In this document: positions 1-64,000 of the stretch, one piece after another | Numbering within the stretch: the stretch's first letter is position 1 | How the letters are laid out: each line of letters begins with the position of its first letter | From: Closterium sp. NIES-65 | Taxonomy: Eukaryota > Streptophyta > Zygnematophyceae > Desmidiales > Closteriaceae | Direction of reading: 5' to 3' | DNA: 64,000 bases | Assembly (NCBI GenBank): GCA_948144175.1 | Contig: CANXME010002149.1 | Span: 2,460,001 to 2,524,000 of the forward strand | Notes under the pieces: generated by a model | Seen by the model: the letters and a program-made list of their open reading frames with translations, nothing else | Databases searched by the model: none | Told to the model about the DNA's origin: nothing | Made by a program: the position numbers and the translations under genes

Positions 1-194
1 CCTCGTGCAGCTACTTCAACGACTATCAACTTTGTAGCAAGGACTCCAAACATTGCGGAATGGCGACGCGCGAACCTCCCAACCTACTCAACTAGTTACA
101 ACTGACCGTGGAACCGCCCCGCACACCATCTCTCTCGACACAAACAATTCAGCACCGACAACCTCCTGTCCAAGTGATGACGCCATCAATTCTG
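1..194 (+). pseudogene. E0 copia relic, 5' gag part (split by E1)
   Basis: This is the left flank of E1. It ends in TTCTG, which is repeated right after E1 at 16143-16147, so it was once continuous with 16148 onward, where gag-like remnants are seen. No open frame of note survives here. I infer it is the 5' part of the old E0 element, either leader or gag amino end. The 5' LTR of E0 is not in the window. Confidence 0.45.
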
Positions 195-318
195 TGTTAG
201 AGAATGAATGATTGAATTGAGAGAGAAGTAAGTACAAGTACCTAAACCTAGAATTGTGTACCCCCTAAAGGCTAACCCACTGTAGCCTAAACAACTGCAA
301 CATATATAATGTTTGACA
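195..318 (-). repeat. E1 3' LTR
   Basis: This 124-bp LTR runs TGTTAG to TTGACA on the plus strand. Next to it inside the element, the minus strand has the polypurine tract CTATGGGGGTG. It is very short for an LTR of a coding element. It matches 16019-16142 except at two positions. Confidence 0.93.
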
Positions 319-551
319 CACCCCCATAGGCGAAGTGGGGGAGAGCAAGGGGTCACAAGACCAGTCAAAGCAAACCAAGGCAAAACAAGCTTAGGGTGGA
401 TCTCAAGGATACCACACGAATTCCGAGCACAAGTAAGCGGTCACAAGACCAGTTCACATGCAGTTTGATAATATATCAAGAGATACAGTGATCACAACCT
501 AACAAGTGTAAGCATGCAGGTATATATATAGAGATCACAGTACAAGCAAAG
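319..551 (-). other. E1 3' untranslated region and polypurine tract
   Basis: This stretch lies between the RNase H stop and the 3' LTR. It holds the polypurine tract (complement of CACCCCCATAG at 319-329) inside a CCCCCA/TGGGGG inverted repeat at 321-341. It also has a short TA-rich run near 515-530. The same arrangement recurs in E3, E4, E5 and E8. Confidence 0.75.
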
Positions 552-3500
552 TCAAGAAGTGAGCAAGTGAGGGAAAGTAGGCACAAGGCCTAGAACAGTA
601 CAGAAACTCTGATGGTCACCAGGCTGAAGCGCCTTGGTGAACACATCAGCAGTGTTGGCCCGAGTGGCCACGTAACGCAGACGAAGCTGACCACGCTGCT
701 GCAGCTCTCGAGCAAGGAAGTACCGCAGAGCGATATGCTTTGTTCTGTGCTCCAGTCTGTGCTCCTCACACAAGGCAATGGTAGCCTTGTTGTCGACCTA
801 CAGCACTGGAGGAGAACTAGGCCGCTCTCCCAGGTCGGTCAGCAGGTAGGTGAGCCAGCGTAACTCCTGTGCAACCATGGCTGTGGCGTAGATCTCAGCC
901 TCACAACTGGAGCTGAGAACAGAAGAAGAACGAGTAGAACGCCAAGAAACTGAACCAGAGCCAAGGCTGAAGGTGTAACCCTGTGACGACCGCTGAGTAG
1001 CCTGGTCGTCAGCCCAAGAAGCGTCTGAGTGCCCAGTGAGTACAACTCGGTCTCGTCCTCCAAGCACTAGCCCCATGCCCGACGTACTTCACAGGTAGCG
1101 CAACACCCTCTTAGCAGCATCCATGTGCTCCTTCCGGTGACGGCCAGGAGCTACATACCGTGCAAGGATGCTAAGAGAGTATGCAAGGTCAGGTCGAGTG
1201 CAGGTCATCAGGTACATGAGGCAGCCCACAAGCTCTGGATACGGGCCACTCGGCTCTACTGACTCATCCGAAGGCAGAGCTGAGAGCGAGTGACCTGTAG
1301 GCAGAGGACTGGACTGAGGCGAGGAGTACGTGAAGCCGAAGCGCTGAAGGACCTGCTGCACCATGTGTGACTGAGTCAAGGTGATGGTGCGCCGTGCTCT
1401 GTCCCGGGTGATCCGCAAGCCAAGATAGCTTGTCAGTTCACCCAGGTCTGTGCACGTGTGTCTCTTCTGCAGCTCCGACTTCACGTGGGCGAGTGCCGCA
1501 GTATCAGCAGTGGCAAAGACCAAGTTGTCGACGTACACGAGGATGTAGAACGGCGGCAGCGAAGTGTCGGTGCGTAGAAACAGCGACGGGTCAGCAGTAG
1601 AGGGAGCGAACCCAAGAGCCGCAAGTGTAGTCCTCAGTGTGTCATGCCACTCACACGGTGCCTGTCGGAGACCGTAGACTGGCCGCCGGAGGCTCCACTA
1701 GGTACCAGGAGGGAACGACCCAGTGAAGCCAGGTGGGCGGCGCAGCCAGATCTCCTCGTGCAGGCTGCCCTGTAGGAAAGCAGTGCTGAAGTCAAGAGAG
1801 TGGAGCTCGTAGTCACACTGAGCGGCGACGTGCAGCAGAACCCGAAGAGTGGTCATCTTCGGGGTCGGGGAGAAGGTATGGAAGAAGTCCACTCCCTCTC
1901 GCTGAGTGAAGCCTCGTGCAACGTAACGCGCCTTGAAGACAGGCGGAGAACCCGGCGGCCGCTTCACCCTGAAAATCCACATACCATTGACGATGTTCGC
2001 CCTAGGTGGGGGAACCTCGTCAATGTAGGTACCTGTGGACTTCCAGGAAGCCATCTCTGCGTCCATGGCTGACTGCCAGTGAGAGGAGTAGGGACTCTCG
2101 ATCGCCTCAGCGTACGATCGAGGAGTCGGGATGTCTGGTGCATCCGGATCTCCCTCAGGGGCAACTAGCATGGACACGAGATGAGGTAAAGCAGCGGCGA
2201 AGCACTCAAACTCCTTCTGCCTGTCCTCAAGAACGTCCGTGCCAAGAGCACACTCACCCCCGACGGACGGAGGACAGACAGACTCAGACTCAGCAACTAG
2301 GCTAGCGGCGTAGTCTAGACGACAGGTGGCAGCAAAGTCGACAAGCTCAGCAACTAAGGCAGACGCAGCAGCGGACTCAAAGGAAGGGTCATTGACAACA
2401 GTAGCGAGGAGACGTGTGACAGTAGGACTGGTAGCGCGAAGGGAGTCTGACTCCGGGTCAGCAAGAGCAGGAAGAGAGGACGCAGGAGGAGACGGGAGAG
2501 GGACACGCTGGGGAGTAGTGGAAGGACGCAGAGTCATATAGTGTGTGCCGGGGACATCAGGAGGGCGCTCACGCGGAACACGGCTAGCAGTGCGAGCAGC
2601 ACGAACAGGTGACGTAGGACGAGACACAGGCGACACAGGACGAGACTCTGGCTCACGACGCTCTGTAAGACCGCCTGTAGGACTTGTGCAGGGAGAAAGA
2701 CCAGGAAGGGGCGAGGCAGGCGGCAGCTGTGACTGCGACTGGACAGACGGAGGACACTCTAAGGAGGGAGGAGGACGACGAGGAGGAGGCTGACCAAGAA
2801 CCTGCTGAAGGAGCGGAATGAAGTACGGCCGCGGCCGTGCAGTGTCTCTAGAGCCAGAAGAGACACCAGCGCCAGGGTCCACAGCAGCACCAGCAGCAGC
2901 ACCAACACCCGGGTCCGCAGCACCAGCAGCAGCTCCAACGCCCGGGTCCTCAGCACCAGTAGCAGCTCCAACTCCAGGGTTAGCAGGACCAGCAGCAGCT
3001 CCAACGCCCGGGTCCGCAGCACCAGCAGCAGCTCCAACGCCCGGGTCGTCAGCACCAGTAGCAGCTCCAACTCCAGGGTCAGCAGCACCAGCAGCAGCGC
3101 CAACGCCCGGGTCCGCAGCACCAGTAGCAGCTCCAATGCCCGGGTCCGCAGCATCAGTAGCAGCTCCAATGCCCGGGTCCTCAGCACCAGTAGTAGCTCC
3201 AACTCCAAGGTCAGCAGGACCAGCAGCAGCTCCAACGCCCGGGTCCGCAGCACAAGGAGCGCCACTTCTGAGACTGCAGCGCCGTGCGTACCACTCTCGG
3301 AGCCGTTGGGGAGAGGGCAGCTCCCGCCTAGGAGGGGAAGCACTAGCCCCAGCTCCTGCAGCACTCCTAGCTCCAGAAGCACCTCTCATGAGGCTGCAGT
3401 ACTGTAAGTACCACTCACGTAGCTGCTGTGAGGAGAGAGCTCCTCCAGGTGTAGCACTCCCAGGCTCAGCACCTCCACACTCAGCACCCCCAGACTCAGC

Positions 3501-5318
3501 ACCCGCAGGCTCCGCACCCCCAGGCTCAGCACCCCCAGACTCCGCAACCCCAGGCTCCGCACACTCAGGCTCAGCACCCCTAGCAGGACGAGAGTCGACA
3601 GCTACCTCGACAGGCTCAACCGGGTCTACGTGGGACACACCTGAGGGAGCGGCACCCTGAGGGGGGAGGGGGTCTACCACAGCAGCACCTGGCGCTAGGA
3701 AGAGAGGCGGGGGGGGGAGCGGGGCAGTGCGGTAGGGGAAGAGGCGGTAGTAGGGCACAGACTCGTCAAAAGTGACGTCATGAGAGGGCAGGACACGGCG
3801 CGAGGTGGCGTGGTAAAACTGCTAACAAGACGCGTCCGGGACAAAGCCAAGGAAGACACAAGGAACAGCGCGGGAGGAGAGCTTGTCCGCGGACGTATCG
3901 CGAACAAAAGCTCGAGATCCCCAGACCCGTAAACGCGACGCATCGCCAACCTCTCCCGTCCAACGCCGTGTCGGGGAAGTCTCCGGCAAGGAGACACGGG
4001 GCCAGAGGTTGAGCTGATGCGCAGCGTATCGGACCGCAAACGGCCACAGAAGTAGGGGGCAGCCGCATGGATCAAGGAGGTACGAGCGACCTCCATGACC
4101 AAGCCAATGCGGCGCTCAGCAACCCCATTTGGCTGTGGAGAGGCCGGAAGCGTGAACGACTGGCGGATGCCGTGCTCCGCACAGTAGGCTGCCAAGAGGT
4201 CGGAGGAGAACTCACCACCTCTGTCAGAGTGCAAGCGCAGGACAGGAAAGTCCGAGTGGAAACGCTCGCTGAGCTGGAGACGAGAAGCGCGGATCCAAGG
4301 GATCAAAACATCAGGGACCTCACCCTTGGTGCGCAAGGGGAAGACCGTGGTGTAGCGCGAGTAGTCGTCAACAACTATCAGGAAGTACCTCTCCTGACCC
4401 TGACCACGGACGCGGGCTGGGCCCCACACGTCCATGTGGAGTGTCTGCAAGGGAGCAGTCGTCGGGGGGAACGAGGAGGAGTGAGGAGCGGCGCGCTGCC
4501 GCCCCTCGACACAGGGAAGACAGGGAGGAGCAGGCGAGGGTGGGAGGGGAGGGAGAACCCTGGGAAGACCAGAGACAAGGTACCGTTTGTGCATGGCCTG
4601 AATGCGATGCACAGACGGGTGACCAAGTCGGTGGTGCCAGAGGACGGTCTCTTGCGCCAGAGAGCGACACGAGCAGGGGGCCGACAGCTGACCTGACGCA
4701 GACGCAGACGCAGCTACCTGAGGGGACTCAGTGGTCAGTGTGTACAGGTCCGACCCCGGCTGCCGTGTGAAGGTAGCCAGGTGACGGCCCGTCCGAGCAC
4801 ACGTGTAGTGTGTCACGCGCTCGTAGGCAGGGGTGAACTGGTGGACACCCCCGTCCTGGAGCGCACTACCCGCCACCAAGTTCGTAGAGAACGAGGGGAG
4901 GTAGAGACCTGACAGTGTGCCCGACGGGACCGCAGGACAGGGGAGGACAGTGGAGGAGGTCGCAAGGACCGGACCCCCAGAGGGGTCAGCAAGGGAGACT
5001 GCAACTGGCCGAGCAAGCTGCTCAAGGGCCGTGCGGTCACGAAAGAAACAGCGGGAAGCACCTGAGTCCAGTGTGAAGGTGTGCAGTGCCTCAGTCGGCT
5101 CAGTACCAGGGGGCGCAGACTCACTAGCAGCTAGAGCGGTAGCCTCACCAGCATCTGGGGTAGCAGACACTCTAGCACCTAGAGCGGCAACCTCACTCGT
5201 CCGAATGCCCGGATCGGGCGGAACACGCAGATACTGAGCACCCTCTCCACTAACAGACATCACATACATGGCGGTGAGAACAGCATCAAAGTCTAGTGCA
5301 AAGATATCAATGTTTTTC
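552..5318 (-). pseudogene. pol: E1 pol (protease, integrase, RT, RNase H), broken
   Basis: Read right to left. Retropepsin is marked by LDSGAS near 5030. The pre-integrase zinc site HHRLGHPS is near 4630 and CLPCVEG near 4520. The integrase core has DVWGP near 4426, SDRGGEF near 4220 and NGVAERR near 4120. A single-base deletion near 4052 shifts the frame within integrase. A low-complexity Ala/Gly/Pro linker (about 2850-3650) precedes RT, whose catalytic motif is YVDN instead of YVDD (near 1520). RNase H ends at 552 with TGA. In-frame stops occur near 3821 (Trp to TAG), 1697 (Gln to TAG), 1086 and 796 (Tyr to TAG in VDNK). The C-terminal tail ADVFTKAL is typical of copia RNase H. A functional copy would be one Gag-Pol polyprotein; this one cannot be. 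Confidence 0.9.
2850..3600 (-). repeat. Tandem repeats coding the integrase-RT linker of E1
   Basis: Two minisatellites lie in frame. The block at about 2880-3260 repeats a roughly 45-60 base unit coding GVGAA, GAADP and similar peptides. The block at about 3470-3590 repeats 15-base units coding GGAEP or GGAES. Between them the motif LREWY and a Cys-Ser-Leu stretch occur twice (near 3285-3305 and 3405-3430). The product would be a flexible, disordered linker. Confidence 0.8.
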
Positions 5319-6269
5319 TGTGGAGATTAACTCTACAACGGTAGTGAGCTAGACTACAGGGGTTGGCACGAACTACTAGAGGTGATCTTAGCTTTGCTTA
5401 GTTCCTTAGTGTTTGCACATTCACGGAAGAATTTGGCAAGAGTTTTCACTAGCAAAGTTGGAATTCCAGAATAATCAAGAAGCAATGACAACAATGACTA
5501 CATCAGGCACCTAGCAACCCTGCAGCTAGCCTGGTCGACTGCCAGCGCAGCTCGGTCGACCGCCTGCCAGCATTGCGTAGAGGAGCCGCGCCAGCACTGC
5601 AGAAGGGCGGCGTGCCAACAAAGCAGGTCGACGGCGTGCCCCGTAGAACACAGCAGTGCGCGCGCTCGCAGGTGTGCGCAGACGATTGGTCCAACTTGCC
5701 TCGTTGGGTCGTTGGCTGTTTTCTGCGCCTGACGAGCCACATCGACTTCGGGATACCAGCCCGAAGTCGCCTGCGCCATCGCGATCTCGACGGCATTCGC
5801 GTGCCTCCGCAGAACTCGTCGAGCAGGTTACCCGGTCGACCTGGTCGACCCCTGGTGCTCTGGTCGACTCCTAGGTGCCTCCCGTCGACCACTGGGTCTC
5901 TCTGGTCGACCACACCTCCCGTCAAGCTACCCCTTGGTCGACGGACCCCCTTCCGTCAACCGGAACTGTTCCGTCGTCCTCCCGGTCGAGCTGCAGTTCG
6001 ACGGGACGCTCCGTTGACCTCCCCATCGAACTGTAGGTCGACGGATTGCTTCGTCGACCTCCCGGACGGTTCACCCGTCGCCCAGGCCAGTCAGGTGCAG
6101 CTGTCGAGCATCCTGGTCGACAGCAACACCACAGTGGTCTGCTGCAGCTCGACGTAATCTGTCGAGCAGCTATCCCACTGTGAGCAGTCGGCTGCTACTC
6201 CCGTACATCCGACCAAGTTGTCGGCGTTGCCCAAGCGAGGGCGAGGCCAACACTCCATTCCCGTTAACA
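5319..6269 (-). repeat. E2 3' LTR, rich in GTCGAC palindromes
   Basis: Near-identical to 13002-13955, with roughly a dozen substitutions and a small indel around 5705-5720. It contains about twelve GTCGAC hexamers between 5533 and 6120, far above chance. Open frames across it (for example at 5573-6157) occur in both LTRs and are not supported as genes. Confidence 0.92.
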
Positions 6270-6397
6270 CTCCCCTGCCGCGCTCACGCTTGGGCCTCCA
6301 GCCCTCACGGCAGTATTCCACGGAGAGACCCGTCCTCGGCGTGCACCCCGCACACAGCACGCCGTCACCGCACCAGCCGTGCAGAAGGGCACGGCAC
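6270..6397 (-). other. E2 3' untranslated region
   Basis: About 128 bases lie between the gag-pol stop and the 3' LTR. On the minus strand the sequence next to the LTR is purine-rich (GCGGCAGGGGAG) and is the likely polypurine tract. Confidence 0.6.
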
Positions 6398-7856
6398 CTA
6401 CTGCTGCACCTCGTCGTCGCCGTCGCCGACGTCGACCAGACGAACTTGTCCGATGGCGACAGAGCACCGGTTGAAAGCCGGAAAATGCAGCGCCTTCGTC
6501 AGGAAATCCGCCGGCTGCTCGGTGGTCGGGATGTAGTTCAGCACAAATTTCCCGCGCCTCACCATGTGCTGCAGCCACGCGTAGCGTCGCTCCATGTGCT
6601 TGAGGTTGCCCGTCAGCCCCAAGCCCTCAGCGACAGTGATTGCCGACTTGTTGTCGACGCGGAGGATGGTCGGCTTCCCAGCATCGAGCAGTTTGAATTC
6701 CGCAAGGAGGAAGCGAAGTCGACGCCCCTCCTTGCCGGCATCTGTGGCCGCCACGTACTCCGATTCGGTTGATGATAATGTCGCGCACTTGATGCGCGAA
6801 CTCGACCAGGAGATGGCGGCCCCTCCGTAGACGAACACATAGCCTCCCGTGCTCGTCCGGTTCTGCTTGTCGCCCGCGTCGTCGGCATCGACGTAGCCAA
6901 TCAGCTCCAACGATTCTGGTCCACCGCCGAACTCCAGGGCGGTGTCGCGGGTGTCGGCGAGGAAGGCGAGGCAACGGTCGACCTCACGCCAATGCTGGTC
7001 GCTCCTCACCGTGAGGCCGCTCCCCAGCTTGCTGCAGGCGAACGCAATGTCCGGCCTCGTCGTCGTCGCCGCGAACTGTAGCGAGCCGACCTTCTGCCGG
7101 TACTCCTCCTCTTCGCGCTCCTGAGCCTCCTCGCCGTCGAACGTCAGCTGAGCGTAGGCGTCGACCGAGACCGGCGTCTTCGGGACTCGACCGCCCTGCT
7201 CCTCGTCGACGAAGCGCCTGCGCAGCTTGTCGGCGTAGCCCTGCTGGTGCAGCCACAACTTCCTGGCCGGCCTGTCGCGCACGATCTCCAGCCCAAGATA
7301 CTTCTCCACCGGCGAGATCTCACGCAGCTCAAAGGCGGCCTCTAGCAGCTCCTTCAGCTCCTTCAGCATCGCGGTGCTGCTGCTAGCGGCGAGCAGGTCG
7401 TCGACGTAGACTAACACCCAGCAGGTCAGGCCGTCGTCGCTGGTCTTGAAGTAGAGCGCCTCGTCGACCTGGCTCTTCTTCCAGCCAGCGCCCAGCAGCA
7501 CACCATCAAGAGCCCTCTACCACAGCAGCGGCGACTGCTTCAGCCCGTAGAGGCTTTTCAGCAGCTTACACACCCGGCCGGTCCCGTCGTCGAAGTAGTC
7601 CGGCTGGTACATGTAGAGCACCCTCTCGAGCTTGCTCTGCAGAAAAGCGTTCTTCATGTCGAGCTGCATCACGTTGAGGTCGAGGACGGCGACGATGCTG
7701 AGGAAGATCCTCAGCGTGACGCAACTGCTCACCGGTGAGTACGTCTCGTCGTAGTCGGCGCCGTACACCTGCGTGAAGCCCTTTACGACCAGCCTCGCCT
7801 TCTCGCGCTCGACGGTGTCGTCGATGTGGTACTTGGTCGTCAGCACCCATCGGCTC

Positions 7857-8125
7857 TGTCGAGAGTAATAAGAATGGGTAAGTTGAGAGGTAGAAAGGTG
7901 GGGCCTAGGCTTAGTAGCCTAGGCCCGAGCTTTAGGTGTCGAGCGGTTTTGTGCCTAGGTAGGAGTTCGAGTGAGTTGAGAAAAAGTTGGGAGAATGAGG
8001 AGCTTCACTATAGTTTTGAAGTACATATAGCAAAGGAAACACATAAGGTGCACCACCAATACAAAGTTTAAATAACTACACTACTGCTAGAACTACATGC
8101 AGTTATAATAAATATAATTTTGACA
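7857..8125 (-). repeat. T-A 3' LTR
   Basis: 269 bp, identical to 8900-9168 except A/T near 8064. It contains the palindrome-like CCTAGGCTTAGTAGCCTAGG. Confidence 0.92.
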
Positions 8126-8599
8126 TCCCCCCGTAACTGCATGCAGGAATAGCTAAGTGCAGAGCACAACCTGCAGAGGTACACCAACGAACAATAAAAC
8201 AAGCAACAGCAGGTACACCCCCTCCATCTCCTCACCCTCCCCCTTCCCCTCCCCCACACTGCTGCAGAAGCAGCAGAGAAAGGGGGAAGAGAGGAGAGGT
8301 GGAGGGACGGCTGCTTGTTGCCTCACACCCGCCACCCCGATACCACTCCCCCTGCTCCCCCACATCCTCACACCCTCCTCCCCCAGCGGCAGCTGCAGCG
8401 GTGGGACTGAAAGAAGGAGGAGGGGAAGGGAGAGAGGTGACGCCACACTCCAACACCCTCCACCCCCATACCCTCCTCCCCACGGCTGCAGGGAGGCAAA
8501 GGAAGAAGGGGGGTGGGAAGGAAGAAAGCCGCAGAGCGGCGAAGAGGTGTCGGTGCAGATGGGTTAGGGGCGGCTTCAGGGAGTGCAGGGGCGGAAAGA

Positions 8600-8790
8600 A
8601 GGCCCGTCGCGGGCCAGTGCCACGGGGCGCACGACGGGTAGAATAAAAGGGCCCGATCGTGTGCCTCGGGGCACACGACGAGCAGGGCACCATCGTGTGC
8701 CACGGGGCGCACGATGGGCAGTTGAAGGGCACCGTCACGTGCCACGGGGCGCGCGACGGGCAGGGAAGGAGTCACACGCCCGTGGGCGGG
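8600..8790 (-). repeat. T-A hairpin repeat array
   Basis: Units of about 40 bases recur. Each has two self-complementary arms around a short CGG or CCG loop. The clearest is 8657-8678: TCGTGTGCC, loop TCGG, GGCACACGA, a perfect 9-bp stem. Others lie at 8691-8716 and about 8733-8759, with one or two imperfect pairs. Related hairpins follow the primer site in T-B and T-C. Confidence 0.7.
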
Positions 8791-8863
8791 ACAAGGTAAA
8801 AATAAAATCGTCACGCGCCCTAGGCGCGCGACCGGAAAATATTAGCAGCGGAAGTGTAAAGCG

Positions 8864-8899
8864 GGCCCACAGGCCAGGACGAACTCAGCTCCGATAACA
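8864..8899 (-). promoter_or_regulatory. T-A primer binding site and post-primer hairpin
   Basis: On the minus strand, right after the LTR, TGTTATCGGAGC resembles the initiator tRNA-Met primer site TGGTATCAGAGC with two mismatches. Next comes GGCC TGTG GGCC (plus coordinates 8864-8875), part of a 16-base stretch CCTGGCCTGTGGGCCC that is identical in T-C. Confidence 0.65.
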
Positions 8900-9168
8900 T
8901 GTCGAGAGTAATAAGAATGGGTAAGTTGAGAGGTAGAAAGGTGGGGCCTAGGCTTAGTAGCCTAGGCCCGAGCTTTAGGTGTCGAGCGGTTTTGTGCCTA
9001 GGTAGGAGTTCGAGTGAGTTGAGAAAAAGTTGGGAGAATGAGGAGCTTCACTATAGTTTTGAAGTACATATAGCAAAGGAAACACATAAGGTGCACCACC
9101 AATACATAGTTTAAATAACTACACTACTGCTAGAACTACATGCAGTTATAATAAATATAATTTTGACA
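8900..9168 (-). repeat. T-A 5' LTR
   Basis: 269 bp, the partner of 7857-8125. The minus-strand primer site abuts it at 8899. Confidence 0.92.
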
Positions 9169-12100
9169 TGCTCTTCATAATGTTCACCCCGCATGGGCGT
9201 TCGACCAGCTCCCAAGTCCCCATAGCGATGAGGCTACGGATTTCTTCTTCCATGGCGGCCTTCACCGCCTCGCCCTTCCAGCTTGACAACGCCTCCTTCA
9301 CCGTCATCGTGGCAATGTCCCAGCGGTGTTCGGGGTCAGCATGCACGTCGGGGTCGAGCTCCGACAGGTCTTCATCCTCCTCGGCATCGTCGTACAGCAA
9401 GTCGTCGTCGACCTCGTCGTACACCGTGGTGAAGGTAGCTGGCGGTAGGCAGGCGTGGAAGCTCAACCGCTCCGGCGGCCGTCGAGCTCGACCTGAGCGT
9501 CGCAGCTCAGGCTTCGTGATCGGCACTTCCATCACGTCGCTGTCGGTGAACTCCTCACCCGCCGACTACTCCCCTTTCTCGTCGACGAGAACGTTATCGA
9601 CCAGCTGCTTCGACCCTTCGACCGGCTGTTCGTCTGCTGCTGCCTTCGACAACTCTCCTGTCGGCCGATCCGACTGCTGCTCCCCTGTCGAGTGTACCCC
9701 TGTCGTTGCCTCCTGTTCGACCGGCTCCCCTGTCTGGTGCTCCCTTGTCGTCGACGGCTTCCCATCCTGGTCGACGAGCTTGGCGCCTTGTCGACCGCCG
9801 GCGATGCCATGGGCCGGCGCCACAGGCGACGCCTCAAGGCTCCCCTCATCGACGGTGGGCGACACAGGTGCCGACCCAGGCCGATCTGCGACGGGGAACG
9901 GAGGAGCAAAGACAGGGGAAGGAGAAAGAGCCTCCACAACAGCCTCATCACCGGGTCCGTCGACTTTGGCGAGCAACGGAACTGGCGCTGTAGATGTATC
10001 CATTGGCGGGTGCGCCTGCGTCCGCTGCGACGCCGGCCCATACTTCGCCGTCCACACCTCCAGCGACAGCGTCTCGTAGAAGATCACCTCGACCGACGTG
10101 ACCACCTTGTTGTCGGTCAGGTCGAGCACTTCCCAGCCCTTGCTTGCTGGCGACACACCCAGGTGAAGTCCCCAGCGAGCCTTCGGCGCCAGCTTCCCAC
10201 CACGCTGCTGCTCGGGAATCATGAACTGCACCATGCAGCCCCACACCCGCGCCAGCGTAAGGTCGGGCTTCTGCCCGGTTAGCAGCTGGTACGGAGTCGT
10301 CCCCGGCGGCGTCGTCGACCGCTCCAAGCAGTTGCGCACCCAGACAGCTTGTCGTAGAGCAAGGTGCCACCAATGGTGCTGCACGCCCATGTGCAGCAAC
10401 ATCGTCCGCACGGACTCGACGGCCGTGCGCATCTCCCGCTCAGCCATGCCATTTTGCTGCGGAGTGTAGGGGCACGTCAGGTCGTGGACGATGCCCTTCC
10501 CGTCGACGAAGTCGGTGAACGCCTTCCCGAGGAACTCCCCTCCTCGATCGGAGCGAAGCGACAGCACCGACTTCTTCGTCTGCCGTTCCACCAGCACTAG
10601 CCATCGCTGGAACTCCCGCAGCACATCGCTCTTCTTGGCGACCGGCATTGACCATACAAATCGAGTATGGCGATCCTTTAACAGCAGGAAGTACAAGCTG
10701 CCATCCTTGGCAGCCACTCGAAATGGCCCGCACAAGTCAATGTGCACGACAGCCAGCGCCTCCGTTGCATCCGAGCCCGTGGCAGGGAAGATGTGCCGCG
10801 CCAGCTTTCCTCCGACGCACGAGACACATGGCGGGTCTGCTCCGGTTGACAGCGTGATGTCGAGCCCAGCAGCAACATCATGCTTCGCCGAGCTCTTGAT
10901 CGTGTCGACGCTGACGTGGGCAAGCCGCGCATGCATCCTATCGGGGGTCGTCTTCGTCGCCGAGACGATCGTCCGCAGAGCCACCACCTCGGTCGACTGC
11001 GACTGCGTCGAGCAGGGGCGAAGGTCGGTGCAGAGGACTCGTCCGGTGTAGCGCGCTCGACCGAGCACCTCTCCAGTCGCGGCGACGATCAACATCTCAT
11101 CGCCATCGCCCCACAGTAGCACGCCGCTCTCCTTCAGCTGGCCAGCAGACAACAGGTTTGCCTGTACGCCCGGAACGTAGAGTACGTCGGGGATGAGAAC
11201 CCGCCTCCCGGCCTCCCCTTGCAGAGCGACGGTTCCGCGACCCTCGACAGGCTGCAATGCCCCGTTGAACCCACGCACGTGCTTCACCCCATCGCTCGGA
11301 CCCATGTCGACGAAGACCGATTTCGTCCCCATCAGGTGGTGGGAGCACCCGCTTTCGAGCAGCACCGCCATCGGGTTGGCCTGCACAGCTGCTGCCACCG
11401 CCTGGAAGTCCTCGCCAGCCTCCGGTGCTAGCGAGACCGTCGGCTCCACCACGCCGACCATCGAGCACGACGCCTCCCCGTCGCCTCGGCTCTTGCCGCT
11501 GGAGCTGTCGACGTCCTTCGTCGAGGACGTTTTCTTCGACGCTTGCTTCTCCTTGCGCGGCTTCTCAACTCGACGGGGGCGATGACTGGCCGATCGACCG
11601 TGGCCTTCCTTGTTGTCGTCCTCGTCGCTCTCATCGCGGTCGGGGCACTCGAAGGAGAGATGGTCGGGGTCGCCGCAGACCCAGCACTCCCGCCGTCGAC
11701 CACCACCTCGTCGACCCTTGTCCCGCGTCGACCTCTTCTCATCGACGTCCTTCGTCGACCGCCCACCTCCGCTACCACTTCCGCCTGGCTTCCCGCGCTG
11801 CTCCTGCTGATAATTCGGCTTCGTCGGTGCAGCGTAACTCGCCTGCGGAAGGAACTCCGTGGGCTGCTCTGCCTCCTGCATCGCCTCATCCTGGAGAATG
11901 TAGCTGGTGATGGAGTCTTCGTCGAGGGACTCACGCGTGCCAGGCACCATCATCATCCTCTTCATGAGATTGTAGCTGCGCGGCAAGCCCTTGACGATGT
12001 GGGTGATGTAGGACGCCGTCGAGTATTCGGCGCCCGCCGTTCGCATCTCAGCCAGGATCCGTCGAGCACGGTTGCAGTAATCCGTCGCCGACTCCTGCTC

Positions 12101-12960
12101 GCCCATCCGAATGTGAGTCATCTTCTCCTCCAGCTGCCCGATGTACAGGTCGTCCCTGACCTCGTACGTCGATATGATGAAGCGCCATGCCTGGTGACCA
12201 GCATCCAGTCGCTCTCGACAGCTCCTGAGCGCCAGCTGTACCACCGGCGAGCAGCACCTCGAGATGACCATGAAGGTGAGCAGGTGAGCAGAACGAAACT
12301 CCCCGCGCAGCCCGACATCCTCCTCGGGCGGAATTGGCACAGTGCCGTCGGCGAAGCCCTTCAGCCCGGCGACCTCCAGCTGAGGTTCGATCGACTCCCT
12401 CCAGGTGATGAGGTCCCGTCGACCTTGCAGCGGAGCGACGGTGATCCGATCCGGCGAAAACTTGAAGTAGCCATACGCCGGTGCAATCCCGCCCGCAGTC
12501 ACATGCGTCGTCGCCGAGAGCCCGCCACCACTTCGTAGAGGAGAGCGACGTCGAACATCGACGTCGGCGTGCGAGCTGCCTGCAGCCGCCGTCGACCGCT
12601 GCACTTGCGCCTGGATTCCGTCGACACCACCGTCGACCTTGATCACTCCTCTATGCCTTGTGCCTTCGCTGCCGCTGACTCGTGCACCACCGTCGACCTC
12701 GTCGTCGACGCCACCTTCGTTGCGCACCGGTCGAGGAGAAGCAGGACGGGAAGGGTGTTCCGTCGCCCACTGCGACCGGATGCCCAACTCGGCGATCACT
12801 AAGGGGATCGTCCCGTACTCGCCATTCGCGTGGCGTCTCCTCGCGTCAGCCAAACGTGCCTCCAAAGTGTCCGCTACACTCGCATCAACTACGGGGTCGA
12901 CCATGGCGACTATCGCTGCTGCCGGCCTACGAACGACTTAGTAGGTGCAAAAGTCGGCTC

Positions 12961-13001
12961 CTATCTGAAGGTCGCGTGTTCGTTCCACGCTCACCGCACC
13001 A
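12961..13001 (-). promoter_or_regulatory. E2 primer binding site within an extended tRNA-like 3' half
   Basis: The minus strand after the 5' LTR starts TGGTGCGGTGAGCGTGGAAC. Read on the plus strand, 12961-13001 looks like the 3' half of a tRNA with CCA. A T arm GCGTG, loop TTCGTTC, CACGC is followed by acceptor strand TCACCGC, A and CCA. Upstream, ATCTGAAGGTCG resembles the anticodon arm and variable loop of elongator tRNA-Met. The tRNA identity is inference. Base 58 of the T loop, normally A, is T. Confidence 0.7.
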
Positions 13002-13955
13002 TGTGGAGATTAACTCTACAACGGTAGTGAGCTAGACTACAGGGGTTGGCACGAACTACTAGAGGTGATCTTAGCTTTGCTTAGTTCCTTAGTGTTTGCA
13101 CATTCACGGAAGAATTTGGCAAGAGTTTTCACTAGCAAAGTTGGAATTCCAGAATAATCAAGAAGCAATGACAACAATGACTACATCAGGCACCTAGCAA
13201 CCCTGCAGCTAGCCTGGTCGACTGCCAGCGCAGCTCGGTCGACCGCCTGCCAGCATTGCGTAGAGGAGCCGCGCCAGCACTGCAGAAGGGCGACCTGCCA
13301 ACAAAGCAGGTCGACGGCGTGCCCCGTAGAACACAGCAGTGCGCGCGCTCGCAGGTGTGCGCAGACGATTGGTCCGACTTGCCTCGTTGGGCATCCGTCG
13401 GCTGTTGTCTGCGCCTGACGAGCCACATCGACTTCGGGATACCAGCCCGAAGTCGCCTGCGCCATCGCGATCTCGACGGCATTCGCGTGCCTCCGCAGAA
13501 CTCGTCGAGCAGGTTACCCGGTCGACCTGGTCGACCCCTGGTGCTCTGGTCGACTCCTAGGTGCCTCCTGTCGACCACTGGGTCTCTCTGGTCGACCACA
13601 CCTCCCGTCAAGCTACCCCTTGGTCGACGGACCCCCTTCCGTCGACCGGAACTGTTCCGTCGTCCTCCCGGTCGAGCTGCAGTTCGACGGGACGCTTCGT
13701 TGACCTCCCCATCGAACTGTAGGTCGACGGATTGCTTCGTCGACCTCCCGGACGGTTCACCCGTCGCCCAGGCCAGTCAGGTGCAGCTGTCGAGCATCCT
13801 GGTCGACAGCAACACCACAGTGGTCTGCTGCAGCTCGACGTAATCTGTCGAGCAGCTATCCCACTGTGAGCAGTCGGCTGCTACTCCCGTACATCCGACC
13901 AAGTTATCGGCGTTGCCCAAGCGAGGGCGAGGCCAACACTCCATTCCCGTTAACA
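13002..13955 (-). repeat. E2 5' LTR
   Basis: 954 bp, the partner of 5319-6269, with the same GTCGAC clusters. The duplication TTTTC follows at 13956-13960. Confidence 0.92.
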
Positions 13956-15214
13956 TTTTCTTCATCAGATCAGCCCAGCGGGGCAGCTCAGTGGCCTCAG
14001 GAAACTGAGTGCGCCAAGCGTCGTCGAGGCGAGAGAAGCAACACTGCATAGGGTGAGCCCTCCCACACGTCTGACCAATGCGGTCACTAGTGCGGATAAC
14101 GTACGTGCAGCTAAGGCCACCCCCCCCCCCCCCCCCGTGCTGAGAGTACCACTCACGGAGCTCCTGGGGTGACGGAGTGTGCTGCTGGCTCTGGCCACTG
14201 CCTGCGCCTCCACGACCACCACTGCCGCCGTTAACTCCTCGACCACCCCCTCCCCTGCCGCTGCCGCGTCCACCGCCGCCCCCACCACCACCCCCGCCCC
14301 TGCCACCTCCCCCGCCGCTGCCGCCACCACCCCAACCGCTGCCACTAGCCCCTCCAGCCCCACCACCACCCCCACCGCCGCCTCCACCCCCACCACCGCC
14401 TCCCCCGCCATCACCTCCGCCTCCCTTGCCCCCTTTGGCCTTGCCGCTGCGGTGCCAGCTCGAAGCAGACGCAGTCCCGACCTTCTCAGCACCAAGGAGG
14501 TTGACAGCAGAAGCAGAGGCAACAGAGGGAAGAAGGGGGGAAGGGGAACACCCCTCGAAGAAAGGGGTGCGGGGGTCGCCACGAGAGGCACCTACAGCGA
14601 CTATGCTAGCCTCAGCTGCAAGTAGTCCCTTCTCGAGGAGGGCAATGGTGAGCTCAGTGGGGCAGCGAGCTAGGAAGTGGTCCCTGACTGCACGCAGAGA
14701 GTCAGGGAGGCGGGTGACTAGGTGGTAGAGAGTGAGCCAGAGCGAAGGGGGGGTTCGTGGCAAGAAACTCATCAAGCATAGCGGCACGGAAGCGGACCTC
14801 ACTAGTACGGAGGTGCGTGATGAGGTCAGCGACTGTGTGGAAGGAGGCGAGGTCGGGGAACAGGTAGGGGAGTGAGAGACGGCCTAGCGCAGCAGAGGCA
14901 GGTGAGGAGTAGCGGGCAACGACAACAGTGTACAGTGCCTGTGCAGTCTTGTGCTGGCCAAAGTGCTCGCGCTCATCTATCGGCAGGGAGTTGCGAATAG
15001 CAAAGCGAGCGTGGGCGTCACGAGTCTGCCACTGTGAGCGGGCAGTGCTGTCAGCAGTAGCAGCAGGGGCAGTGGCATGGCCTAGGGCGTGATCGTACAG
15101 TGAGATGTCCTCCTTGGCAGTGAGCTGTAGGAAGAGGTGCAGGTCATCTAGCCAGGTGTCAAACTTCACTGGGCGGCCCTCAGTATCGAAAGCTAGTACA
15201 GGAGAGCTAGCCAT
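13956..15214 (-). pseudogene. gag: E1 gag, frameshifted and cut by E2
   Basis: Starts at 15214 with MASSPVLAFD, matching the MATPSVLAFD starts of E3 and E4. About 150 residues are in frame up to a run of G (near 14747), where the frame shifts. The frame then resumes with LVTRLPD and the conserved VGASRGDPRTP. A long polyglycine tract (about 14200-14450) follows. Then come PSPQELREWY and a zinc-finger-like Cys-x12-Cys-x3-His-x4-Cys site (about 14030-14110). E2 interrupts the reading frame at 13956, and the rest joins 5318. Gag would form the particle and bind RNA. The Gly tract produces many spurious frames on both strands. Confidence 0.85.
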
Positions 15215-15289
15215 AGTAGCAGTAGGAGCAGCAGTATAGTAGAAGGAGCAGTAGCAGTAGGTGCACCCTAAAAGCAGTAGGCAGCGCGA

Positions 15290-15900
15290 GTCAGGTAGGG
15301 CGGCTCGGTAGAGAAAGGCTGCTCAGTACGGGCGGCGCGATTCGGTTCAGGTAGGGCGGCGCGGCTCGGTTCGGGCGGCGCGGCTCGGCTCGGGCTGGGC
15401 GGCTCGGTTCGGGCGGCTTCGTTCGGGCGGCCTGGTTCTGGCGGGGCTGTGGCTGTCGCGTGCGGGGCGCTAAGGGGCGGCGCGTGGGGTCGACGGGGCC
15501 GCTAAGGGGTGGGCGCGCGGGGTCTACGGGGCTGACGGGGCCGCTAAGGGACGGCGCGTGGGGTCGACGGGGCCAGCGGGGCCTCTAGGCGGGGCGCACG
15601 TGGGGTCGACAGGGCCAGCGGGGCCTCTAGGCGGGGCCGACGGGGCCTCTAGGAGGGGCGTGCGCGGGGTCGACGGGCCGACGGGGCCTCTAGGTGGGGC
15701 TGACGGGGCCTCTAGGTGGGGCGCGCGGGCCAACGGGGCCTCTAGGTGGGGCCGACGGGGCCTCTAGGTGGGGCGCGCGGGCCGACGGGGCCTCTCGGTG
15801 GGGCCGACGGGGCCTTTAGGTGGGGCGCGCTCGGGGTCGACGGGCCGACGGGGCCTCTAAGGGGCGGCGCACGGGTCGCTAAGGGGCCGTTAAAAGAGGG
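15290..15900 (-). repeat. E1 GC-rich repetitive leader
   Basis: Tandem units around GACGGGGCCTCTAGGTGGGG lie between the primer site and the gag start, with CGGCTCGG-type repeats nearer gag. Open frames here follow from the missing stops in GC-rich repeats. No gene is supported. Confidence 0.75.
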
Positions 15901-15970
15901 ACGCTGGGGGAGGCGCTCGAGGGCGCTCCGATAGTGAGGCGCACGAGGGCGCTAGTAGGCAGTCAGCAGT

Positions 15971-16018
15971 GGTGGGCCCTAAGAAATCGGTCCTAGCGAA
16001 GGACCTGCTCTGATACCA
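15971..16018 (-). promoter_or_regulatory. E1 primer binding site, post-primer hairpin and GGGCCCACC box
   Basis: Minus strand after the 5' LTR: TGGTATCAGAGCAGG (16004-16018), complementary to the initiator tRNA-Met 3' end. It overlaps the start of a stem GGTCCT/AGGACC with a 5-base loop (15989-16005). GGGCCCACC follows (15971-15979). Confidence 0.85.
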
Positions 16019-16142
16019 TGTTAGAGAATGAATGATTGAATTGAGAGAGAAGTGAGTACAAGTACCTAAACCTAGAATTGTGTACCCCCTAAAGGCTAAC
16101 CCACTGTAGCCTAAACAACTACAACATATATAATGTTTGACA
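16019..16142 (-). repeat. E1 5' LTR
   Basis: 124 bp, the partner of 195-318. The target duplication TTCTG follows at 16143-16147. Confidence 0.93.
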
Positions 16143-16147
16143 TTCTG

Positions 16148-17033
16148 CACAGACACGCTTCCTAAACATCTCTCCAAAAGCAAGACAACCACCGTCTCTT
16201 ATGGGAAGGACTTTTACACTTGGAGTTTTAAATTACAATTACTACTGCAGACTGCGTAGATCTACCACTAGTTTGACGGCTCCTACGCATGCCCGGTGAC
16301 AGACACACAAGACGCCAAGGCCTAATACTACACGGACTCCCTCATGGCGTGCAACGTCCTGCTAAGAAATATGACACCCGCGGAGCAACTCGGCATTCGC
16401 TTCTTCAAGAAGAAACCGGGCCCAGCACTGGAGGCCTGAAGGTACCTCATGAAGATGTTATAGCCGAAAGATTCAGCTACATCCAGCAGGCTCCTGCAGG
16501 AACTCATTGAGATGAAAATGGGGCATGAGGAGAAAGAGATTTTGTATATTAATCGTTGTCAAAGCATCTGCGATCAAATCGCGAAACACAGGAGCACCAT
16601 TTCCGAAGAGATTTTCATCAGCATAATGCCCGCCGAACTCGGGCCAGAGTGGAGGTCGTGCAAAGTGCTACTCCGACAGCAGGGAGCCATCTCATGAACT
16701 TCCCTTTGCGCCGCCCTTCTTGTCGAATATCAAGACATAGACTCAAACAACAAGACAAATTCCGCGTCGCGACGAGAACGCCTTGCCTTCTACTCGGACA
16801 ACAGAGAAGAGCGACGACAACCGCGGCGACGGCAACCGCAATGTGGCAAGACCTTCGGGCACTCAACGGATCGATGCAGATTCAGATCCAACTCACGCCA
16901 CCCAATCTCTACTGATAACAACCGTTGGGTTGGCCGACAAGACGTACGCCAGTCTCAAAAAACTCCTCGTCCGCCTGCGCATCAACAATAGCAGCAGCAA
17001 ACATAAGCAACACAGACAGGAGGAACAAAAAAC
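16148..17033 (+). pseudogene. E0 gag relic
   Basis: Decayed frames carry copia Gag signs: a YGKDFYTW segment near 16200, and a stretch of about 60 codons at 16512-16697 (KEILYINRC, then a cluster of acidic and basic residues) that ends in stops. Near 16835-16890 QCGKTFGHSTDRC resembles a CCHC zinc knuckle with an insertion or mutation. Several stops and shifts break it. The E3 insertion at 17034 separates it from the pol remnants at 24415 onward. Confidence 0.65.
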
Positions 17034-17164
17034 TGTCAGAACATTATAGCTTATGCTTTTGTGTAGGCTGTAGTGGGGTAGCCCATATGGGGTACAACCC
17101 AATTAGGGTTAGTACTTGTACCCAACTCTTTCATAGTGCATTCATTCTCGTTCTAGTTTTCTCA
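17034..17164 (+). repeat. E3 5' LTR
   Basis: 131 bp. It holds ACAACCCAATTAGGGTTAG, an AACCC/GGGTT inverted repeat with a telo-box-like core shared by most LTRs here. Confidence 0.94.
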
Positions 17165-17210
17165 TGGTATCGAGCAGGTTCCCTCGTGGGAACTGTTCCT
17201 AGGGCCCACC
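17165..17210 (+). promoter_or_regulatory. E3 primer binding site, post-primer hairpin and GGGCCCACC box
   Basis: TGGTATCGAGCAGG abuts the LTR. The stem GTTCCC (17178-17183), loop TCGT, GGGAAC (17188-17193) follows. GGGCCCACC is at 17202-17210. E4 has the same stem with a different loop. Confidence 0.85.
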
Positions 17211-17239
17211 AATTCGATTATTTTTTTTCCTGCCCGGAG

Positions 17240-18050
17240 CGCGCTCAGTTCCTGCCCGAGTCGCGCTCCCCTCTCTCGACCCTCTCGCACCGCCTTAGCG
17301 GCCCCGTCGCGTCGCCCTCGCGGCCCCATCCCGTCGCGCCGCCCTAGCGGCTGCGTCCCGCCGCCCTAGCGGCCCCGATCCGCCGCCCTAGCGGCCGCGT
17401 CGCCTACTCCTGCGGCCCCAGCGCCGCCCTTCCCGGCCCCAATCCGCCGCCCTAGCGACCCCGTCGCCTACCCCGCGGCCCCGGCGCTGCCCTTCCCGGG
17501 CCCCGACGACGCCCTTCCCGGCCCAGCCCTGCCTCTACTGGCCCCGTCGCCTAGCCCTGCGGCCCCGGTGCCGCCCTTCCCGGCCCCGACGCCGCCCTTC
17601 CCGGCCCCGATCCGCCGCTCAGCGGCCCCGGCGCCGCCCTTTCTCGGCCCCGACGCCGCCCTTCCCGACGCCGCCCTTCGCGACCCGGCCCCGCCTCTGC
17701 TGGCCCCGTCACCTACCTCTGCGGCCCCGACGCCGCCCTTCTCGGCCCCGGCACTGCCCTTCCCGGCCCCGGCCCAGCCTCTGCTGGCCCCGTCGCCCGC
17801 CCTTCCCGGCCCGGGCCCCGCCTTCACGCGGCCCCGCCGAGCTACTGCCGAGCCGCCAGCGCCACCCGAGCCGCCCGAGCCGCCACGCCACCTGAGCCGC
17901 CCGAGCCGCCGTACCGCCGAGCCGCCCGAGCCGCCCGAGTCGCCGGGCCGCAGTTGCCGCCGAGCCGCCCGAGCCGCCGAGTCGCCGAGCCGCCGAGCTG
18001 CAGTTCCTGCCGAGCCGCCGAGCCGCCGCGCCGCCCGAGCCGCCCTGTCC
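17240..18050 (+). repeat. E3 GC-rich repetitive leader
   Basis: Tandem variants of GCCGCCCTTCCCGGCCCCG give way to GAGCCGCCGAGCCGCC repeats before the gag ATG at 18120. Long frames on both strands are by-products of composition. Confidence 0.75.
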
Positions 18051-18119
18051 GGTAAGAGCAGCGCCTCTGTCACTGCACTGCCCTTACCCCACTGTTCGCG
18101 CTACTAGTCTACTGCTGTC

Positions 18120-19640
18120 ATGGCTACCCCAAGTGTCCTCGCTTTTGACGCTGAGGGTCGAGCCATTGACTTTGACGTCTGGGTAGATGACCTTCAGCTT
18201 TTCCTACAGTGCGATAGGGCAGATGGTCTCTCCCTCTTTGACCTCACCTCTGGTGCCTCTCCTGCCCCTGCTGCTGATGCTGACGCCACTGTTCCCTCAC
18301 AGTGGGCCACACGCGATGCTGCTGCACGTCTTGCTGTGCGTCGCCACCTGCCTACCTCTGAGCGTGCGCACTTTAGCCAGTACAAGAGTGCTCAGACCCT
18401 GTACGACGCTGTAGTTGCACGCTACTCCTCCCCTGCCACTGCTGCACTGAGCCCCCTCATGCTACCATACCTCTTCCCTGACCTTGCTGCCTTTCCCACA
18501 GTGGCTGACCTCATTACGCACCTCTGCACTAGTGACACTCGCTACCGCGCTGCGCTTCCTGCTGAGTTCTGCGCCAAGAACCCCCCCCCCCCCCCCCCCC
18601 CATGTACATCACTCTCTACTACATCGTCACCCGCCTCCCTGACTCCCTTCGCGTAGTCAGGGACCACTTCCTCTCAGTTTGCCCCACCACTCTCACCGTT
18701 GGCCTCCTCGAGAAGGCCCTCGTAGCAGCGGAGAAGAGCATAGTCGCTGTAGGAGCCTCTCGTGGTGACCCTCGCACCCCCATCTTTGAGGGGTGTTCCC
18801 CCTCCCCCCTTTTGCCCTCTGTTGCCTCTGCTGCTGCGGCCGACCTCGTTGGGCTTGAGTCGGTCGATGCGGCGTCTACCCCTAGCGGGAGACGCCGCCC
18901 TGGCAAGGGCAAGGGGGGCAGGGGCGCTGGAGGAGCTAGCGGGGGCGGTGGAGGTGGCGGAGGGAGTGGGGGTGGCGGTGGGGGTGGTGGCGGGGGTGGA
19001 GGTGTCGGTGGCGGCAGTGGAGGCGGAGGCGGCGGCGGTGGCGGTGGGAGCGGAGGTGGCGGAGGAGGCGGCGGTGGAGGAGGCGGTGGCGGAGGAGGTG
19101 GAGCTGGTCGGGGTGGCGCTGCGCAGAGGGACGGCTCCGGTGGTGGTAAGCGCCAGCAGCAGCAGCGCACTCATGACATCCCCCCCCCTCAGCAGCTCCG
19201 TTAGTGGTACGCTGCACGCCACCGGGGTGGGGGTACTGGTCCGTGCACCTACGTCCTACGCATCGGCGACCGCGCGGGTGAGCAGTGTGGGGGTGCGCAA
19301 TCCACCCAGCGCTGCTTTGGCCGCCTGACGGACGCTTGGCTTCAGCAGTTCCCGGAGGCCACGGAGATCCCCTGCTGGGGTGAGCTGTCTCGGGCGGGAG
19401 TAGCTATCTTTGACCTTGACTTTGATGCTATTCTTGCTGCCATATATGCTGTGACTATTAGTGATGAGGGTGACTGTTACCAGTGTTTTCCGCCCGACCC
19501 GGGCATTGAGACTGCTGCTCTAGGTACTGGTGAGGCTGCTGCTCTAGGTGCTAGCGAGGCTCCTGCTCTAGGTGCTCGTGCGTCTGCTCCCTCAGGTGTT
19601 GGTGAGTCTGCTCTCTCAGGTACTGCGTCGACTTCGGCCT
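18120..19640 (+). pseudogene. gag: E3 gag, frameshifted at a poly-C run
   Basis: ATG at 18120 gives MATPSVLAFDAEGRAIDFD. The capsid-like part is in frame to 18580. A run of 21 C (18581-18601) then shifts the frame. E4 has 10 C at this site and stays in frame. The frame resumes at 18602 (MYITLYYIVTRLPDS), passes VGASRGDPRTP and a polyglycine tract (18940-19110), and meets a TAG at 19202 where E4 has LREWY. Next is the zinc-finger-like site CTYV..C..Q..C near 19240-19315, where the usual His is Gln. The boundary with protease near 19640 is by position only. Gag would assemble particles and bind element RNA. Confidence 0.87.
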
Positions 19641-22600
19641 CCCACACCTTCACCCTTGATTCGGGGGCTTCTCGCTCCTTCTTTCGAGACCGCACCACAC
19701 TCACGCCGCTTGGTCGGCCAGTTGCAGTCTCTCTGGCAGACCCCTCTGGGGGTCCTGTCCTTGCTCACTTCTCCACTGTCCTCCCGTGTCCAGCGGCTCC
19801 CTCTGGCACCCTATCTGGTCTATACCTCCCCTCGTTCTCTACGAACTTGGTGAGTGGTGCTGACCTACAGGATGGGGCAGTTCACCAGTTCACTCCTGCA
19901 AGCAAGCGGGTGACCCACTGCACGGACGCTCGGACGGGCCGACACTTGGCCACGTTTACTCGTCGGCCGGGGTCGAGCCTGTACACACTGACCACTTCGT
20001 CTCCTCCTGTCCCTGCGTCTGGTCAGGTAGCTGCGTCGGGTCACGTGTTTACTGCAGCGTCCAGGTCTGGTCCTGAGTCTGCCCCCTGCTCGTGTCGCCT
20101 CCTGTCTCACGAGACTCTCCTCTGGCACCACCGCCTTGGTCACCCCTCCCTGCTTCGTCTCCAAGGCATGGCTTCTCGTGTCCTTATCTCTAGTCTTCCC
20201 CGGTCCCTCCCTCCCCTTCCTCCAGGGCCTGGCCCTACCTGCGTCCCCTGTGTCGAGGGACGGCAGCGGGCTGCCCCTCACTCCTCCCAGTTTCCTCCGA
20301 CAGAGGCCCCGCTGCAGACGCTTCACATGGACGTGTGGGGCCCTGCCCGCGTCCGTGGACTGGGTCACGAGCGCTACTTCCTGCTGGTGGTTGACGGCTA
20401 CTCGCGTTACACCACAGTCTTCCCCTTGGGCAGCAAGGGTGATGTCACAGAGGTGTTGATCGACTGGATCCGCGCAGCTCGTCTCCAGCTCAGGCAGAGC
20501 TTCGGCTCGGATTTTCGTGTTCTGTGTCTGCACTCTGATAGAGGCGGAGAGTTCTGCTCTGGCCTTCTGCGAGCCTACTGTCGTGCACAAGGCATCCGCC
20601 AGACCTTCACGCTTCCGGACTCTCCACAGCAAAATGGGATTGCTGAGCGCCGCATTGGCATGGTCATGGACGTTGCCCGTACGTCCATGATGCATTCGGC
20701 TGCCCCCCATTTTCTGTGGCCGTTTGCGGTTCGGTAGGCAGCGCATCAGATCAACCTTCACCCCAGGGTCTCCATGCCGGAGACCTCCCCGGCCTTGCTC
20801 TAGACGGGGAAGGTTGGCGATGCGTCTGCGTTCCGTGTCTGGGGATCTCGGGCGTTTGTCCGCGACTTGTCTGCGGACAAGCTGTCCCCTCGTGCGGCTC
20901 CTTGCGTCTTCCTTGGCTTCCCCCCTGACGCGCAAGGGTGGCAGTTCTACCACACCACCTCTCGCCGTGTTCTGTCCTCCCAGGACGTCACATTTGATGA
21001 GTCGGTCCCCTACTACCGCCTCTTCCCCTACCGCACCCCGTCCCTCCCCCCGCCGCCGCTCTTCCTCGTACCAGGTCCCCCCCCGGTAGACCCCCTCCCC
21101 CCTCAGGGTCCTGCCCCTTCAGGTGTGTCCCAGGTAGACGCAGTCGAGCCTGTCGAGGTCACTGGTGACTCTGGTGCTGCTGAAGGTGCTGAGCCTGGGG
21201 GTGCTGACTCTGGGGGTGCTGAGCGTGTGGGTGCTACGCCTGGGGGTGCTGAGACTGGGGGTGCTGAGAGTGGGGGTGCTGAGAATGGGGGTGCTGAGCC
21301 TGGGGGTGATGAGCCTGAGGGTGTTACGCCTTGGGGTGCTGAGCCTGGGGGTGCTACGTCTGGAGGTGCTGAGCCTGGGGGTGTGGAGCCTGAGGGGGCT
21401 GGGCCTGCTCGTGTGGCGTCTGGCGGTGCTGGGCCTTGAGGTTCTCCGTGTGCTTCGTCTCGGCGGGAGCCACTCTCTCCACAGGAGCTGCGCGAGTGGT
21501 TTGCTCGGCGCTGGAGACGTGCTGCTGGAGCTTGAGGGTCTTCGGCTGCTGAGGGTGCTGGTGCCGCGGGTCCCGGAGGTGTTCGTACTGGAGGTACTGG
21601 AGCTGCTGGGCCGGCGGGTGCGACTGGAGCTGGAGCTGCTGAGGGTGTTGGTGCTGAGGCTACTGATGTCGGTCCTGGAGGCGGTGCTCTTGTAGGTGCT
21701 ACTGGTGCTGCTGGAGGTACTGGAGCTGAAGGTGCTGCTAGCGCTGGTGCTGCCGCTGGGGGTGCTCGTGCTGTCCCTGCTGTGTCTGGAGTCGCTGAGC
21801 GGCCTCGGCCGTACTTCGTTCCGCTCCTTCAGCAGGTTCTTGGTCTCCCGCCTTCTACTGGTCATCCTCCTCCCTTAGAGTGTCCACAGCCTGTCCCGTC
21901 ACAGTTACAGTTACCGCCGGCCTCCCCACTGCCTGCTCCCTCTCCCTACACTGGTCCTACTGGAGGTCTTGCTGAGCGTCGTGAGCCTGCGTCTCGCCCT
22001 ACGTTGCTTGTCCGTCCTGCTCGCACTAATGGTCGTACTTTGCGTCAGCGTCCTCCTCCTGTCCCTGGCACGCACCGGATGTCTCTGCATCCGTCCACTG
22101 CTCCTCTGCGTGCCCCTTTGCCTTCTCCTCCTGAGTCCTCTCTTCCTGCTCTTGCCGACCCGGAGTCGGACTCTCTTCGTGCTGCCAGTCCTACTGTCAC
22201 GCGTCTCTTTGCTACTGTCGTCACTGACCCTTCTTTTGAGTCCACTACTGCGTTTGCCCTCGTTGCTGAGCTCGTCGACTTTGCTGCTCGCTGTCGTCTA
22301 GACTACGCTGCTAGTCTTGTCGCTCAGTCTGCGTCTGTCTGTCCTCCGTCCGTCGGGGGTGAGTGTGCCCTTGGCACGGACGTCTTTGAGGACAGGCAGG
22401 AGGACTTCCATTGTGTGGGTGCTGCTTCACCTCATCTCGTGTCCGTACTGCTTACCCCTGAGGGAGACCCGGATGCACTTGACATCCCGACTCCGCGCTC
22501 TTACGCGGAGGCAATAGAGGGTCCCTACTCCTCTCAGTGGCAGGCATTTATGGACGCATGCACCTACGTTGACGAGGTTCCCCCGCCTGGGGCGAACATC

Positions 22601-24039
22601 ATCAGTGGCATGTGGATTTTCAGGGTGAAGCGGCCGCCGGGTTCTCCGCCTGTCTTCAAGGCGCGGTACGTGGCTCGTGGCTTCACTCAGCGGCAGGGAG
22701 TTGACTACTTTCAGACCTTCTCTCCCACCCCGAAGATGACCACTCTTCGGGTGCTGCTGCACATACCCGCTCAGCGCGACTACGAGCTTCACTCTCTTGA
22801 ATTCAGCACTGCTTTCTTGAAGGGTAGCCTGCACGAGGAGATCTGGCTGCGCCGCCCACTTGGCTTCACTGGGAATTTTCCTCCTGGCATCCAGTGGAGC
22901 CTCCGGCGGCGAGTCTACGGTCTCCGCCAGGCACTGCGTGAGTGGCACGACACATTGAGGACTACGCTTGCGGCTCTTGGGTTTGCTCCCTCTACTGCCG
23001 ACCCGTCGCTGTTTCTGCGCACCGACACTTCTTTGCCGCCGTTCTATATCCTCGTGTACGTTGACGACTTGGTTTTTGCCACAGCTGATACTGCTGGACT
23101 CGCCCACGTGAAGTCCGAGCTGCAGAAGAGACACACGTGCACAGACCTGGGTGAGCTGCGCAGCTACCTTGGCTTGCAGATCACCCGGGACAGAGCACGC
23201 CGCACCATTACCTTGACTCAGTCACACATGGTGCAGCAGGTCCTTCAGCGCTTCGGCTTCACGTACTCCTCGCCTCAGGCCACTACTCTGCCTACTCGCC
23301 ACTCGCTCTCAGCTCTGCCTTCGGATGAGTCCGTAGAGTCGAGTGGCCCGTACCCAGAGCTTGTTGGCTGCCTCATGTACCTGATGACCTGCACTCGACC
23401 TGACCTTGCATACCCTCTTAGCATTCTCGCACGCTATGTTGCTCCTGGGAGACACAGACTGGAGCACATGGCTGCAGCGAAGAGGGTGTTGCGCTACTTG
23501 TGCAGTACGCCGGGCCTGGGGCTTGTGCTTGGAGGGCAGAGTCAAGTGGTCCTCACTGGGCACGCAGATGCTTCTTGGGCTGACGACCAGGCTACGCAGC
23601 GGTCGTCACAGGGTTACACCTTCAGCCTTGGTTCAGGCTCTGTGTCGTGGCGGGCTACCCGCTCGTATTCTGTTCTCGGCTCCAGTGTGAGGCTGAGATC
23701 TACGCCGGGGCCATGGCTGCACAGGAGCTTCGCTGGCTCACCTACCTGCTGAATGACCTCGGAGAGCTGCCTTGTTCTCCTCCAGTGCTGTAAGTAGACA
23801 ACAAGTCCATGCTGGCCTTGTGTCGAGAGCGGAGAGTGGAGCACAGAACGAAGCACATTGTTCCTCGCTACTTCCTTGCTCGTGAGCTGCAGCAGCGTGG
23901 TCAGCTGCGTCTTGCGTACGTGGCCTCTGAGGCCAACACTGCTGATATCTTCACCAAGGCGCTTGCGCCTTGTGATCATCAGCGCTTCTGTACTCAGCTG
24001 GGTCTTGTGCCTGCCTTGTCTCACTTGCTCACCTCTTGA
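19641..24039 (+). pseudogene. pol: E3 pol (protease, integrase, RT, RNase H), broken
   Basis: Protease motif LDSGAS is near 19659. HHRLGHPS (near 20125) and CVPCVEG form the integrase zinc site. The core motifs are DVWGP (near 20330), SDRGGEF (near 20533) and QNGIAERR (near 20625). The linker (21150-21780) has GGAEP-type repeats and SPQELREWF. RT has intact YVDDLV near 23055. RNase H reads ADASWADD near 23570. In-frame stops are at 20735, 20801, 21437 and 21533. A base loss near 23683 shifts the frame within RNase H, and TAA at 23792 replaces a Tyr codon before VDNK. Relative to E4, nine codons are missing just before TYVDEVPPP. The end at 24039 is TGA. Confidence 0.9.
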
Positions 24040-24089
24040 CCTTGCTTGTACTGTTACATATATATATACCCTGTTCTTGCTTGTCTAGC

Positions 24090-24134
<45 letters not shown>

Positions 24135-24278
24135 TCCTGCATGTGAACCGGCCTTGTGGCCTTGAGCTTGTGCTCGGAATGTGTGGTGACTTTGTGATCC
24201 ACCCTGAGCTTGCTTTGCTTTGCTTTGCTTGACTGGTCTTGTGACCCCTTGTACTCCCCTACTTTGCCTATGGGGGTG
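24040..24278 (+). repeat. E3 3' region with TA microsatellite and polypurine tract
   Basis: TA dinucleotide runs lie at about 24057-24068 and 24092-24130. The polypurine tract CTATGGGGGTG ends at 24278, just before the LTR, in an inverted repeat with CCCCTA upstream. Similar TA runs occupy the same place in E4 and, more weakly, in E8. Confidence 0.85.
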
Positions 24279-24409
24279 TGTCAGAACATTATAGCTTATG
24301 CTTTTGTGTAGGCTGTAGTGGGGTAGCCCATATGGGGTACAACCCAATTAGGGTTAGTACTTGTACCCAACTCTTTCATAGTGCATTCATTATCGTTCTA
24401 GTTTTCTCA
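24279..24409 (+). repeat. E3 3' LTR
   Basis: 131 bp, the partner of 17034-17164, followed by the duplication AAAAC. Confidence 0.94.
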
Positions 24410-24414
24410 AAAAC

Positions 24415-27237
24415 ATCACCGGCATCATGGTGATGCGTCGCACAGCTGGACAACGTTGTGGTCGCTCCTCTATGCCTGACGAAGAAGAAGATGCCATCGG
24501 AGAACCCATACAGCTAGAGGAGGATAACAATCCTTTCAACGCCATGACTACAACGATGAGGATGAGCAAGACTGGACCTTGACCATCCCACTATGCGAGA
24601 GCCTTCCGCACTAGTGCCCCTGCACTGGAACGATTGCCAAGAGTTTCTCAAGTTCGATGCACCAACTATCGTTACGTCATGGCTCACCCTGCTCCTACGC
24701 GACAAAAATGACAACTACAACAAATGGTACCTGGACAGCTGTTGCAGACAACCCATGTTGGGATCAAGGTGTCTCCAACGCCATCGCCACCCCTACAGTC
24801 ACTTACGTCACTCTGTGGCGAATAACAACCAACTGCGAGTAAGCTCGCAAGGCATGGTCATGCTAAAAGCATGAGACATCAACGTGCACATCACCTTGAA
24901 TGACGTGCTAATCATGCCTGACCTGTGCTTCAACCTACTATCCGCGAGACAAGTCTCCGATTGTGGAGTCGTCTTCAGCACCGATCCCGCCACACGTCAC
25001 ATCAAACTTCACTTTGCTCCCATCGACAAATCGCGCAAGAATATTGGCCGAGCACGATCAACCCCAGGAGTTTATGTCCTCAAATTCGATTAGCCGTTCC
25101 TCCAAAGAGCTCATCGACCTCGTGCCGCTGTAGTTTCAAAGAATTCCTAGAAGCATCTAGACGGCAGGCCTTAGATCAAGCACAAATCTCACCCACATGA
25201 GACAAATCTGCACAATTCCATACCTGATGAACGTTGCACCACCTGCTTCACACCTACCGCCTCCTGCACCAACGTCGCTAGAAGAGGAGTGGAAGCGATC
25301 GAAGAAGTCAAAATTATCGCGCCGCCCGAAGAAGGCATGTCTGAAACCGAACCCGCCACAGTATCATATCGAGTATTCAGCTCCCCGCAGCTTATCATAC
25401 CAAGACAGTCCCGCCCCGGATCAGCAGTTGATCACCTCTGCTGGATCCTGGAAGGAGAATCAAAGGGGAAATATGATGCAAAGGGACAAGCATGTCCCTA
25501 CACCAGGGCCATCCGTCGCAAAGAACACAAAGACTGGAAAGACCCCGACGAGCCAGCAAACTCATTGTCAGAGAAGAAGAGGAGCTGGCCCAACGCAAAG
25601 AGCAGGAGCGCGTACACGAGCTCAAATCGTGCAAGGCTGGGATCCTGAAGGGGGGTGGGGAGCATCTAACGAGGCCGAAGGATGGGGCGGAAGCGGCACG
25701 GCAAACATAGGCGGAACATGGGCAACCGCAACAAGAGGATGGGGCACTTGCGGCGACTAGGGCACTGGCGGTGACTGGGGCTCTAGCCAAACTACCAGAG
25801 GGCTTGTTGATGGCTCTCCTACCCGAGAAGAACTAAGGGGGGAAGAGGAGGAAGAAAGGGCAACTCCCTGCTCACCTTTCGTGGGCCGAATTCACCATGC
25901 CTTCATCGACTCGGGTAATGAACCATCAACCCCACAACGCGATGCTCTTAGACCTCTTCCTCCTCGAGCCGACCCACTCAGATGATTCATAGAAGGCACC
26001 ACCACACCACTCCTCGTCATCCCCGACCGCAGCTTCCTGGCGCTCGCTCTGTCAACCCTGCCAACAGATCAGAACAGAATCCAAAGCAGTAGCAGAAGTA
26101 GAAGCAGAAATAGAAGGCGAAGACGAAGAAACAGCAACGGTGCCAGCAATTCCGACCGAGACACCTAAAGAAGCATGCGCGCTATGTGCACACTACCTGT
26201 GCACACTTGGATTTCGCGGAGATGACGTCCTCTGGCACCAACGCCTCGGACATTCCTCACACCAAACATTCATTCAACAACAGCTTCACAACCTAAGTCT
26301 TCCTGTCCGGTGCCATACTGCGATTCGACGGATCAAAACTTTGAAGCACCACACAGCCACAAACCTGCACAGTCTGCCCCGCAGCCGCTTTGTCACACCA
26401 GCCTTACCCCTCGTTCGAGCCCGACACCAACCGCTACAAGAAGATGCACAAGGTCTACAGCGACTTCCTCGTTGTCGGCTATGGAGGGATCAACAACGAA
26501 TTCTACACTCTCACCTTCGTGGAAGCAAACTCGCGCTACGTCTGGGTAGCAAACGTGGAAACCCGCAACAAGGCCTTCGAAGTGTTCCGCATCTGGTTGG
26601 CTCACGTGCAGCAGCAATCAGGGATGGAACTAAAAATCTGGCACAATACTCGCGCTAGCTAGTGGCAGAAAATCTGTTGGATCTCGAACGCACCCTGCAG
26701 TACTCATCTCCACGTCTGACATCAAACTCTTTTTCTCCACGCTGACAACACCATCCTTCAACCTCGTCGACTATGTGGACGCAGATCACACCGCTGACCC
26801 AGCCAATCAACGGTCATGAATGGGCTTCGTCTTCCAGCTCGAATCAACCGGGCCAATCTTCTGGAATTCGCAAAAGCATAAGTTGGTTGCCCTGCCGTCA
26901 ACAGGAGCGGAGTATATCGCTGCAACCACTGCAAAACGCGAAGGGCTACTGCAGGCAAAAACCCCAACATCGCCGACATTTCGCTAACACTGTAACAACC
27001 AGAGCGCAATAAAGATTGCGAACAAGCATGGCTTCATCAATCGAACGAAGCACATGACACATCTTCGTCAAGGACGAGATTGACCAGGGCAAATTCGATC
27101 AGACGTACTGCCCTACTACTGACATGGAAGCTAACTTTCTCTCCAAGCGACTGCCACGTCAGCACTACCGCACTGCTCCAACCTCACTGGAGTGGTCAAA
27201 CGAGTCAGCTCCCACTATGTCCTAGAATGAAGGGGGA
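24415..27237 (+). pseudogene. E0 pol relic, RT deleted
   Basis: Protease remnant KWYLDSCC lies near 24720-24745, where the family has LDSG. The following copia motifs are NDVLIMPDLCFNLLSARQ (24900-24955) and GVYVLKF. The pre-integrase site DVLWHQRLGHSS lies at 26225-26260. The integrase core start VYSDFLVV is near 26455 and EANSRYVWVANVE follows. After about 26660 the sequence jumps to RNase H: YVDADHT at 26773 and GAEYIAA near 26920, leading to NQSAIKIANKHG and RTKHMTHLRQG. RT is missing. Many stops show it is old. The 3' end has the purine tract AAGGGGGA before the LTR at 27238. Confidence 0.8.
25100..26130 (+). other. Unexplained segment in E0 with GW/WG-rich reading frame
   Basis: This stretch lies between the protease end and the pre-integrase motif, where copia elements normally have little. 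The frame 25197-25760 codes a Lys/Arg-rich part (KKSKLSRRPKK), then a segment in which nearly every Trp touches a Gly (QGWD, GGWG, GWGG, GTW, RGWG, and GDWG after a TAG at 25758). An Arg-rich run follows near 26100-26125. It may be a captured sequence or simply a diverged spacer. I do not recognise it. Confidence 0.4.
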
Positions 27238-27346
27238 TGTTGCAATATGGGTTAAATGAGAAAGTCATTCCCGTACATAATAGGAGCAAGTAGCATCGAG
27301 GATGGACCCGAGGAGTCAGGCGAGCTGAAGCGACATCGGCAACTAT
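27238..27346 (+). repeat. E0 3' LTR, left part (split by E4)
   Basis: Starts TGTTGCAAT right after the purine tract AAGGGGGA. It is interrupted by E4 and resumes at 36407. Together the parts make an LTR of about 409 bp with inverted ends TGTTGCAAT and ATTGTAACA (one mismatch). Confidence 0.75.
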
Positions 27347-27467
27347 TGAGAAACTTAGAACGAGAATGAGTGACTAAGGAATGGAAGTGATACAAATATG
27401 CAACCCTAGAAATGTGTACCCCATATGGGCTACCCCACTATAGCCTACACAATATTATTATTTGACA
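27347..27467 (-). repeat. E4 3' LTR
   Basis: 121 bp, TGAGAAAC to TTGACA on the plus strand. The inner neighbour CACCCCCATAGG is the complement of the polypurine tract. Confidence 0.94.
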
Positions 27468-27688
27468 CACCCCCATAGGCAAAGTGGGGGAGAACAAGGG
27501 GTCACAAGACCAGTCAAGCAAAGCAGACAAAGCTCAGGGTGGATCACAACGTCACCACACAGTCCGAGCACAAGGACAAGGCCACAAGGCCAGTTCACAT
27601 GCAGGAGTACACATATATATATATATATATATATATGGCTAAACAAGCAAGAGCAGGTATATATATATATGGAAGAGTACAAGCAAGG
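27468..27688 (-). repeat. E4 3' untranslated region with TA microsatellites
   Basis: Holds the polypurine tract in its CCCCCA/TGGGGG inverted repeat (27470-27490) and TA runs at 27611-27636 and 27657-27670. It corresponds to the 3' region of E3. Confidence 0.8.
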
Positions 27689-27837
27689 TCAAGGGATGAG
27701 CAAGTGAGGCAAGACAGGCACAAGACCCAGCTGAGTGCAGAAGCGTTGATAATCACAAGGCGGAAGTGCCTTGGTGAAAACATCAGCAGTGTTGGCCTCA
27801 GAGGCCACGTACGCAAGTCGCAACTGACCACGCTGCT

Positions 27838-27968
27838 TGTGAGAATATTATCTTATTGTTCTAGCCTGTAGTGGGGTGCTCTGTAGCGAGTACAACCCTT
27901 CTAGGGTTTGCTATTTGTATCCTCATTCTTGCTAGTTCAATCCCCTTTCTTTCTTCTAACTTTTGACA
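27838..27968 (+). repeat. T-B 5' LTR
   Basis: 131 bp. The core GCCTGTAGTGGGGTGCTCT to CTAGGGTTTGC aligns with T-C and, more distantly, with the E3 LTR. Confidence 0.93.
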
Positions 27969-28003
27969 TGCTATCAGAGCAGGTCGATCCCCTTGGATCG
28001 ATC
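27969..28003 (+). promoter_or_regulatory. T-B primer binding site and post-primer hairpin
   Basis: TGCTATCAGAGCAGG (27969-27983) matches the initiator tRNA-Met primer site with one change. A stem GGTCGATCC/GGATCGATC (27982-28003) with loop CCTT follows, about 9 bp with one G-U pair. Confidence 0.82.
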
Positions 28004-28047
28004 CTGTGGGTGGGTTTCCACCTCGCTTCCGCTGCTACCTTTCCTTC

Positions 28048-28184
28048 CCGCCGTGCGCCCCGAGGCGCGCGGCGGTTTTCCTTCCCGCCGTGCGCCCCGA
28101 GGCGCGCGGCGGTTTTCTGCCCGCCGTGCGCCCCGGGGCGCGCGGCGGTTCTTTGCCCGCTGTGCGCCCCGGGGTGCGCGGCGG
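28048..28184 (+). repeat. T-B array of four near-perfect RNA hairpins
   Basis: Units start at 28048, 28085, 28121 and about 28157. Arms CCGCCGTGCGCC and GGCGCGCGGCGG flank loop CCGA or CCGG. All 12 pairs are Watson-Crick or G-U in the plus-strand RNA. The fourth unit changes both arms yet still pairs. T-C has one such unit at 48245-48272. Confidence 0.8.
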
Positions 28185-28189
28185 GCGTC

Positions 28190-28610
28190 TGCTCTACGTC
28201 GCGGCCCCGCCCTACGTCGCGGCCCTGCCCGACCGTCGCGGCCCCACCCTACGTCGCGGCCCTGCCCCTCGTCGCGGCCCCGCCCTGTGTCGCGGCCCCG
28301 CCCCTCGAAGCGGCCCTGCCCGACCGTTGCGGCCCCGCCCTACGTCGCGGCCCTGCCCGACCGTCGCGGCCCCGCCCCTCGTCGCGGCCCCACCCCTCGT
28401 CGCGGCCCCGCCCTACGACGCGGCCCCGCCCTGTGTCGCGGCCCCGCCCCTCGAAGCGGCCCCGCCCTACGTCGCGGCCCCGCCCCGACCGTTGCGGCCC
28501 CGCCCTACCTTCGCGGCCCCGCCCTACCTGTCGCGGCCCCGCCCTGACCGTCGCGGCCCCGCCACTCGTTGCGGCCCCGCCCCTTGTCGCGGCTCCGCCC
28601 TCCAATCAGG
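28190..28610 (+). repeat. T-B GCGGCCCCGCCC tandem repeats
   Basis: Units of about 15-17 bases such as GTCGCGGCCCCGCCCTAC repeat over 400 bases. Long open frames in all phases are by-products. Confidence 0.8.
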
Positions 28611-29323
28611 TCCGTGGTGGGCCCTTTCCTCCACCCCCCCCCCCCCCCCCCCCCTCCCTCCCATTTCCCGTCGTCTGTCGAGGCGACCTGAGGGGCGAGG
28701 TGTGGGGTGGCGGGTATGGGGGTGGTCGGTGTGCCTTCCTCCCTTTCTCCTCCTCCTCCTTCGTCTCCCACTGCTGCAGCTGTCGCTGAGGGGGGTGGTT
28801 GTGTGGGAGACTGGGTTTAGGGTTTAAGGGGGGTGCGTGGGAGTAGAGCTAGTGGTGTAGTAGTGGGTGTGTATCAGGGGGGTGGGACTGTGTGCGGGAG
28901 GATGAGCGGAGGTTGCCAGTTTGTCGTCAGCAGCACCTGTAGTCCGGGGCGCTGTCCCGGTAGCCCAGTCGTAGCCAGCTGTGCCAGCCGCCCGTGGGTC
29001 CGTTGCCCGTCCGCCGCTATTTGAGCCGCGGGGCCTGTTACTCCTGTAGTCCGGGCGCTGTCCGGTAGCCGCTGTGCCAGTCTGCCTCCTGTTGCCCGTG
29101 TGTCTGCAGCTTCAGCCGTCGCCTCCTGTCTCCTCTCCCCTCACTCTCCCTCCTCCTCCTCACTTGCCCGTTGTGACTACCACTAGCTTTGCTTATAATT
29201 GTGAACTCTAAACTATTTCTTCTTGACCTTGTGCTCAGAATGCGTGGTGACATTGTGATCCACCCTGAGCTTGTACTGTTTTGCCTGCTCTGCTGATTAC
29301 ACCCCACTTTGGCTATGGGGGTG

Positions 29324-29454
29324 TGTCAGAATATTATCTTATTGTTCTAGCCTGTAGTGGGGTGCTCTGTAGCGAGTACAACCCTTCTAGGGTTTGCTAT
29401 TTGTATCCTCATTCTTGCTAGTTCAATCCCCTTTCTTTCTTCTAACTTTTGACA
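29324..29454 (+). repeat. T-B 3' LTR
   Basis: 131 bp, the partner of 27838-27968, preceded by the polypurine tract and followed by CTGCT. Confidence 0.93.
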
Positions 29455-32400
29455 CTGCTGCAACTCACGAGCAAGAAAGTAGCCGAGAGCAATGTGCTTC
29501 GTTCTGTGCTCCAGGCGCTGCTCCCAACACAAGGCTAGCATGGCCTTGTTGTCTACGTACAACACCGGAGGAGAACGAGGCGGCTCTCCGAGGTCAGTCA
29601 GCAGGTAGGTAAGCCAGTGAAGCTCCTGAGAAGCCATGGCCCCGGCGTAGATCTCAGCCTCACAACTGGAGCCGAGAACAGAAGACGAGCGAGTAGCCCG
29701 CCACGAAACAGAGCCGTAACCAAGGCTGAAGGTGTAACCCTGTGACGACCGCTGCGTAGCCTGGTCGTCTGCCCAAGAAGCGTCCGCGTGCCAAGTGAGG
29801 ACCACTGGACTCCGCCCTCCAAGCACTAGCCCCATGCCTGACGTACTGCACAAGTAGCGCAACACCCTCTTCGCTGCAGCCATGTGCTCAGATCTGTGTC
29901 TCCCAGGAGCAACATAGCGTGCAAGAATGCTAAGAGGGTATGCAAGGTCAGGTCCTGTGCAGGTCATCATGTACATGAGGCAACCAACAAGCTCTGGGTA
30001 TGGGCCACTCGACTCTACGGACTCATCCGAAGGCAGAGCTGAGAGCGAGTGGCGAGTAGACAGAGGAGTGGCCTGAGGCGAGGAGTACGTGAAGCCGAAG
30101 CGCTGAAGGACCTGCTGAACCATATGTGACTGAGTCAGGGTAATGGTGCGGCGTGCTCTGTCCCGGGTGATCTGCAAGCCAAGGTAGCTGCGCAGTTCAC
30201 CCAGGTCTGTGCACGTGTGTCTCTTCTGCAGCTCGGACTTCACGTGGGCGAGTCCAGCAGTGTCAGCTGTGGCAAAGACCAAGTCGTCGATGTACACGAG
30301 GATCTAGAACGGCGGCAGAGAGGTGTCGGTGCGTAGAAACAGCGACGGGTCAGCAGTAGAGGGAGCAAACCCAAGAGCCGCAAGTGTAGTCCTCAGTGTG
30401 TCGTGCCACTCGCGCGGTGCCTGGCGGAGACCGTAGACTGGCCGTCGGAGGCTCCACTGGGTGCCAGGAGGGAAAGTCCCAGTGAAGCCAGGTGGACGGC
30501 GCAACCAGATCTCCTCGTGCAGGCTACCCTGCAGGAAAGCAGTGCTGAAGTCAAGGGAGTGAAGCTCGTAGTCACGCTGAGCGGCTACGTGTAGCAGCAC
30601 CCGAAGAGTGGTCATCTTCAGGGTGGGAGAGAAGGTCTGAAAGTAGTCAACTCCCTGCCGCTAACTGAAGCCACGAGCCACGTACCGCGCCTTGAAGACA
30701 GGTGGAGAGCCCGGCGGCCGCTTCACCCTGAAGATCCACATGCCACTGACGATGTTCGCCCCAGGAGGGGGAACCGCGTCAACGTAGGTGCCTGTGGACT
30801 TCCAGGAAGCCATCTCTGCATCCATAGCTGCCTGCCACTGAGAGGAGTAGGGACCCTCTACGGCCTCCGCGTAAGAGCGCGGAGTCGGGATGTCTAGTGC
30901 ATCCGGGTCTCCCTCAGGGGTAAGCAGTACGGACGCGAGATGAGGTGAAGCAGCAGCCAGACACTAGAACTCCTCCTGCCTGTCCTCAAGGACGTCCGTG
31001 CTAAGAGCACACTCACCCCCGACGGACGGAGGACAGACAGACGCATACTCAGCAACAAGACTAGCAGCGTAGTCTAGACGACAGCGAGCAGCAAAGTCGA
31101 CGAGCTCAGCAACAAGAGCAGACGCAGCAGTGGACTCAAAGGAGGGGTCAGTGACGACAGTAGCAACGAGACGCGTGACAGTAGGACTGGCAGCACGAAG
31201 AGAGTTCGACTCAGGGTCGGCAAGCGCAGGAAGAGAGGACTCAGGAGGAGAGGGCAGAGGGGCACGCAGAGGAGCAGTGGACGGATGCAGAGACATTCGG
31301 TGCGTGCCAGGGACAGGAGGAGGACGCTGACGCGAACTACGACCACTAGTGCGAGCAGCACGAACAGGCGACGTAGGACGAGACGCAGGCTCACGACGCT
31401 CAGCAAGACCTCCAGTAGGACCAGTGTACGGAGAAGGAGAAGGCAGTGGGGAGGCCGGCGGTAACTGTGACTGTGACTGGATAGGCGGTGGACACTGTAA
31501 GGGAGGAGGAAGACCAAGAACGTGCTGAAGGAGCGAAACAAAGTACGGCCGAGGCCGCGCAGCGACTCCAGACACAACAGGGACAGCACCAGCATCCCCA
31601 CCGGCAGCACCAGCGTCAACAGCACCTCCAGCTCCAGTACCTCCAGCAGCACCCGCAGCAGCAGAACCGGCTCCAGAACTGAGAGCAGTAGCCTCAGCGC
31701 CAACATCCTCAGCAGCTCCAACTCCAGTAGCACTCGCAGGACTAGCACCTCCGAGACCGGCGGCACCAGCACCCTCAGCAGCCGAAGAAGCACCAGCTCT
31801 AGTAGTACGCCTCCAGCGCCGGGCAAACCACTCGCGCAGCTCCTGTGGAGAGAGTGGCTCCCGCCGAGACGAAGCACCCGGAGAACCACCAGGCCCAGCA
31901 CCGCCAGACGCCACACGAGCAGGTCCAGCGGCCGCGGGCTCCGCACCCCCAGGCTCAGTAGCTCCAGACTCAGCACCCCCAGTCTCAGCAGCTCCAGACG
32001 CAGCACCCCCAGGCGAAGGACCCCCAGGCTCAGCACCCCCAGTCGTAGCACCCCCAGGCTCAGCACCCCCAGTCGTAGCACCCCCAGGCTCAGCACCCCC
32101 AGGCTCAGCACCCCCAGTCGCAGCACCCCCAGACTCAGCACCCCCAGGCTCAGCACCCACGCGCGCAGCACCCCCAGAGGCAGCACCCCCAGGCTCAGCA
32201 CCCGCAGCAGTACCAGAGTCACCAGCAACCTCGACCGGCTCGACTGCATCTACCTGGGACACACCTGAAGGGGCAGGACCCTGAGGGGGGAGGGGGTCTA
32301 CCGGGGGGGGACCTGGCACAAGGAAGTGCGGTGGCGGGTGGAGGGAAGGAGTGCGGTAGGGGAAGAGGCGGTAGTAGGGGACTGACTCGTCGAACGTGAC

Positions 32401-33768
32401 GTTCTGGGAGGACAGAACACGACGAGAGGCGGGGTGGTAGAACTGCCACCCAGGGGCGTCAGGGGGGAAGCCAAGGAAGACACAGGGAGCAGCACGAGGG
32501 GACAGCTTGTCCACAGACAAGTCGCGGACAAACGCCCGAGATCCCCAGACACGGAACGCAGACGCATCGCCGACCTTCCCCGTCCACAGCAAGGCTGGGG
32601 AGGTCTCCGGCCTGGAGATCCTGGGGTGAAGGTTGATCTGATGCGCGGCGTACCGAACCGCAAACGGCCACAGAAAATGGGGGGCAGCCGCATGCATCAT
32701 GGACGTACAAGCTACGTCCATGACCATGCCAATGCGGCGCTCAGCAATCCCATTTTGTTGTGGAGAGTTCGGAAGCGTAAAGGTCTGGCGGATGCCTCGC
32801 GCACGACAGTAGGCTCGCAGAAGGCCAGAGGAGAACTCTCCGCCTCGGTCAGAGTGCAGACGCAGAACAGGAAAGTCCGAGCCGAAGCTCCTCCTGAGCT
32901 GGAGACGAGCTGCGCGGATCCAGTCGATCAACACCTCAGCGACATCACCCTTGCTGCGCAAGGGGAAGACTGTGGTGTAACGCGAGTAGTCGTCAACCAC
33001 CAGCAGGAAGTAGCGCTCGTGACCCTGTCCACGGACGCGGGCCGGGCCCCACACGTCCATGTGAGGCGTCTGCAGCGGGGCCTCTGTCGGGGGAAACTGA
33101 GAGGAGTGAGGGGCAGCCCGGAGCCGCCCCTCTACACAGGGGACACAGGAAGGACCAGGCCCTGGAGGAAGGGGAGGGAGGGACCGGGGGAGACCAGAGA
33201 CAAGGACACGGGAAGCCATGCCTCGGAGACGAGGCAGGGAGGGGTGACCAAGACGGTGGTGCCACAGGAGAGTCTCGTGAGACAGGAGGCGACACGAGCA
33301 GGGGGCAGACTCAGGACCAGACCTGGACGCTGCAGCAAACACCTGACCTGACGCAGCTACCTGGCCAGACGCAGGGACAGGAGGGGACCCAGTGGTCAGG
33401 GTGTAGAGGCTCGACCCCGGCCGATGCGAAAACGTGGCCAGGTGCCGGCCCGTGCGTGCGTCCGAGCAGTGGGTCACCCGCTGACTCGCAGGGGTAAACT
33501 GGTGAACCCCCGCATCCTGCAGGTCAGCACCACTCACCAAGTTCGTCGAGAACGAGGGGAGGTAAAGACCAGACAAGGTGCCAGAGGGGGCAGCCGGACA
33601 CGGGAGGACAGTGGAGAAGTGAGAGAGGACAGGACCCCCAGAGGGGTCTGCCAGGGAGACTGCAACCGGCCGACAAAGCGGCGTGAGTGTGGTGCGGTCT
33701 CGAAAGAAGGAGCGCGAAGCCCCTGAGTCAAGTGTGAAGGTGCGGGAGGCCGAAGCCGACGCGGTACC

Positions 33769-35248
33769 TCAGAGCGCAGCCTCACCTGTACCTGAGGGCG
33801 CAGACGCGTTGGCACCTAGAGCAGCAGCCTCACTTGCACCTAGCGCAGCAGTACCAATGCCCGGGTCGGGCGGGAAACACCGGTAACAGTCACCCTTATC
33901 ACTAATAGTCACAGCATACATGGCAGCAAGGATAGCATCAAAGTCAAGATCATAGATAGCAACACCTGCCCTAGACAGCTCTCCCCAGCGGGGGATCTCA
34001 CTAGCATCCGGGAACTGCTGACGCCAAGCGTCCGTCAGGCGGCAAAAGCAACGCTGGGTGGGGTGGGCACCCCCACACTGCTCACCAGCGCGCTCGCCGG
34101 AGCGAAGGACGTAGGTGTACGGACCGAAACCCCCACCACGCTGACGCTGCGTGTACCACTCACGGAGCTGCTGAGGAGGGGGGATGTCCCGAGAACGCTG
34201 CTGCTGCTGCTGGCGCTGACCACCACCGGAGCCGCAACGCTGCGAAGCACCACCTCGACCAGCTCTACCTCCTCCACCACCGCCGCCTCCACCTCCGCCA
34301 CCACCGCTGCCTCCGGTCCCACCGCTACCGCCTCCGCCGCCTCCGCCTCCGCTGCTGCCCCGCACCTCCACCCCCGCCGCCACTCCCACCGCCACCCCCA
34401 CTCCCTCCGCCGCCTCCACTGCCACCTCCACCACCCTCGCTAGCTCCACCCGCGCCCTTGCCCCCCTTGCCCTTGCCAGAGCGACGTCTCCCGCTAGGGG
34501 CAGACGCCGCACCGACCGACTCAAGACCAACGAGGTCGGCCGCAGCAGCAGAGGCGATAGAGGGCAACAGGGGGGAAGGGGAACACCCCTCAAAGATGGG
34601 GGTGCGAGGGTCACCACGAGAGGCTCCTACAGCGACTATGCTCTTCTCCGCTGCTAGGAGGGCCTTCTCAAGGAGGTCAACAGTGAGAGTGGTGGGACAG
34701 ACTGAGAGGAAGTGGTCCCTGACTACGCGAAGGGAGTGAGGGAGGCGGGTGACTATATAATAGAGAGTGATGTACATGGGGGGGGGGTTCTTGGCGCAGA
34801 ACTCAGCAGGAAGCGTGGCGCGGTAGCGAGTGTCACTAGTGCGGAGGTGCGTAATGAGGTCAGCGACTGTGGGAAAGGCAGCAAGGTCAGGGAAGAGGTA
34901 CGGTAGCATGAGGCGGCTCAGTGCAGCAGTGGCAGGGGAAGAGTAGCGCGCAACTACAGCGTCGTACAAGGTCTGAGCACTCTTGTATTGACTAAAGTGC
35001 GCGCGCTCAGTGGTAGGCAGGTGGCGACGCACAGCAAGACGTGCAGCAGCATCGCGCGTGGCCCACTGGGAGCGAGCAGTGGGGTCAGCATCAGCAGCAG
35101 GGGCAGGAGAGGCGCCAGAGGTGAGGTCAAAGAGAGAGAGACCGTCTGCCCTATCGCACTGTAAGAACAGCTGCAGGTCGTCGACCCAGACGTCAAAGTC
35201 AATGGCTCGACCTTCAGCGTCAAAAGCGAGGACACTAGGGGTAGCCAT
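33769..35248 (-). pseudogene. gag: E4 gag, frameshift in the Gly tract and a terminal TGA
   Basis: I chose Met at 35248 (MATPSVLAFDAEG) over an in-frame Met at 35272 because E3 and E1 start at the matching place. The capsid-like region is in frame through the C10 run coding NPPPMYI, where E3 has shifted. It contains VGASRGDPRTP and enters a polyglycine tract (about 34250-34440), where the frame changes. Next is PPQQLREWY (near 34160). The zinc-finger-like site follows at about 34045-34125, with its first Cys replaced by Tyr (GPYTYV). DAILAAMYAVTIS leads toward protease. A TGA at 33769-33771, where E3 codes Ser, is shared with E8. Confidence 0.88.
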
Positions 35249-35289
35249 GACAACAGTAGACCAGCAGTGCAAGCAGTAGGGGGAGGGCA

Positions 35290-36200
35290 GTGCAGTGACA
35301 GAGGGGCTGTGCTCACCGGACAGGGTTGCTCGGGCGGCTCAGCGGTAGGGCGGCTCGGCAGCTCGGCGGCTCGGCTGCACGGCGGCTGGGCCGCTCGGCT
35401 GCAGGCCGACCCGGCGGCTCGGCGGCTCGGCTGCTCTGCTGCTGGGCGGCTCGGTTGTGCTGCTGCAGGGCGGCGCGGCGGTCGGCGGCTCGGCTGGCAG
35501 GGGCGGCTCGGGCGGCTCGGGCGGCGGGCGGCGCTGCAGAAGTTGAAGGCGGCGGGGCCGTAACTGAAGGCGGCGGGGCCGCAATTGAGGGCGGCGGGGC
35601 CGCAGCTGGGGGCGGCGGGGCCGCAGGTGAGGGCGGCGGGGCCGCAACTGAGGGCGGCGGGGCCGCAACAGAGGGCGGCGGGGCCACACGTGAGGGCGGC
35701 GGGGCCGCAAATGAGGGCGGGGAGGCCGCAGGTGAGGGCGGCGACGGGGCCGCAGTTGAGGGAGGCGTCGGGGCCGCAGGGGAGAGCGGCGACGGGCCGC
35801 AGGTGAGGGCGGCGACGGGGCCGCAGCTGAGGGCGGCGACGGGCCGCAGGTGAGAGCGGCGACGGGGCCGCAGGTGAGGGCGGCGACGGGGCCGCAGCTG
35901 AGGGCGGCGACGGGCCGCAGGTGAGAGCGGCGACGGGGCCGCAGCTGAGGGCGGCGGCGGGGCCGCAGGTGAGGGCGGCGGGGCCGCAACAGAGGGCGGC
36001 GGGGCCGCAAGTGAGGGCGGCGGGGCCGCAATTGAGGGCGGCGACGGGCCGCTGGTGAGGGCGGCGATAGGGCCGCAGGTGAGGGCGGCGATGGGGCCGC
36101 AACCGAGGGCGGCGACGGGCCGCAACTGAGGGCGGCGGGGCCGCAAGGGAGGCCGCTAGGGCGGCTCGACGAATGCAGAGAGGGGAGCGCGACTCGGGGA
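35290..36200 (-). repeat. E4 GC-rich repetitive leader
   Basis: Tandem units of about 24 bases (GAGGGCGGCGGGGCCGCA and variants) cover 35560-36140. CGGCTCGG-type repeats lie nearer gag. Overlapping frames of several hundred codons on both strands follow from the repeats and are not called. Confidence 0.8.
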
Positions 36201-36234
36201 GCGCGCTCCGGGCAGGAAAAAAAAAGTTGGATGT

Positions 36235-36280
36235 GGTGGGCCCTAGGCACAGTTCCCTTGAGGGAACCTACTCGATACCA
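36235..36280 (-). promoter_or_regulatory. E4 primer binding site, post-primer hairpin and GGGCCCACC box
   Basis: Minus strand: TGGTATCGAGTAGG, then stem GTTCCC, loop TCAA, GGGAAC (plus coordinates 36252-36267), then GGGCCCACC (36235-36243). Confidence 0.85.
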
Positions 36281-36401
36281 TGAGAAACTTAGAATGAGAA
36301 TGAGTGACTAAGGAATGGAAGTGATACAAATATGCAACCCTAGAAATGTGTACCCCATATGGGCTACCCCACTATAGCCTACACAATATTATAATTTGAC
36401 A
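36281..36401 (-). repeat. E4 5' LTR
   Basis: 121 bp, the partner of 27347-27467, followed by ACTAT. Confidence 0.94.
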
Positions 36402-36406
36402 ACTAT

Positions 36407-36706
36407 CAGATCAAGACTGATGCAGGCAGAAGCACTAAAACCAGAATTGGTAGGAACAGTTTTGAAACGGGTTCTCCCGCCGCACGGTTGGACTTCGCCA
36501 TAATAAGGAAATGTACCCCTTATAGTAAATGGTTAGTTAGGACTTTTCGTATTCCTTCGTATTCTTATATAAACCAATGTATGCATCTGCTATTATCACT
36601 TCATTCATTTACATTCACTTTGATATGAGGTCACTCACTTCCGCTGCAGTATCTCTGCAATCAATCGTGAGCCAATCCTGACTAAGTCCCCTTTGGGATT
36701 GTAACA
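36407..36706 (+). repeat. E0 3' LTR, right part
   Basis: Continues the LTR from 27346 after the ACTAT duplication and ends ATTGTAACA. It is AT-richer than the rest of the window and has a TATATAAACC box near 36566-36576, a plausible promoter element. The E0 target duplication cannot be checked because its left end is outside the window. Confidence 0.7.
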
Positions 36707-36711
36707 ATGAC

Positions 36712-36882
36712 TAGGGAAAGAAGGACGATACAAGAAGGGTGTCGAGAGTTTTAAATGTACCCCCTAAGAAGTACCCCACTACAACCTAATAATACTATAA
36801 CCATATGCTAATTTGGGGGCATAAAAACATGCAAAGCAACCAACTGGTTTAAAGACCAGTTAAGAGGAGCAACAACACAACG
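36712..36882 (-). mobile_element. Copia 3' relic, LTR and polypurine side (split by E5)
   Basis: TGTACCCCCTAAGAAGTACCCC and the following bases resemble the E1 LTR on the same strand. GGGGGCATAAAAACATG and a TGGTTTAAAGACCAG stretch match the 3' region of these elements in altered form. It continues after E5 at 44065. I infer a decayed minus-strand element. Confidence 0.55.
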
Positions 36883-37015
36883 TGTCAAACTATAATGTTG
36901 CTTATGTTGTGTAGGCTATAGTGGGGTAGCCTATACGGGGTACAACCCAATTAGGGTTAGTACTTGTACTCAGTTTGATGTCAATGCAATCATTCTTGCT
37001 CGTTAGTTTTTGACA
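36883..37015 (+). repeat. E5 5' LTR
   Basis: 133 bp with the shared TTAGGGTTAG core. The partner at 43938 lacks about six bases and ends TTTACA. Confidence 0.9.
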
Positions 37016-37062
37016 TGGTATCAGATCAGTAGGTCCGTAGGACCGTTTTTTTCGGGCCCACC
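37016..37062 (+). promoter_or_regulatory. E5 primer binding site, post-primer hairpin and GGGCCCACC box
   Basis: TGGTATCAGATCAG is followed by stem GGTCC, loop GTA, GGACC (37032-37044) and GGGCCCACC (37054-37062). Confidence 0.82.
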
Positions 37063-37079
37063 ATTACCTAGTGACCGAC

Positions 37080-37800
37080 TGCGGTTACCACGTTACCCCA
37101 CGCCCTGCCCTACACTGCGCCATCAGCGCGCGCCCTGCCCTGCCCTGCCTTGCATCACACTGCCCGTGTACGCCCTGCCCTGCCCCGCGTCGCAATGCCC
37201 CGCGCACGCCCTGCCCTGCCCCGCGTCGCGTTGCACGGCGCACGCCCTGCCCTGCCCCGCGTCGCGCTGCCCTGCGCACGCCCGGCCCTGCTCCGCGTCG
37301 CGCTGCCCTGCGCACGCCCTGCCCTGCCCTGCGTCGCGCTGCCTAGCGCACGCCCTGCCCTGCCCCGCGTCGCGCTGCCTAGCGCACGCCCTGCCCTGCC
37401 CCACGTCGTGCTGTCCCGCGCATGCCCTGCCCTGCCCCGCGTCACGCTGCCCCGCGCACGCCCTGCCCTGCGCGTCGCGCCCTGCTGCAGCCCGTGCGTC
37501 GCTCCCTAATGCAGCCTGCACGTTGCGCCCTGCTGCCCTGCGCGTCGCGCCCTACGGTAGCCCGCGCATCGCGCTCTGCTGCCCCGCGCGTCGCGCTCTG
37601 CTGCAGCCCGCGCGTCGCGCCCTGCTGCCCCGCGCCTCGCGCCCTGCTGCAACCCTCGCGTCGCGCCCTGCTGCCCTGCGTGTCGCGCCCTGCTGCAGCC
37701 CGCGCGTTGCGCTCTATTGCCCTGCGCAGTGCGCGCCCTGCTGCCCGCACCGCCCAGGCCGAGCCGCGCCGCCCAGCCCGAGTCGCCCTGCCCAACCCGA
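37080..37800 (+). repeat. E5 GC-rich repetitive leader
   Basis: Units of about 38 bases such as CGCACGCCCTGCCCTGCCCC repeat to 37470, then GCGCGTCGCGCCCTGCTGC variants to 37745. No gene is supported. Confidence 0.78.
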
Positions 37801-37978
37801 TCCGCCCTGCTGCTCGTGCTACTGCTGCTGCTGGTGGAGGTGCTGCTAGGAGTGCTGGACGTGCTGCAGCCTAGCCTCACCAAGCCACTCTGCTGCTCTT
37901 ACGGTTGCTACTGCTGCTCGTGCTACTGCCTTCCCTCCGTACTGCCCTACTGGTCGCGCGCCTCCTTGCTTGCCCGCT

Positions 37979-40900
37979 ATGACTTCACTTCGTAGTAGCA
38001 GTGGGAGTGGTGACGGCGGTGGTGGCAGCAGTGGGAGTGGTGGCTGCCGTAGTAGCAGTCGCGGTGGAGCTGTTCAGTGCGAAGTTTCTGGCGGTGGCCA
38101 GATGCAGCTGCAGCGGCGTCCGCGCGAGACTCTTACGCCCCAGCGGCATCTGCAGCTTCGTGAGTGGTACGCTCAGGGTGGGGGGACTTGGAGTACTGTT
38201 CGCTGCCCGTACGACATTCGCACAAGTGATCGGGCTGGTCAGACTTGCGGGACAGTTGGTCACACACAGGCTCGCTGCTTCGCCTGTCTGAGCGACGACT
38301 GGCGTGCAGTCTCTGACAACAAGGCTGAGCTCCCCCGCTGGCTAGAGCTGCTTCGGAACAAGGTGGATATCTTTGCTCTAGACTATGACACTATCCTCAC
38401 TGCTATGTATGCCTTAACTATTAGTACTCAGGGTGACTGTTACCTGTGTGTGCTGCTTGACTCTGGTATAGCGGCTGCTGCTTTAGGTGCTGGTGAGTCT
38501 GCTCTCTTTGGTACTGCGCCTGCTGAGGCCTTGCACACCTTCACACTTGACTCAGGTGCTTCCCGCTGCTTCTTTCGTGACAGCACCACAGTCACACCAC
38601 TCGCAGCACCGGTTGTAGTCTCTCTGGCTAACCCCTCTGGGGGACCGGTTCTTGCACGTTCCTCCACTGTTCTCCCGTGCCCGGTGGTTCCGTCTGGCTC
38701 ACTGTCAGGTCTTCACCTCCCCTCATTCTCTACAAACTTGGTGAGCAAAGTCGTCCTTCAGGATGAATGGGTTAATACATTTACTCCTGGAGGACACCGT
38801 ATGGCAATCTGCACGTGTGCACGGACGGGCCGTCACCTGGCAACGTTCACCCGTCGGCCTGGGTCGAGCCTGTACACAGTGACTACTGAGCCTCCTCATG
38901 TAGCTGCGTCTGCGTCCGCCTCAGGTCAGCTAGCAGCCCCCTGTTTGTGTCGCCTCCTGTCGCACCAGACTCTCCTTTTGCACCACCGCCTAGGTCACCC
39001 CTCCCTGCCACGCCCCTGTGGCATGCACTCCCGCCTCCTTGTCTCTGGTCTTCCCAGGTCTCTGCCTCCCCTCCCACCCTCGCCTGTCCCTCCCTGCCTT
39101 CCCTATGTCGAGGGGCGACAGCGCGCCGCTCCTCACTCCTCGTTTCCCCCGACGCCTACTCCCCTGCAGGCTCTCTACATGGACATGTGGGGCCCAACCC
39201 ACGTCCAGGGACAGGGCCGGGAGTGATACTTTCTGCTGGTTGTTGACGACTACTTGCGCTACACCACGGTCTTCCCCTTGCGCAACAAAAGGGGGGTCCC
39301 TTGTGTTTTGATCCCTTGGATCCGCGCTGTCCGTCTCCAGCTCCGCGAGCGGTTGGACACGGACCTCCCTATCCTGCGTCTGCACTCTGACAGAGGTGGC
39401 GAGTTCTCCTCCGACCTCTTGCAGGACTTTTGTCGTGGGGAGGGCATCCTCCAGTTGTTCACGCTTCCGGCCTCTCCGCAGCAGAATGGGGTTGCTGAGC
39501 GCCACATTGGCTTAGTCACGGAGGTGGCTCGTACCTCCATGATCCATGCGACTGCTCCCCATTTTCGGTGGCCGTTTGCGGTCCGGTACGCTGCGCATCA
39601 GCTCAACCTCTGGCCCCGTGTCTCCTTGCCGAAGACCTCGCCTACACTGCGTTGGACGGGAGAGGTTGGCGATGCGTCGATGTTTTGGGTCTGGGGCTGT
39701 CATGCCTTTGTCTGCGATACCTCTGCGGACAAGCTCTCCTCGCGCGTTGTTCCCAGCGTCTTCCTTGGCTTTCCCCATGACGCGCCTGGCTGGCAGTTTT
39801 ACCACCCCACCTCGCGCCGTGTCCTACCCTCTCAAGACATCACGTTCGATGAGTCGGCTCCCTTTTACCGTCTCTTCCCCTTCCGCACTACCCCTCTCCA
39901 CCCCCCGCTGCTCTTCCTCGCTCCAGGTCCCCCTCCGGTAGACCCCCTCCCCCCTCAGGGTCCTGCTCCTTCAGGTGTGTCTCAGGTAGACCCACTCCCC
40001 TTGGTTGAGCCTGGCAAGGTCACTAGTGACTCTGGTGCTGCTCGGGGTGCTGCGTCTAGGGGTGCTGAGCCTGCGGTTGCGGAGCCTGGGCGTGCGGAGC
40101 CTGGAGGTGCTGAGCTTGAGCATGTGGAGCCTTGGGGTGCTGAGCCTGAGCGTTCAGAGCCTGGAGGTGCTGAGCCTGAGCGTTCGGAGCTTGGGGGTGC
40201 TGAGTCTAGGGGTGCTGAGCCTAGGGGTCCAGCATCTACACTACGGGAGCCTCTTTCACCACAACAGTTGCGCGAGTGGTACGCTTGGCACTGTAGCCTT
40301 TGGAGTGGCGTTGCTGGAGCTGGAGGCCCTGGAGCTGCTAGTCCTGGAGGTGCTGGAGGTAATGCTAGTACTGGAGGTACTGGAGGTGCTGGAGTTACTA
40401 GTCCTGGAGGTCCCACTGGTGCCTTGCCCCAGCGGTCTAGCTAGCGGGAGCCTCTCTCACCACAGCAGTTGCGCGAGTGGTACGCTCGGCGCTGTAGCCT
40501 TTGGAGTGGCGCTGCTGGAGCTGGAGGCCCTGGAGCTGCTAGTTCTGGAGGTGCTGGTGGTGGTGGCACTGCTGGTCCCGAGGGTGCTTGTGCTGGTGGC
40601 GGTGGAGCTGCCGGACCTGGTGGTGCTGCTATTGCTAGAGGTGCTGGAGGTTGTGGAGTTTCTGGAGCTGCAAGAGCTGGTGGTGCTGCTGCTGCTCGAG
40701 GTGCTGGAGCTGCTAGTCCCTGAGGTGCTCGTACTGGTGGTACTGGAGCTGCTGGAGTTGGTGGTGGTGCTGCTGCTCGAGGTGCTGGAGCTGCTAGTCA
40801 TAGAGGTGCTCGTACTGGTGGTACTGGAGTTGCTGGAGCTGGTGCTGCTACTGCTACTGCTTGTGCTACTGGAGGTGCTGGAGCTACTGGTCCCGGGGGT

Positions 40901-43708
40901 GCTCGTACTGGAGGCACTGGAGCGGTCGGAGCTGGTGGTGCTGCTGCTACTGGAGGTACCGGAGGTGCTAGAGCTGCTGGTCCCGGAGGTGCTTGTGCTG
41001 GAGGTACTGCAGGTGCTGGAGATGCTGGTCCTGGAGGTGCTTGTGCTGGAGGCACTGGAGCTGCCGGAGCTGGTGGTAGTGCTGGTGCTGGAGGTACTAG
41101 AGCTGCTGGCGATGGTGGTGGTACTGGTGCTGGAGGTGCTGGCGCTGCTCGTCCTGGAGGTTCTGGAGGTGCTCTCTCGCCGCAGCAGCTACGCGAGTGG
41201 TACACTCAGCACTGCCGCCTTCGGCATGGTGCTGCTTGGGCTAGAGGAACTGCGACTGGAGACGCGGGAGCTGGAGGTATTGGAGTGGTTGGAGCTGGTG
41301 GTGCTGCGAACACTGGATTTGTACGCACTGGAGCTGGTCACCCGGGAGCTGGAGGTGCTGGAGCTGGAGGCGCTGAAGCTGGAGTTTCTGGAGCTGGAGT
41401 TTCTGGAGCTGCTGGAGGCCCTGGAGCTGCTGGTACTGGTACTGGAGGTGTTGGTGCTGGAGGAGGTGGTGCTGGTGGTGCTGCACATCCGCGACTGTTC
41501 TTCGCTCCGCCGTCACCGTTGTCTATGCCGCCGCCTAGCTCGGTGCTTCGCCAGGTTCTTAGCCTCCCGTCTTCTACTGGTCTCCCGTTTCAGCCAGGCT
41601 CCCCACTGCCTGCTCCCTCTCCTTACACTGAGCAGACCGACTCGCTTACAGAGCGTCGTGAGCCTGCGTCTCGTCCTGCCTCGCCTGTTTGCGTTGTTCG
41701 CACTGGTCGTCGTGTTTCGCGTCAACGTCCTCCTCCTGTCCCCAGCACGCACCATATGGCACTTCGTCCTTCCTCTGTTCCACAGGGCGTCCCTCTGCCG
41801 TCTCCTCCTGCGTCCTCTCTTGCTGACGGACCCGACCCTGAGTCTGACTTGGTTCGTGCTGTCAGTCCTACTGTTACGCGTCTCTTAGCCACTGTTGTCA
41901 CTGACCCTTCGTTTAAGTCTGCTGCTGCGTCTGCCTTAGTCGCTAAGCTTGTTGACTTTGCCGCTGCTTGTCGTCTCGACTATGCCGCTAGTCTTGTTAC
42001 TGAGTCTGAGTATGTCTGTCCTTCGTCCGTCAGGAGTGAGTGTGCTCTTGGCACGGACGTCCTTGAGGATAGGCAGGAGGACTTTGAGTGTCTTGCAGGC
42101 GCTGTACCTCATCTCGTGGCCATGCTGCTTGCACCTGAGGGAGACCCGGATGCACCAGACATCCCGACCCCGCACTCTTACGTTGAGGCGATCGCGGGTT
42201 AGTACTCCTCTCACTGTCAGATAGACATGGACGCAGAGATGGCATCTTACGCCGACGCAGTTCCCCCTCCTAGTGCGAAAACAGTCGATGGCATGTGGAT
42301 TTCAGGGTGAAGTGGGCGCTGGCTTCTCCGCCTGTCTTCAATTCTCGTTACGTTGCACGAGGCTTAAGTCAGCGACGGGGAGTTGACTTCTTCCAGACCT
42401 TCTCCCCCACCCCAAAGATGACCACTCTTCGGGTGCTGCTACACGTTGCCGCTCGGCGTGACTACGAGCTTCACTCTCTTGACTTCAGCACAACTTTCTT
42501 ACAGGGCAGCATGCACGAGGAGATCTGGATGCGCTGTCCACCTGGCTTCACTGGGTCGTTTCCTGCAGGTACCCAGTAGAGCCTCCGACGACCAGTCTAC
42601 GGTCTCCGCCAGGCGCCTCCTGAGTGGCACGACACACTGAGGACGACACTTGCGGCACTTGGGTTTGCTCCTTCGACTGCAGACCCATCACTGTTTCTCC
42701 GCACCGACACTTCGCTGCCGCCACTCTACATCCTCGTTTACGTCAACGAATTGGTTTTTGCCACTGCTAACACTGAGGCTCTCGCCCTGGTGAATTCGGA
42801 CCTGCAGAAGAGACACACGTGCACAGACCTGGGTGAACTACGCATCTATCTCAGCTTGCAGATCACCCGGGACAGAGCATGGCGCACCATTACCCTGACC
42901 CAGTCACACATGGTGCAGCAGGTCCTTTAGCGCTTCAGCTTCACTTGGTCCTCGCCACAGTCCACTCCTCTGGCTACCGGTCACTCGCTCTCAAGTCCAC
43001 CTTCGGACGAGTCCGTAGAGCCGTATCCAGAACTAGTGGGCTGCCTCATGTACCTGATGACCTGCACTCGTCCTGACCTTGCGTACCCTCTTGGCCTTCT
43101 AGCACGCTACGTGGCTCTTGGTAGACACTGAAAGGTGCACTGGGATGCTGCGAAGAGGGTACTGCGTTACTTGTGCAGTACGTCGAGCATGGGGCTCGTG
43201 CTTGGAGGGCCCAGTTGTCCTCATTGGACCCTCAGACGCTTCTTGGGTTGACGACCTGGCTACGCAGCGATCATCTTAGGGTTACACGTTCAGCCTTGGC
43301 TCCGGCTCTGTTTCTTGGTGGTCTACCCGCTCGTCTTCTGTTCTCAGCTCCAGTTATGAGGCTGAGATCTACGCCATAGCCATGGCTGCACAGGAGTTAC
43401 GCTGGCTCACCTACCTGCTGGCCGACTTGGGAGAGCGGCCTCGTTCTCCTCCAGTTCTGTACATAGACAAGAAGGCTGCAATTGCCTTGTGTCAGAAGCA
43501 CAAACTGGAGCATGGAACGAAGCACATCGCTCTGCGTTACTTCCTTGGTCGAGAGTTGCAGCAGCGTGGTCACCTTTGTCTTGCTTACATGGCCACTTGG
43601 GCCAACACTGCTGATGTATTCACCAAGGCACTTCCGCCTGGTGATCATCAGCGCTTCTGTACTGTGTTGGGTCTTGTGTCTGCTTTGCCTCACTTGCTCA
43701 CTACGTGA
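37979..43708 (+). pseudogene. gag-pol: E5 gag-pol without capsid region, many lesions
   Basis: The ATG at 37979 is just upstream of Ser/Gly-rich codons, so the first ~200 Gag residues seen in E3 and E4 are missing. LREWY (38155) and a zinc-finger-like CPYD..C..H..C (38195-38280) follow. Protease LDSGAS is near 38549. Integrase has HHRLGHPS (38980), MDMWGP (39178), SDRGGEF (39385) and NGVAERH (39485), with a TGA at 39224. The very long linker (40030-41480) has GGAEP repeats, then Gly/Ala repeats and three [10 protein letters not shown] copies, with stops at 40442 and 40721. RT is shifted near 42302, has TAG at 42577 and 42928, and reads YVNE (42740) for YVDD. RNase H ends at 43708. Confidence 0.87.
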
Positions 43709-43937
43709 CTTTGCTTGTACTGTGATCGATATACTTGTACCTGCATGCTTATACCAGCTAGATTCTGATCACTGTACTGCTTGGTCCCATATCTATAACT
43801 ATGCATGTGAACTGGCCTTGTGGCCACATGCTTGTGCTCAGAGTGTGTGGTGACTTCGTGATCCACCCTGAGCTTGCTTTGCTTTTCTTGACTGGTCTTG
43901 TGACCCCTTGTTCTCCCCCACTTTGCCTATGGGGGTG

Positions 43938-44064
43938 TGTCAAACTATAATGCTGCTTATGTTGTGTAGGCTCTAGTCGGGTAGCCTATATGGGGTACAA
44001 CCCAATTAGGGTTAGTACTTGTTCTCATGTCAATGCAATCATTCCTGCTCGTTAGTTTTTTACA
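43938..44064 (+). repeat. E5 3' LTR
   Basis: 127 bp, preceded by CTATGGGGGTG and followed by CAAAG. Confidence 0.9.
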
Positions 44065-44290
44065 CAAAGCTCTGGGTGGATCAAGAAGTCACCTCACAGT
44101 CTGAGCACAAGAAATAGGCCACAAGGCCAGTCCATGAGCTTACATGTATATGTGTATATGAATGTTAGTACAAGACAAGTACATAAGTTGTGGTGGTCAC
44201 AAGACGGAAGGGCGTTGGTGAGGGTCTCTGAAGTGTTGACTGCTGAGGCCAGAAAGTCCAAATGTGCCTGGCCGCGTTGCTACTGTGAGA
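44065..44290 (-). mobile_element. Copia 3' relic, untranslated and RNase H side
   Basis: AAGCTCTGGGTGGATCAAGA, GAGCACAAG and GGCCACAAGGCCAGT match the 3' region of E1, E4 and E8 on the minus strand. Near 44195-44285 is a worn copy of the RNase H tail region. It joins 36712-36882 across E5. Nothing further is recognisable between 44291 and 44343 except a 22-base repeat described with the Harbinger element. Confidence 0.6.
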
Positions 44291-44343
44291 GTACGACGGC
44301 TCTGCCTACTGGGAATTAGTTGTAATCATTTTCCCTTGCATTA

Positions 44344-44372
44344 GGGCGCGTGTGGACTGTTTAGAAGTTCAA
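44344..44372. repeat. Harbinger left terminal inverted repeat
   Basis: GGGCGCGTGTGGACTGTTTA pairs with the complement of the right end, whose first nine bases GGGCGCGTG are identical. Similarity fades after about 25 bases. Confidence 0.8.
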
Positions 44373-44849
44373 AATAAAGTTCGAACTTTGGGTGGTTACC
44401 CTATTCGCTAATTTCGCGAAGGGTGCTTCGCGAACCAAGCATTGTATGGGCTCTGCAAAAGTTCGAGTTTGAATTATGAACTTGACTCGAGTCGGAGGCG
44501 CGAACGTGCGTGCGCACGTTCATGCGAGCGTGTGTGATTTGCAGCACGTCCGAATAGCTGGCGAAACGGGCGAGCGCTTCGCCAGTGCATAAAGTTGCAC
44601 AACGAAGACACCCCACAATTCGTGCACACAGTGGTAGCCACGTGTCCAGCATCGTGGCACGTTCGAGCACGATGTGGCAACGCGTCCCGCCCGTCTTGAC
44701 GTCAGTCAAAGAAACTCCCGCCCTTGCCCAATCCACGTCCCCCGCACCAAATGTCTTTGAAATCCTCTGGGAGTGGAAGGCACTTGATACATTCAAATAT
44801 ACCACCCTTCTTCAACACTTGTGTACTGTCTACGCAAAGTCCACTCGAC

Positions 44850-46245
44850 ATGACAAACGGCAACACTAGCGCCCATGGCTCTGTCACACCGGCAGATGCT
44901 ACCACTCCAGCACCCTCTACTCCCGCATCTGTCGCTGCACCGGTCCGCGCACCCGCACCTCAGCGGCGTCGGCGTGCTGCCGTTGATCCGGCCGCTTCCA
45001 GGCGCCTTGAAGTTATCGACCTGGACGATATCGTGGCGCGTGTACCAAACCCGAACACTCCTCTAGGTGCATACGACGACACCCTCGCGTACTTCGACGC
45101 AGGCGAAATCGATCGCGATGGCGAGGACGGTGCTGACGACGACGCCGATGCAGCGACGCCTAGCGACAAAAAAGGGTGGGAGCCGGCGGAAGTCATGCAG
45201 CTGGCGTGGATCCGCCACGACTTCGACGAGCAATATCGGAATCTGTGCCGCCTGCAAGGCCAGAACCGGGACGTCATGCTCTACGAGCAAGTCCGTCTTC
45301 GTCACCCCGGATGGCGCCATGGTCTCGCAGCCACGAAAGCCAAGGTTTTCCGGATGGAGGCTCACTGGCGGAAGGTGTCGAATTTAGTGCTCAAACCTTC
45401 AGGGAAGGGGAAGCCCCCAAAAATGCCTATTTTCTATGACATTTTCGACAGGTTCCTAGGGGATCGGGCGAATGCGCGTCCCCCGGCGCTCGCGGGCCCC
45501 TTGCTTCCCGCAACTACTACCGCGCCTCCTCCCCCGACTCGTACCATTCCTAGTAAGTGTTGATTGCTGTTTGATGTGATCCTTATTTTTAACTGCTCGT
45601 AATTTAAGATTGATGATACTAATACAACCATTCATCAAGGTGGCATGTAATAATGAAACCACCCAACACCCCCCTATGCGACGCCCATCACCGGCAGATG
45701 TGGCGTCTCCTACCACCGCATCAGCGGTGTCTGCAGGGCCCGATGGCGTAGCGGCATCAGCAAGCCGAGCGAAGACGGCTCGTCGCTCACCCAATCCCCG
45801 CCGAGTGACGGCTTCGCCTGGTCACTCCCCTTTGCGCCAGCCGTTTTCGTCTCCGTCTACGTCTGCGCTTGCGCCGGACGTGTCCCCCGCCGCTGCCACC
45901 GCCACTGCATCTCCATCCCGTTCACGCGTCGTCGGCGCGAACGCGGGTGTCGCGCTCCGTGGCCGCGGTGTCTCCCGCCGGCCTGGGCCTGCGGCTGCCG
46001 AAGAGGAACATTCGGGCAACGACACAATGGGAGGTGGTGTTGGTAACCACATGAACTCAAGTGATTCAGTGGTGTGTGCTGAAATAGCGGGGATAATTGC
46101 GCAATCGGTAAAAGGTGCTATGCGGGACCAATTTGATGAGTTTTTAGAACGTACCCAAGAGATGGTTGAGAGAGCTCAGGATGCCCGAGCCTCCATGAAG
46201 CGTAGAAGTACGCCGCCAGGCGAGATCGACGACGAGTCGGAGTAA
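44850..46245 (+). CDS. Harbinger Myb/SANT-like accessory protein, two exons
   Basis: I propose ATG 44850 (MTNGNTSAHGS), an exon to 45552, an intron 45553-45697 and a second exon to TAA at 46245: 416 residues. The donor reads GTAAGT, the acceptor CCGGCAG, and TACTAAT at 45616-45622 could be the branch site. The joined frame is exact. The N-terminal part is Ala/Pro-rich and disordered. A trihelix or Myb-like domain follows (about residues 110-195), with W at AEVMQLAWIRHDF and HWRKVSNL. The tail is an acidic helix rich in Glu and Arg (DEFLERTQEMVERAQ). In this superfamily such a protein binds the terminal repeats and brings the transposase to the nucleus. Without splicing the first frame ends at 45563. 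An upstream in-frame Met at 44724 is possible. Confidence 0.8.
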
Positions 46246-47506
46246 AGCCCGCATCGTGCGGCGAGAAATGCGGGGCTTCCGCAACGGGTCCTTCCAGCCA
46301 CCAAGTGTTGCGCTCACGAGGTTCGTTCAGGCGGTGACGAAAGCCGAGGATGAGGTCGATGTTGTGAAGCACGATGCAAGCGGAGACGACCTGCGGGGCG
46401 CGGAAGACGTCGCACTCGAGGCGCCCGTCCAAGATGCGCCATTTGGTCTTCAGCCTCCTGTTCACCTGCTCCACGATCATTCGAGTGCGGGACTGCTGGA
46501 GGTTCCAGACTCGCTGCTCGTCGGGAAGTGCGCGACCGGGAAGGGCACGGTAGGGTGTGTAGATGTAGGGCCTCAAACCATAGGCAGCGTCCGCTACTAG
46601 CGTGTAGTCCAATATCCCTCCTTCTTCAATTTTAGTACTTGCAGGGCTGTTCATGAAAACCCGAGCGTCGTTGACGCTTCCGGGGTAGCCTACAAAAAAG
46701 TCCCAGATGAGACCCATACTGTCGCAGATTAGTTGGCAAATAATAGAAAAGAAACCTTTCCTATTTCTGAAGTCTTCGCAATGTGGTCCCATGCCACGGC
46801 AGTGTATGTAGGTCCCGTCCATGGCGCCTACCACCCCAGGTATTCCGGCTTGAAGACGAAACTCTGTCTCGAACAACTGCATCATGTCCATGTCTGGCCA
46901 CATGACCCACTTGGGCAGGAGGACTTCGTTGACAAAAAAAACGAGCCTCGCAAACAGCTTGTGGGCGTGGGACCAAGAGTAGCCGAAGTGAAGCCCAATT
47001 TCGCGAAATGTGAGACCATGCCCAAGCCTGCTAAGTCCCATGGCGACGAATACAAAGTTATGCACAGGATGCTTAAGTGTAGCGAAACGGCTGCGCTGAT
47101 ACTGACGCACTAAGTAAACAAAAACGCGTTTGTCAACCCGCAAATACTCATAGAAATTGTCCTCGGGCAGGGATGTTATTAGTCGAAACCAACGCACACG
47201 TGCGTCAAGGCGGTCGCCAAGCACGAACACCCGGGTCTGCCTGAGAGTGAAGGCCGAGACGAGCGTGGGGAGTGCCGTGCCAACAGCGTTGAGAACGGGA
47301 AGCATCACCATCTGCAAGTACCCCTCCCATACGATGCCGAGAAAGCGGACCAGCTGTAGGGTTGTCATGTTGGGCGAATGACGAGTATACAAGGTGTTGC
47401 CACGGGGGCTATTTGTACCCTGGTAACACACTCGGCGCGGAAGGTGAGTTGGAGCTCTAGGTCCTTGTAAACTGAGGCGCAAAATGTTGACGTGGCGCAC
47501 CGTCAA
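46118..47506 (-). CDS. Harbinger DDE transposase (DDE_Tnp_4/HARBI1-like)
   Basis: 462 residues from Met 47506, with no stop inside. A later Met at 47368 (MTTLQLVRFLG) is an alternative start. The helix-turn-helix-like segment is FREIGLHFGYSWSHAHKLF. The catalytic triad follows the family: first Asp in VGAMDGTYIH, second in YPGSVNDARVF, Glu in EQVNRRLKTKWRIL. DAAYGL and CIVLHN are further family motifs. The length fits intact Harbinger transposases. The stop is TAG at 46118, so the C-terminal 42 codons overlap the Myb-like gene on the other strand. It would cut and paste the element into TTA sites. Confidence 0.92.
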   Translation of the reverse strand: MTVRHVNILRLSLQGPRAPTHLPRRVCYQGTNSPRGNTLYTRHSPNMTTLQLVRFLGIVWEGYLQMVMLPVLNAVGTALPTLVSAFTLRQTRVFVLGDRLDARVRWFRLITSLPEDNFYEYLRVDKRVFVYLVRQYQRSRFATLKHPVHNFVFVAMGLSRLGHGLTFREIGLHFGYSWSHAHKLFARLVFFVNEVLLPKWVMWPDMDMMQLFETEFRLQAGIPGVVGAMDGTYIHCRGMGPHCEDFRNRKGFFSIICQLICDSMGLIWDFFVGYPGSVNDARVFMNSPASTKIEEGGILDYTLVADAAYGLRPYIYTPYRALPGRALPDEQRVWNLQQSRTRMIVEQVNRRLKTKWRILDGRLECDVFRAPQVVSACIVLHNIDLILGFRHRLNEPRERNTWWLEGPVAEAPHFSPHDAGFTPTRRRSRLAAYFYASWRLGHPELSQPSLGYVLKTHQIGPA

Positions 47507-47704
47507 GACGAGCGAACCGGGTAACCTATGATGTTGACGTGCGGCTCGGCTCGTTTTTACAAGTTCGAATGTCGGGGTTCGACCTTGTATGTGTGTGTGA
47601 TTTTTTACAGTGTGGTAAGCCCGATGTTCGAAATTCGATAGAAGGAAATTCGAACTTCTTTCGTTGTAAGTTCGAAACTAAAATTTGCCCTAAAAACATA
47701 AACT

Positions 47705-47733
47705 TTTACAAATTTCAAAGACCTCACGCGCCC
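47705..47733. repeat. Harbinger right terminal inverted repeat
   Basis: Ends CACGCGCCC at 47733, followed by the duplication TTA. Confidence 0.8.
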
Positions 47734-47736
47734 TTA

Positions 47737-47950
47737 GCTGTAATCACTTTCCCTAGTTTCATTTCATCTTGCATGCATCTGCTTGATTTCCTAATTTCAT
47801 TGCTTAACTATAATTATTATTTTTATAAGCATCGAAATAGGTCGCGTGCACCGAATTCAGTGCTTTTCAGTTCACACCGAATAACTTCTGCCAAATTCAG
47901 AATGGATCCATTTGGGACGCTTCGCGACCCTCGGAGCCTTCACGTAACAT
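47737..47950. other. AT-rich flank without recognised feature
   Basis: About 214 bases of AT-rich sequence between the Harbinger element and T-C. It starts with a near-copy of the 22 bases at 44316-44337. I see no gene or repeat in it. Confidence 0.6.
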
Positions 47951-48126
47951 TGTCATAATGTTATTATCTAGCCTGTAGTGGGGTGCTCTATAGAGGGTAC
48001 AACCCAGTTAGGGTTTGCTATATGTATCCCAACTGCTGCTAGTGAAACCCCTCCTTTGTTCATTTCTCTCTTGCCTAGCTAGCTAAACCCTAGCTATGGC
48101 TCCTCACTGTGCTTACTATTGTGACA
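47951..48126 (+). repeat. T-C 5' LTR
   Basis: 176 bp. It is longer than the T-B LTR by an extra CTAGCTAGCTAAACCCTAG block, which contains a forward telo-box AACCCTAG. Confidence 0.93.
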
Positions 48127-48166
48127 TGGTTTCAGAGCATTTACGCTCCTGGCCTGTGGGCCCACC
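48127..48166 (+). promoter_or_regulatory. T-C primer binding site, post-primer hairpin and GGGCCCACC box
   Basis: TGGTTTCAGAGC (initiator tRNA-Met type, one change). GGCC, loop TGTG, GGCC at 48151-48162 runs into GGGCCCACC (48158-48166). The block CCTGGCCTGTGGGCCC is identical in T-A. Confidence 0.78.
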
Positions 48167-49214
48167 ACCTAACTGCTTCCGCTGCTACTCTGTCTGTTGC
48201 ACCCCCCCTGGCGTGCGACGCCTTCTTCCTGCCGGGTTATCTGCCCGCCATGCGCCCCGAGGCGCGCGGCGGTTTCCTACCGTGGGGGACCCACGCACAG
48301 CCCTCCGCCCTTCCGTCGCGTCACCCTGCAGGCCGTGCACGGGCCTGCAGGCCGCGCGCGGCCCGTCTGCCCGTCGCGCGGCCTTGGGGACCCGCACGCA
48401 ACCCCCGCCCTGCTCGTCGCGGCGCCCTAGGGAGCACGCGCGGCCCCCGCCCTTCTTGTCGCGGCGCCCTGGGGAGCCGCGCGCGCCCCCTGCCCGTCCG
48501 TCGCAGCGCCCTGGGGAGCCGCGGGTCCCCCCCGCCCGTTCGTTTTGGCGTCGTGAGGAGAGACGCACGGCCCTCCTGTACCGTCCCCCCCCCCCCCCCC
48601 CTTGTGCTGCCCATTCCTCCCGTGTTGCCGTGCGTTTCGTGGTGGTGGGGGGTGTGGGGTGGCGAGCATGGGGGTGCGCGGTGTGGTTACTCCCCTTCCC
48701 TCTCCCCACCTCCTTGTTCGTCTCCCACTGCTGCAGCTGCTGCTAAGGGGGGTGGAGGTGTGGGAGCCGAGGGGAATGGCGCTAGGGGGGTGACGTGGGA
48801 GTGGAGTTAGGGGTTCAGCAGGGGGTGTGTGTCAATGGTCTGGGTCAGTTGGAGGAGGTTGTGTGGAGGTAGCTGTCGTGTCGCCTGCAGCGCCTGTAGT
48901 CCGTCGCCCTTGCTTCGGTAGCCAGTGAGCCTGTTGCACCAGTCGCCAGTGGGTCCGTTGCTCCTGCCGCTCGTCTTAGCCGCGGAGCCCGTCACTCCAG
49001 TAGTCCGTCGCCCTTGCTTCGGTAGCCACTGAGTCAGCCGCTCCTGTGTTCGTGCCTCTGCAGCTTCAGTCGTTGCCTCCCATCTTCTCTCCTTCCACAG
49101 TTCCTCCTCCTCCTCACTTGCCCGCTGTGATTACCTCTAGCTTTGCTTATTATTGTGAACTCCTGCTATGTCTGCTCATTGTGCTGATTACACCCCACTT
49201 TGGCTATGGGGGTG

Positions 49215-49390
49215 TGTCAGAATGTTATTATCTAGCCTGTAGTGGGGTGCTCTATAGCGGGTACAACCCAGTTAGGGTTTGCTATATGTATCCCAACTGC
49301 TGCTAGTGAAACCCCTCCTTTGTTCATTTCTCTCTTGCCTAGCTAGCTAAACCCTAGCTATGGCTCCTCACTGTGCTTACTATTGTGACA
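49215..49390 (+). repeat. T-C 3' LTR
   Basis: 176 bp, the partner of 47951-48126. Confidence 0.93.
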
Positions 49391-49439
49391 AACATCTGGT
49401 TACTACCCCTGTGTCATGCCTATATATAGCCACGACGAT

Positions 49440-49782
49440 GTACCCAGGATTCAAAATATATTTTCAGAACCAGTTCCTCGATCCTCACAGATGCAGCTCT
49501 CTCTCACATTGATGTGCTTCACTGTGCTCTTCAATTGAGGCTCTCGATACAAGAGGGCCATGGCCTTGTTGTCAGCGAACAAGGTTAGTCCAGAGCTCGG
49601 CCGCTCGCCAAGGTCGGTAAGCAAGAAGTTCAACCAGCGAAGCTCCTGCCCAGCCATGGCACCGGCCTAGATCTCTGCCGCTGCGCTAGACTGTGCCACA
49701 GACGCCGACCGAGTAGACCTCCACGACACAGCTTTTGCGCCCAAGATGAAGCAGTACCCCTGAGTAGACCTGAGTGTCTGCA
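49440..49782 (-). pseudogene. Copia RNase H fragment of the E7 type
   Basis: Minus-strand codons from about 49780 read RSTQGYCF, WRSTRSASV, an EI-stop-AGAMAGQELRW stretch and LFADNKAMALLY, matching the RNase H of E7 (RSTQGYCFSS, EIYAGAMAAQELRW). One TAG replaces the Tyr of EIYAGAM near 49669. It breaks off abruptly where T-D begins. It is a truncated remnant with no function. Confidence 0.75.
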
Positions 49783-49783
49783 C

Positions 49784-50336
49784 GCCGTGTGGAGGGTATG
49801 GGGGTGGCGGGGGTATGGGGGTGGTGGGAGTGCGTGACCAGCTGCCCCTCCTCCTCCTCCGTCTCCCACTGCTGCAGCTGCCGCTGAAGGGGGTGGGTGT
49901 GTGGGAGTCGAGGGAGTGTCGCTAGGGGGGTGTTGTGGGAGTGTAGCTAGGGGTGCAGCAAGGGGTGTGTGAAAGGGGTGTGGGACAGTTGGGGGAGGTT
50001 GAGCGGAGGTAGCTGTCGTGACGTCAGCAGCGCCAGTAGTCCGGGGGTCACCCTTGCTTCGGTAGCCCAGCGAGCCTACTGCGCCAGTCGCTTGTGGGTC
50101 CGTTGCTCCAGCCGCTCGTCTTAGCCGCGGAGCTAGTGACTCTAGTAGTCCGGATACCCTTGCTTGTATCCGGTAGCCACCGTGCGTGCCGCTCCTGTTG
50201 CCCGTGTGTCTGCGGCTTCACCCGTCGCCTCCAATCTCCACTCCTCTCACAGTCCCTCCTCCTCCTCACTTGCCCTCTGTGACTGCCTCTAGCTTTGCTT
50301 GTGCTTGTGAACTTCTTATGCTACTGTGTCAAATGT
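49784..50336 (+). mobile_element. T-D: 3' interior fragment of a TRIM-like element
   Basis: GGTATGGGGGTGG, the GTCTCCCACTGCTGCAGCTG stretch, GGGTCCGTTGCTCC and CCTCCTCCTCACTTGCC align with the 3' interior of T-B (28700-29220) and T-C (48640-49160). No left LTR, primer site or polypurine tract remains in the window. E7 starts inside it at 50337. Confidence 0.75.
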
Positions 50337-50435
50337 TGTAGCCTGTAGTGATGTTTGTCTTAGGGGGCACAAATGTTAGGGCTTGCTATATGTACCCCAA
50401 CCCTCATCAATAACACAAAACTTTCATTCTTAACA
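50337..50435 (+). repeat. E7 5' LTR
   Basis: 99 bp with GCCTGTAGTG and TTAGGGCTTGC cores related to the T-C LTR. The duplication cannot be checked because the 3' end is outside. Confidence 0.78.
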
Positions 50436-50468
50436 TGGTATCACCTAGGTTTGGATCCTGTGGGATCC
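50436..50468 (+). promoter_or_regulatory. E7 primer binding site and GGATCC hairpin
   Basis: TGGTATCACC abuts the LTR. GGATCC (50453-50458), loop TGTG, GGATCC (50463-50468) forms a 6-bp stem. Confidence 0.78.
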
Positions 50469-50793
50469 CGCACCTCTCGTCCTCGTTCGTTCCGCCCGAG
50501 CCTCTCTCGCTCTCTTGTACTAGTCGTACCCGTCTTGCCCGAGCCTAGCGCCGGCCCGATCCAGTCTCGCTCGTTCGTTAGCGCTCGCTCCGCCAACCCG
50601 CTTTCCGCGTAGCGTAGCGCCTTCCCCCCCCCTGCCCGTCGCGTTGCGCTCTCCCCGGCTTCCCGTCCCGTCACGCCCTCCCCCGCTGCTCGTCGCGACG
50701 TGCCCTCCCACCCTGACTGTCGTGTTGCGTCCTCCCCCTGCTGCCCTAAACGCCCGCTCGTCGTCGCCGCGGCGCCCCGTATTTCGTCGCAGC
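50469..50793 (+). other. E7 leader, first part
   Basis: Pyrimidine- and GC-rich leader with CCCCGTATTTCGTCG near 50773-50790. That motif repeats right after the solo LTR (52000-52085), which confirms the leader was continuous before the insertion. No gene. Confidence 0.65.
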
Positions 50794-51994
50794 TGTCAAC
50801 GGGAGTTGTGTGTTGGCCCCGTCCTCGCTTGGGCGGAGCCGAGTTCGTGGTCGGATGTGAGGGGAGCAGCCGACCTGCAGCAGTGGACGAGCTGGTTGAC
50901 GAGGAGGTTGACCTGCACGGGGACCACTGCACGGGGTCGACTTCAGTATGAAGCCGACTTCAGGGAGGTCAACCTGGGAAGTGGACCTGCGGAGGACGTC
51001 AACTTGGTGACGTCAACTTGGGGAAGCTGACTTCGGTGGTCGGCTGACGGACTGCTGGTCGACCTGGTGGTTGGTCGACTAGGCCTGCTGGTCGACCTGC
51101 TGGTGGTCGACCTGACCTGGTGGTCGACGGCAGAGGGGCCGACGTCGACCTCGACTCAGGACGCCGAGCAGCTGGGCGTCAAGTTGCGGGGCGTCAACTT
51201 CGTGACGCCGACTTCGGGTAGCCGACTTGGGTGGTCGGCCGACAACTGCGCTGGTCGACATGAAGCTGGTCGACCAGGACTGCTGGTCGACGTGGATCTG
51301 GTCGACCAGAAGTGACGTCGACCTGGAGCTGGTCGACCAGAGGCGTGGTCGACCTGGTGAGGTCGACTTGAGGTGGCCGTTGACTTGGGAGGTCGACGAG
51401 CACGTATGGAGCAGCTGGTCGACGTGGTTGCCCGGTCGACCAGGTTACCTGGGTGACAAGGTTCTGCGGAGGAGGGCGACGGTCGCCCAGGCGAAGTTGG
51501 CGAGCCCGACCTCGGTGGTGGTATCCCGAGATCGACGTGGCTGATCAGAAGCAGTCATCAGCGCCAGGTTGCCTTGGTGTGTGCGTTGTGCAGGTGATGA
51601 GGCTCAGCAAGCCAATCATCTGCGAGCACTTGCAAAGCGGGTGCGCTGCTGTTCTGCGTGAGCAGCGCTGGCACGCCGTCAACCTGCGACGTTGGCACGC
51701 CGTTGACTTTGCACTGCTGGAGCGCGGTCGACCAAGTCGTGCTGGAACGCGGTCGACCATGCTGCGCTGGCAGTCGACCGACCTCCATGCTAGCTCTGAT
51801 GTAGTCTTGCCATGCTAACTTCATTGTACCATTGTTGTCAACTTTTCTCTTGTGGAACTCTTGCCAATTCTCCCTGTGAACTAGCAAACTGTGTGTGCAC
51901 TAGGAAAACGACTAAGGACCAATGAACGCAGAGATCACACGAGCACCCATGCCTAGCCCGTAGTCTAGCTCCCGTTGTAGTAGTTATCTCCGCA
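50794..51994 (+). repeat. Solo LTR of the E2 family in the E7 leader
   Basis: TGTCAACGGG to CTCCGCA aligns at both ends with the complement of the E2 LTR (TGTTAACGGG to CTCCACA). A perfect GCAGC duplication (50789-50793 and 51995-51999) flanks it. No internal sequence follows, so it arose by recombination between two LTRs. It has about twenty GTCGAC hexamers, mostly between 50930 and 51450. Confidence 0.88.
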
Positions 51995-51999
51995 GCAGC

Positions 52000-52480
52000 G
52001 GCGCCCCGTATTTCGTCGCAGCGGCGCCCCGTATTTCGTCGCCGCGGTGCCCCGCGTTTTGTCGTCGCGGCGCCCCGCATTTCGTTGCCGCGCCTGCCCG
52101 TACCGCCCGCCGCCGCGCCTGCTCGTTAGGCCTGACCACGGGCCCGCTCGTCCTATCGCCGCGCCTGCTAGTTAGGCCCGCCGAGGGCCCTCCCTTATAG
52201 CCGCCGCGGGCCCTCCCTTACAGCCGCCACGCCTACTAGTTAGGCCCGCCGCGGGCCCTCCCTTACAGCCGCCGCGGGCCCTCTCTTACAACCGCCGCGC
52301 CTGCTAGTTAGGCCCGCAGCGGGCCCTCCCTTACAGCCGTTGCGGGCCCTGCCTTCCAGCCGCCGCGCCTGCTTGTTAAGGCCCGCCGCGGGCCCTCCAT
52401 TACTGCCGCTGTAGGCCCTCCTATGCACCGCTGCGCCTACTCGTTCAGTCCGCCGCGGGACCGCCCCTAGCCCCATTGCG
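52000..52480 (+). repeat. E7 GC-rich repetitive leader, second part
   Basis: Units such as GCCGCCGCGGGCCCTCCCTT recur with spacers CGCCTGCTAGTTAGGCC up to about 52410. The gag ATG follows at 52573. Confidence 0.75.
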
Positions 52481-52572
52481 CTAGCGTTTTGCGCCCGTCA
52501 TGGACTTGCCCTAGCCGCCTATCGTCCCTACCAGTGCCACCCACCGCCCAAGTTGTCACTTCTACTTACACT

Positions 52573-54090
52573 ATGGCGACCCCTAGGGTTCTTCGCTTCG
52601 ACGCTGACGGTAGACCATTCGAGTTTCCGGTCTGGCTCCTCTGCGCGCGTCGCATCTTAGAGAGTCAGGTTCAGGCGGGCGAGTCCCTTTGGGCGCACGC
52701 TACTGGTGACCTTCCATTGCCCGACGACCCTACGCCTTTAGGCACTGCCCCTGACGACGCAGCCAGGGACCGCTTCACCCGCCAGCGTGCTGACCTGACG
52801 ACGTGGAAGTCGCGTGACGCTGTGGCCTGCATCGCTCTTAGCAGCCTCCTCTCTGAGTCTGAGGAGGCCCACTTCACATAGGTTCGCACTGCTAGTGAGT
52901 TTCTGACTGCGATTAAGGCCCGCTACGCTACTCCCACCACTGTCTCTCTTGGCCGACTCTTCCTACCGTTCTTGTTCCCTGACCTCGCCTCGTTTGAGCG
53001 CTCTGCTGACTTGATTGCTCACCTCTGCTCGCTTGATTCTAGCTACCGCGCTGCTTGCACTGAGGCACAGCTTGCACTGATCCCTCCCCCCATGGCGATT
53101 ACTATCTTTTTTATCGCCACTAGCCTCCCTGACCGCCTTGCCTCAGTCCGTGACACGCTTCTTCTGAAGCACCCTAGTGAGCTCACTATCGAGGTCCTTG
53201 AGTCTGTGCTCAAGGACGTCGAGAGCAACCTTCGCTCCGTAGCCTCCGCCTTTGGTGCTGTGCCCCCTCCACTGTTCCACGGGTGCACTGTCCCTCAGCT
53301 GCCCACCTTCACAGCCTCTCTCGCCACTGCTGCTATTGACGTGACCGCAGCTGCTGTTACAACTTCTTCACAGTCTCGAGGTAGAGGTGGCAAGAGGGGC
53401 GGTCAGGGTACAGGTGGCGGCGGCGGTGGAGGCGTTGGCGGCGGAGGTGGCGGGGGTGGCGTGCCGACTGGTGGCAGCGGGAGTGCAGGGCATGGAGAGG
53501 CGTCTCATGCAGCGGCTGGTGACTCCGCTACTGCAACTGGTTGAGGCAACGCCCGGGCTCGTCAGCCTTCTGGTCTGCCAGCCGCGGCGGGTGGAGCAGC
53601 GGCGTCGTATCTGGCCCAGTGGCACCAGCAGCAGCAGCAGCCCCTCCTTTTGCAGCAGCCCCCGCAGCAGCAGCGGCAGCAGCAGGTTTCGGGGCCAGGA
53701 CAACGTCAGCCTCAGCAAGGTGTTGTTCACCCTTCGTGCACCTATCAGCTTTTGACAGGTGCTCGCCGTGGCCAGCCTTGTGGCCGCACCCACCCTCCTG
53801 CTCAGTGCTTTGCTCAGCTCACTGACACAGTTTGCTTGGCCTTCGGCGTTGGCGGCCCTGCCCCTGACTGGTTTCCTCTTGTTCAGACGTACGACTCCGC
53901 TCTTTGGGGCATTTCAGCATATCTGCTGGTTGATCTCTTAGGAACTCCTCATGCAATGTGTGCTGTTGTTGACTCTAGTGCTTCTTCCTCTATTTACTCG
54001 AGTGTTGTTAGCTTAGGTGCTAGGCTTGGTGAGTTGCCTGTTGCTACTGTAGGCACTTGTGTAGACACTAGTGCAGGAGCTACTTCGGAG
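52573..54090 (+). pseudogene. gag: E7 gag with nonsense codons
   Basis: ATG 52573 gives MATPRVLRFDADGRPFEFP, equivalent to the E3 start. TAG at 52879 follows EEAHFT at a Gln-type position. The frame continues to SADLIAHLCSLDSSYRAA and a Gly-rich tract (53400-53480). TGA at 53542 follows. Gln-rich codons (53620-53730) lead to the zinc-finger-like CTYQ..C..H..C (53737-53815), which has all four putative ligands. E7 Gag lacks LREWY before this site. The boundary with protease is by position. Confidence 0.85.
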
Positions 54091-57000
54091 GACGCTTCGT
54101 TGTCTTTCACTTTGGACTCTGGGGCTTCGCACTGCTTCTTCCGAGACCACACGACCCATACTTCGCTTCCGGCGCCGGTCTCTATGGCTCTGGCTGATCC
54201 CACCTCGGGACCAGACACTGCTCGCTACACTACTACTCTTCCGTGCCCTGCTGTTCCCTCTGGGTCTCTGACTGGCTTCCACATCCCCTCGTTCTCGCGG
54301 AACTTGGTGGGCGTGAGGCCTCTTGTGAGTCAGCACGTGGGTGTGTGGATTGAGCCCTCTGGCGAGACGGCGGTTTGTGTTGACGGAGACACTTACACGC
54401 CTCTTGCCACCTTTAGAGCTGAGCCGGGCTCTGGTCTCTACACACTTAAAACTACCTGTGGTGGGCAGCACCAGCAGCAGCCGCAGCAGCAGCAGTAGCA
54501 GCAGCACCAGCAACAGCGACTACTGCCCCCGGCCCCTGTTCCTTCCCCCAGTCTGGTCCCTGCGTCTCACCAGGTTGTTGCGTCCCCCCAGGTAGCTGTG
54601 TCTGGTCAGGTTCCCGTGTCTTGTCCAGTTGCTGCGTCATGCTCCTGCCGGTTACTTGCCCACCCCACCGTTCTGTGGCACCACCGGATGGGGCACCCGT
54701 CTCTCCCTCGTCTGCGCACTATGTCTCGTCAGCGTCTTGTCTTAGGCCTCCCACGTGTCTTGCCATCGCTGCAGCCTTCGCTTGCACCACCGTGCGGTCC
54801 CTGCGTCGAGGGTAGGCTGCGCGCCACCCCTCACTCCTCCTCCCTTCGTCCGGCCACCGAGCCTTTTGAGACGTTCCACTTGGACGTTTGGGGCCCCGAC
54901 TCTCGCCTTGGCCCTGAGCGTGAGCGTTTCTTTCTGGTGGTCGTTGACGACTACTCCCGCTACACCACAGTGTTCCCCCTTGCGAAGAAGTCTGAGGTGA
55001 ATTCTACGCTAATAAGGTGGTTGCTTACCACTGAGGGCACTCGTGGTCGTCGAGTCGGCTGTCTTCTCTCCGACCGTGGGGGTGAGTTTCGCTCCGGCAT
55101 TCTCGCTGGATTCTGTTGCGAGCAGGGCATTCGTCAGTCTTGGACGCTTCCAGAGTCCCCACAGTAGAATGGGGTTGCTGAGCGCCGCATAGGCTTGGTC
55201 TTGGAGATCGCCCGCACCTCCTTGACTCACGCCCGTGCCCCCCATTTTCTGTGGCCCTACGCGGTTAGGTACGCCGCTCATGAGCTGAACCTCTGGCCAC
55301 GTGTCTCTCGGCTAGAGGTTTCACTGACTAGTCTTTGGACCGGGTCCCCTGGTGTTGTGTCGCGGTTTCGTGTCTGGGGCTGCTTGGCTCTTGTTCGCGA
55401 CACCTCCGCGGACAAGATCTTGCCTCGCGCCGTTCCTTGTGTCTTCCTTGGTTTCCCAGAGGACTCCTCTGACTTCACCTTTTACCACCCTCCCCTTCAC
55501 CGGTTCTTTGACTCCCGTGACGTCAGTTTCGACGAGTCCGTCCCCTACTACGTCAGGTACCCCTGCCAAGGTCTCCCAGTTCCTCCTCCCCCTCTCTTCC
55601 TGACTTCCGCTCCCCCTCCTGCTCCCCCGGTACAGCCTCCCCCCCCTGGTCCAGCCCCGTCAGGTGTGTCCCACGCTACCCCTCCCCCCTCGGTAGCCCC
55701 TCAGGTACAGCCTCCTTCCCCGCAGTCCTCCTCGCAACCTGCGGTAGACCTTGCAGGAGCCAGTGTTCGTGGCGAGGACCCTGTCGGTGCTAGCTCTGGG
55801 GGTGCTGGAGTTGGGGCTGAGCCCGAGGCTGCAGGAGACTCTTGTCTTCCGGGAGCTGGTGTAGGTGGTGCTGACTCTGGGGGTGCTACGTCTGGGGGTG
55901 CGGGTGCGCCCCCTTCGGGTCCTTGTGGGCCTGGCCGTGTTGCTGTTGGTGGTACTGCCTCTGGGGGTGGTGCGCCAGGTGCTTTGGAGAGTGGTCCTGG
56001 GGCTGCCGCGGCCCTGGACACTACTCCTCCTCCCCACCCCTACCCGACCTGGCACCTGGCTCGTGTTCACCGTGCTCGCGAGGAGCAGCTGGAGTTAGAG
56101 AGAGAGGAGAGAGAGTTGCAGCGGCTGGAGGTGGAGCAGCGGCAGCAGCAGCGGCTGGAGGAGTAGCAGCAGCAGCCGCGGGAGCAGCAGCAGCAGTCGC
56201 AGCTGCCGCAGCCGCACCAGGAGCAGCAGCCGCAGCCACCTCCTCCTCTTATCTCTGGTCTTCGGACTCTCGGTCTCCCCTCTCCCTCTCCTTCCTCCTC
56301 CCCCTCTCCTCCTGTCTACGGTCCCTTGTTTCCTCCTCCTGACTCCTCCCCAGCTGTTCTCCCTCGTTCTCCGACTCAATTGTCTCCCCCTCCTTTGCTC
56401 GCCTGGCCCTCTCGTCGCTCTCCTCGTGCTCGTCCCTCGTCCCCTGTCGCTCTCACTGACCTTCCTACTGCCCTGTTCCGTCCTAGTCCACCTCGTTTGT
56501 CTCAGTCTGTGCTTCCTTCTCCTCCTAAGTCGGCCTTTACTGCTTCCCTCTCTTCTCTTGTCACTGACTACTACCGCACGTACCGTCCTGTTCTCTCTCG
56601 TGTTCTCGCCTCTCTTGTTACGGACCCTCGTGCCTCTCTGTCCTCTGTCTCCGCCCTTACTGTCGCCGTCACTGAGCTCACCACTACTCGCCGCCTTGAC
56701 TACGCCACTTGTCTCATGGCTGCTCCTCCTACCAGTCCTCTGGCCGTCGGGGGTGAGTCTGCCCTTAGCTGTGACGCCCTAGAGGACAGGCAGTTTGAGT
56801 TGGAGTTCCTGGCAGCCGCTTCCCCTCATCTCTGTGCCGTGCTGCTCTCCCCTGAGGGAGACCCCGACGCCCTTGACATACCGACTCCTCGCACTTATGC
56901 TGAGGCAGTGTCAGGGCCTTGGGCCTCTCAGTGGAGAGCTGCCGTGGACGCAGAGATGGCCTCCTACACATCCACAGGCACCTACGTCGACGAGGTTCCC

Positions 57001-58204
57001 CCCCCCTGGGGCGAACGTAGTCGATGGCATGTGGATCTACAGGGTGAAGCGGCCACCGGGATCTCCTCCGATCTTCAAGGCGCGCTATGTGGCCAGAGGT
57101 TTCAGTCAGCGCGAGGGAGTAGACTTCTTTCAGGCCTTCGCGCCTACGCCGAAGATGACCACACTTCGGGTGTTACTACACGTAGCAGCACAGAAAGACT
57201 ACGAGTAACACTCTCTCAACTTCTCCACTGCTTTTCTTCAGGGTAGCCTTCACGAGGAAGTCTGGCTGCGTCGTCCCTCTGCCTTCACTGGCACTTTCCC
57301 TCCTGGGACCCAGTGGAGGCTGAGGCGACCTGTCTATGGTCTTCGTCAGGCTCCTCGTGAGTGGCATGACACCCTTCGTTCTACCCTCTCTGACCTTGGG
57401 TTCCAGCCGTCTTCTGCCGACCCGTCGCTGTTTGTCCTTCGTGGCTTCGCACCTTTCTTTGTTCTGGTCTACGTCGACGACCTGGTTTTTGCCACTGCTG
57501 ACAGGGCTGCCTTGGCAGATGTGAAGTCCGAACTGCAGAAGAGACACACGTGCACTGACCTTGGTGAGTTGCGCCACTACCTTGGCCTGCAGATCACCAG
57601 GGACAGAACTGCTCTCACCATTACACTGTCACAGTCACACATGGTGCAGCAGGTTCTTCAGCGGTTCGAGCTTCAGCACTCCACAGTACAGCGCACACCT
57701 CTTGCTCTTGACCACAGACTTATTGGACCCTTTCCTGACGAGCCGTTTGAGTCTAGTGGTCCCTACGCAGACCTGGTGGGCCGCCTCATGTACCTGATGA
57801 CTTGTACTCGCCCGGACCTCGCCTTCCCTCTCATCATCCTTGCTCGCTTTGTTGCACCAGGGAGACACCGTCCTGTTCACTGGACGGCAGCTGTGAGGGT
57901 GGCGAAGTACCTAGCGACGACATCAAGCGTGGGGCTAGTTCTTGGAGGGCAGCAGTCTATCGTACTTACTGGTCACTGTGACTCTTCTTACGCTGACGAC
58001 GCTGAGACTCACAGGTCTACTCAGGGGTACTGTTTCAGCTCGCGTTCTGGAGTTGTTTCGTGGAGGTCCACGCGCTCCTCTTCGGTCTCGACCTCTACTG
58101 CTAAGGCTGAGATCTACGCTGGTGCCATGGCGGCACAGGAGCTGCGTTGGTTCACCTTCATGCTCGCCAACCTTGGTGAGCGGTCGAGCTCTGCACCAAC
58201 CTTG
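54091..58204 (+). pseudogene. pol: E7 pol, broken and cut by E8
   Basis: Protease LDSGAS is near 54116. The pre-integrase site HHRMGHPS is near 54680 and CGPCVEG near 54795. The integrase core has LDVWGP (54880), SDRGGEF (55069) and NGVAERR (55170). The linker has Pro- and Gly-rich parts and then a Glu/Gln/Arg-rich segment (56075-56240) likely to be coiled coil, unlike the GGAEP repeats of E3. RT has intact YVDDLV near 57472. RNase H (DSSYADDAETHRSTQGY) ends at the E8 insertion. TAG codons at 54496, 55165 and 56164 are at Gln-type positions. A C-run near 57003 shifts the frame, and TAA at 57206 follows. Confidence 0.88.
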
Positions 58205-58335
58205 TGAGAAAATGAGAACGAGAATGAATGAACTATGAAACAGTTGGGTACAAGTACTAACCCTAATTGGGTTGTACCCCATATGGGCTACCCCACTACA
58301 GCCTACACAAAAGCATAAGCTATAATGTTCTGACA
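58205..58335 (-). repeat. E8 3' LTR
   Basis: 131 bp, TGAGAAAATGAG to TTCTGACA on the plus strand. It matches the E3 LTR complement closely. Confidence 0.92.
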
Positions 58336-58545
58336 CACCCCCATAGGCAAAGTGGGGGAGAACAAGCGGTCACAAGACCAGTCAAGCAAAGCAAAGCAAA
58401 GCAAGCTCAGGGTGGATCACAAAGTCACCACACATTCCGAGCACAAGTTCAAGGCCACAAGGCCAGTTCACATGCATGAGTACATATATATAGAAAGCTA
58501 GACAAGCAAGAGCAGGTGTATAGATATGTAACAGTACAAGTAAGG
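58336..58545 (-). other. E8 3' untranslated region and polypurine tract
   Basis: The polypurine tract (complement of CACCCCCATAG) lies in the CCCCCA/TGGGGG inverted repeat. A short TATATATA run is near 58484. The layout is that of E3 and E4. Confidence 0.75.
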
Positions 58546-61500
58546 TCAAGAGGTGAGCAAGTGAGGCAAGACACGCACAAGACCAAGCTGAGTACAGAGG
58601 CGCTGATAATCACACGGCGCAAGTGCCTTGGTGAAGATATCAGCAGTGTTGGCCTCAGAGGCCACGTACGCAAGACGCAACTGACCACGCTGCTGCAGCT
58701 CACGAGCAAGGAAGTAGCGAAGAGCAATGTGCTTCGTTCTGTGCTCCAGACTCTGCTCTCGACACAAGGCCAGCATGGCCTTGTTGTCTACGTACAGCAC
58801 TAGAGGAGAACGAGGCAGCTCTCCAAGGTCAGTCAGCAGGTAGGTGAGCCAGCAAAGCTCCTGTGCAGCCATGGCCCCGGCGTAGATCTCAGCCTCACAA
58901 CTGGAGCCGAAAACAGAAGACGAGCGAGTAGCCCGCCACGAAACAGAGCCGGAACCAAGGCTGAAGGTGTAACCCTGTGACAACCGCTGCGTGGCCTGGT
59001 CGTCTGCCCAAGAAGCGTCCGCGTGCCCAGTGAGGACCACTGGACTCCGCCCTCCAAGCACTAGCCCCATGCCCAACGTACTGCACAAGTAGCGCAACAC
59101 CCTCTTCGCTGCAGCCATGTGCTCTGGTCTGTGTCTCCCAGGAGCAACATAGCGTGCAAGAATGCTAAGAGGGTATGCAAGGTCAGGTCGTGTGCAGGTC
59201 ATCAGGTACATGAGGCAGCCAACAAGCTCTGGGTACGGGCCACTCGGCTCTACGGACTCATCCGAAGGCAGAGCTGAGAGCGAGTGGCGAGTAGACAGAG
59301 GAGTGGCCTGAGGCGAGGAGTACGTGAAGCCGAAGCGCTGAAGGACCTGCTGCACCATGTGTGACTGAGTCAGGGTAATGGTGCAGCGTGCTCTGTCCCG
59401 GGTGATCTACAAGCCAAGGTAGCTGCGCAGTTCACCCAGGTCTGTGCACGTGTGTCTCTTCTGCAGTTCCGACTTCACGTGGGCGAGTCCAGCAGTGTCA
59501 GCTGTGGCAAAGACCAAGTCGTCGACGTACACGAGGATGTAGAACGGCGGCAGAGAGGTGTTGGTGCGTAGAAACAGCGACGGGTCAGCAGTAGAGGGAG
59601 CAAACCCAAGAGCCGCAAGTGTAGTCCTCAGTGTGTCGTGCCACTCGCGCGGTGCCTGGCGGAGACCGTAGACTGGCCGTCGGAGGCTCCACTGGGTGCC
59701 AGGAGGGAAAGTCCCAGTGAAGCCAGGTGGACGGCGCAACCAGATCTCCTCGTGCAGGCTACCCTGCAGGAAAGCAGTGCTGAAGTCAAGGGAGTGAAGC
59801 TCGTAGTCACGCTGAGCGGCAACGTGTAGCAGCACCCGAAGAGTGGTCATCTTCGGGGTGGGAGAGAAGGTCTGAAAGTAGTCAACTCCCTGCCGCTAAC
59901 TGAAGCCACGAGCCACGTACCGCGCCTTGAAGACAAGTGGAGAGCCCGGCGGCCGCTTCACCCTGAAGATCCACATGCCACTGACGATGTTCGCCCCAGG
60001 AGGGGGAACCGCGTCAACGTAGGTGCCTGTGGACTTCTAGGAAGCCATCTCTGCATCCATAGCTGCCTGCCACTGAGACGAGTAGGGACCCTCTACGGCC
60101 TCCGCGTAAGAGCGCGGAGTCGGGATGTCTAGTGCATCCGGGTCTCCCTCAGGGGTAAGCAGTACGGACGCGAGATGAGGTGAAGCAGCAGCCAGACACT
60201 AGAACTCCTCCTGCCTGTCCTCAAGGACGTCCGTGCCAAGAGCACACTCACCCCCGACGGACGGAGGACAGACAGACGCAGACTCAGCAACAAGACTAGC
60301 AGCGTAGTCTAGACGACAGCGAGCAGCAAAGTCGACGAGCTCAGCAACAAGAGCAGACGCAGCAGTGGACTCAAAAGAGGGGTCAGTGACGACAGTAGCA
60401 AGGAGACGCGTGAGAGTAGGACTGGCAGCACGAAGAGAGTCCGACTCAGGGTCGGCAAGTACACGAAGAGAGGACTCAGGAGGAGAGGGCAAGGGGGCAC
60501 GCAGAGGAGCAGTGGACGGACGCAGAGACATCCGGTGCGTGCCAGGGACAAGAGGAGGACGCTGACGCGAACTGGGACCACTAGTGCGAGCAGCACGAAC
60601 AGGCGACGCAGGACAAGACGCAGGCTCACGACGCTCAGCAAGACCTCCAGTAGGACCAGTGTACGGAGAAGGAGAAGGCAGTGGGGAGACCGGTGGTAAC
60701 TGTGACTGCGACTGGACAGGCGGTGGACACTCTAAGGGAGGAGGAAGACCAAGAACCTGCTGAAGGAGCGGAACAAAGTACGGCCGAGGCCGCGCGGCGA
60801 CTCCAGGCACAGCAGGGACAGCACCAGCACCCCCAGCGGCAGTACCAGCGTCAACAGCACCTCCAGCTCCAGTACCTCCAGCAGCACCAGTAGCACCCGC
60901 AGCAGGACCGCCGCCAGGACTGACAGCAGTAGCCTCCGCGCCAACACCCTCAGCAGCTCCGACTCCAGTAGCACTCGCAGGACTAGCACCTCCGAGACTT
61001 GCGGCACCAGCACCCTCAGCAGCCGAAGAAGCACCAGCTCCAGTAGTACGCCTCCAACGCCGGGCAAACCACTCGCGCAGCTCCTGTGGAGAGAGTGGCT
61101 CCCGCCGAGACGAAGCACCCGGAGAACCAGCAGGCCCAGCACCGCCAGACGCCACACGAGCAGGTCCAGCGGCCGCGGGCTCCGCACCCCCAGGCTCAGT
61201 AGCTCCAGACTCAGCACCCCCAGGCTCAGCACCTCCAGCCGCAGCACCCCCAGGCGAAGGACCCCCAGGCTCAGCACCCCCAGTCGTAGCACCCCCAGGC
61301 TCAGCACCCCAAGTCGTAGCACCCCCAGGCTCAGCACCCCCAGGCTTAGCACCCCCAGTCGCAGCATCCCCAAACGCAGCACCTCCAGGCTCAGCACCCA
61401 CGCACGCAGCACCCCCAGAGTCAGCACCCCCAGGCTCAGCACCCGCAGCAGTACCAGAGTCACCAGCAACCTCGACCGGCTCAACTGCATCTACCTTGGA

Positions 61501-63003
61501 CACACCTGAAGGGGCAGGACCCTGAGGGGGGAGGGGGTCTACCGGGGGGGGACCTGGCACAAGGAAGTGCGGTGGCGGGGGGAGGGAAGGAGTGCGATAG
61601 GGGAAGAGGCGGTAGTAGGGTACTGACTCGTCGAACGTGACGTCCTGGAAGGACAGAACACGACGAGAGGTGGGGTGGTAGAACTGCCACCCAGGGGCGT
61701 CAGGGGGGAAGCCAAGGAAGACACAAGGAGCAGCACGAGGGGACAGCTTGTCCGCAGACAAGTCGCGGACGAACGCCTGAGATCCCCAGACACGGAACGC
61801 AGACGCATCGCCGACCTTCCCCGTCCACAGCAAGGCTGGGGAGGTCTCCGGTCTGGAGACTCTGGGGTGGAGGTTGATCTGATGCGCCGCGTACCGAACC
61901 GCAAACGGCCACAGAAAATGGGGGGCAGCCGCATGCATCATGGACGTACGAGCGAAGTCCATGACCATGCCAATGCGGCGCTCAGCAATCCCATTTTGCT
62001 GCGGAGAGTCCGGAAGCGTGAAGTTCTGGCGGATGCCTCGCGCACGACAGTAGGCTCGCAGAAGGCCAGAGGAGAACTCTCCGCCTCGGTCAGAGTGCAG
62101 ACGCAGAACAGGAAAGTCCGAGCCGAAGCTCCTCCTGAGCTGGAGACGAGCTGCGCGGATCCAATCGATCAACACCTCAGCGACATCACCCTTGCTGCGC
62201 AAGGGGAAGACTGTGGTGTAACGCGAGTAGTCGTCAACCACCAGCAGGATGTAGCGCTCGTGACCCTGTCCACGGACGTGGGCGCCCCACACGTCCATGT
62301 GAAGCGTCTGCAGCGGGGCCTCTGTCGGGGGAAACTGAGAGGAGTGAGGGGCAGCTCGGAGCCGCCCCTTGACACAGGGGACACAGGAAGGACCAGGCCC
62401 CGGAGGAAGGGGAGGGAGGGACTGGGGAAGACGAGAGACAAGGACACGGGAAGCCATGCCTCGGAGACGAGGCAGGGAGGGGTGACCAAGACGGTGGTGC
62501 CAAAGGAGAGTCTCGTGAGACAGGAGGCGACACGAGCATGGGGCAGACTTAGGACCAGACCTGGACGCTGCAGCAAACACCTGACCCGACGCAGCTACCT
62601 GACCAGACGCAATGACTGGAAGAGACTCAGTGGTCAGTGTGTACAGGCTCGACCCCGGCCGACGTGTAAACGTGGCCAGGTGTCGGCCTGTCCGAGCGTC
62701 CGTGCAGTGGGTCACCCGCTGACTCGCAGGAGTGAACTGGTGAACCCCCGTATCCTGCAGGTCAGCACCACTCACCAAGTTTGTAGAGAACGAGGGGAGG
62801 GAAAGACCAGACAAGGTGCCAGAGGGGGCAGCCGGACACGGGAGGACAGTGGAGAAGTGAGAGAGGACAGGACCCCCAGAGGGGTCTGCCAGGGAGACTG
62901 CAACTGGCCTACCAAGCGGCGTGAGTGTGGTGCGGTCTTGAAAGGAGCGAGAAGCCCCTGAGTCAAGTGTGAAGGTGAGGGAGGCCGAAGCCGACGTGGT
63001 ACC
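58546..63003 (-). pseudogene. pol: E8 pol (protease, integrase, RT, RNase H), several stops
   Basis: Protease LDSGAS is near 62965, with a three-base loss right after it (SFQDR for SFFRDR). HHRLGHPS is near 62495. The integrase core has DVWG (62295, missing two codons after it), SDRGGEF (62085) and NGIAERR (61990). An 871-codon open frame covers integrase and the GGAEP-type linker (60790-61470) with SPQELREWF near 61080. Stops: TAG after EEF at 60196-60198, TAG for Trp near 60039, TAG before RQGVDYF near 59895, and TAG for Gln in LQITRD near 59407. RT keeps YVDDLV (59530). RNase H runs open to TGA at 58546. Confidence 0.92.
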
Positions 63004-64000
63004 TCAGAGCGCTGACTCACCAGCACCTGAGGGCGCGGACGCACTGGCACCTAGAGCAGCAGCCTCAGCAGTCCCTAGAGCAGCAGTACCAATGCCCGGG
63101 TCGGGCGGGAAACACCGGTAACAGTCACCCTCATCACTAATAGTCACAGCATACATGGCAGCAAGGATAGCATCAAAGTCAAGATCAAAGATAGCTACGC
63201 CTTCCCTAGACAGCTCTCCCCAGCGGGGAATCTCACTAGCCTCCGGGAACTGCTGACGTCAAGCGTCCGTCAGGCGGCCAAAGCAGCGTTGGGTGGGGTG
63301 AGCACCCCCACACTGCTCACCCGTGCGGTCGGCAGAGCAGAGGACGTAGGTGCACGGGCCAAAACCCCCACCACGCTGACGCTGCGTGTACCACTCACGG
63401 AGCTGCTGAGGAGGGGGGATGTCCCGAGAACGCTGTTGCTGCTGCTGCTGCTGCTGGCGCTGACCACTCCCAGAGCCGCTCCGCTGAGAAGTACCACCTC
63501 GACCAGCTCCACCTCCTCCACCACCGCCGCCTCCACCTCCGCCGCCACCGCCGCCTCCGCTCCCACCGCTACGGCCACCGCCGCCTCCGCCTCCGCCGCT
63601 GCCACCGCCACCTCCACCCCCGGCACCACTCCCACCGCCACCCCCACTCCCTCCGCCGCCTCCACCGCCACCTCCACCACCCCCGCTAGCTCCACCCGCG
63701 CCCTTGCCCCCTTGCCCTTGCCAGAGCGGCGTCTCCCGCTAGGGGCAGACGCCGCACCGACCGACTCAAGACCAAGTAGGTCGGCCGCAGCAGCAGAGGC
63801 GACAGAGGGCAACAGGGGGGAAGGGGAACACCCCTCAAAGATGGGGGTGCGAGGGTCACCACGAGAGGCTCCTACAGCGACTATGCTCTTCTCCACTGCT
63901 AGGAGGGCCTTCTCTAGGAGGTCAACAGTGAGAGTGGTGGGACAGACTGAGAGAAAATGGTCCCTGACTACGCGAAGCAGGGAGGCGGGTGACTATGTAA
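63004..64000 (-). pseudogene. gag: E8 gag, C-terminal part, truncated by the window edge
   Basis: The minus strand at 63896 reads KSIVAVGASRGDPRTP, then a frameshift in the GKGKG region (near 63715) before the polyglycine tract. PPQQLREWY (near 63400) precedes an intact zinc-finger-like CTYV..C..H..C (63295-63360). A TGA at 63259-63261 replaces the Trp of DAW. A TGA at 63004-63006 is shared with E4. The amino end lies outside the window. Confidence 0.87.

Follow-up and report, generated by a model that had tools for sequence, protein, structure and literature searches.

Leaders of Closterium copia retrotransposons resemble a reverse-complement copy of the initiator tRNA-Met

A short perfect stem closely follows the primer-binding site (PBS) of E3, a retrotransposon in the genome of Closterium sp. 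NIES-65, and a GGGCCCACC box, the complement of the anticodon arm of the initiator tRNA-Met (iMet), lies 3' of this stem. Seven other elements within the 64,000-nucleotide window (the whole stretch of DNA analyzed here) also carry a stem near the PBS, raising the question of what these leaders descend from and which of their parts are maintained. To our knowledge, how LTR elements acquire primer contacts beyond the PBS is not settled.

Copia elements of the window

The window elements are Ty1/copia LTR retrotransposons, as judged from both their domains and their LTR/PBS structure. Copia-type domains (gag_pre-integrs, rve, SH3_retrovirus, or RVT_2) were found in 8 of the 10 window open reading frames (ORFs) scanned and the copia-type domain Retrotran_gag_2 in 1 of the 10; in E3, the integrase ORF (19451 to 20737) precedes the RVT_2 ORF (21782 to 23752). 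LTR pairs are 90.3 to 99.6% identical in seven of the eight elements, and the LTR pair search across the eight showed no partner for E7. In all eight, the stretch 5' of the PBS ends in CA, directly at the PBS junction. Three of them are in minus-strand orientation (E1, E4, and T-A).

E3, on the plus strand, has a 5' LTR of ∼131 bp (17034 to 17164; partner at 24279 to 24409, 99.2% identical). Its PBS (17165 to 17175) reads TGGTATCGAGC, a one-base-deletion variant of TGGTATCAGAGC that is common to copies at several insertion sites. It is followed by the stem GTTCCC/GGGAAC (17178 to 17193), the right arm of which, together with its flank, can be aligned with the complement of the iMet T-stem/variable region, and by the GGGCCCACC box (17202 to 17210), which is the complement of the 5' strand of the anticodon arm. 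E4 carries the same stem letters on the minus strand (36252 to 36267; PBS start at 36280), with its box at 36235 to 36243 and LTRs at 36281 to 36401 and 27347 to 27467 (98.3% identical). Also on the minus strand, the PBS of E1 (16007 to 16018), its GGTCCT/AGGACC stem (15989 to 16005), and its box (15971 to 15979) follow an LTR at 16019 to 16142 (partner at 195 to 318, 98.4% identical). E5, on the plus strand, has LTRs at 36882 to 37015 and 43937 to 44064 (90.3% identical), a PBS with one mismatch (37016 to 37027), a GGTCC/GGACC stem (37032 to 37044), and a box at 37054 to 37062. The E1 PBS and the E1 and E5 stems were placed by reading the sequence, and the boxes of E1, E4, and E5 by sequence reading and alignment to antisense iMet. 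E7 retains, on the plus strand, a PBS remnant followed by GGTTTGGATCCTG, a T-arm complement (together 50436 to 50468), and its GGATCC/GGATCC stem occupies 50453 to 50468.

The remaining three elements are short. T-A (LTRs at 8900 to 9169 and 7857 to 8126, 99.6% identical) has its PBS and, by alignment to antisense iMet, complements of the T-stem, anticodon arm, and D-arm at 8844 to 8899 on the minus strand. On the plus strand, T-B (LTRs at 27838 to 27968 and 29324 to 29454, 99.2% identical) extends from its PBS to a D-arm complement at 27969 to 28036, including a TCGATCC/GGATCGA stem (27984 to 28001), an anticodon-arm complement starting at 28003, and the D-arm complement CTTCCGCTGC (28026 to 28035), which was placed by alignment to antisense iMet. 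T-C, likewise on the plus strand (LTRs at 47951 to 48126 and 49215 to 49390, 98.9% identical), has a PBS and an antisense iMet footprint that reaches the complement of the tRNA 5' end (48127 to 48195). Between their LTR borders, T-A, T-B, and T-C have 773, 1355, and 1088 internal bases, which is too few for gag-pol, and these elements therefore look nonautonomous. The preliminary description of this DNA had pointed to short stems near the primer site in all eight elements and to a GGGCCCACC box 3' of the stem in E1, E3, E4, E5, and T-C; the stems are present at or no more than two bases from where it had placed them, and so are the five boxes.

GC-rich tandem repeats with units of 18 to 162 nt, varying by place, sit after the leaders of T-B (28194 to 28601), E4 (35526 to 36152), E5 (37129 to 37746), and E3 (17393 to 17812), and further ones lie at 52157 to 52466. 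Within long element ORFs (31937 to 32207, 61178 to 61448, 2884 to 3260, and 40654 to 41161), there are also tandem repeats, such as GGCTCAGCACCCCCA, that measure 15, 33, and more nt. The ORF at 46118 to 47506 on the minus strand has DDE_Tnp_4 and Plant_tran matches and presumably encodes a Harbinger-type DNA transposase. ARAGORN found no tRNA in the window, and Rfam returned only matches below gathering scores, mostly to microRNA families.

Leaders compared with antisense iMet

Searching the 874-Mb genome that contains the window with a plant initiator tRNA-Met sequence as the query yielded 34 matches, of which six show 100% identity over 72 to 73 nt. ARAGORN called tRNA-Met(CAT) at six of the seven loci tested and Lys at one, and the two common host isoforms differ in the T-stem. 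One iMet-like gene (L034) is 95% identical to the query and was assigned the anticodon CTT by ARAGORN. Two of the 34 matches are leaders rather than genes and continue from the CCA complement: L039 matches antisense iMet at 90% over 50 nt, unbroken from the CCA complement, and L040 at 81% over 62 nt.

The window leaders were aligned to antisense iMet from letter 13 on, skipping the first 12 letters, and their scores were compared with decoys limited to shuffled, reversed, complemented, and sense forms of iMet itself. The eight leaders scored 20 to 40.5, compared with means of 13 to 15 for shuffled leaders and 10 to 18 for the sense, reversed, and complemented decoys. Per 1,000 leader shuffles, the observed score was reached 4 times for E1, 2 for E3, 3 for E4, 9 for E5, 21 for E7, and 0 for each of T-A, T-B, and T-C; per 1,000 tRNA shuffles, the counts were 5, 4, 1, 25, 27, 2, 0, and 0 in the same order. 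Part of the leader past the PBS thus resembles the reverse complement of the host iMet beyond chance in all eight window elements.

The tRNA parts that survive differ between elements and, where there are several (E3, E4, T-A, T-B, and T-C), run in backward-tRNA order. E1 keeps the anticodon arm onward to the edge of the D-arm, and E3 and E4 keep the T-stem/variable region and the anticodon arm. The best match of E5 is just the 10 letters GGGCCCACCA, and that of E7 covers only 13 T-arm letters. The T-arm, anticodon arm, and D-arm are all kept in T-A and T-B, and T-C continues from these as far as the sequence complementary to the tRNA 5' end. T- and D-arm complementarity of the kind seen in the Ty1-type extended primer interaction is therefore present, with the D-arm reached by T-A, T-B, and T-C; the E elements match only the T-arm/variable region and/or the anticodon arm.

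Genome-wide, ACATGGTATCAGAGC occurs 7,145 times (reversed control, 0). The first 100 of these places listed, not chosen by the box, were taken as a leader sample; 94 were scored, and the other 6, all of which bear the box, were left out because just 40 to 52 letters of each were available. Forty-eight of the scored places belong to a TRIM-like repeat and 46 do not. Among these 46 non-TRIM leaders, 38 scored ≥18 against antisense iMet and 8 scored ≤15; 30 reached a P value of ≤0.05 and 22 a P value of ≤0.01 on both nulls, and 8 leaders with scores of ≥18 fell short of a P value of ≤0.05 on one or both nulls (up to 0.11). A single one of the 48 TRIM-like rows was significant (L078), and there the end of a TRIM-like repeat is followed by an ordinary leader. 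The pattern of PBS plus GGGCCCACC has 2,322 matches in the genome and that of PBS plus D-arm complement 986, with no match to either reversed pattern.

Maintenance of the stem and the anticodon-arm box

Antisense positions 43 to 48 (GGGCCC) were matched in 89 to 100%, and position 50 in 97%, of the 38 leaders with scores of ≥18. GGGCCC is the best-conserved contiguous stretch in this sample, a ranking that has no shuffled baseline and is partly favored by the selection of the leaders by score. The 46 non-TRIM leaders were also grouped by LTR end or 3' flank into 12 clusters, i.e., few lineages, with one leader taken from each: GGGCCC lies within 45 nt in 6 of the 12 clusters (shuffled mean of 0.27, maximum of 2) and GGGCCCACC in 3 (shuffled mean of 0.00, maximum of 1). 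Leaders of the T-A/T-C class lack the 7-nt anticodon-loop complement, leaving the palindrome GTGGGCCCAC in T-C-type leaders; this loss was perhaps caused by slippage between GGG repeats. GGGCCC, and GTGGGCCCAC in T-C-type leaders, may have an added role in dimerization.

For the stem, the E-class set consisted of 73 distinct leaders with an exact PBS and box, obtained from 100 listed of the 2,322 PBS-plus-box matches. A perfect stem of ≥5 bp lies within the first 26 nt of the insert in 51 of the 73, and letter-shuffled inserts gave a mean of 3.3 and a maximum of 9; stems are thus more frequent than in shuffled leaders, as the preliminary description had expected of a genuine structure. It had further claimed that both arms change together, and here the classes differ. 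With the first 30 nt considered, box included, and substitutions re-dealt over a FastTree phylogeny under two structure-free nulls, E-class leaders kept a stem of ≥5 bp in 52 of 73 cases (null means of 6.8 and 6.8, maxima of 33 and 30, 0/500 each) and, where the insert is ≥22 nt, in 52 of 65 (null means of 11.8 and 10.9, maxima of 35 and 36, 0/500 each). All 30 distinct T-B leaders among 100 listed of the 986 PBS-plus-D-arm matches formed the T-B set: 25 have the stem (null means of 6.5 and 6.0, maxima of 28 and 26, 3/500 and 1/500), as do 19 of the 24 left when six distinct leaders are removed (2/500). By eye, the T-B stems GATCC/GGATC and GACCC/GGGTC differ by exchange of a U-A pair for C-G, and intermediates with mismatches occur too. 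In the T-A/T-C class, GGCC/GGCC is intact in 30 of 42 distinct leaders, contains G·U in 2, and is broken in 10, and two-sided change was seen in none of the 42, so that compensatory change is unsupported there. The stretch TCCTGGCCTGTGGGCCC is 80 to 100% conserved per column in this class, versus 29 to 76% in the flanks (41 leaders), and in the absence of two-sided change this points to conservation as sequence. Compensatory maintenance of the stem is therefore supported for the E and T-B classes and not for T-A/T-C.

Some alignment-based results count against covariation of the stem. On a MAFFT alignment that was picked by hand and has register shifts, a covariation test modeled on R-scape (not R-scape itself) gave no significant single base pair (E value of 9.3 for the best true pair), and RNAalifold did not find the stem on the MAFFT alignment, in which families lie one base apart in register. 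We therefore relied on the alignment-free stem counts under tree-aware nulls. The alignment was picked by eye: besides E4 and the tRNA segment, it contains 3 leaders from the genomic sample and 50 of the 73 distinct ones; counts based on it lean toward stem-bearing leaders (44 of 54 have the stem), and the test was repeated on all 73. In this alignment, the six stem pairs are standard in 74.7% and have a covariation score of 0.211, above 500 of 500 shuffles, and slid registers gave lower values (64.0% and 0.186 at −1). Two-sided pairs (4, shuffled mean of 3.7) and pair types (10, shuffled mean of 9.9) showed no excess over shuffles; under the tree-aware null, the observed value was 0.755, compared with a mean of 0.50 and a maximum of 0.696 (0/200).

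Folded alone, nt 13 to 50 of antisense iMet give a hairpin of 9 bp, G·U pairs included, from nt 13 to 34 (CAGGTTTCG-ATCC-TGGGACCTG), in place of which the fold of full-length antisense iMet is a mirrored cloverleaf with a 5-bp T-stem. The E stems occupy the site of this 9-bp hairpin, and, by eye, stems such as AGGTTCCC...GGGAACT and AGGTCCTT...AGGACC have U-A or C-G in place of G·U. The stems of the eight window elements, presented in the preliminary description as one conserved feature, are each there but are not one homologous stem, because GGATCC/GGATCC of E7 consists of the T-loop complement joined to other letters and thus derives from a different stretch of antisense iMet than the E stems do.

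Origin and possible role of the leader

We consider it likely that a copy of the entire primer iMet was once captured by an ancestral copia element, whose descendants kept the hairpin and the anticodon-arm box, with contact to the primer beyond the PBS being probable. The tRNA origin of the leader is well supported; for the hairpin and the box, we infer a function. The leader past the 12-nt PBS would descend from a reverse-complement DNA copy of the entire iMet, made when reverse transcriptase, on the tRNA-tailed minus strand during plus-strand strong-stop synthesis, passed the m1A58 stop and ran to the tRNA 5' end. The over-long strong-stop product would have been joined into the element, and later copies would take their leader from the RNA genome, like an inherited PBS variant. 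Selection would then keep a local hairpin, with the G·U pairs of the antisense copy changed into Watson-Crick pairs by differing routes, and also the anticodon-arm box (E elements) or a longer complement block (T elements) able to extend pairing with the primer tRNA past the PBS. The read-through step is suggested by analogy with retroviruses, whose plus-strand DNA normally halts before m1A58 and in which copying of unmodified tRNA continues to the 5' end, according to the accessible text of that work (PMC13191261).

Were the leader instead rewritten from tRNA in each cycle, its likeness to iMet would reflect a balance of mutation and copying. Partial regeneration of the PBS from tRNA is described for retroviruses, and strict inheritance of the PBS, not taken from tRNA, for Ty1 and Ty3, in the accessible part of the same report (PMC7472051). 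The PBS variant TGGTATCGAGC argues for inheritance in Closterium: at least 20 copies, including E3, are identical over 85 nt, and eight copies plus E3 have six distinct upstream flanks (one shared by L001, L006, and L008, one by L002 and L003, and one each in L004, L005, L007, and the window). Its occurrence in six insertion contexts indicates that the PBS survives transposition unchanged, so the tRNA copy is most readily viewed as having arisen in a rare event and been inherited thereafter. Moreover, leaders diverge from base 13, directly after the PBS, and we regard continual rewriting as very unlikely. A passive remnant of an old tRNA copy, with hairpin and box both unselected, would explain the T-A/T-C stem without compensation and the eroded footprints, the anticodon-loop complement GGTTATGGGCCCAC being kept, by exact pattern, in only one leader. 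It appears rather unlikely, however, given that the E and T-B stems exceed the tree-aware nulls and that GGGCCC is matched in 89 to 100% of the 38 score-chosen leaders (no shuffled baseline), whereas LTR stretches have diverged to 70 to 93%.

The maintained E and T-B stems would also suit a free-standing RNA signal, e.g., a dimerization or packaging hairpin that evolved independently and resembles the tRNA by coincidence, and the palindromic GGGCCC in the box fits as well, since dimer-initiation sites are palindromes. As an origin of the leader, however, such a signal is unlikely: the likeness to iMet exceeds shuffles in all eight window leaders, several arms follow in order in E3, E4, T-A, T-B, and T-C (in T-C with the tRNA 5' end), the loops of E-class stems, e.g., TCGT, TAGT, CTGT, and TTCGC, are mostly nonpalindromic when read by eye, and the conservation in T-A/T-C extends upstream of the palindrome. 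An open-access literature search for dimerization signals of the barley element BARE found no paper.

The LTRs bear on how often a whole-tRNA capture may have occurred. LTR stretches of E1, E3, E4, E5, E7, T-B, and T-C match pairwise at 70 to 93% over 41 to 125 nt; with L039 added, links of 70 to 93% extend over 28 to 125 nt, and not every pair matches. The T-A stretch matches L040 at 73%. E7, L039, and L040 were represented by the 150 to 170 nt upstream of the PBS. These links favor one or few ancestral captures; the match of L039, at 90% over 50 nt, could stem from a more recent capture or from gradual decay.

A role in starting reverse transcription, as put forward in the preliminary description, is plausible because stem and box lie in an apparent antisense copy of the primer tRNA. 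Cofolding of six genomic leaders with unmodified iMet predicted 12 PBS pairs plus 23 to 45 more and no leader hairpin. For the T-B and T-C types, none of 300 shuffles equaled the predicted duplex energy past the PBS; for the four E-type leaders, 8, 2, 1, and 2 of 300 did. As the leader hairpin yields to leader-tRNA pairs with the naked tRNA, hairpin and extended pairing may compete. We propose that the hairpin would hold the leader in a folded state up to tRNA annealing, whereupon the box would clamp the anticodon arm, helping to place or anneal the primer. A similar leader is also a possible reason why the short T elements could be served by copia partners. With the host tRNA as its known ancestor, the leader gives each change a direction, and comparison with antisense tRNA shows which parts were kept as sequence, re-paired as structure, or lost. 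An antisense-iMet leader would be a simple marker for other plant genomes.

Several known systems share parts of this arrangement, as far as the accessible text of each report describes them. Ty1 is likewise copia-type and primed by iMet; it has a PBS of ∼10 nt and extra leader complements to the T and D hairpins of tRNAiMet (Box 0, Box 1, and Box 2.1), and the boxes act in starting reverse transcription (PMC5454406, PMC4974528). In Closterium, by contrast, the complement is in tRNA order and includes the anticodon arm, the D-arm and the tRNA 5' end are reached in some classes, and part has turned into a self-pairing hairpin. The primer over-extension sequence of lentiviruses and spumaviruses is also tRNA-complementary, lies near the PBS, and fits over-extended plus-strand DNA; it directly adjoins the PBS and serves extension to psi55, whereas in Closterium up to the whole tRNA is represented, as hairpin and box (PMC13191261). 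The PBS region TGGTATCAGAGC(a/t)A(t/-)GGT of rice Tos17/Lullaby, also a plant copia system with GGT after the PBS, is common to an autonomous element and its dependent partner; unlike for the Closterium leaders, the accessible part of that report mentions neither tRNA-arm complementarity nor a hairpin (PMC3977881). Helenus TRIMs are LTR elements that also have tRNA-related sequence, there as a tRNA-like promoter in the LTR, whereas Closterium copia elements have an antisense primer copy in the leader (PMC10886601). Among open-access titles and abstract openings, we recognized no earlier report of whole-tRNA antisense leaders. Tentatively, copia elements might gain new cis-acting RNA by reading through the whole primer tRNA, with one antisense capture split across lineages into hairpin, anticodon-arm clamp, and D-arm clamp, and the Ty1 boxes are possibly remnants of the same kind.

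The TRIM-like repeat that shares the PBS (48 of the 94 scored matches; also at L147 and L148) is ∼230 bp or more in length and consists of an LTR starting with TGTCAGAGG, the PBS, an internal part, a G-run, and an LTR. From the PBS start to the next LTR, it measures 66 to 96 bases (readable in 43 of 48). Taken together, its LTR end, PBS, and internal part look like a Pol III promoter in which the PBS occupies the position of an anticodon arm, and we take TGGTCTAGTGG and GGTTCGAATCC to be its promoter boxes. Rfam and ARAGORN did not recognize the repeat at the four loci tried. The nearest named kind, going by the accessible text, is the Helenus TRIMs, whose tRNA-like part is inside the LTR (PMC10886601). 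At L147 (C10:900-2200, minus strand) and L148 (C10:848500-849700), TRIM units are found either in tandem or between two PBS copies adjacent to an ordinary leader and LTR end. The units look joined at shared PBS letters, and the arrangement is possibly a template-switch product.
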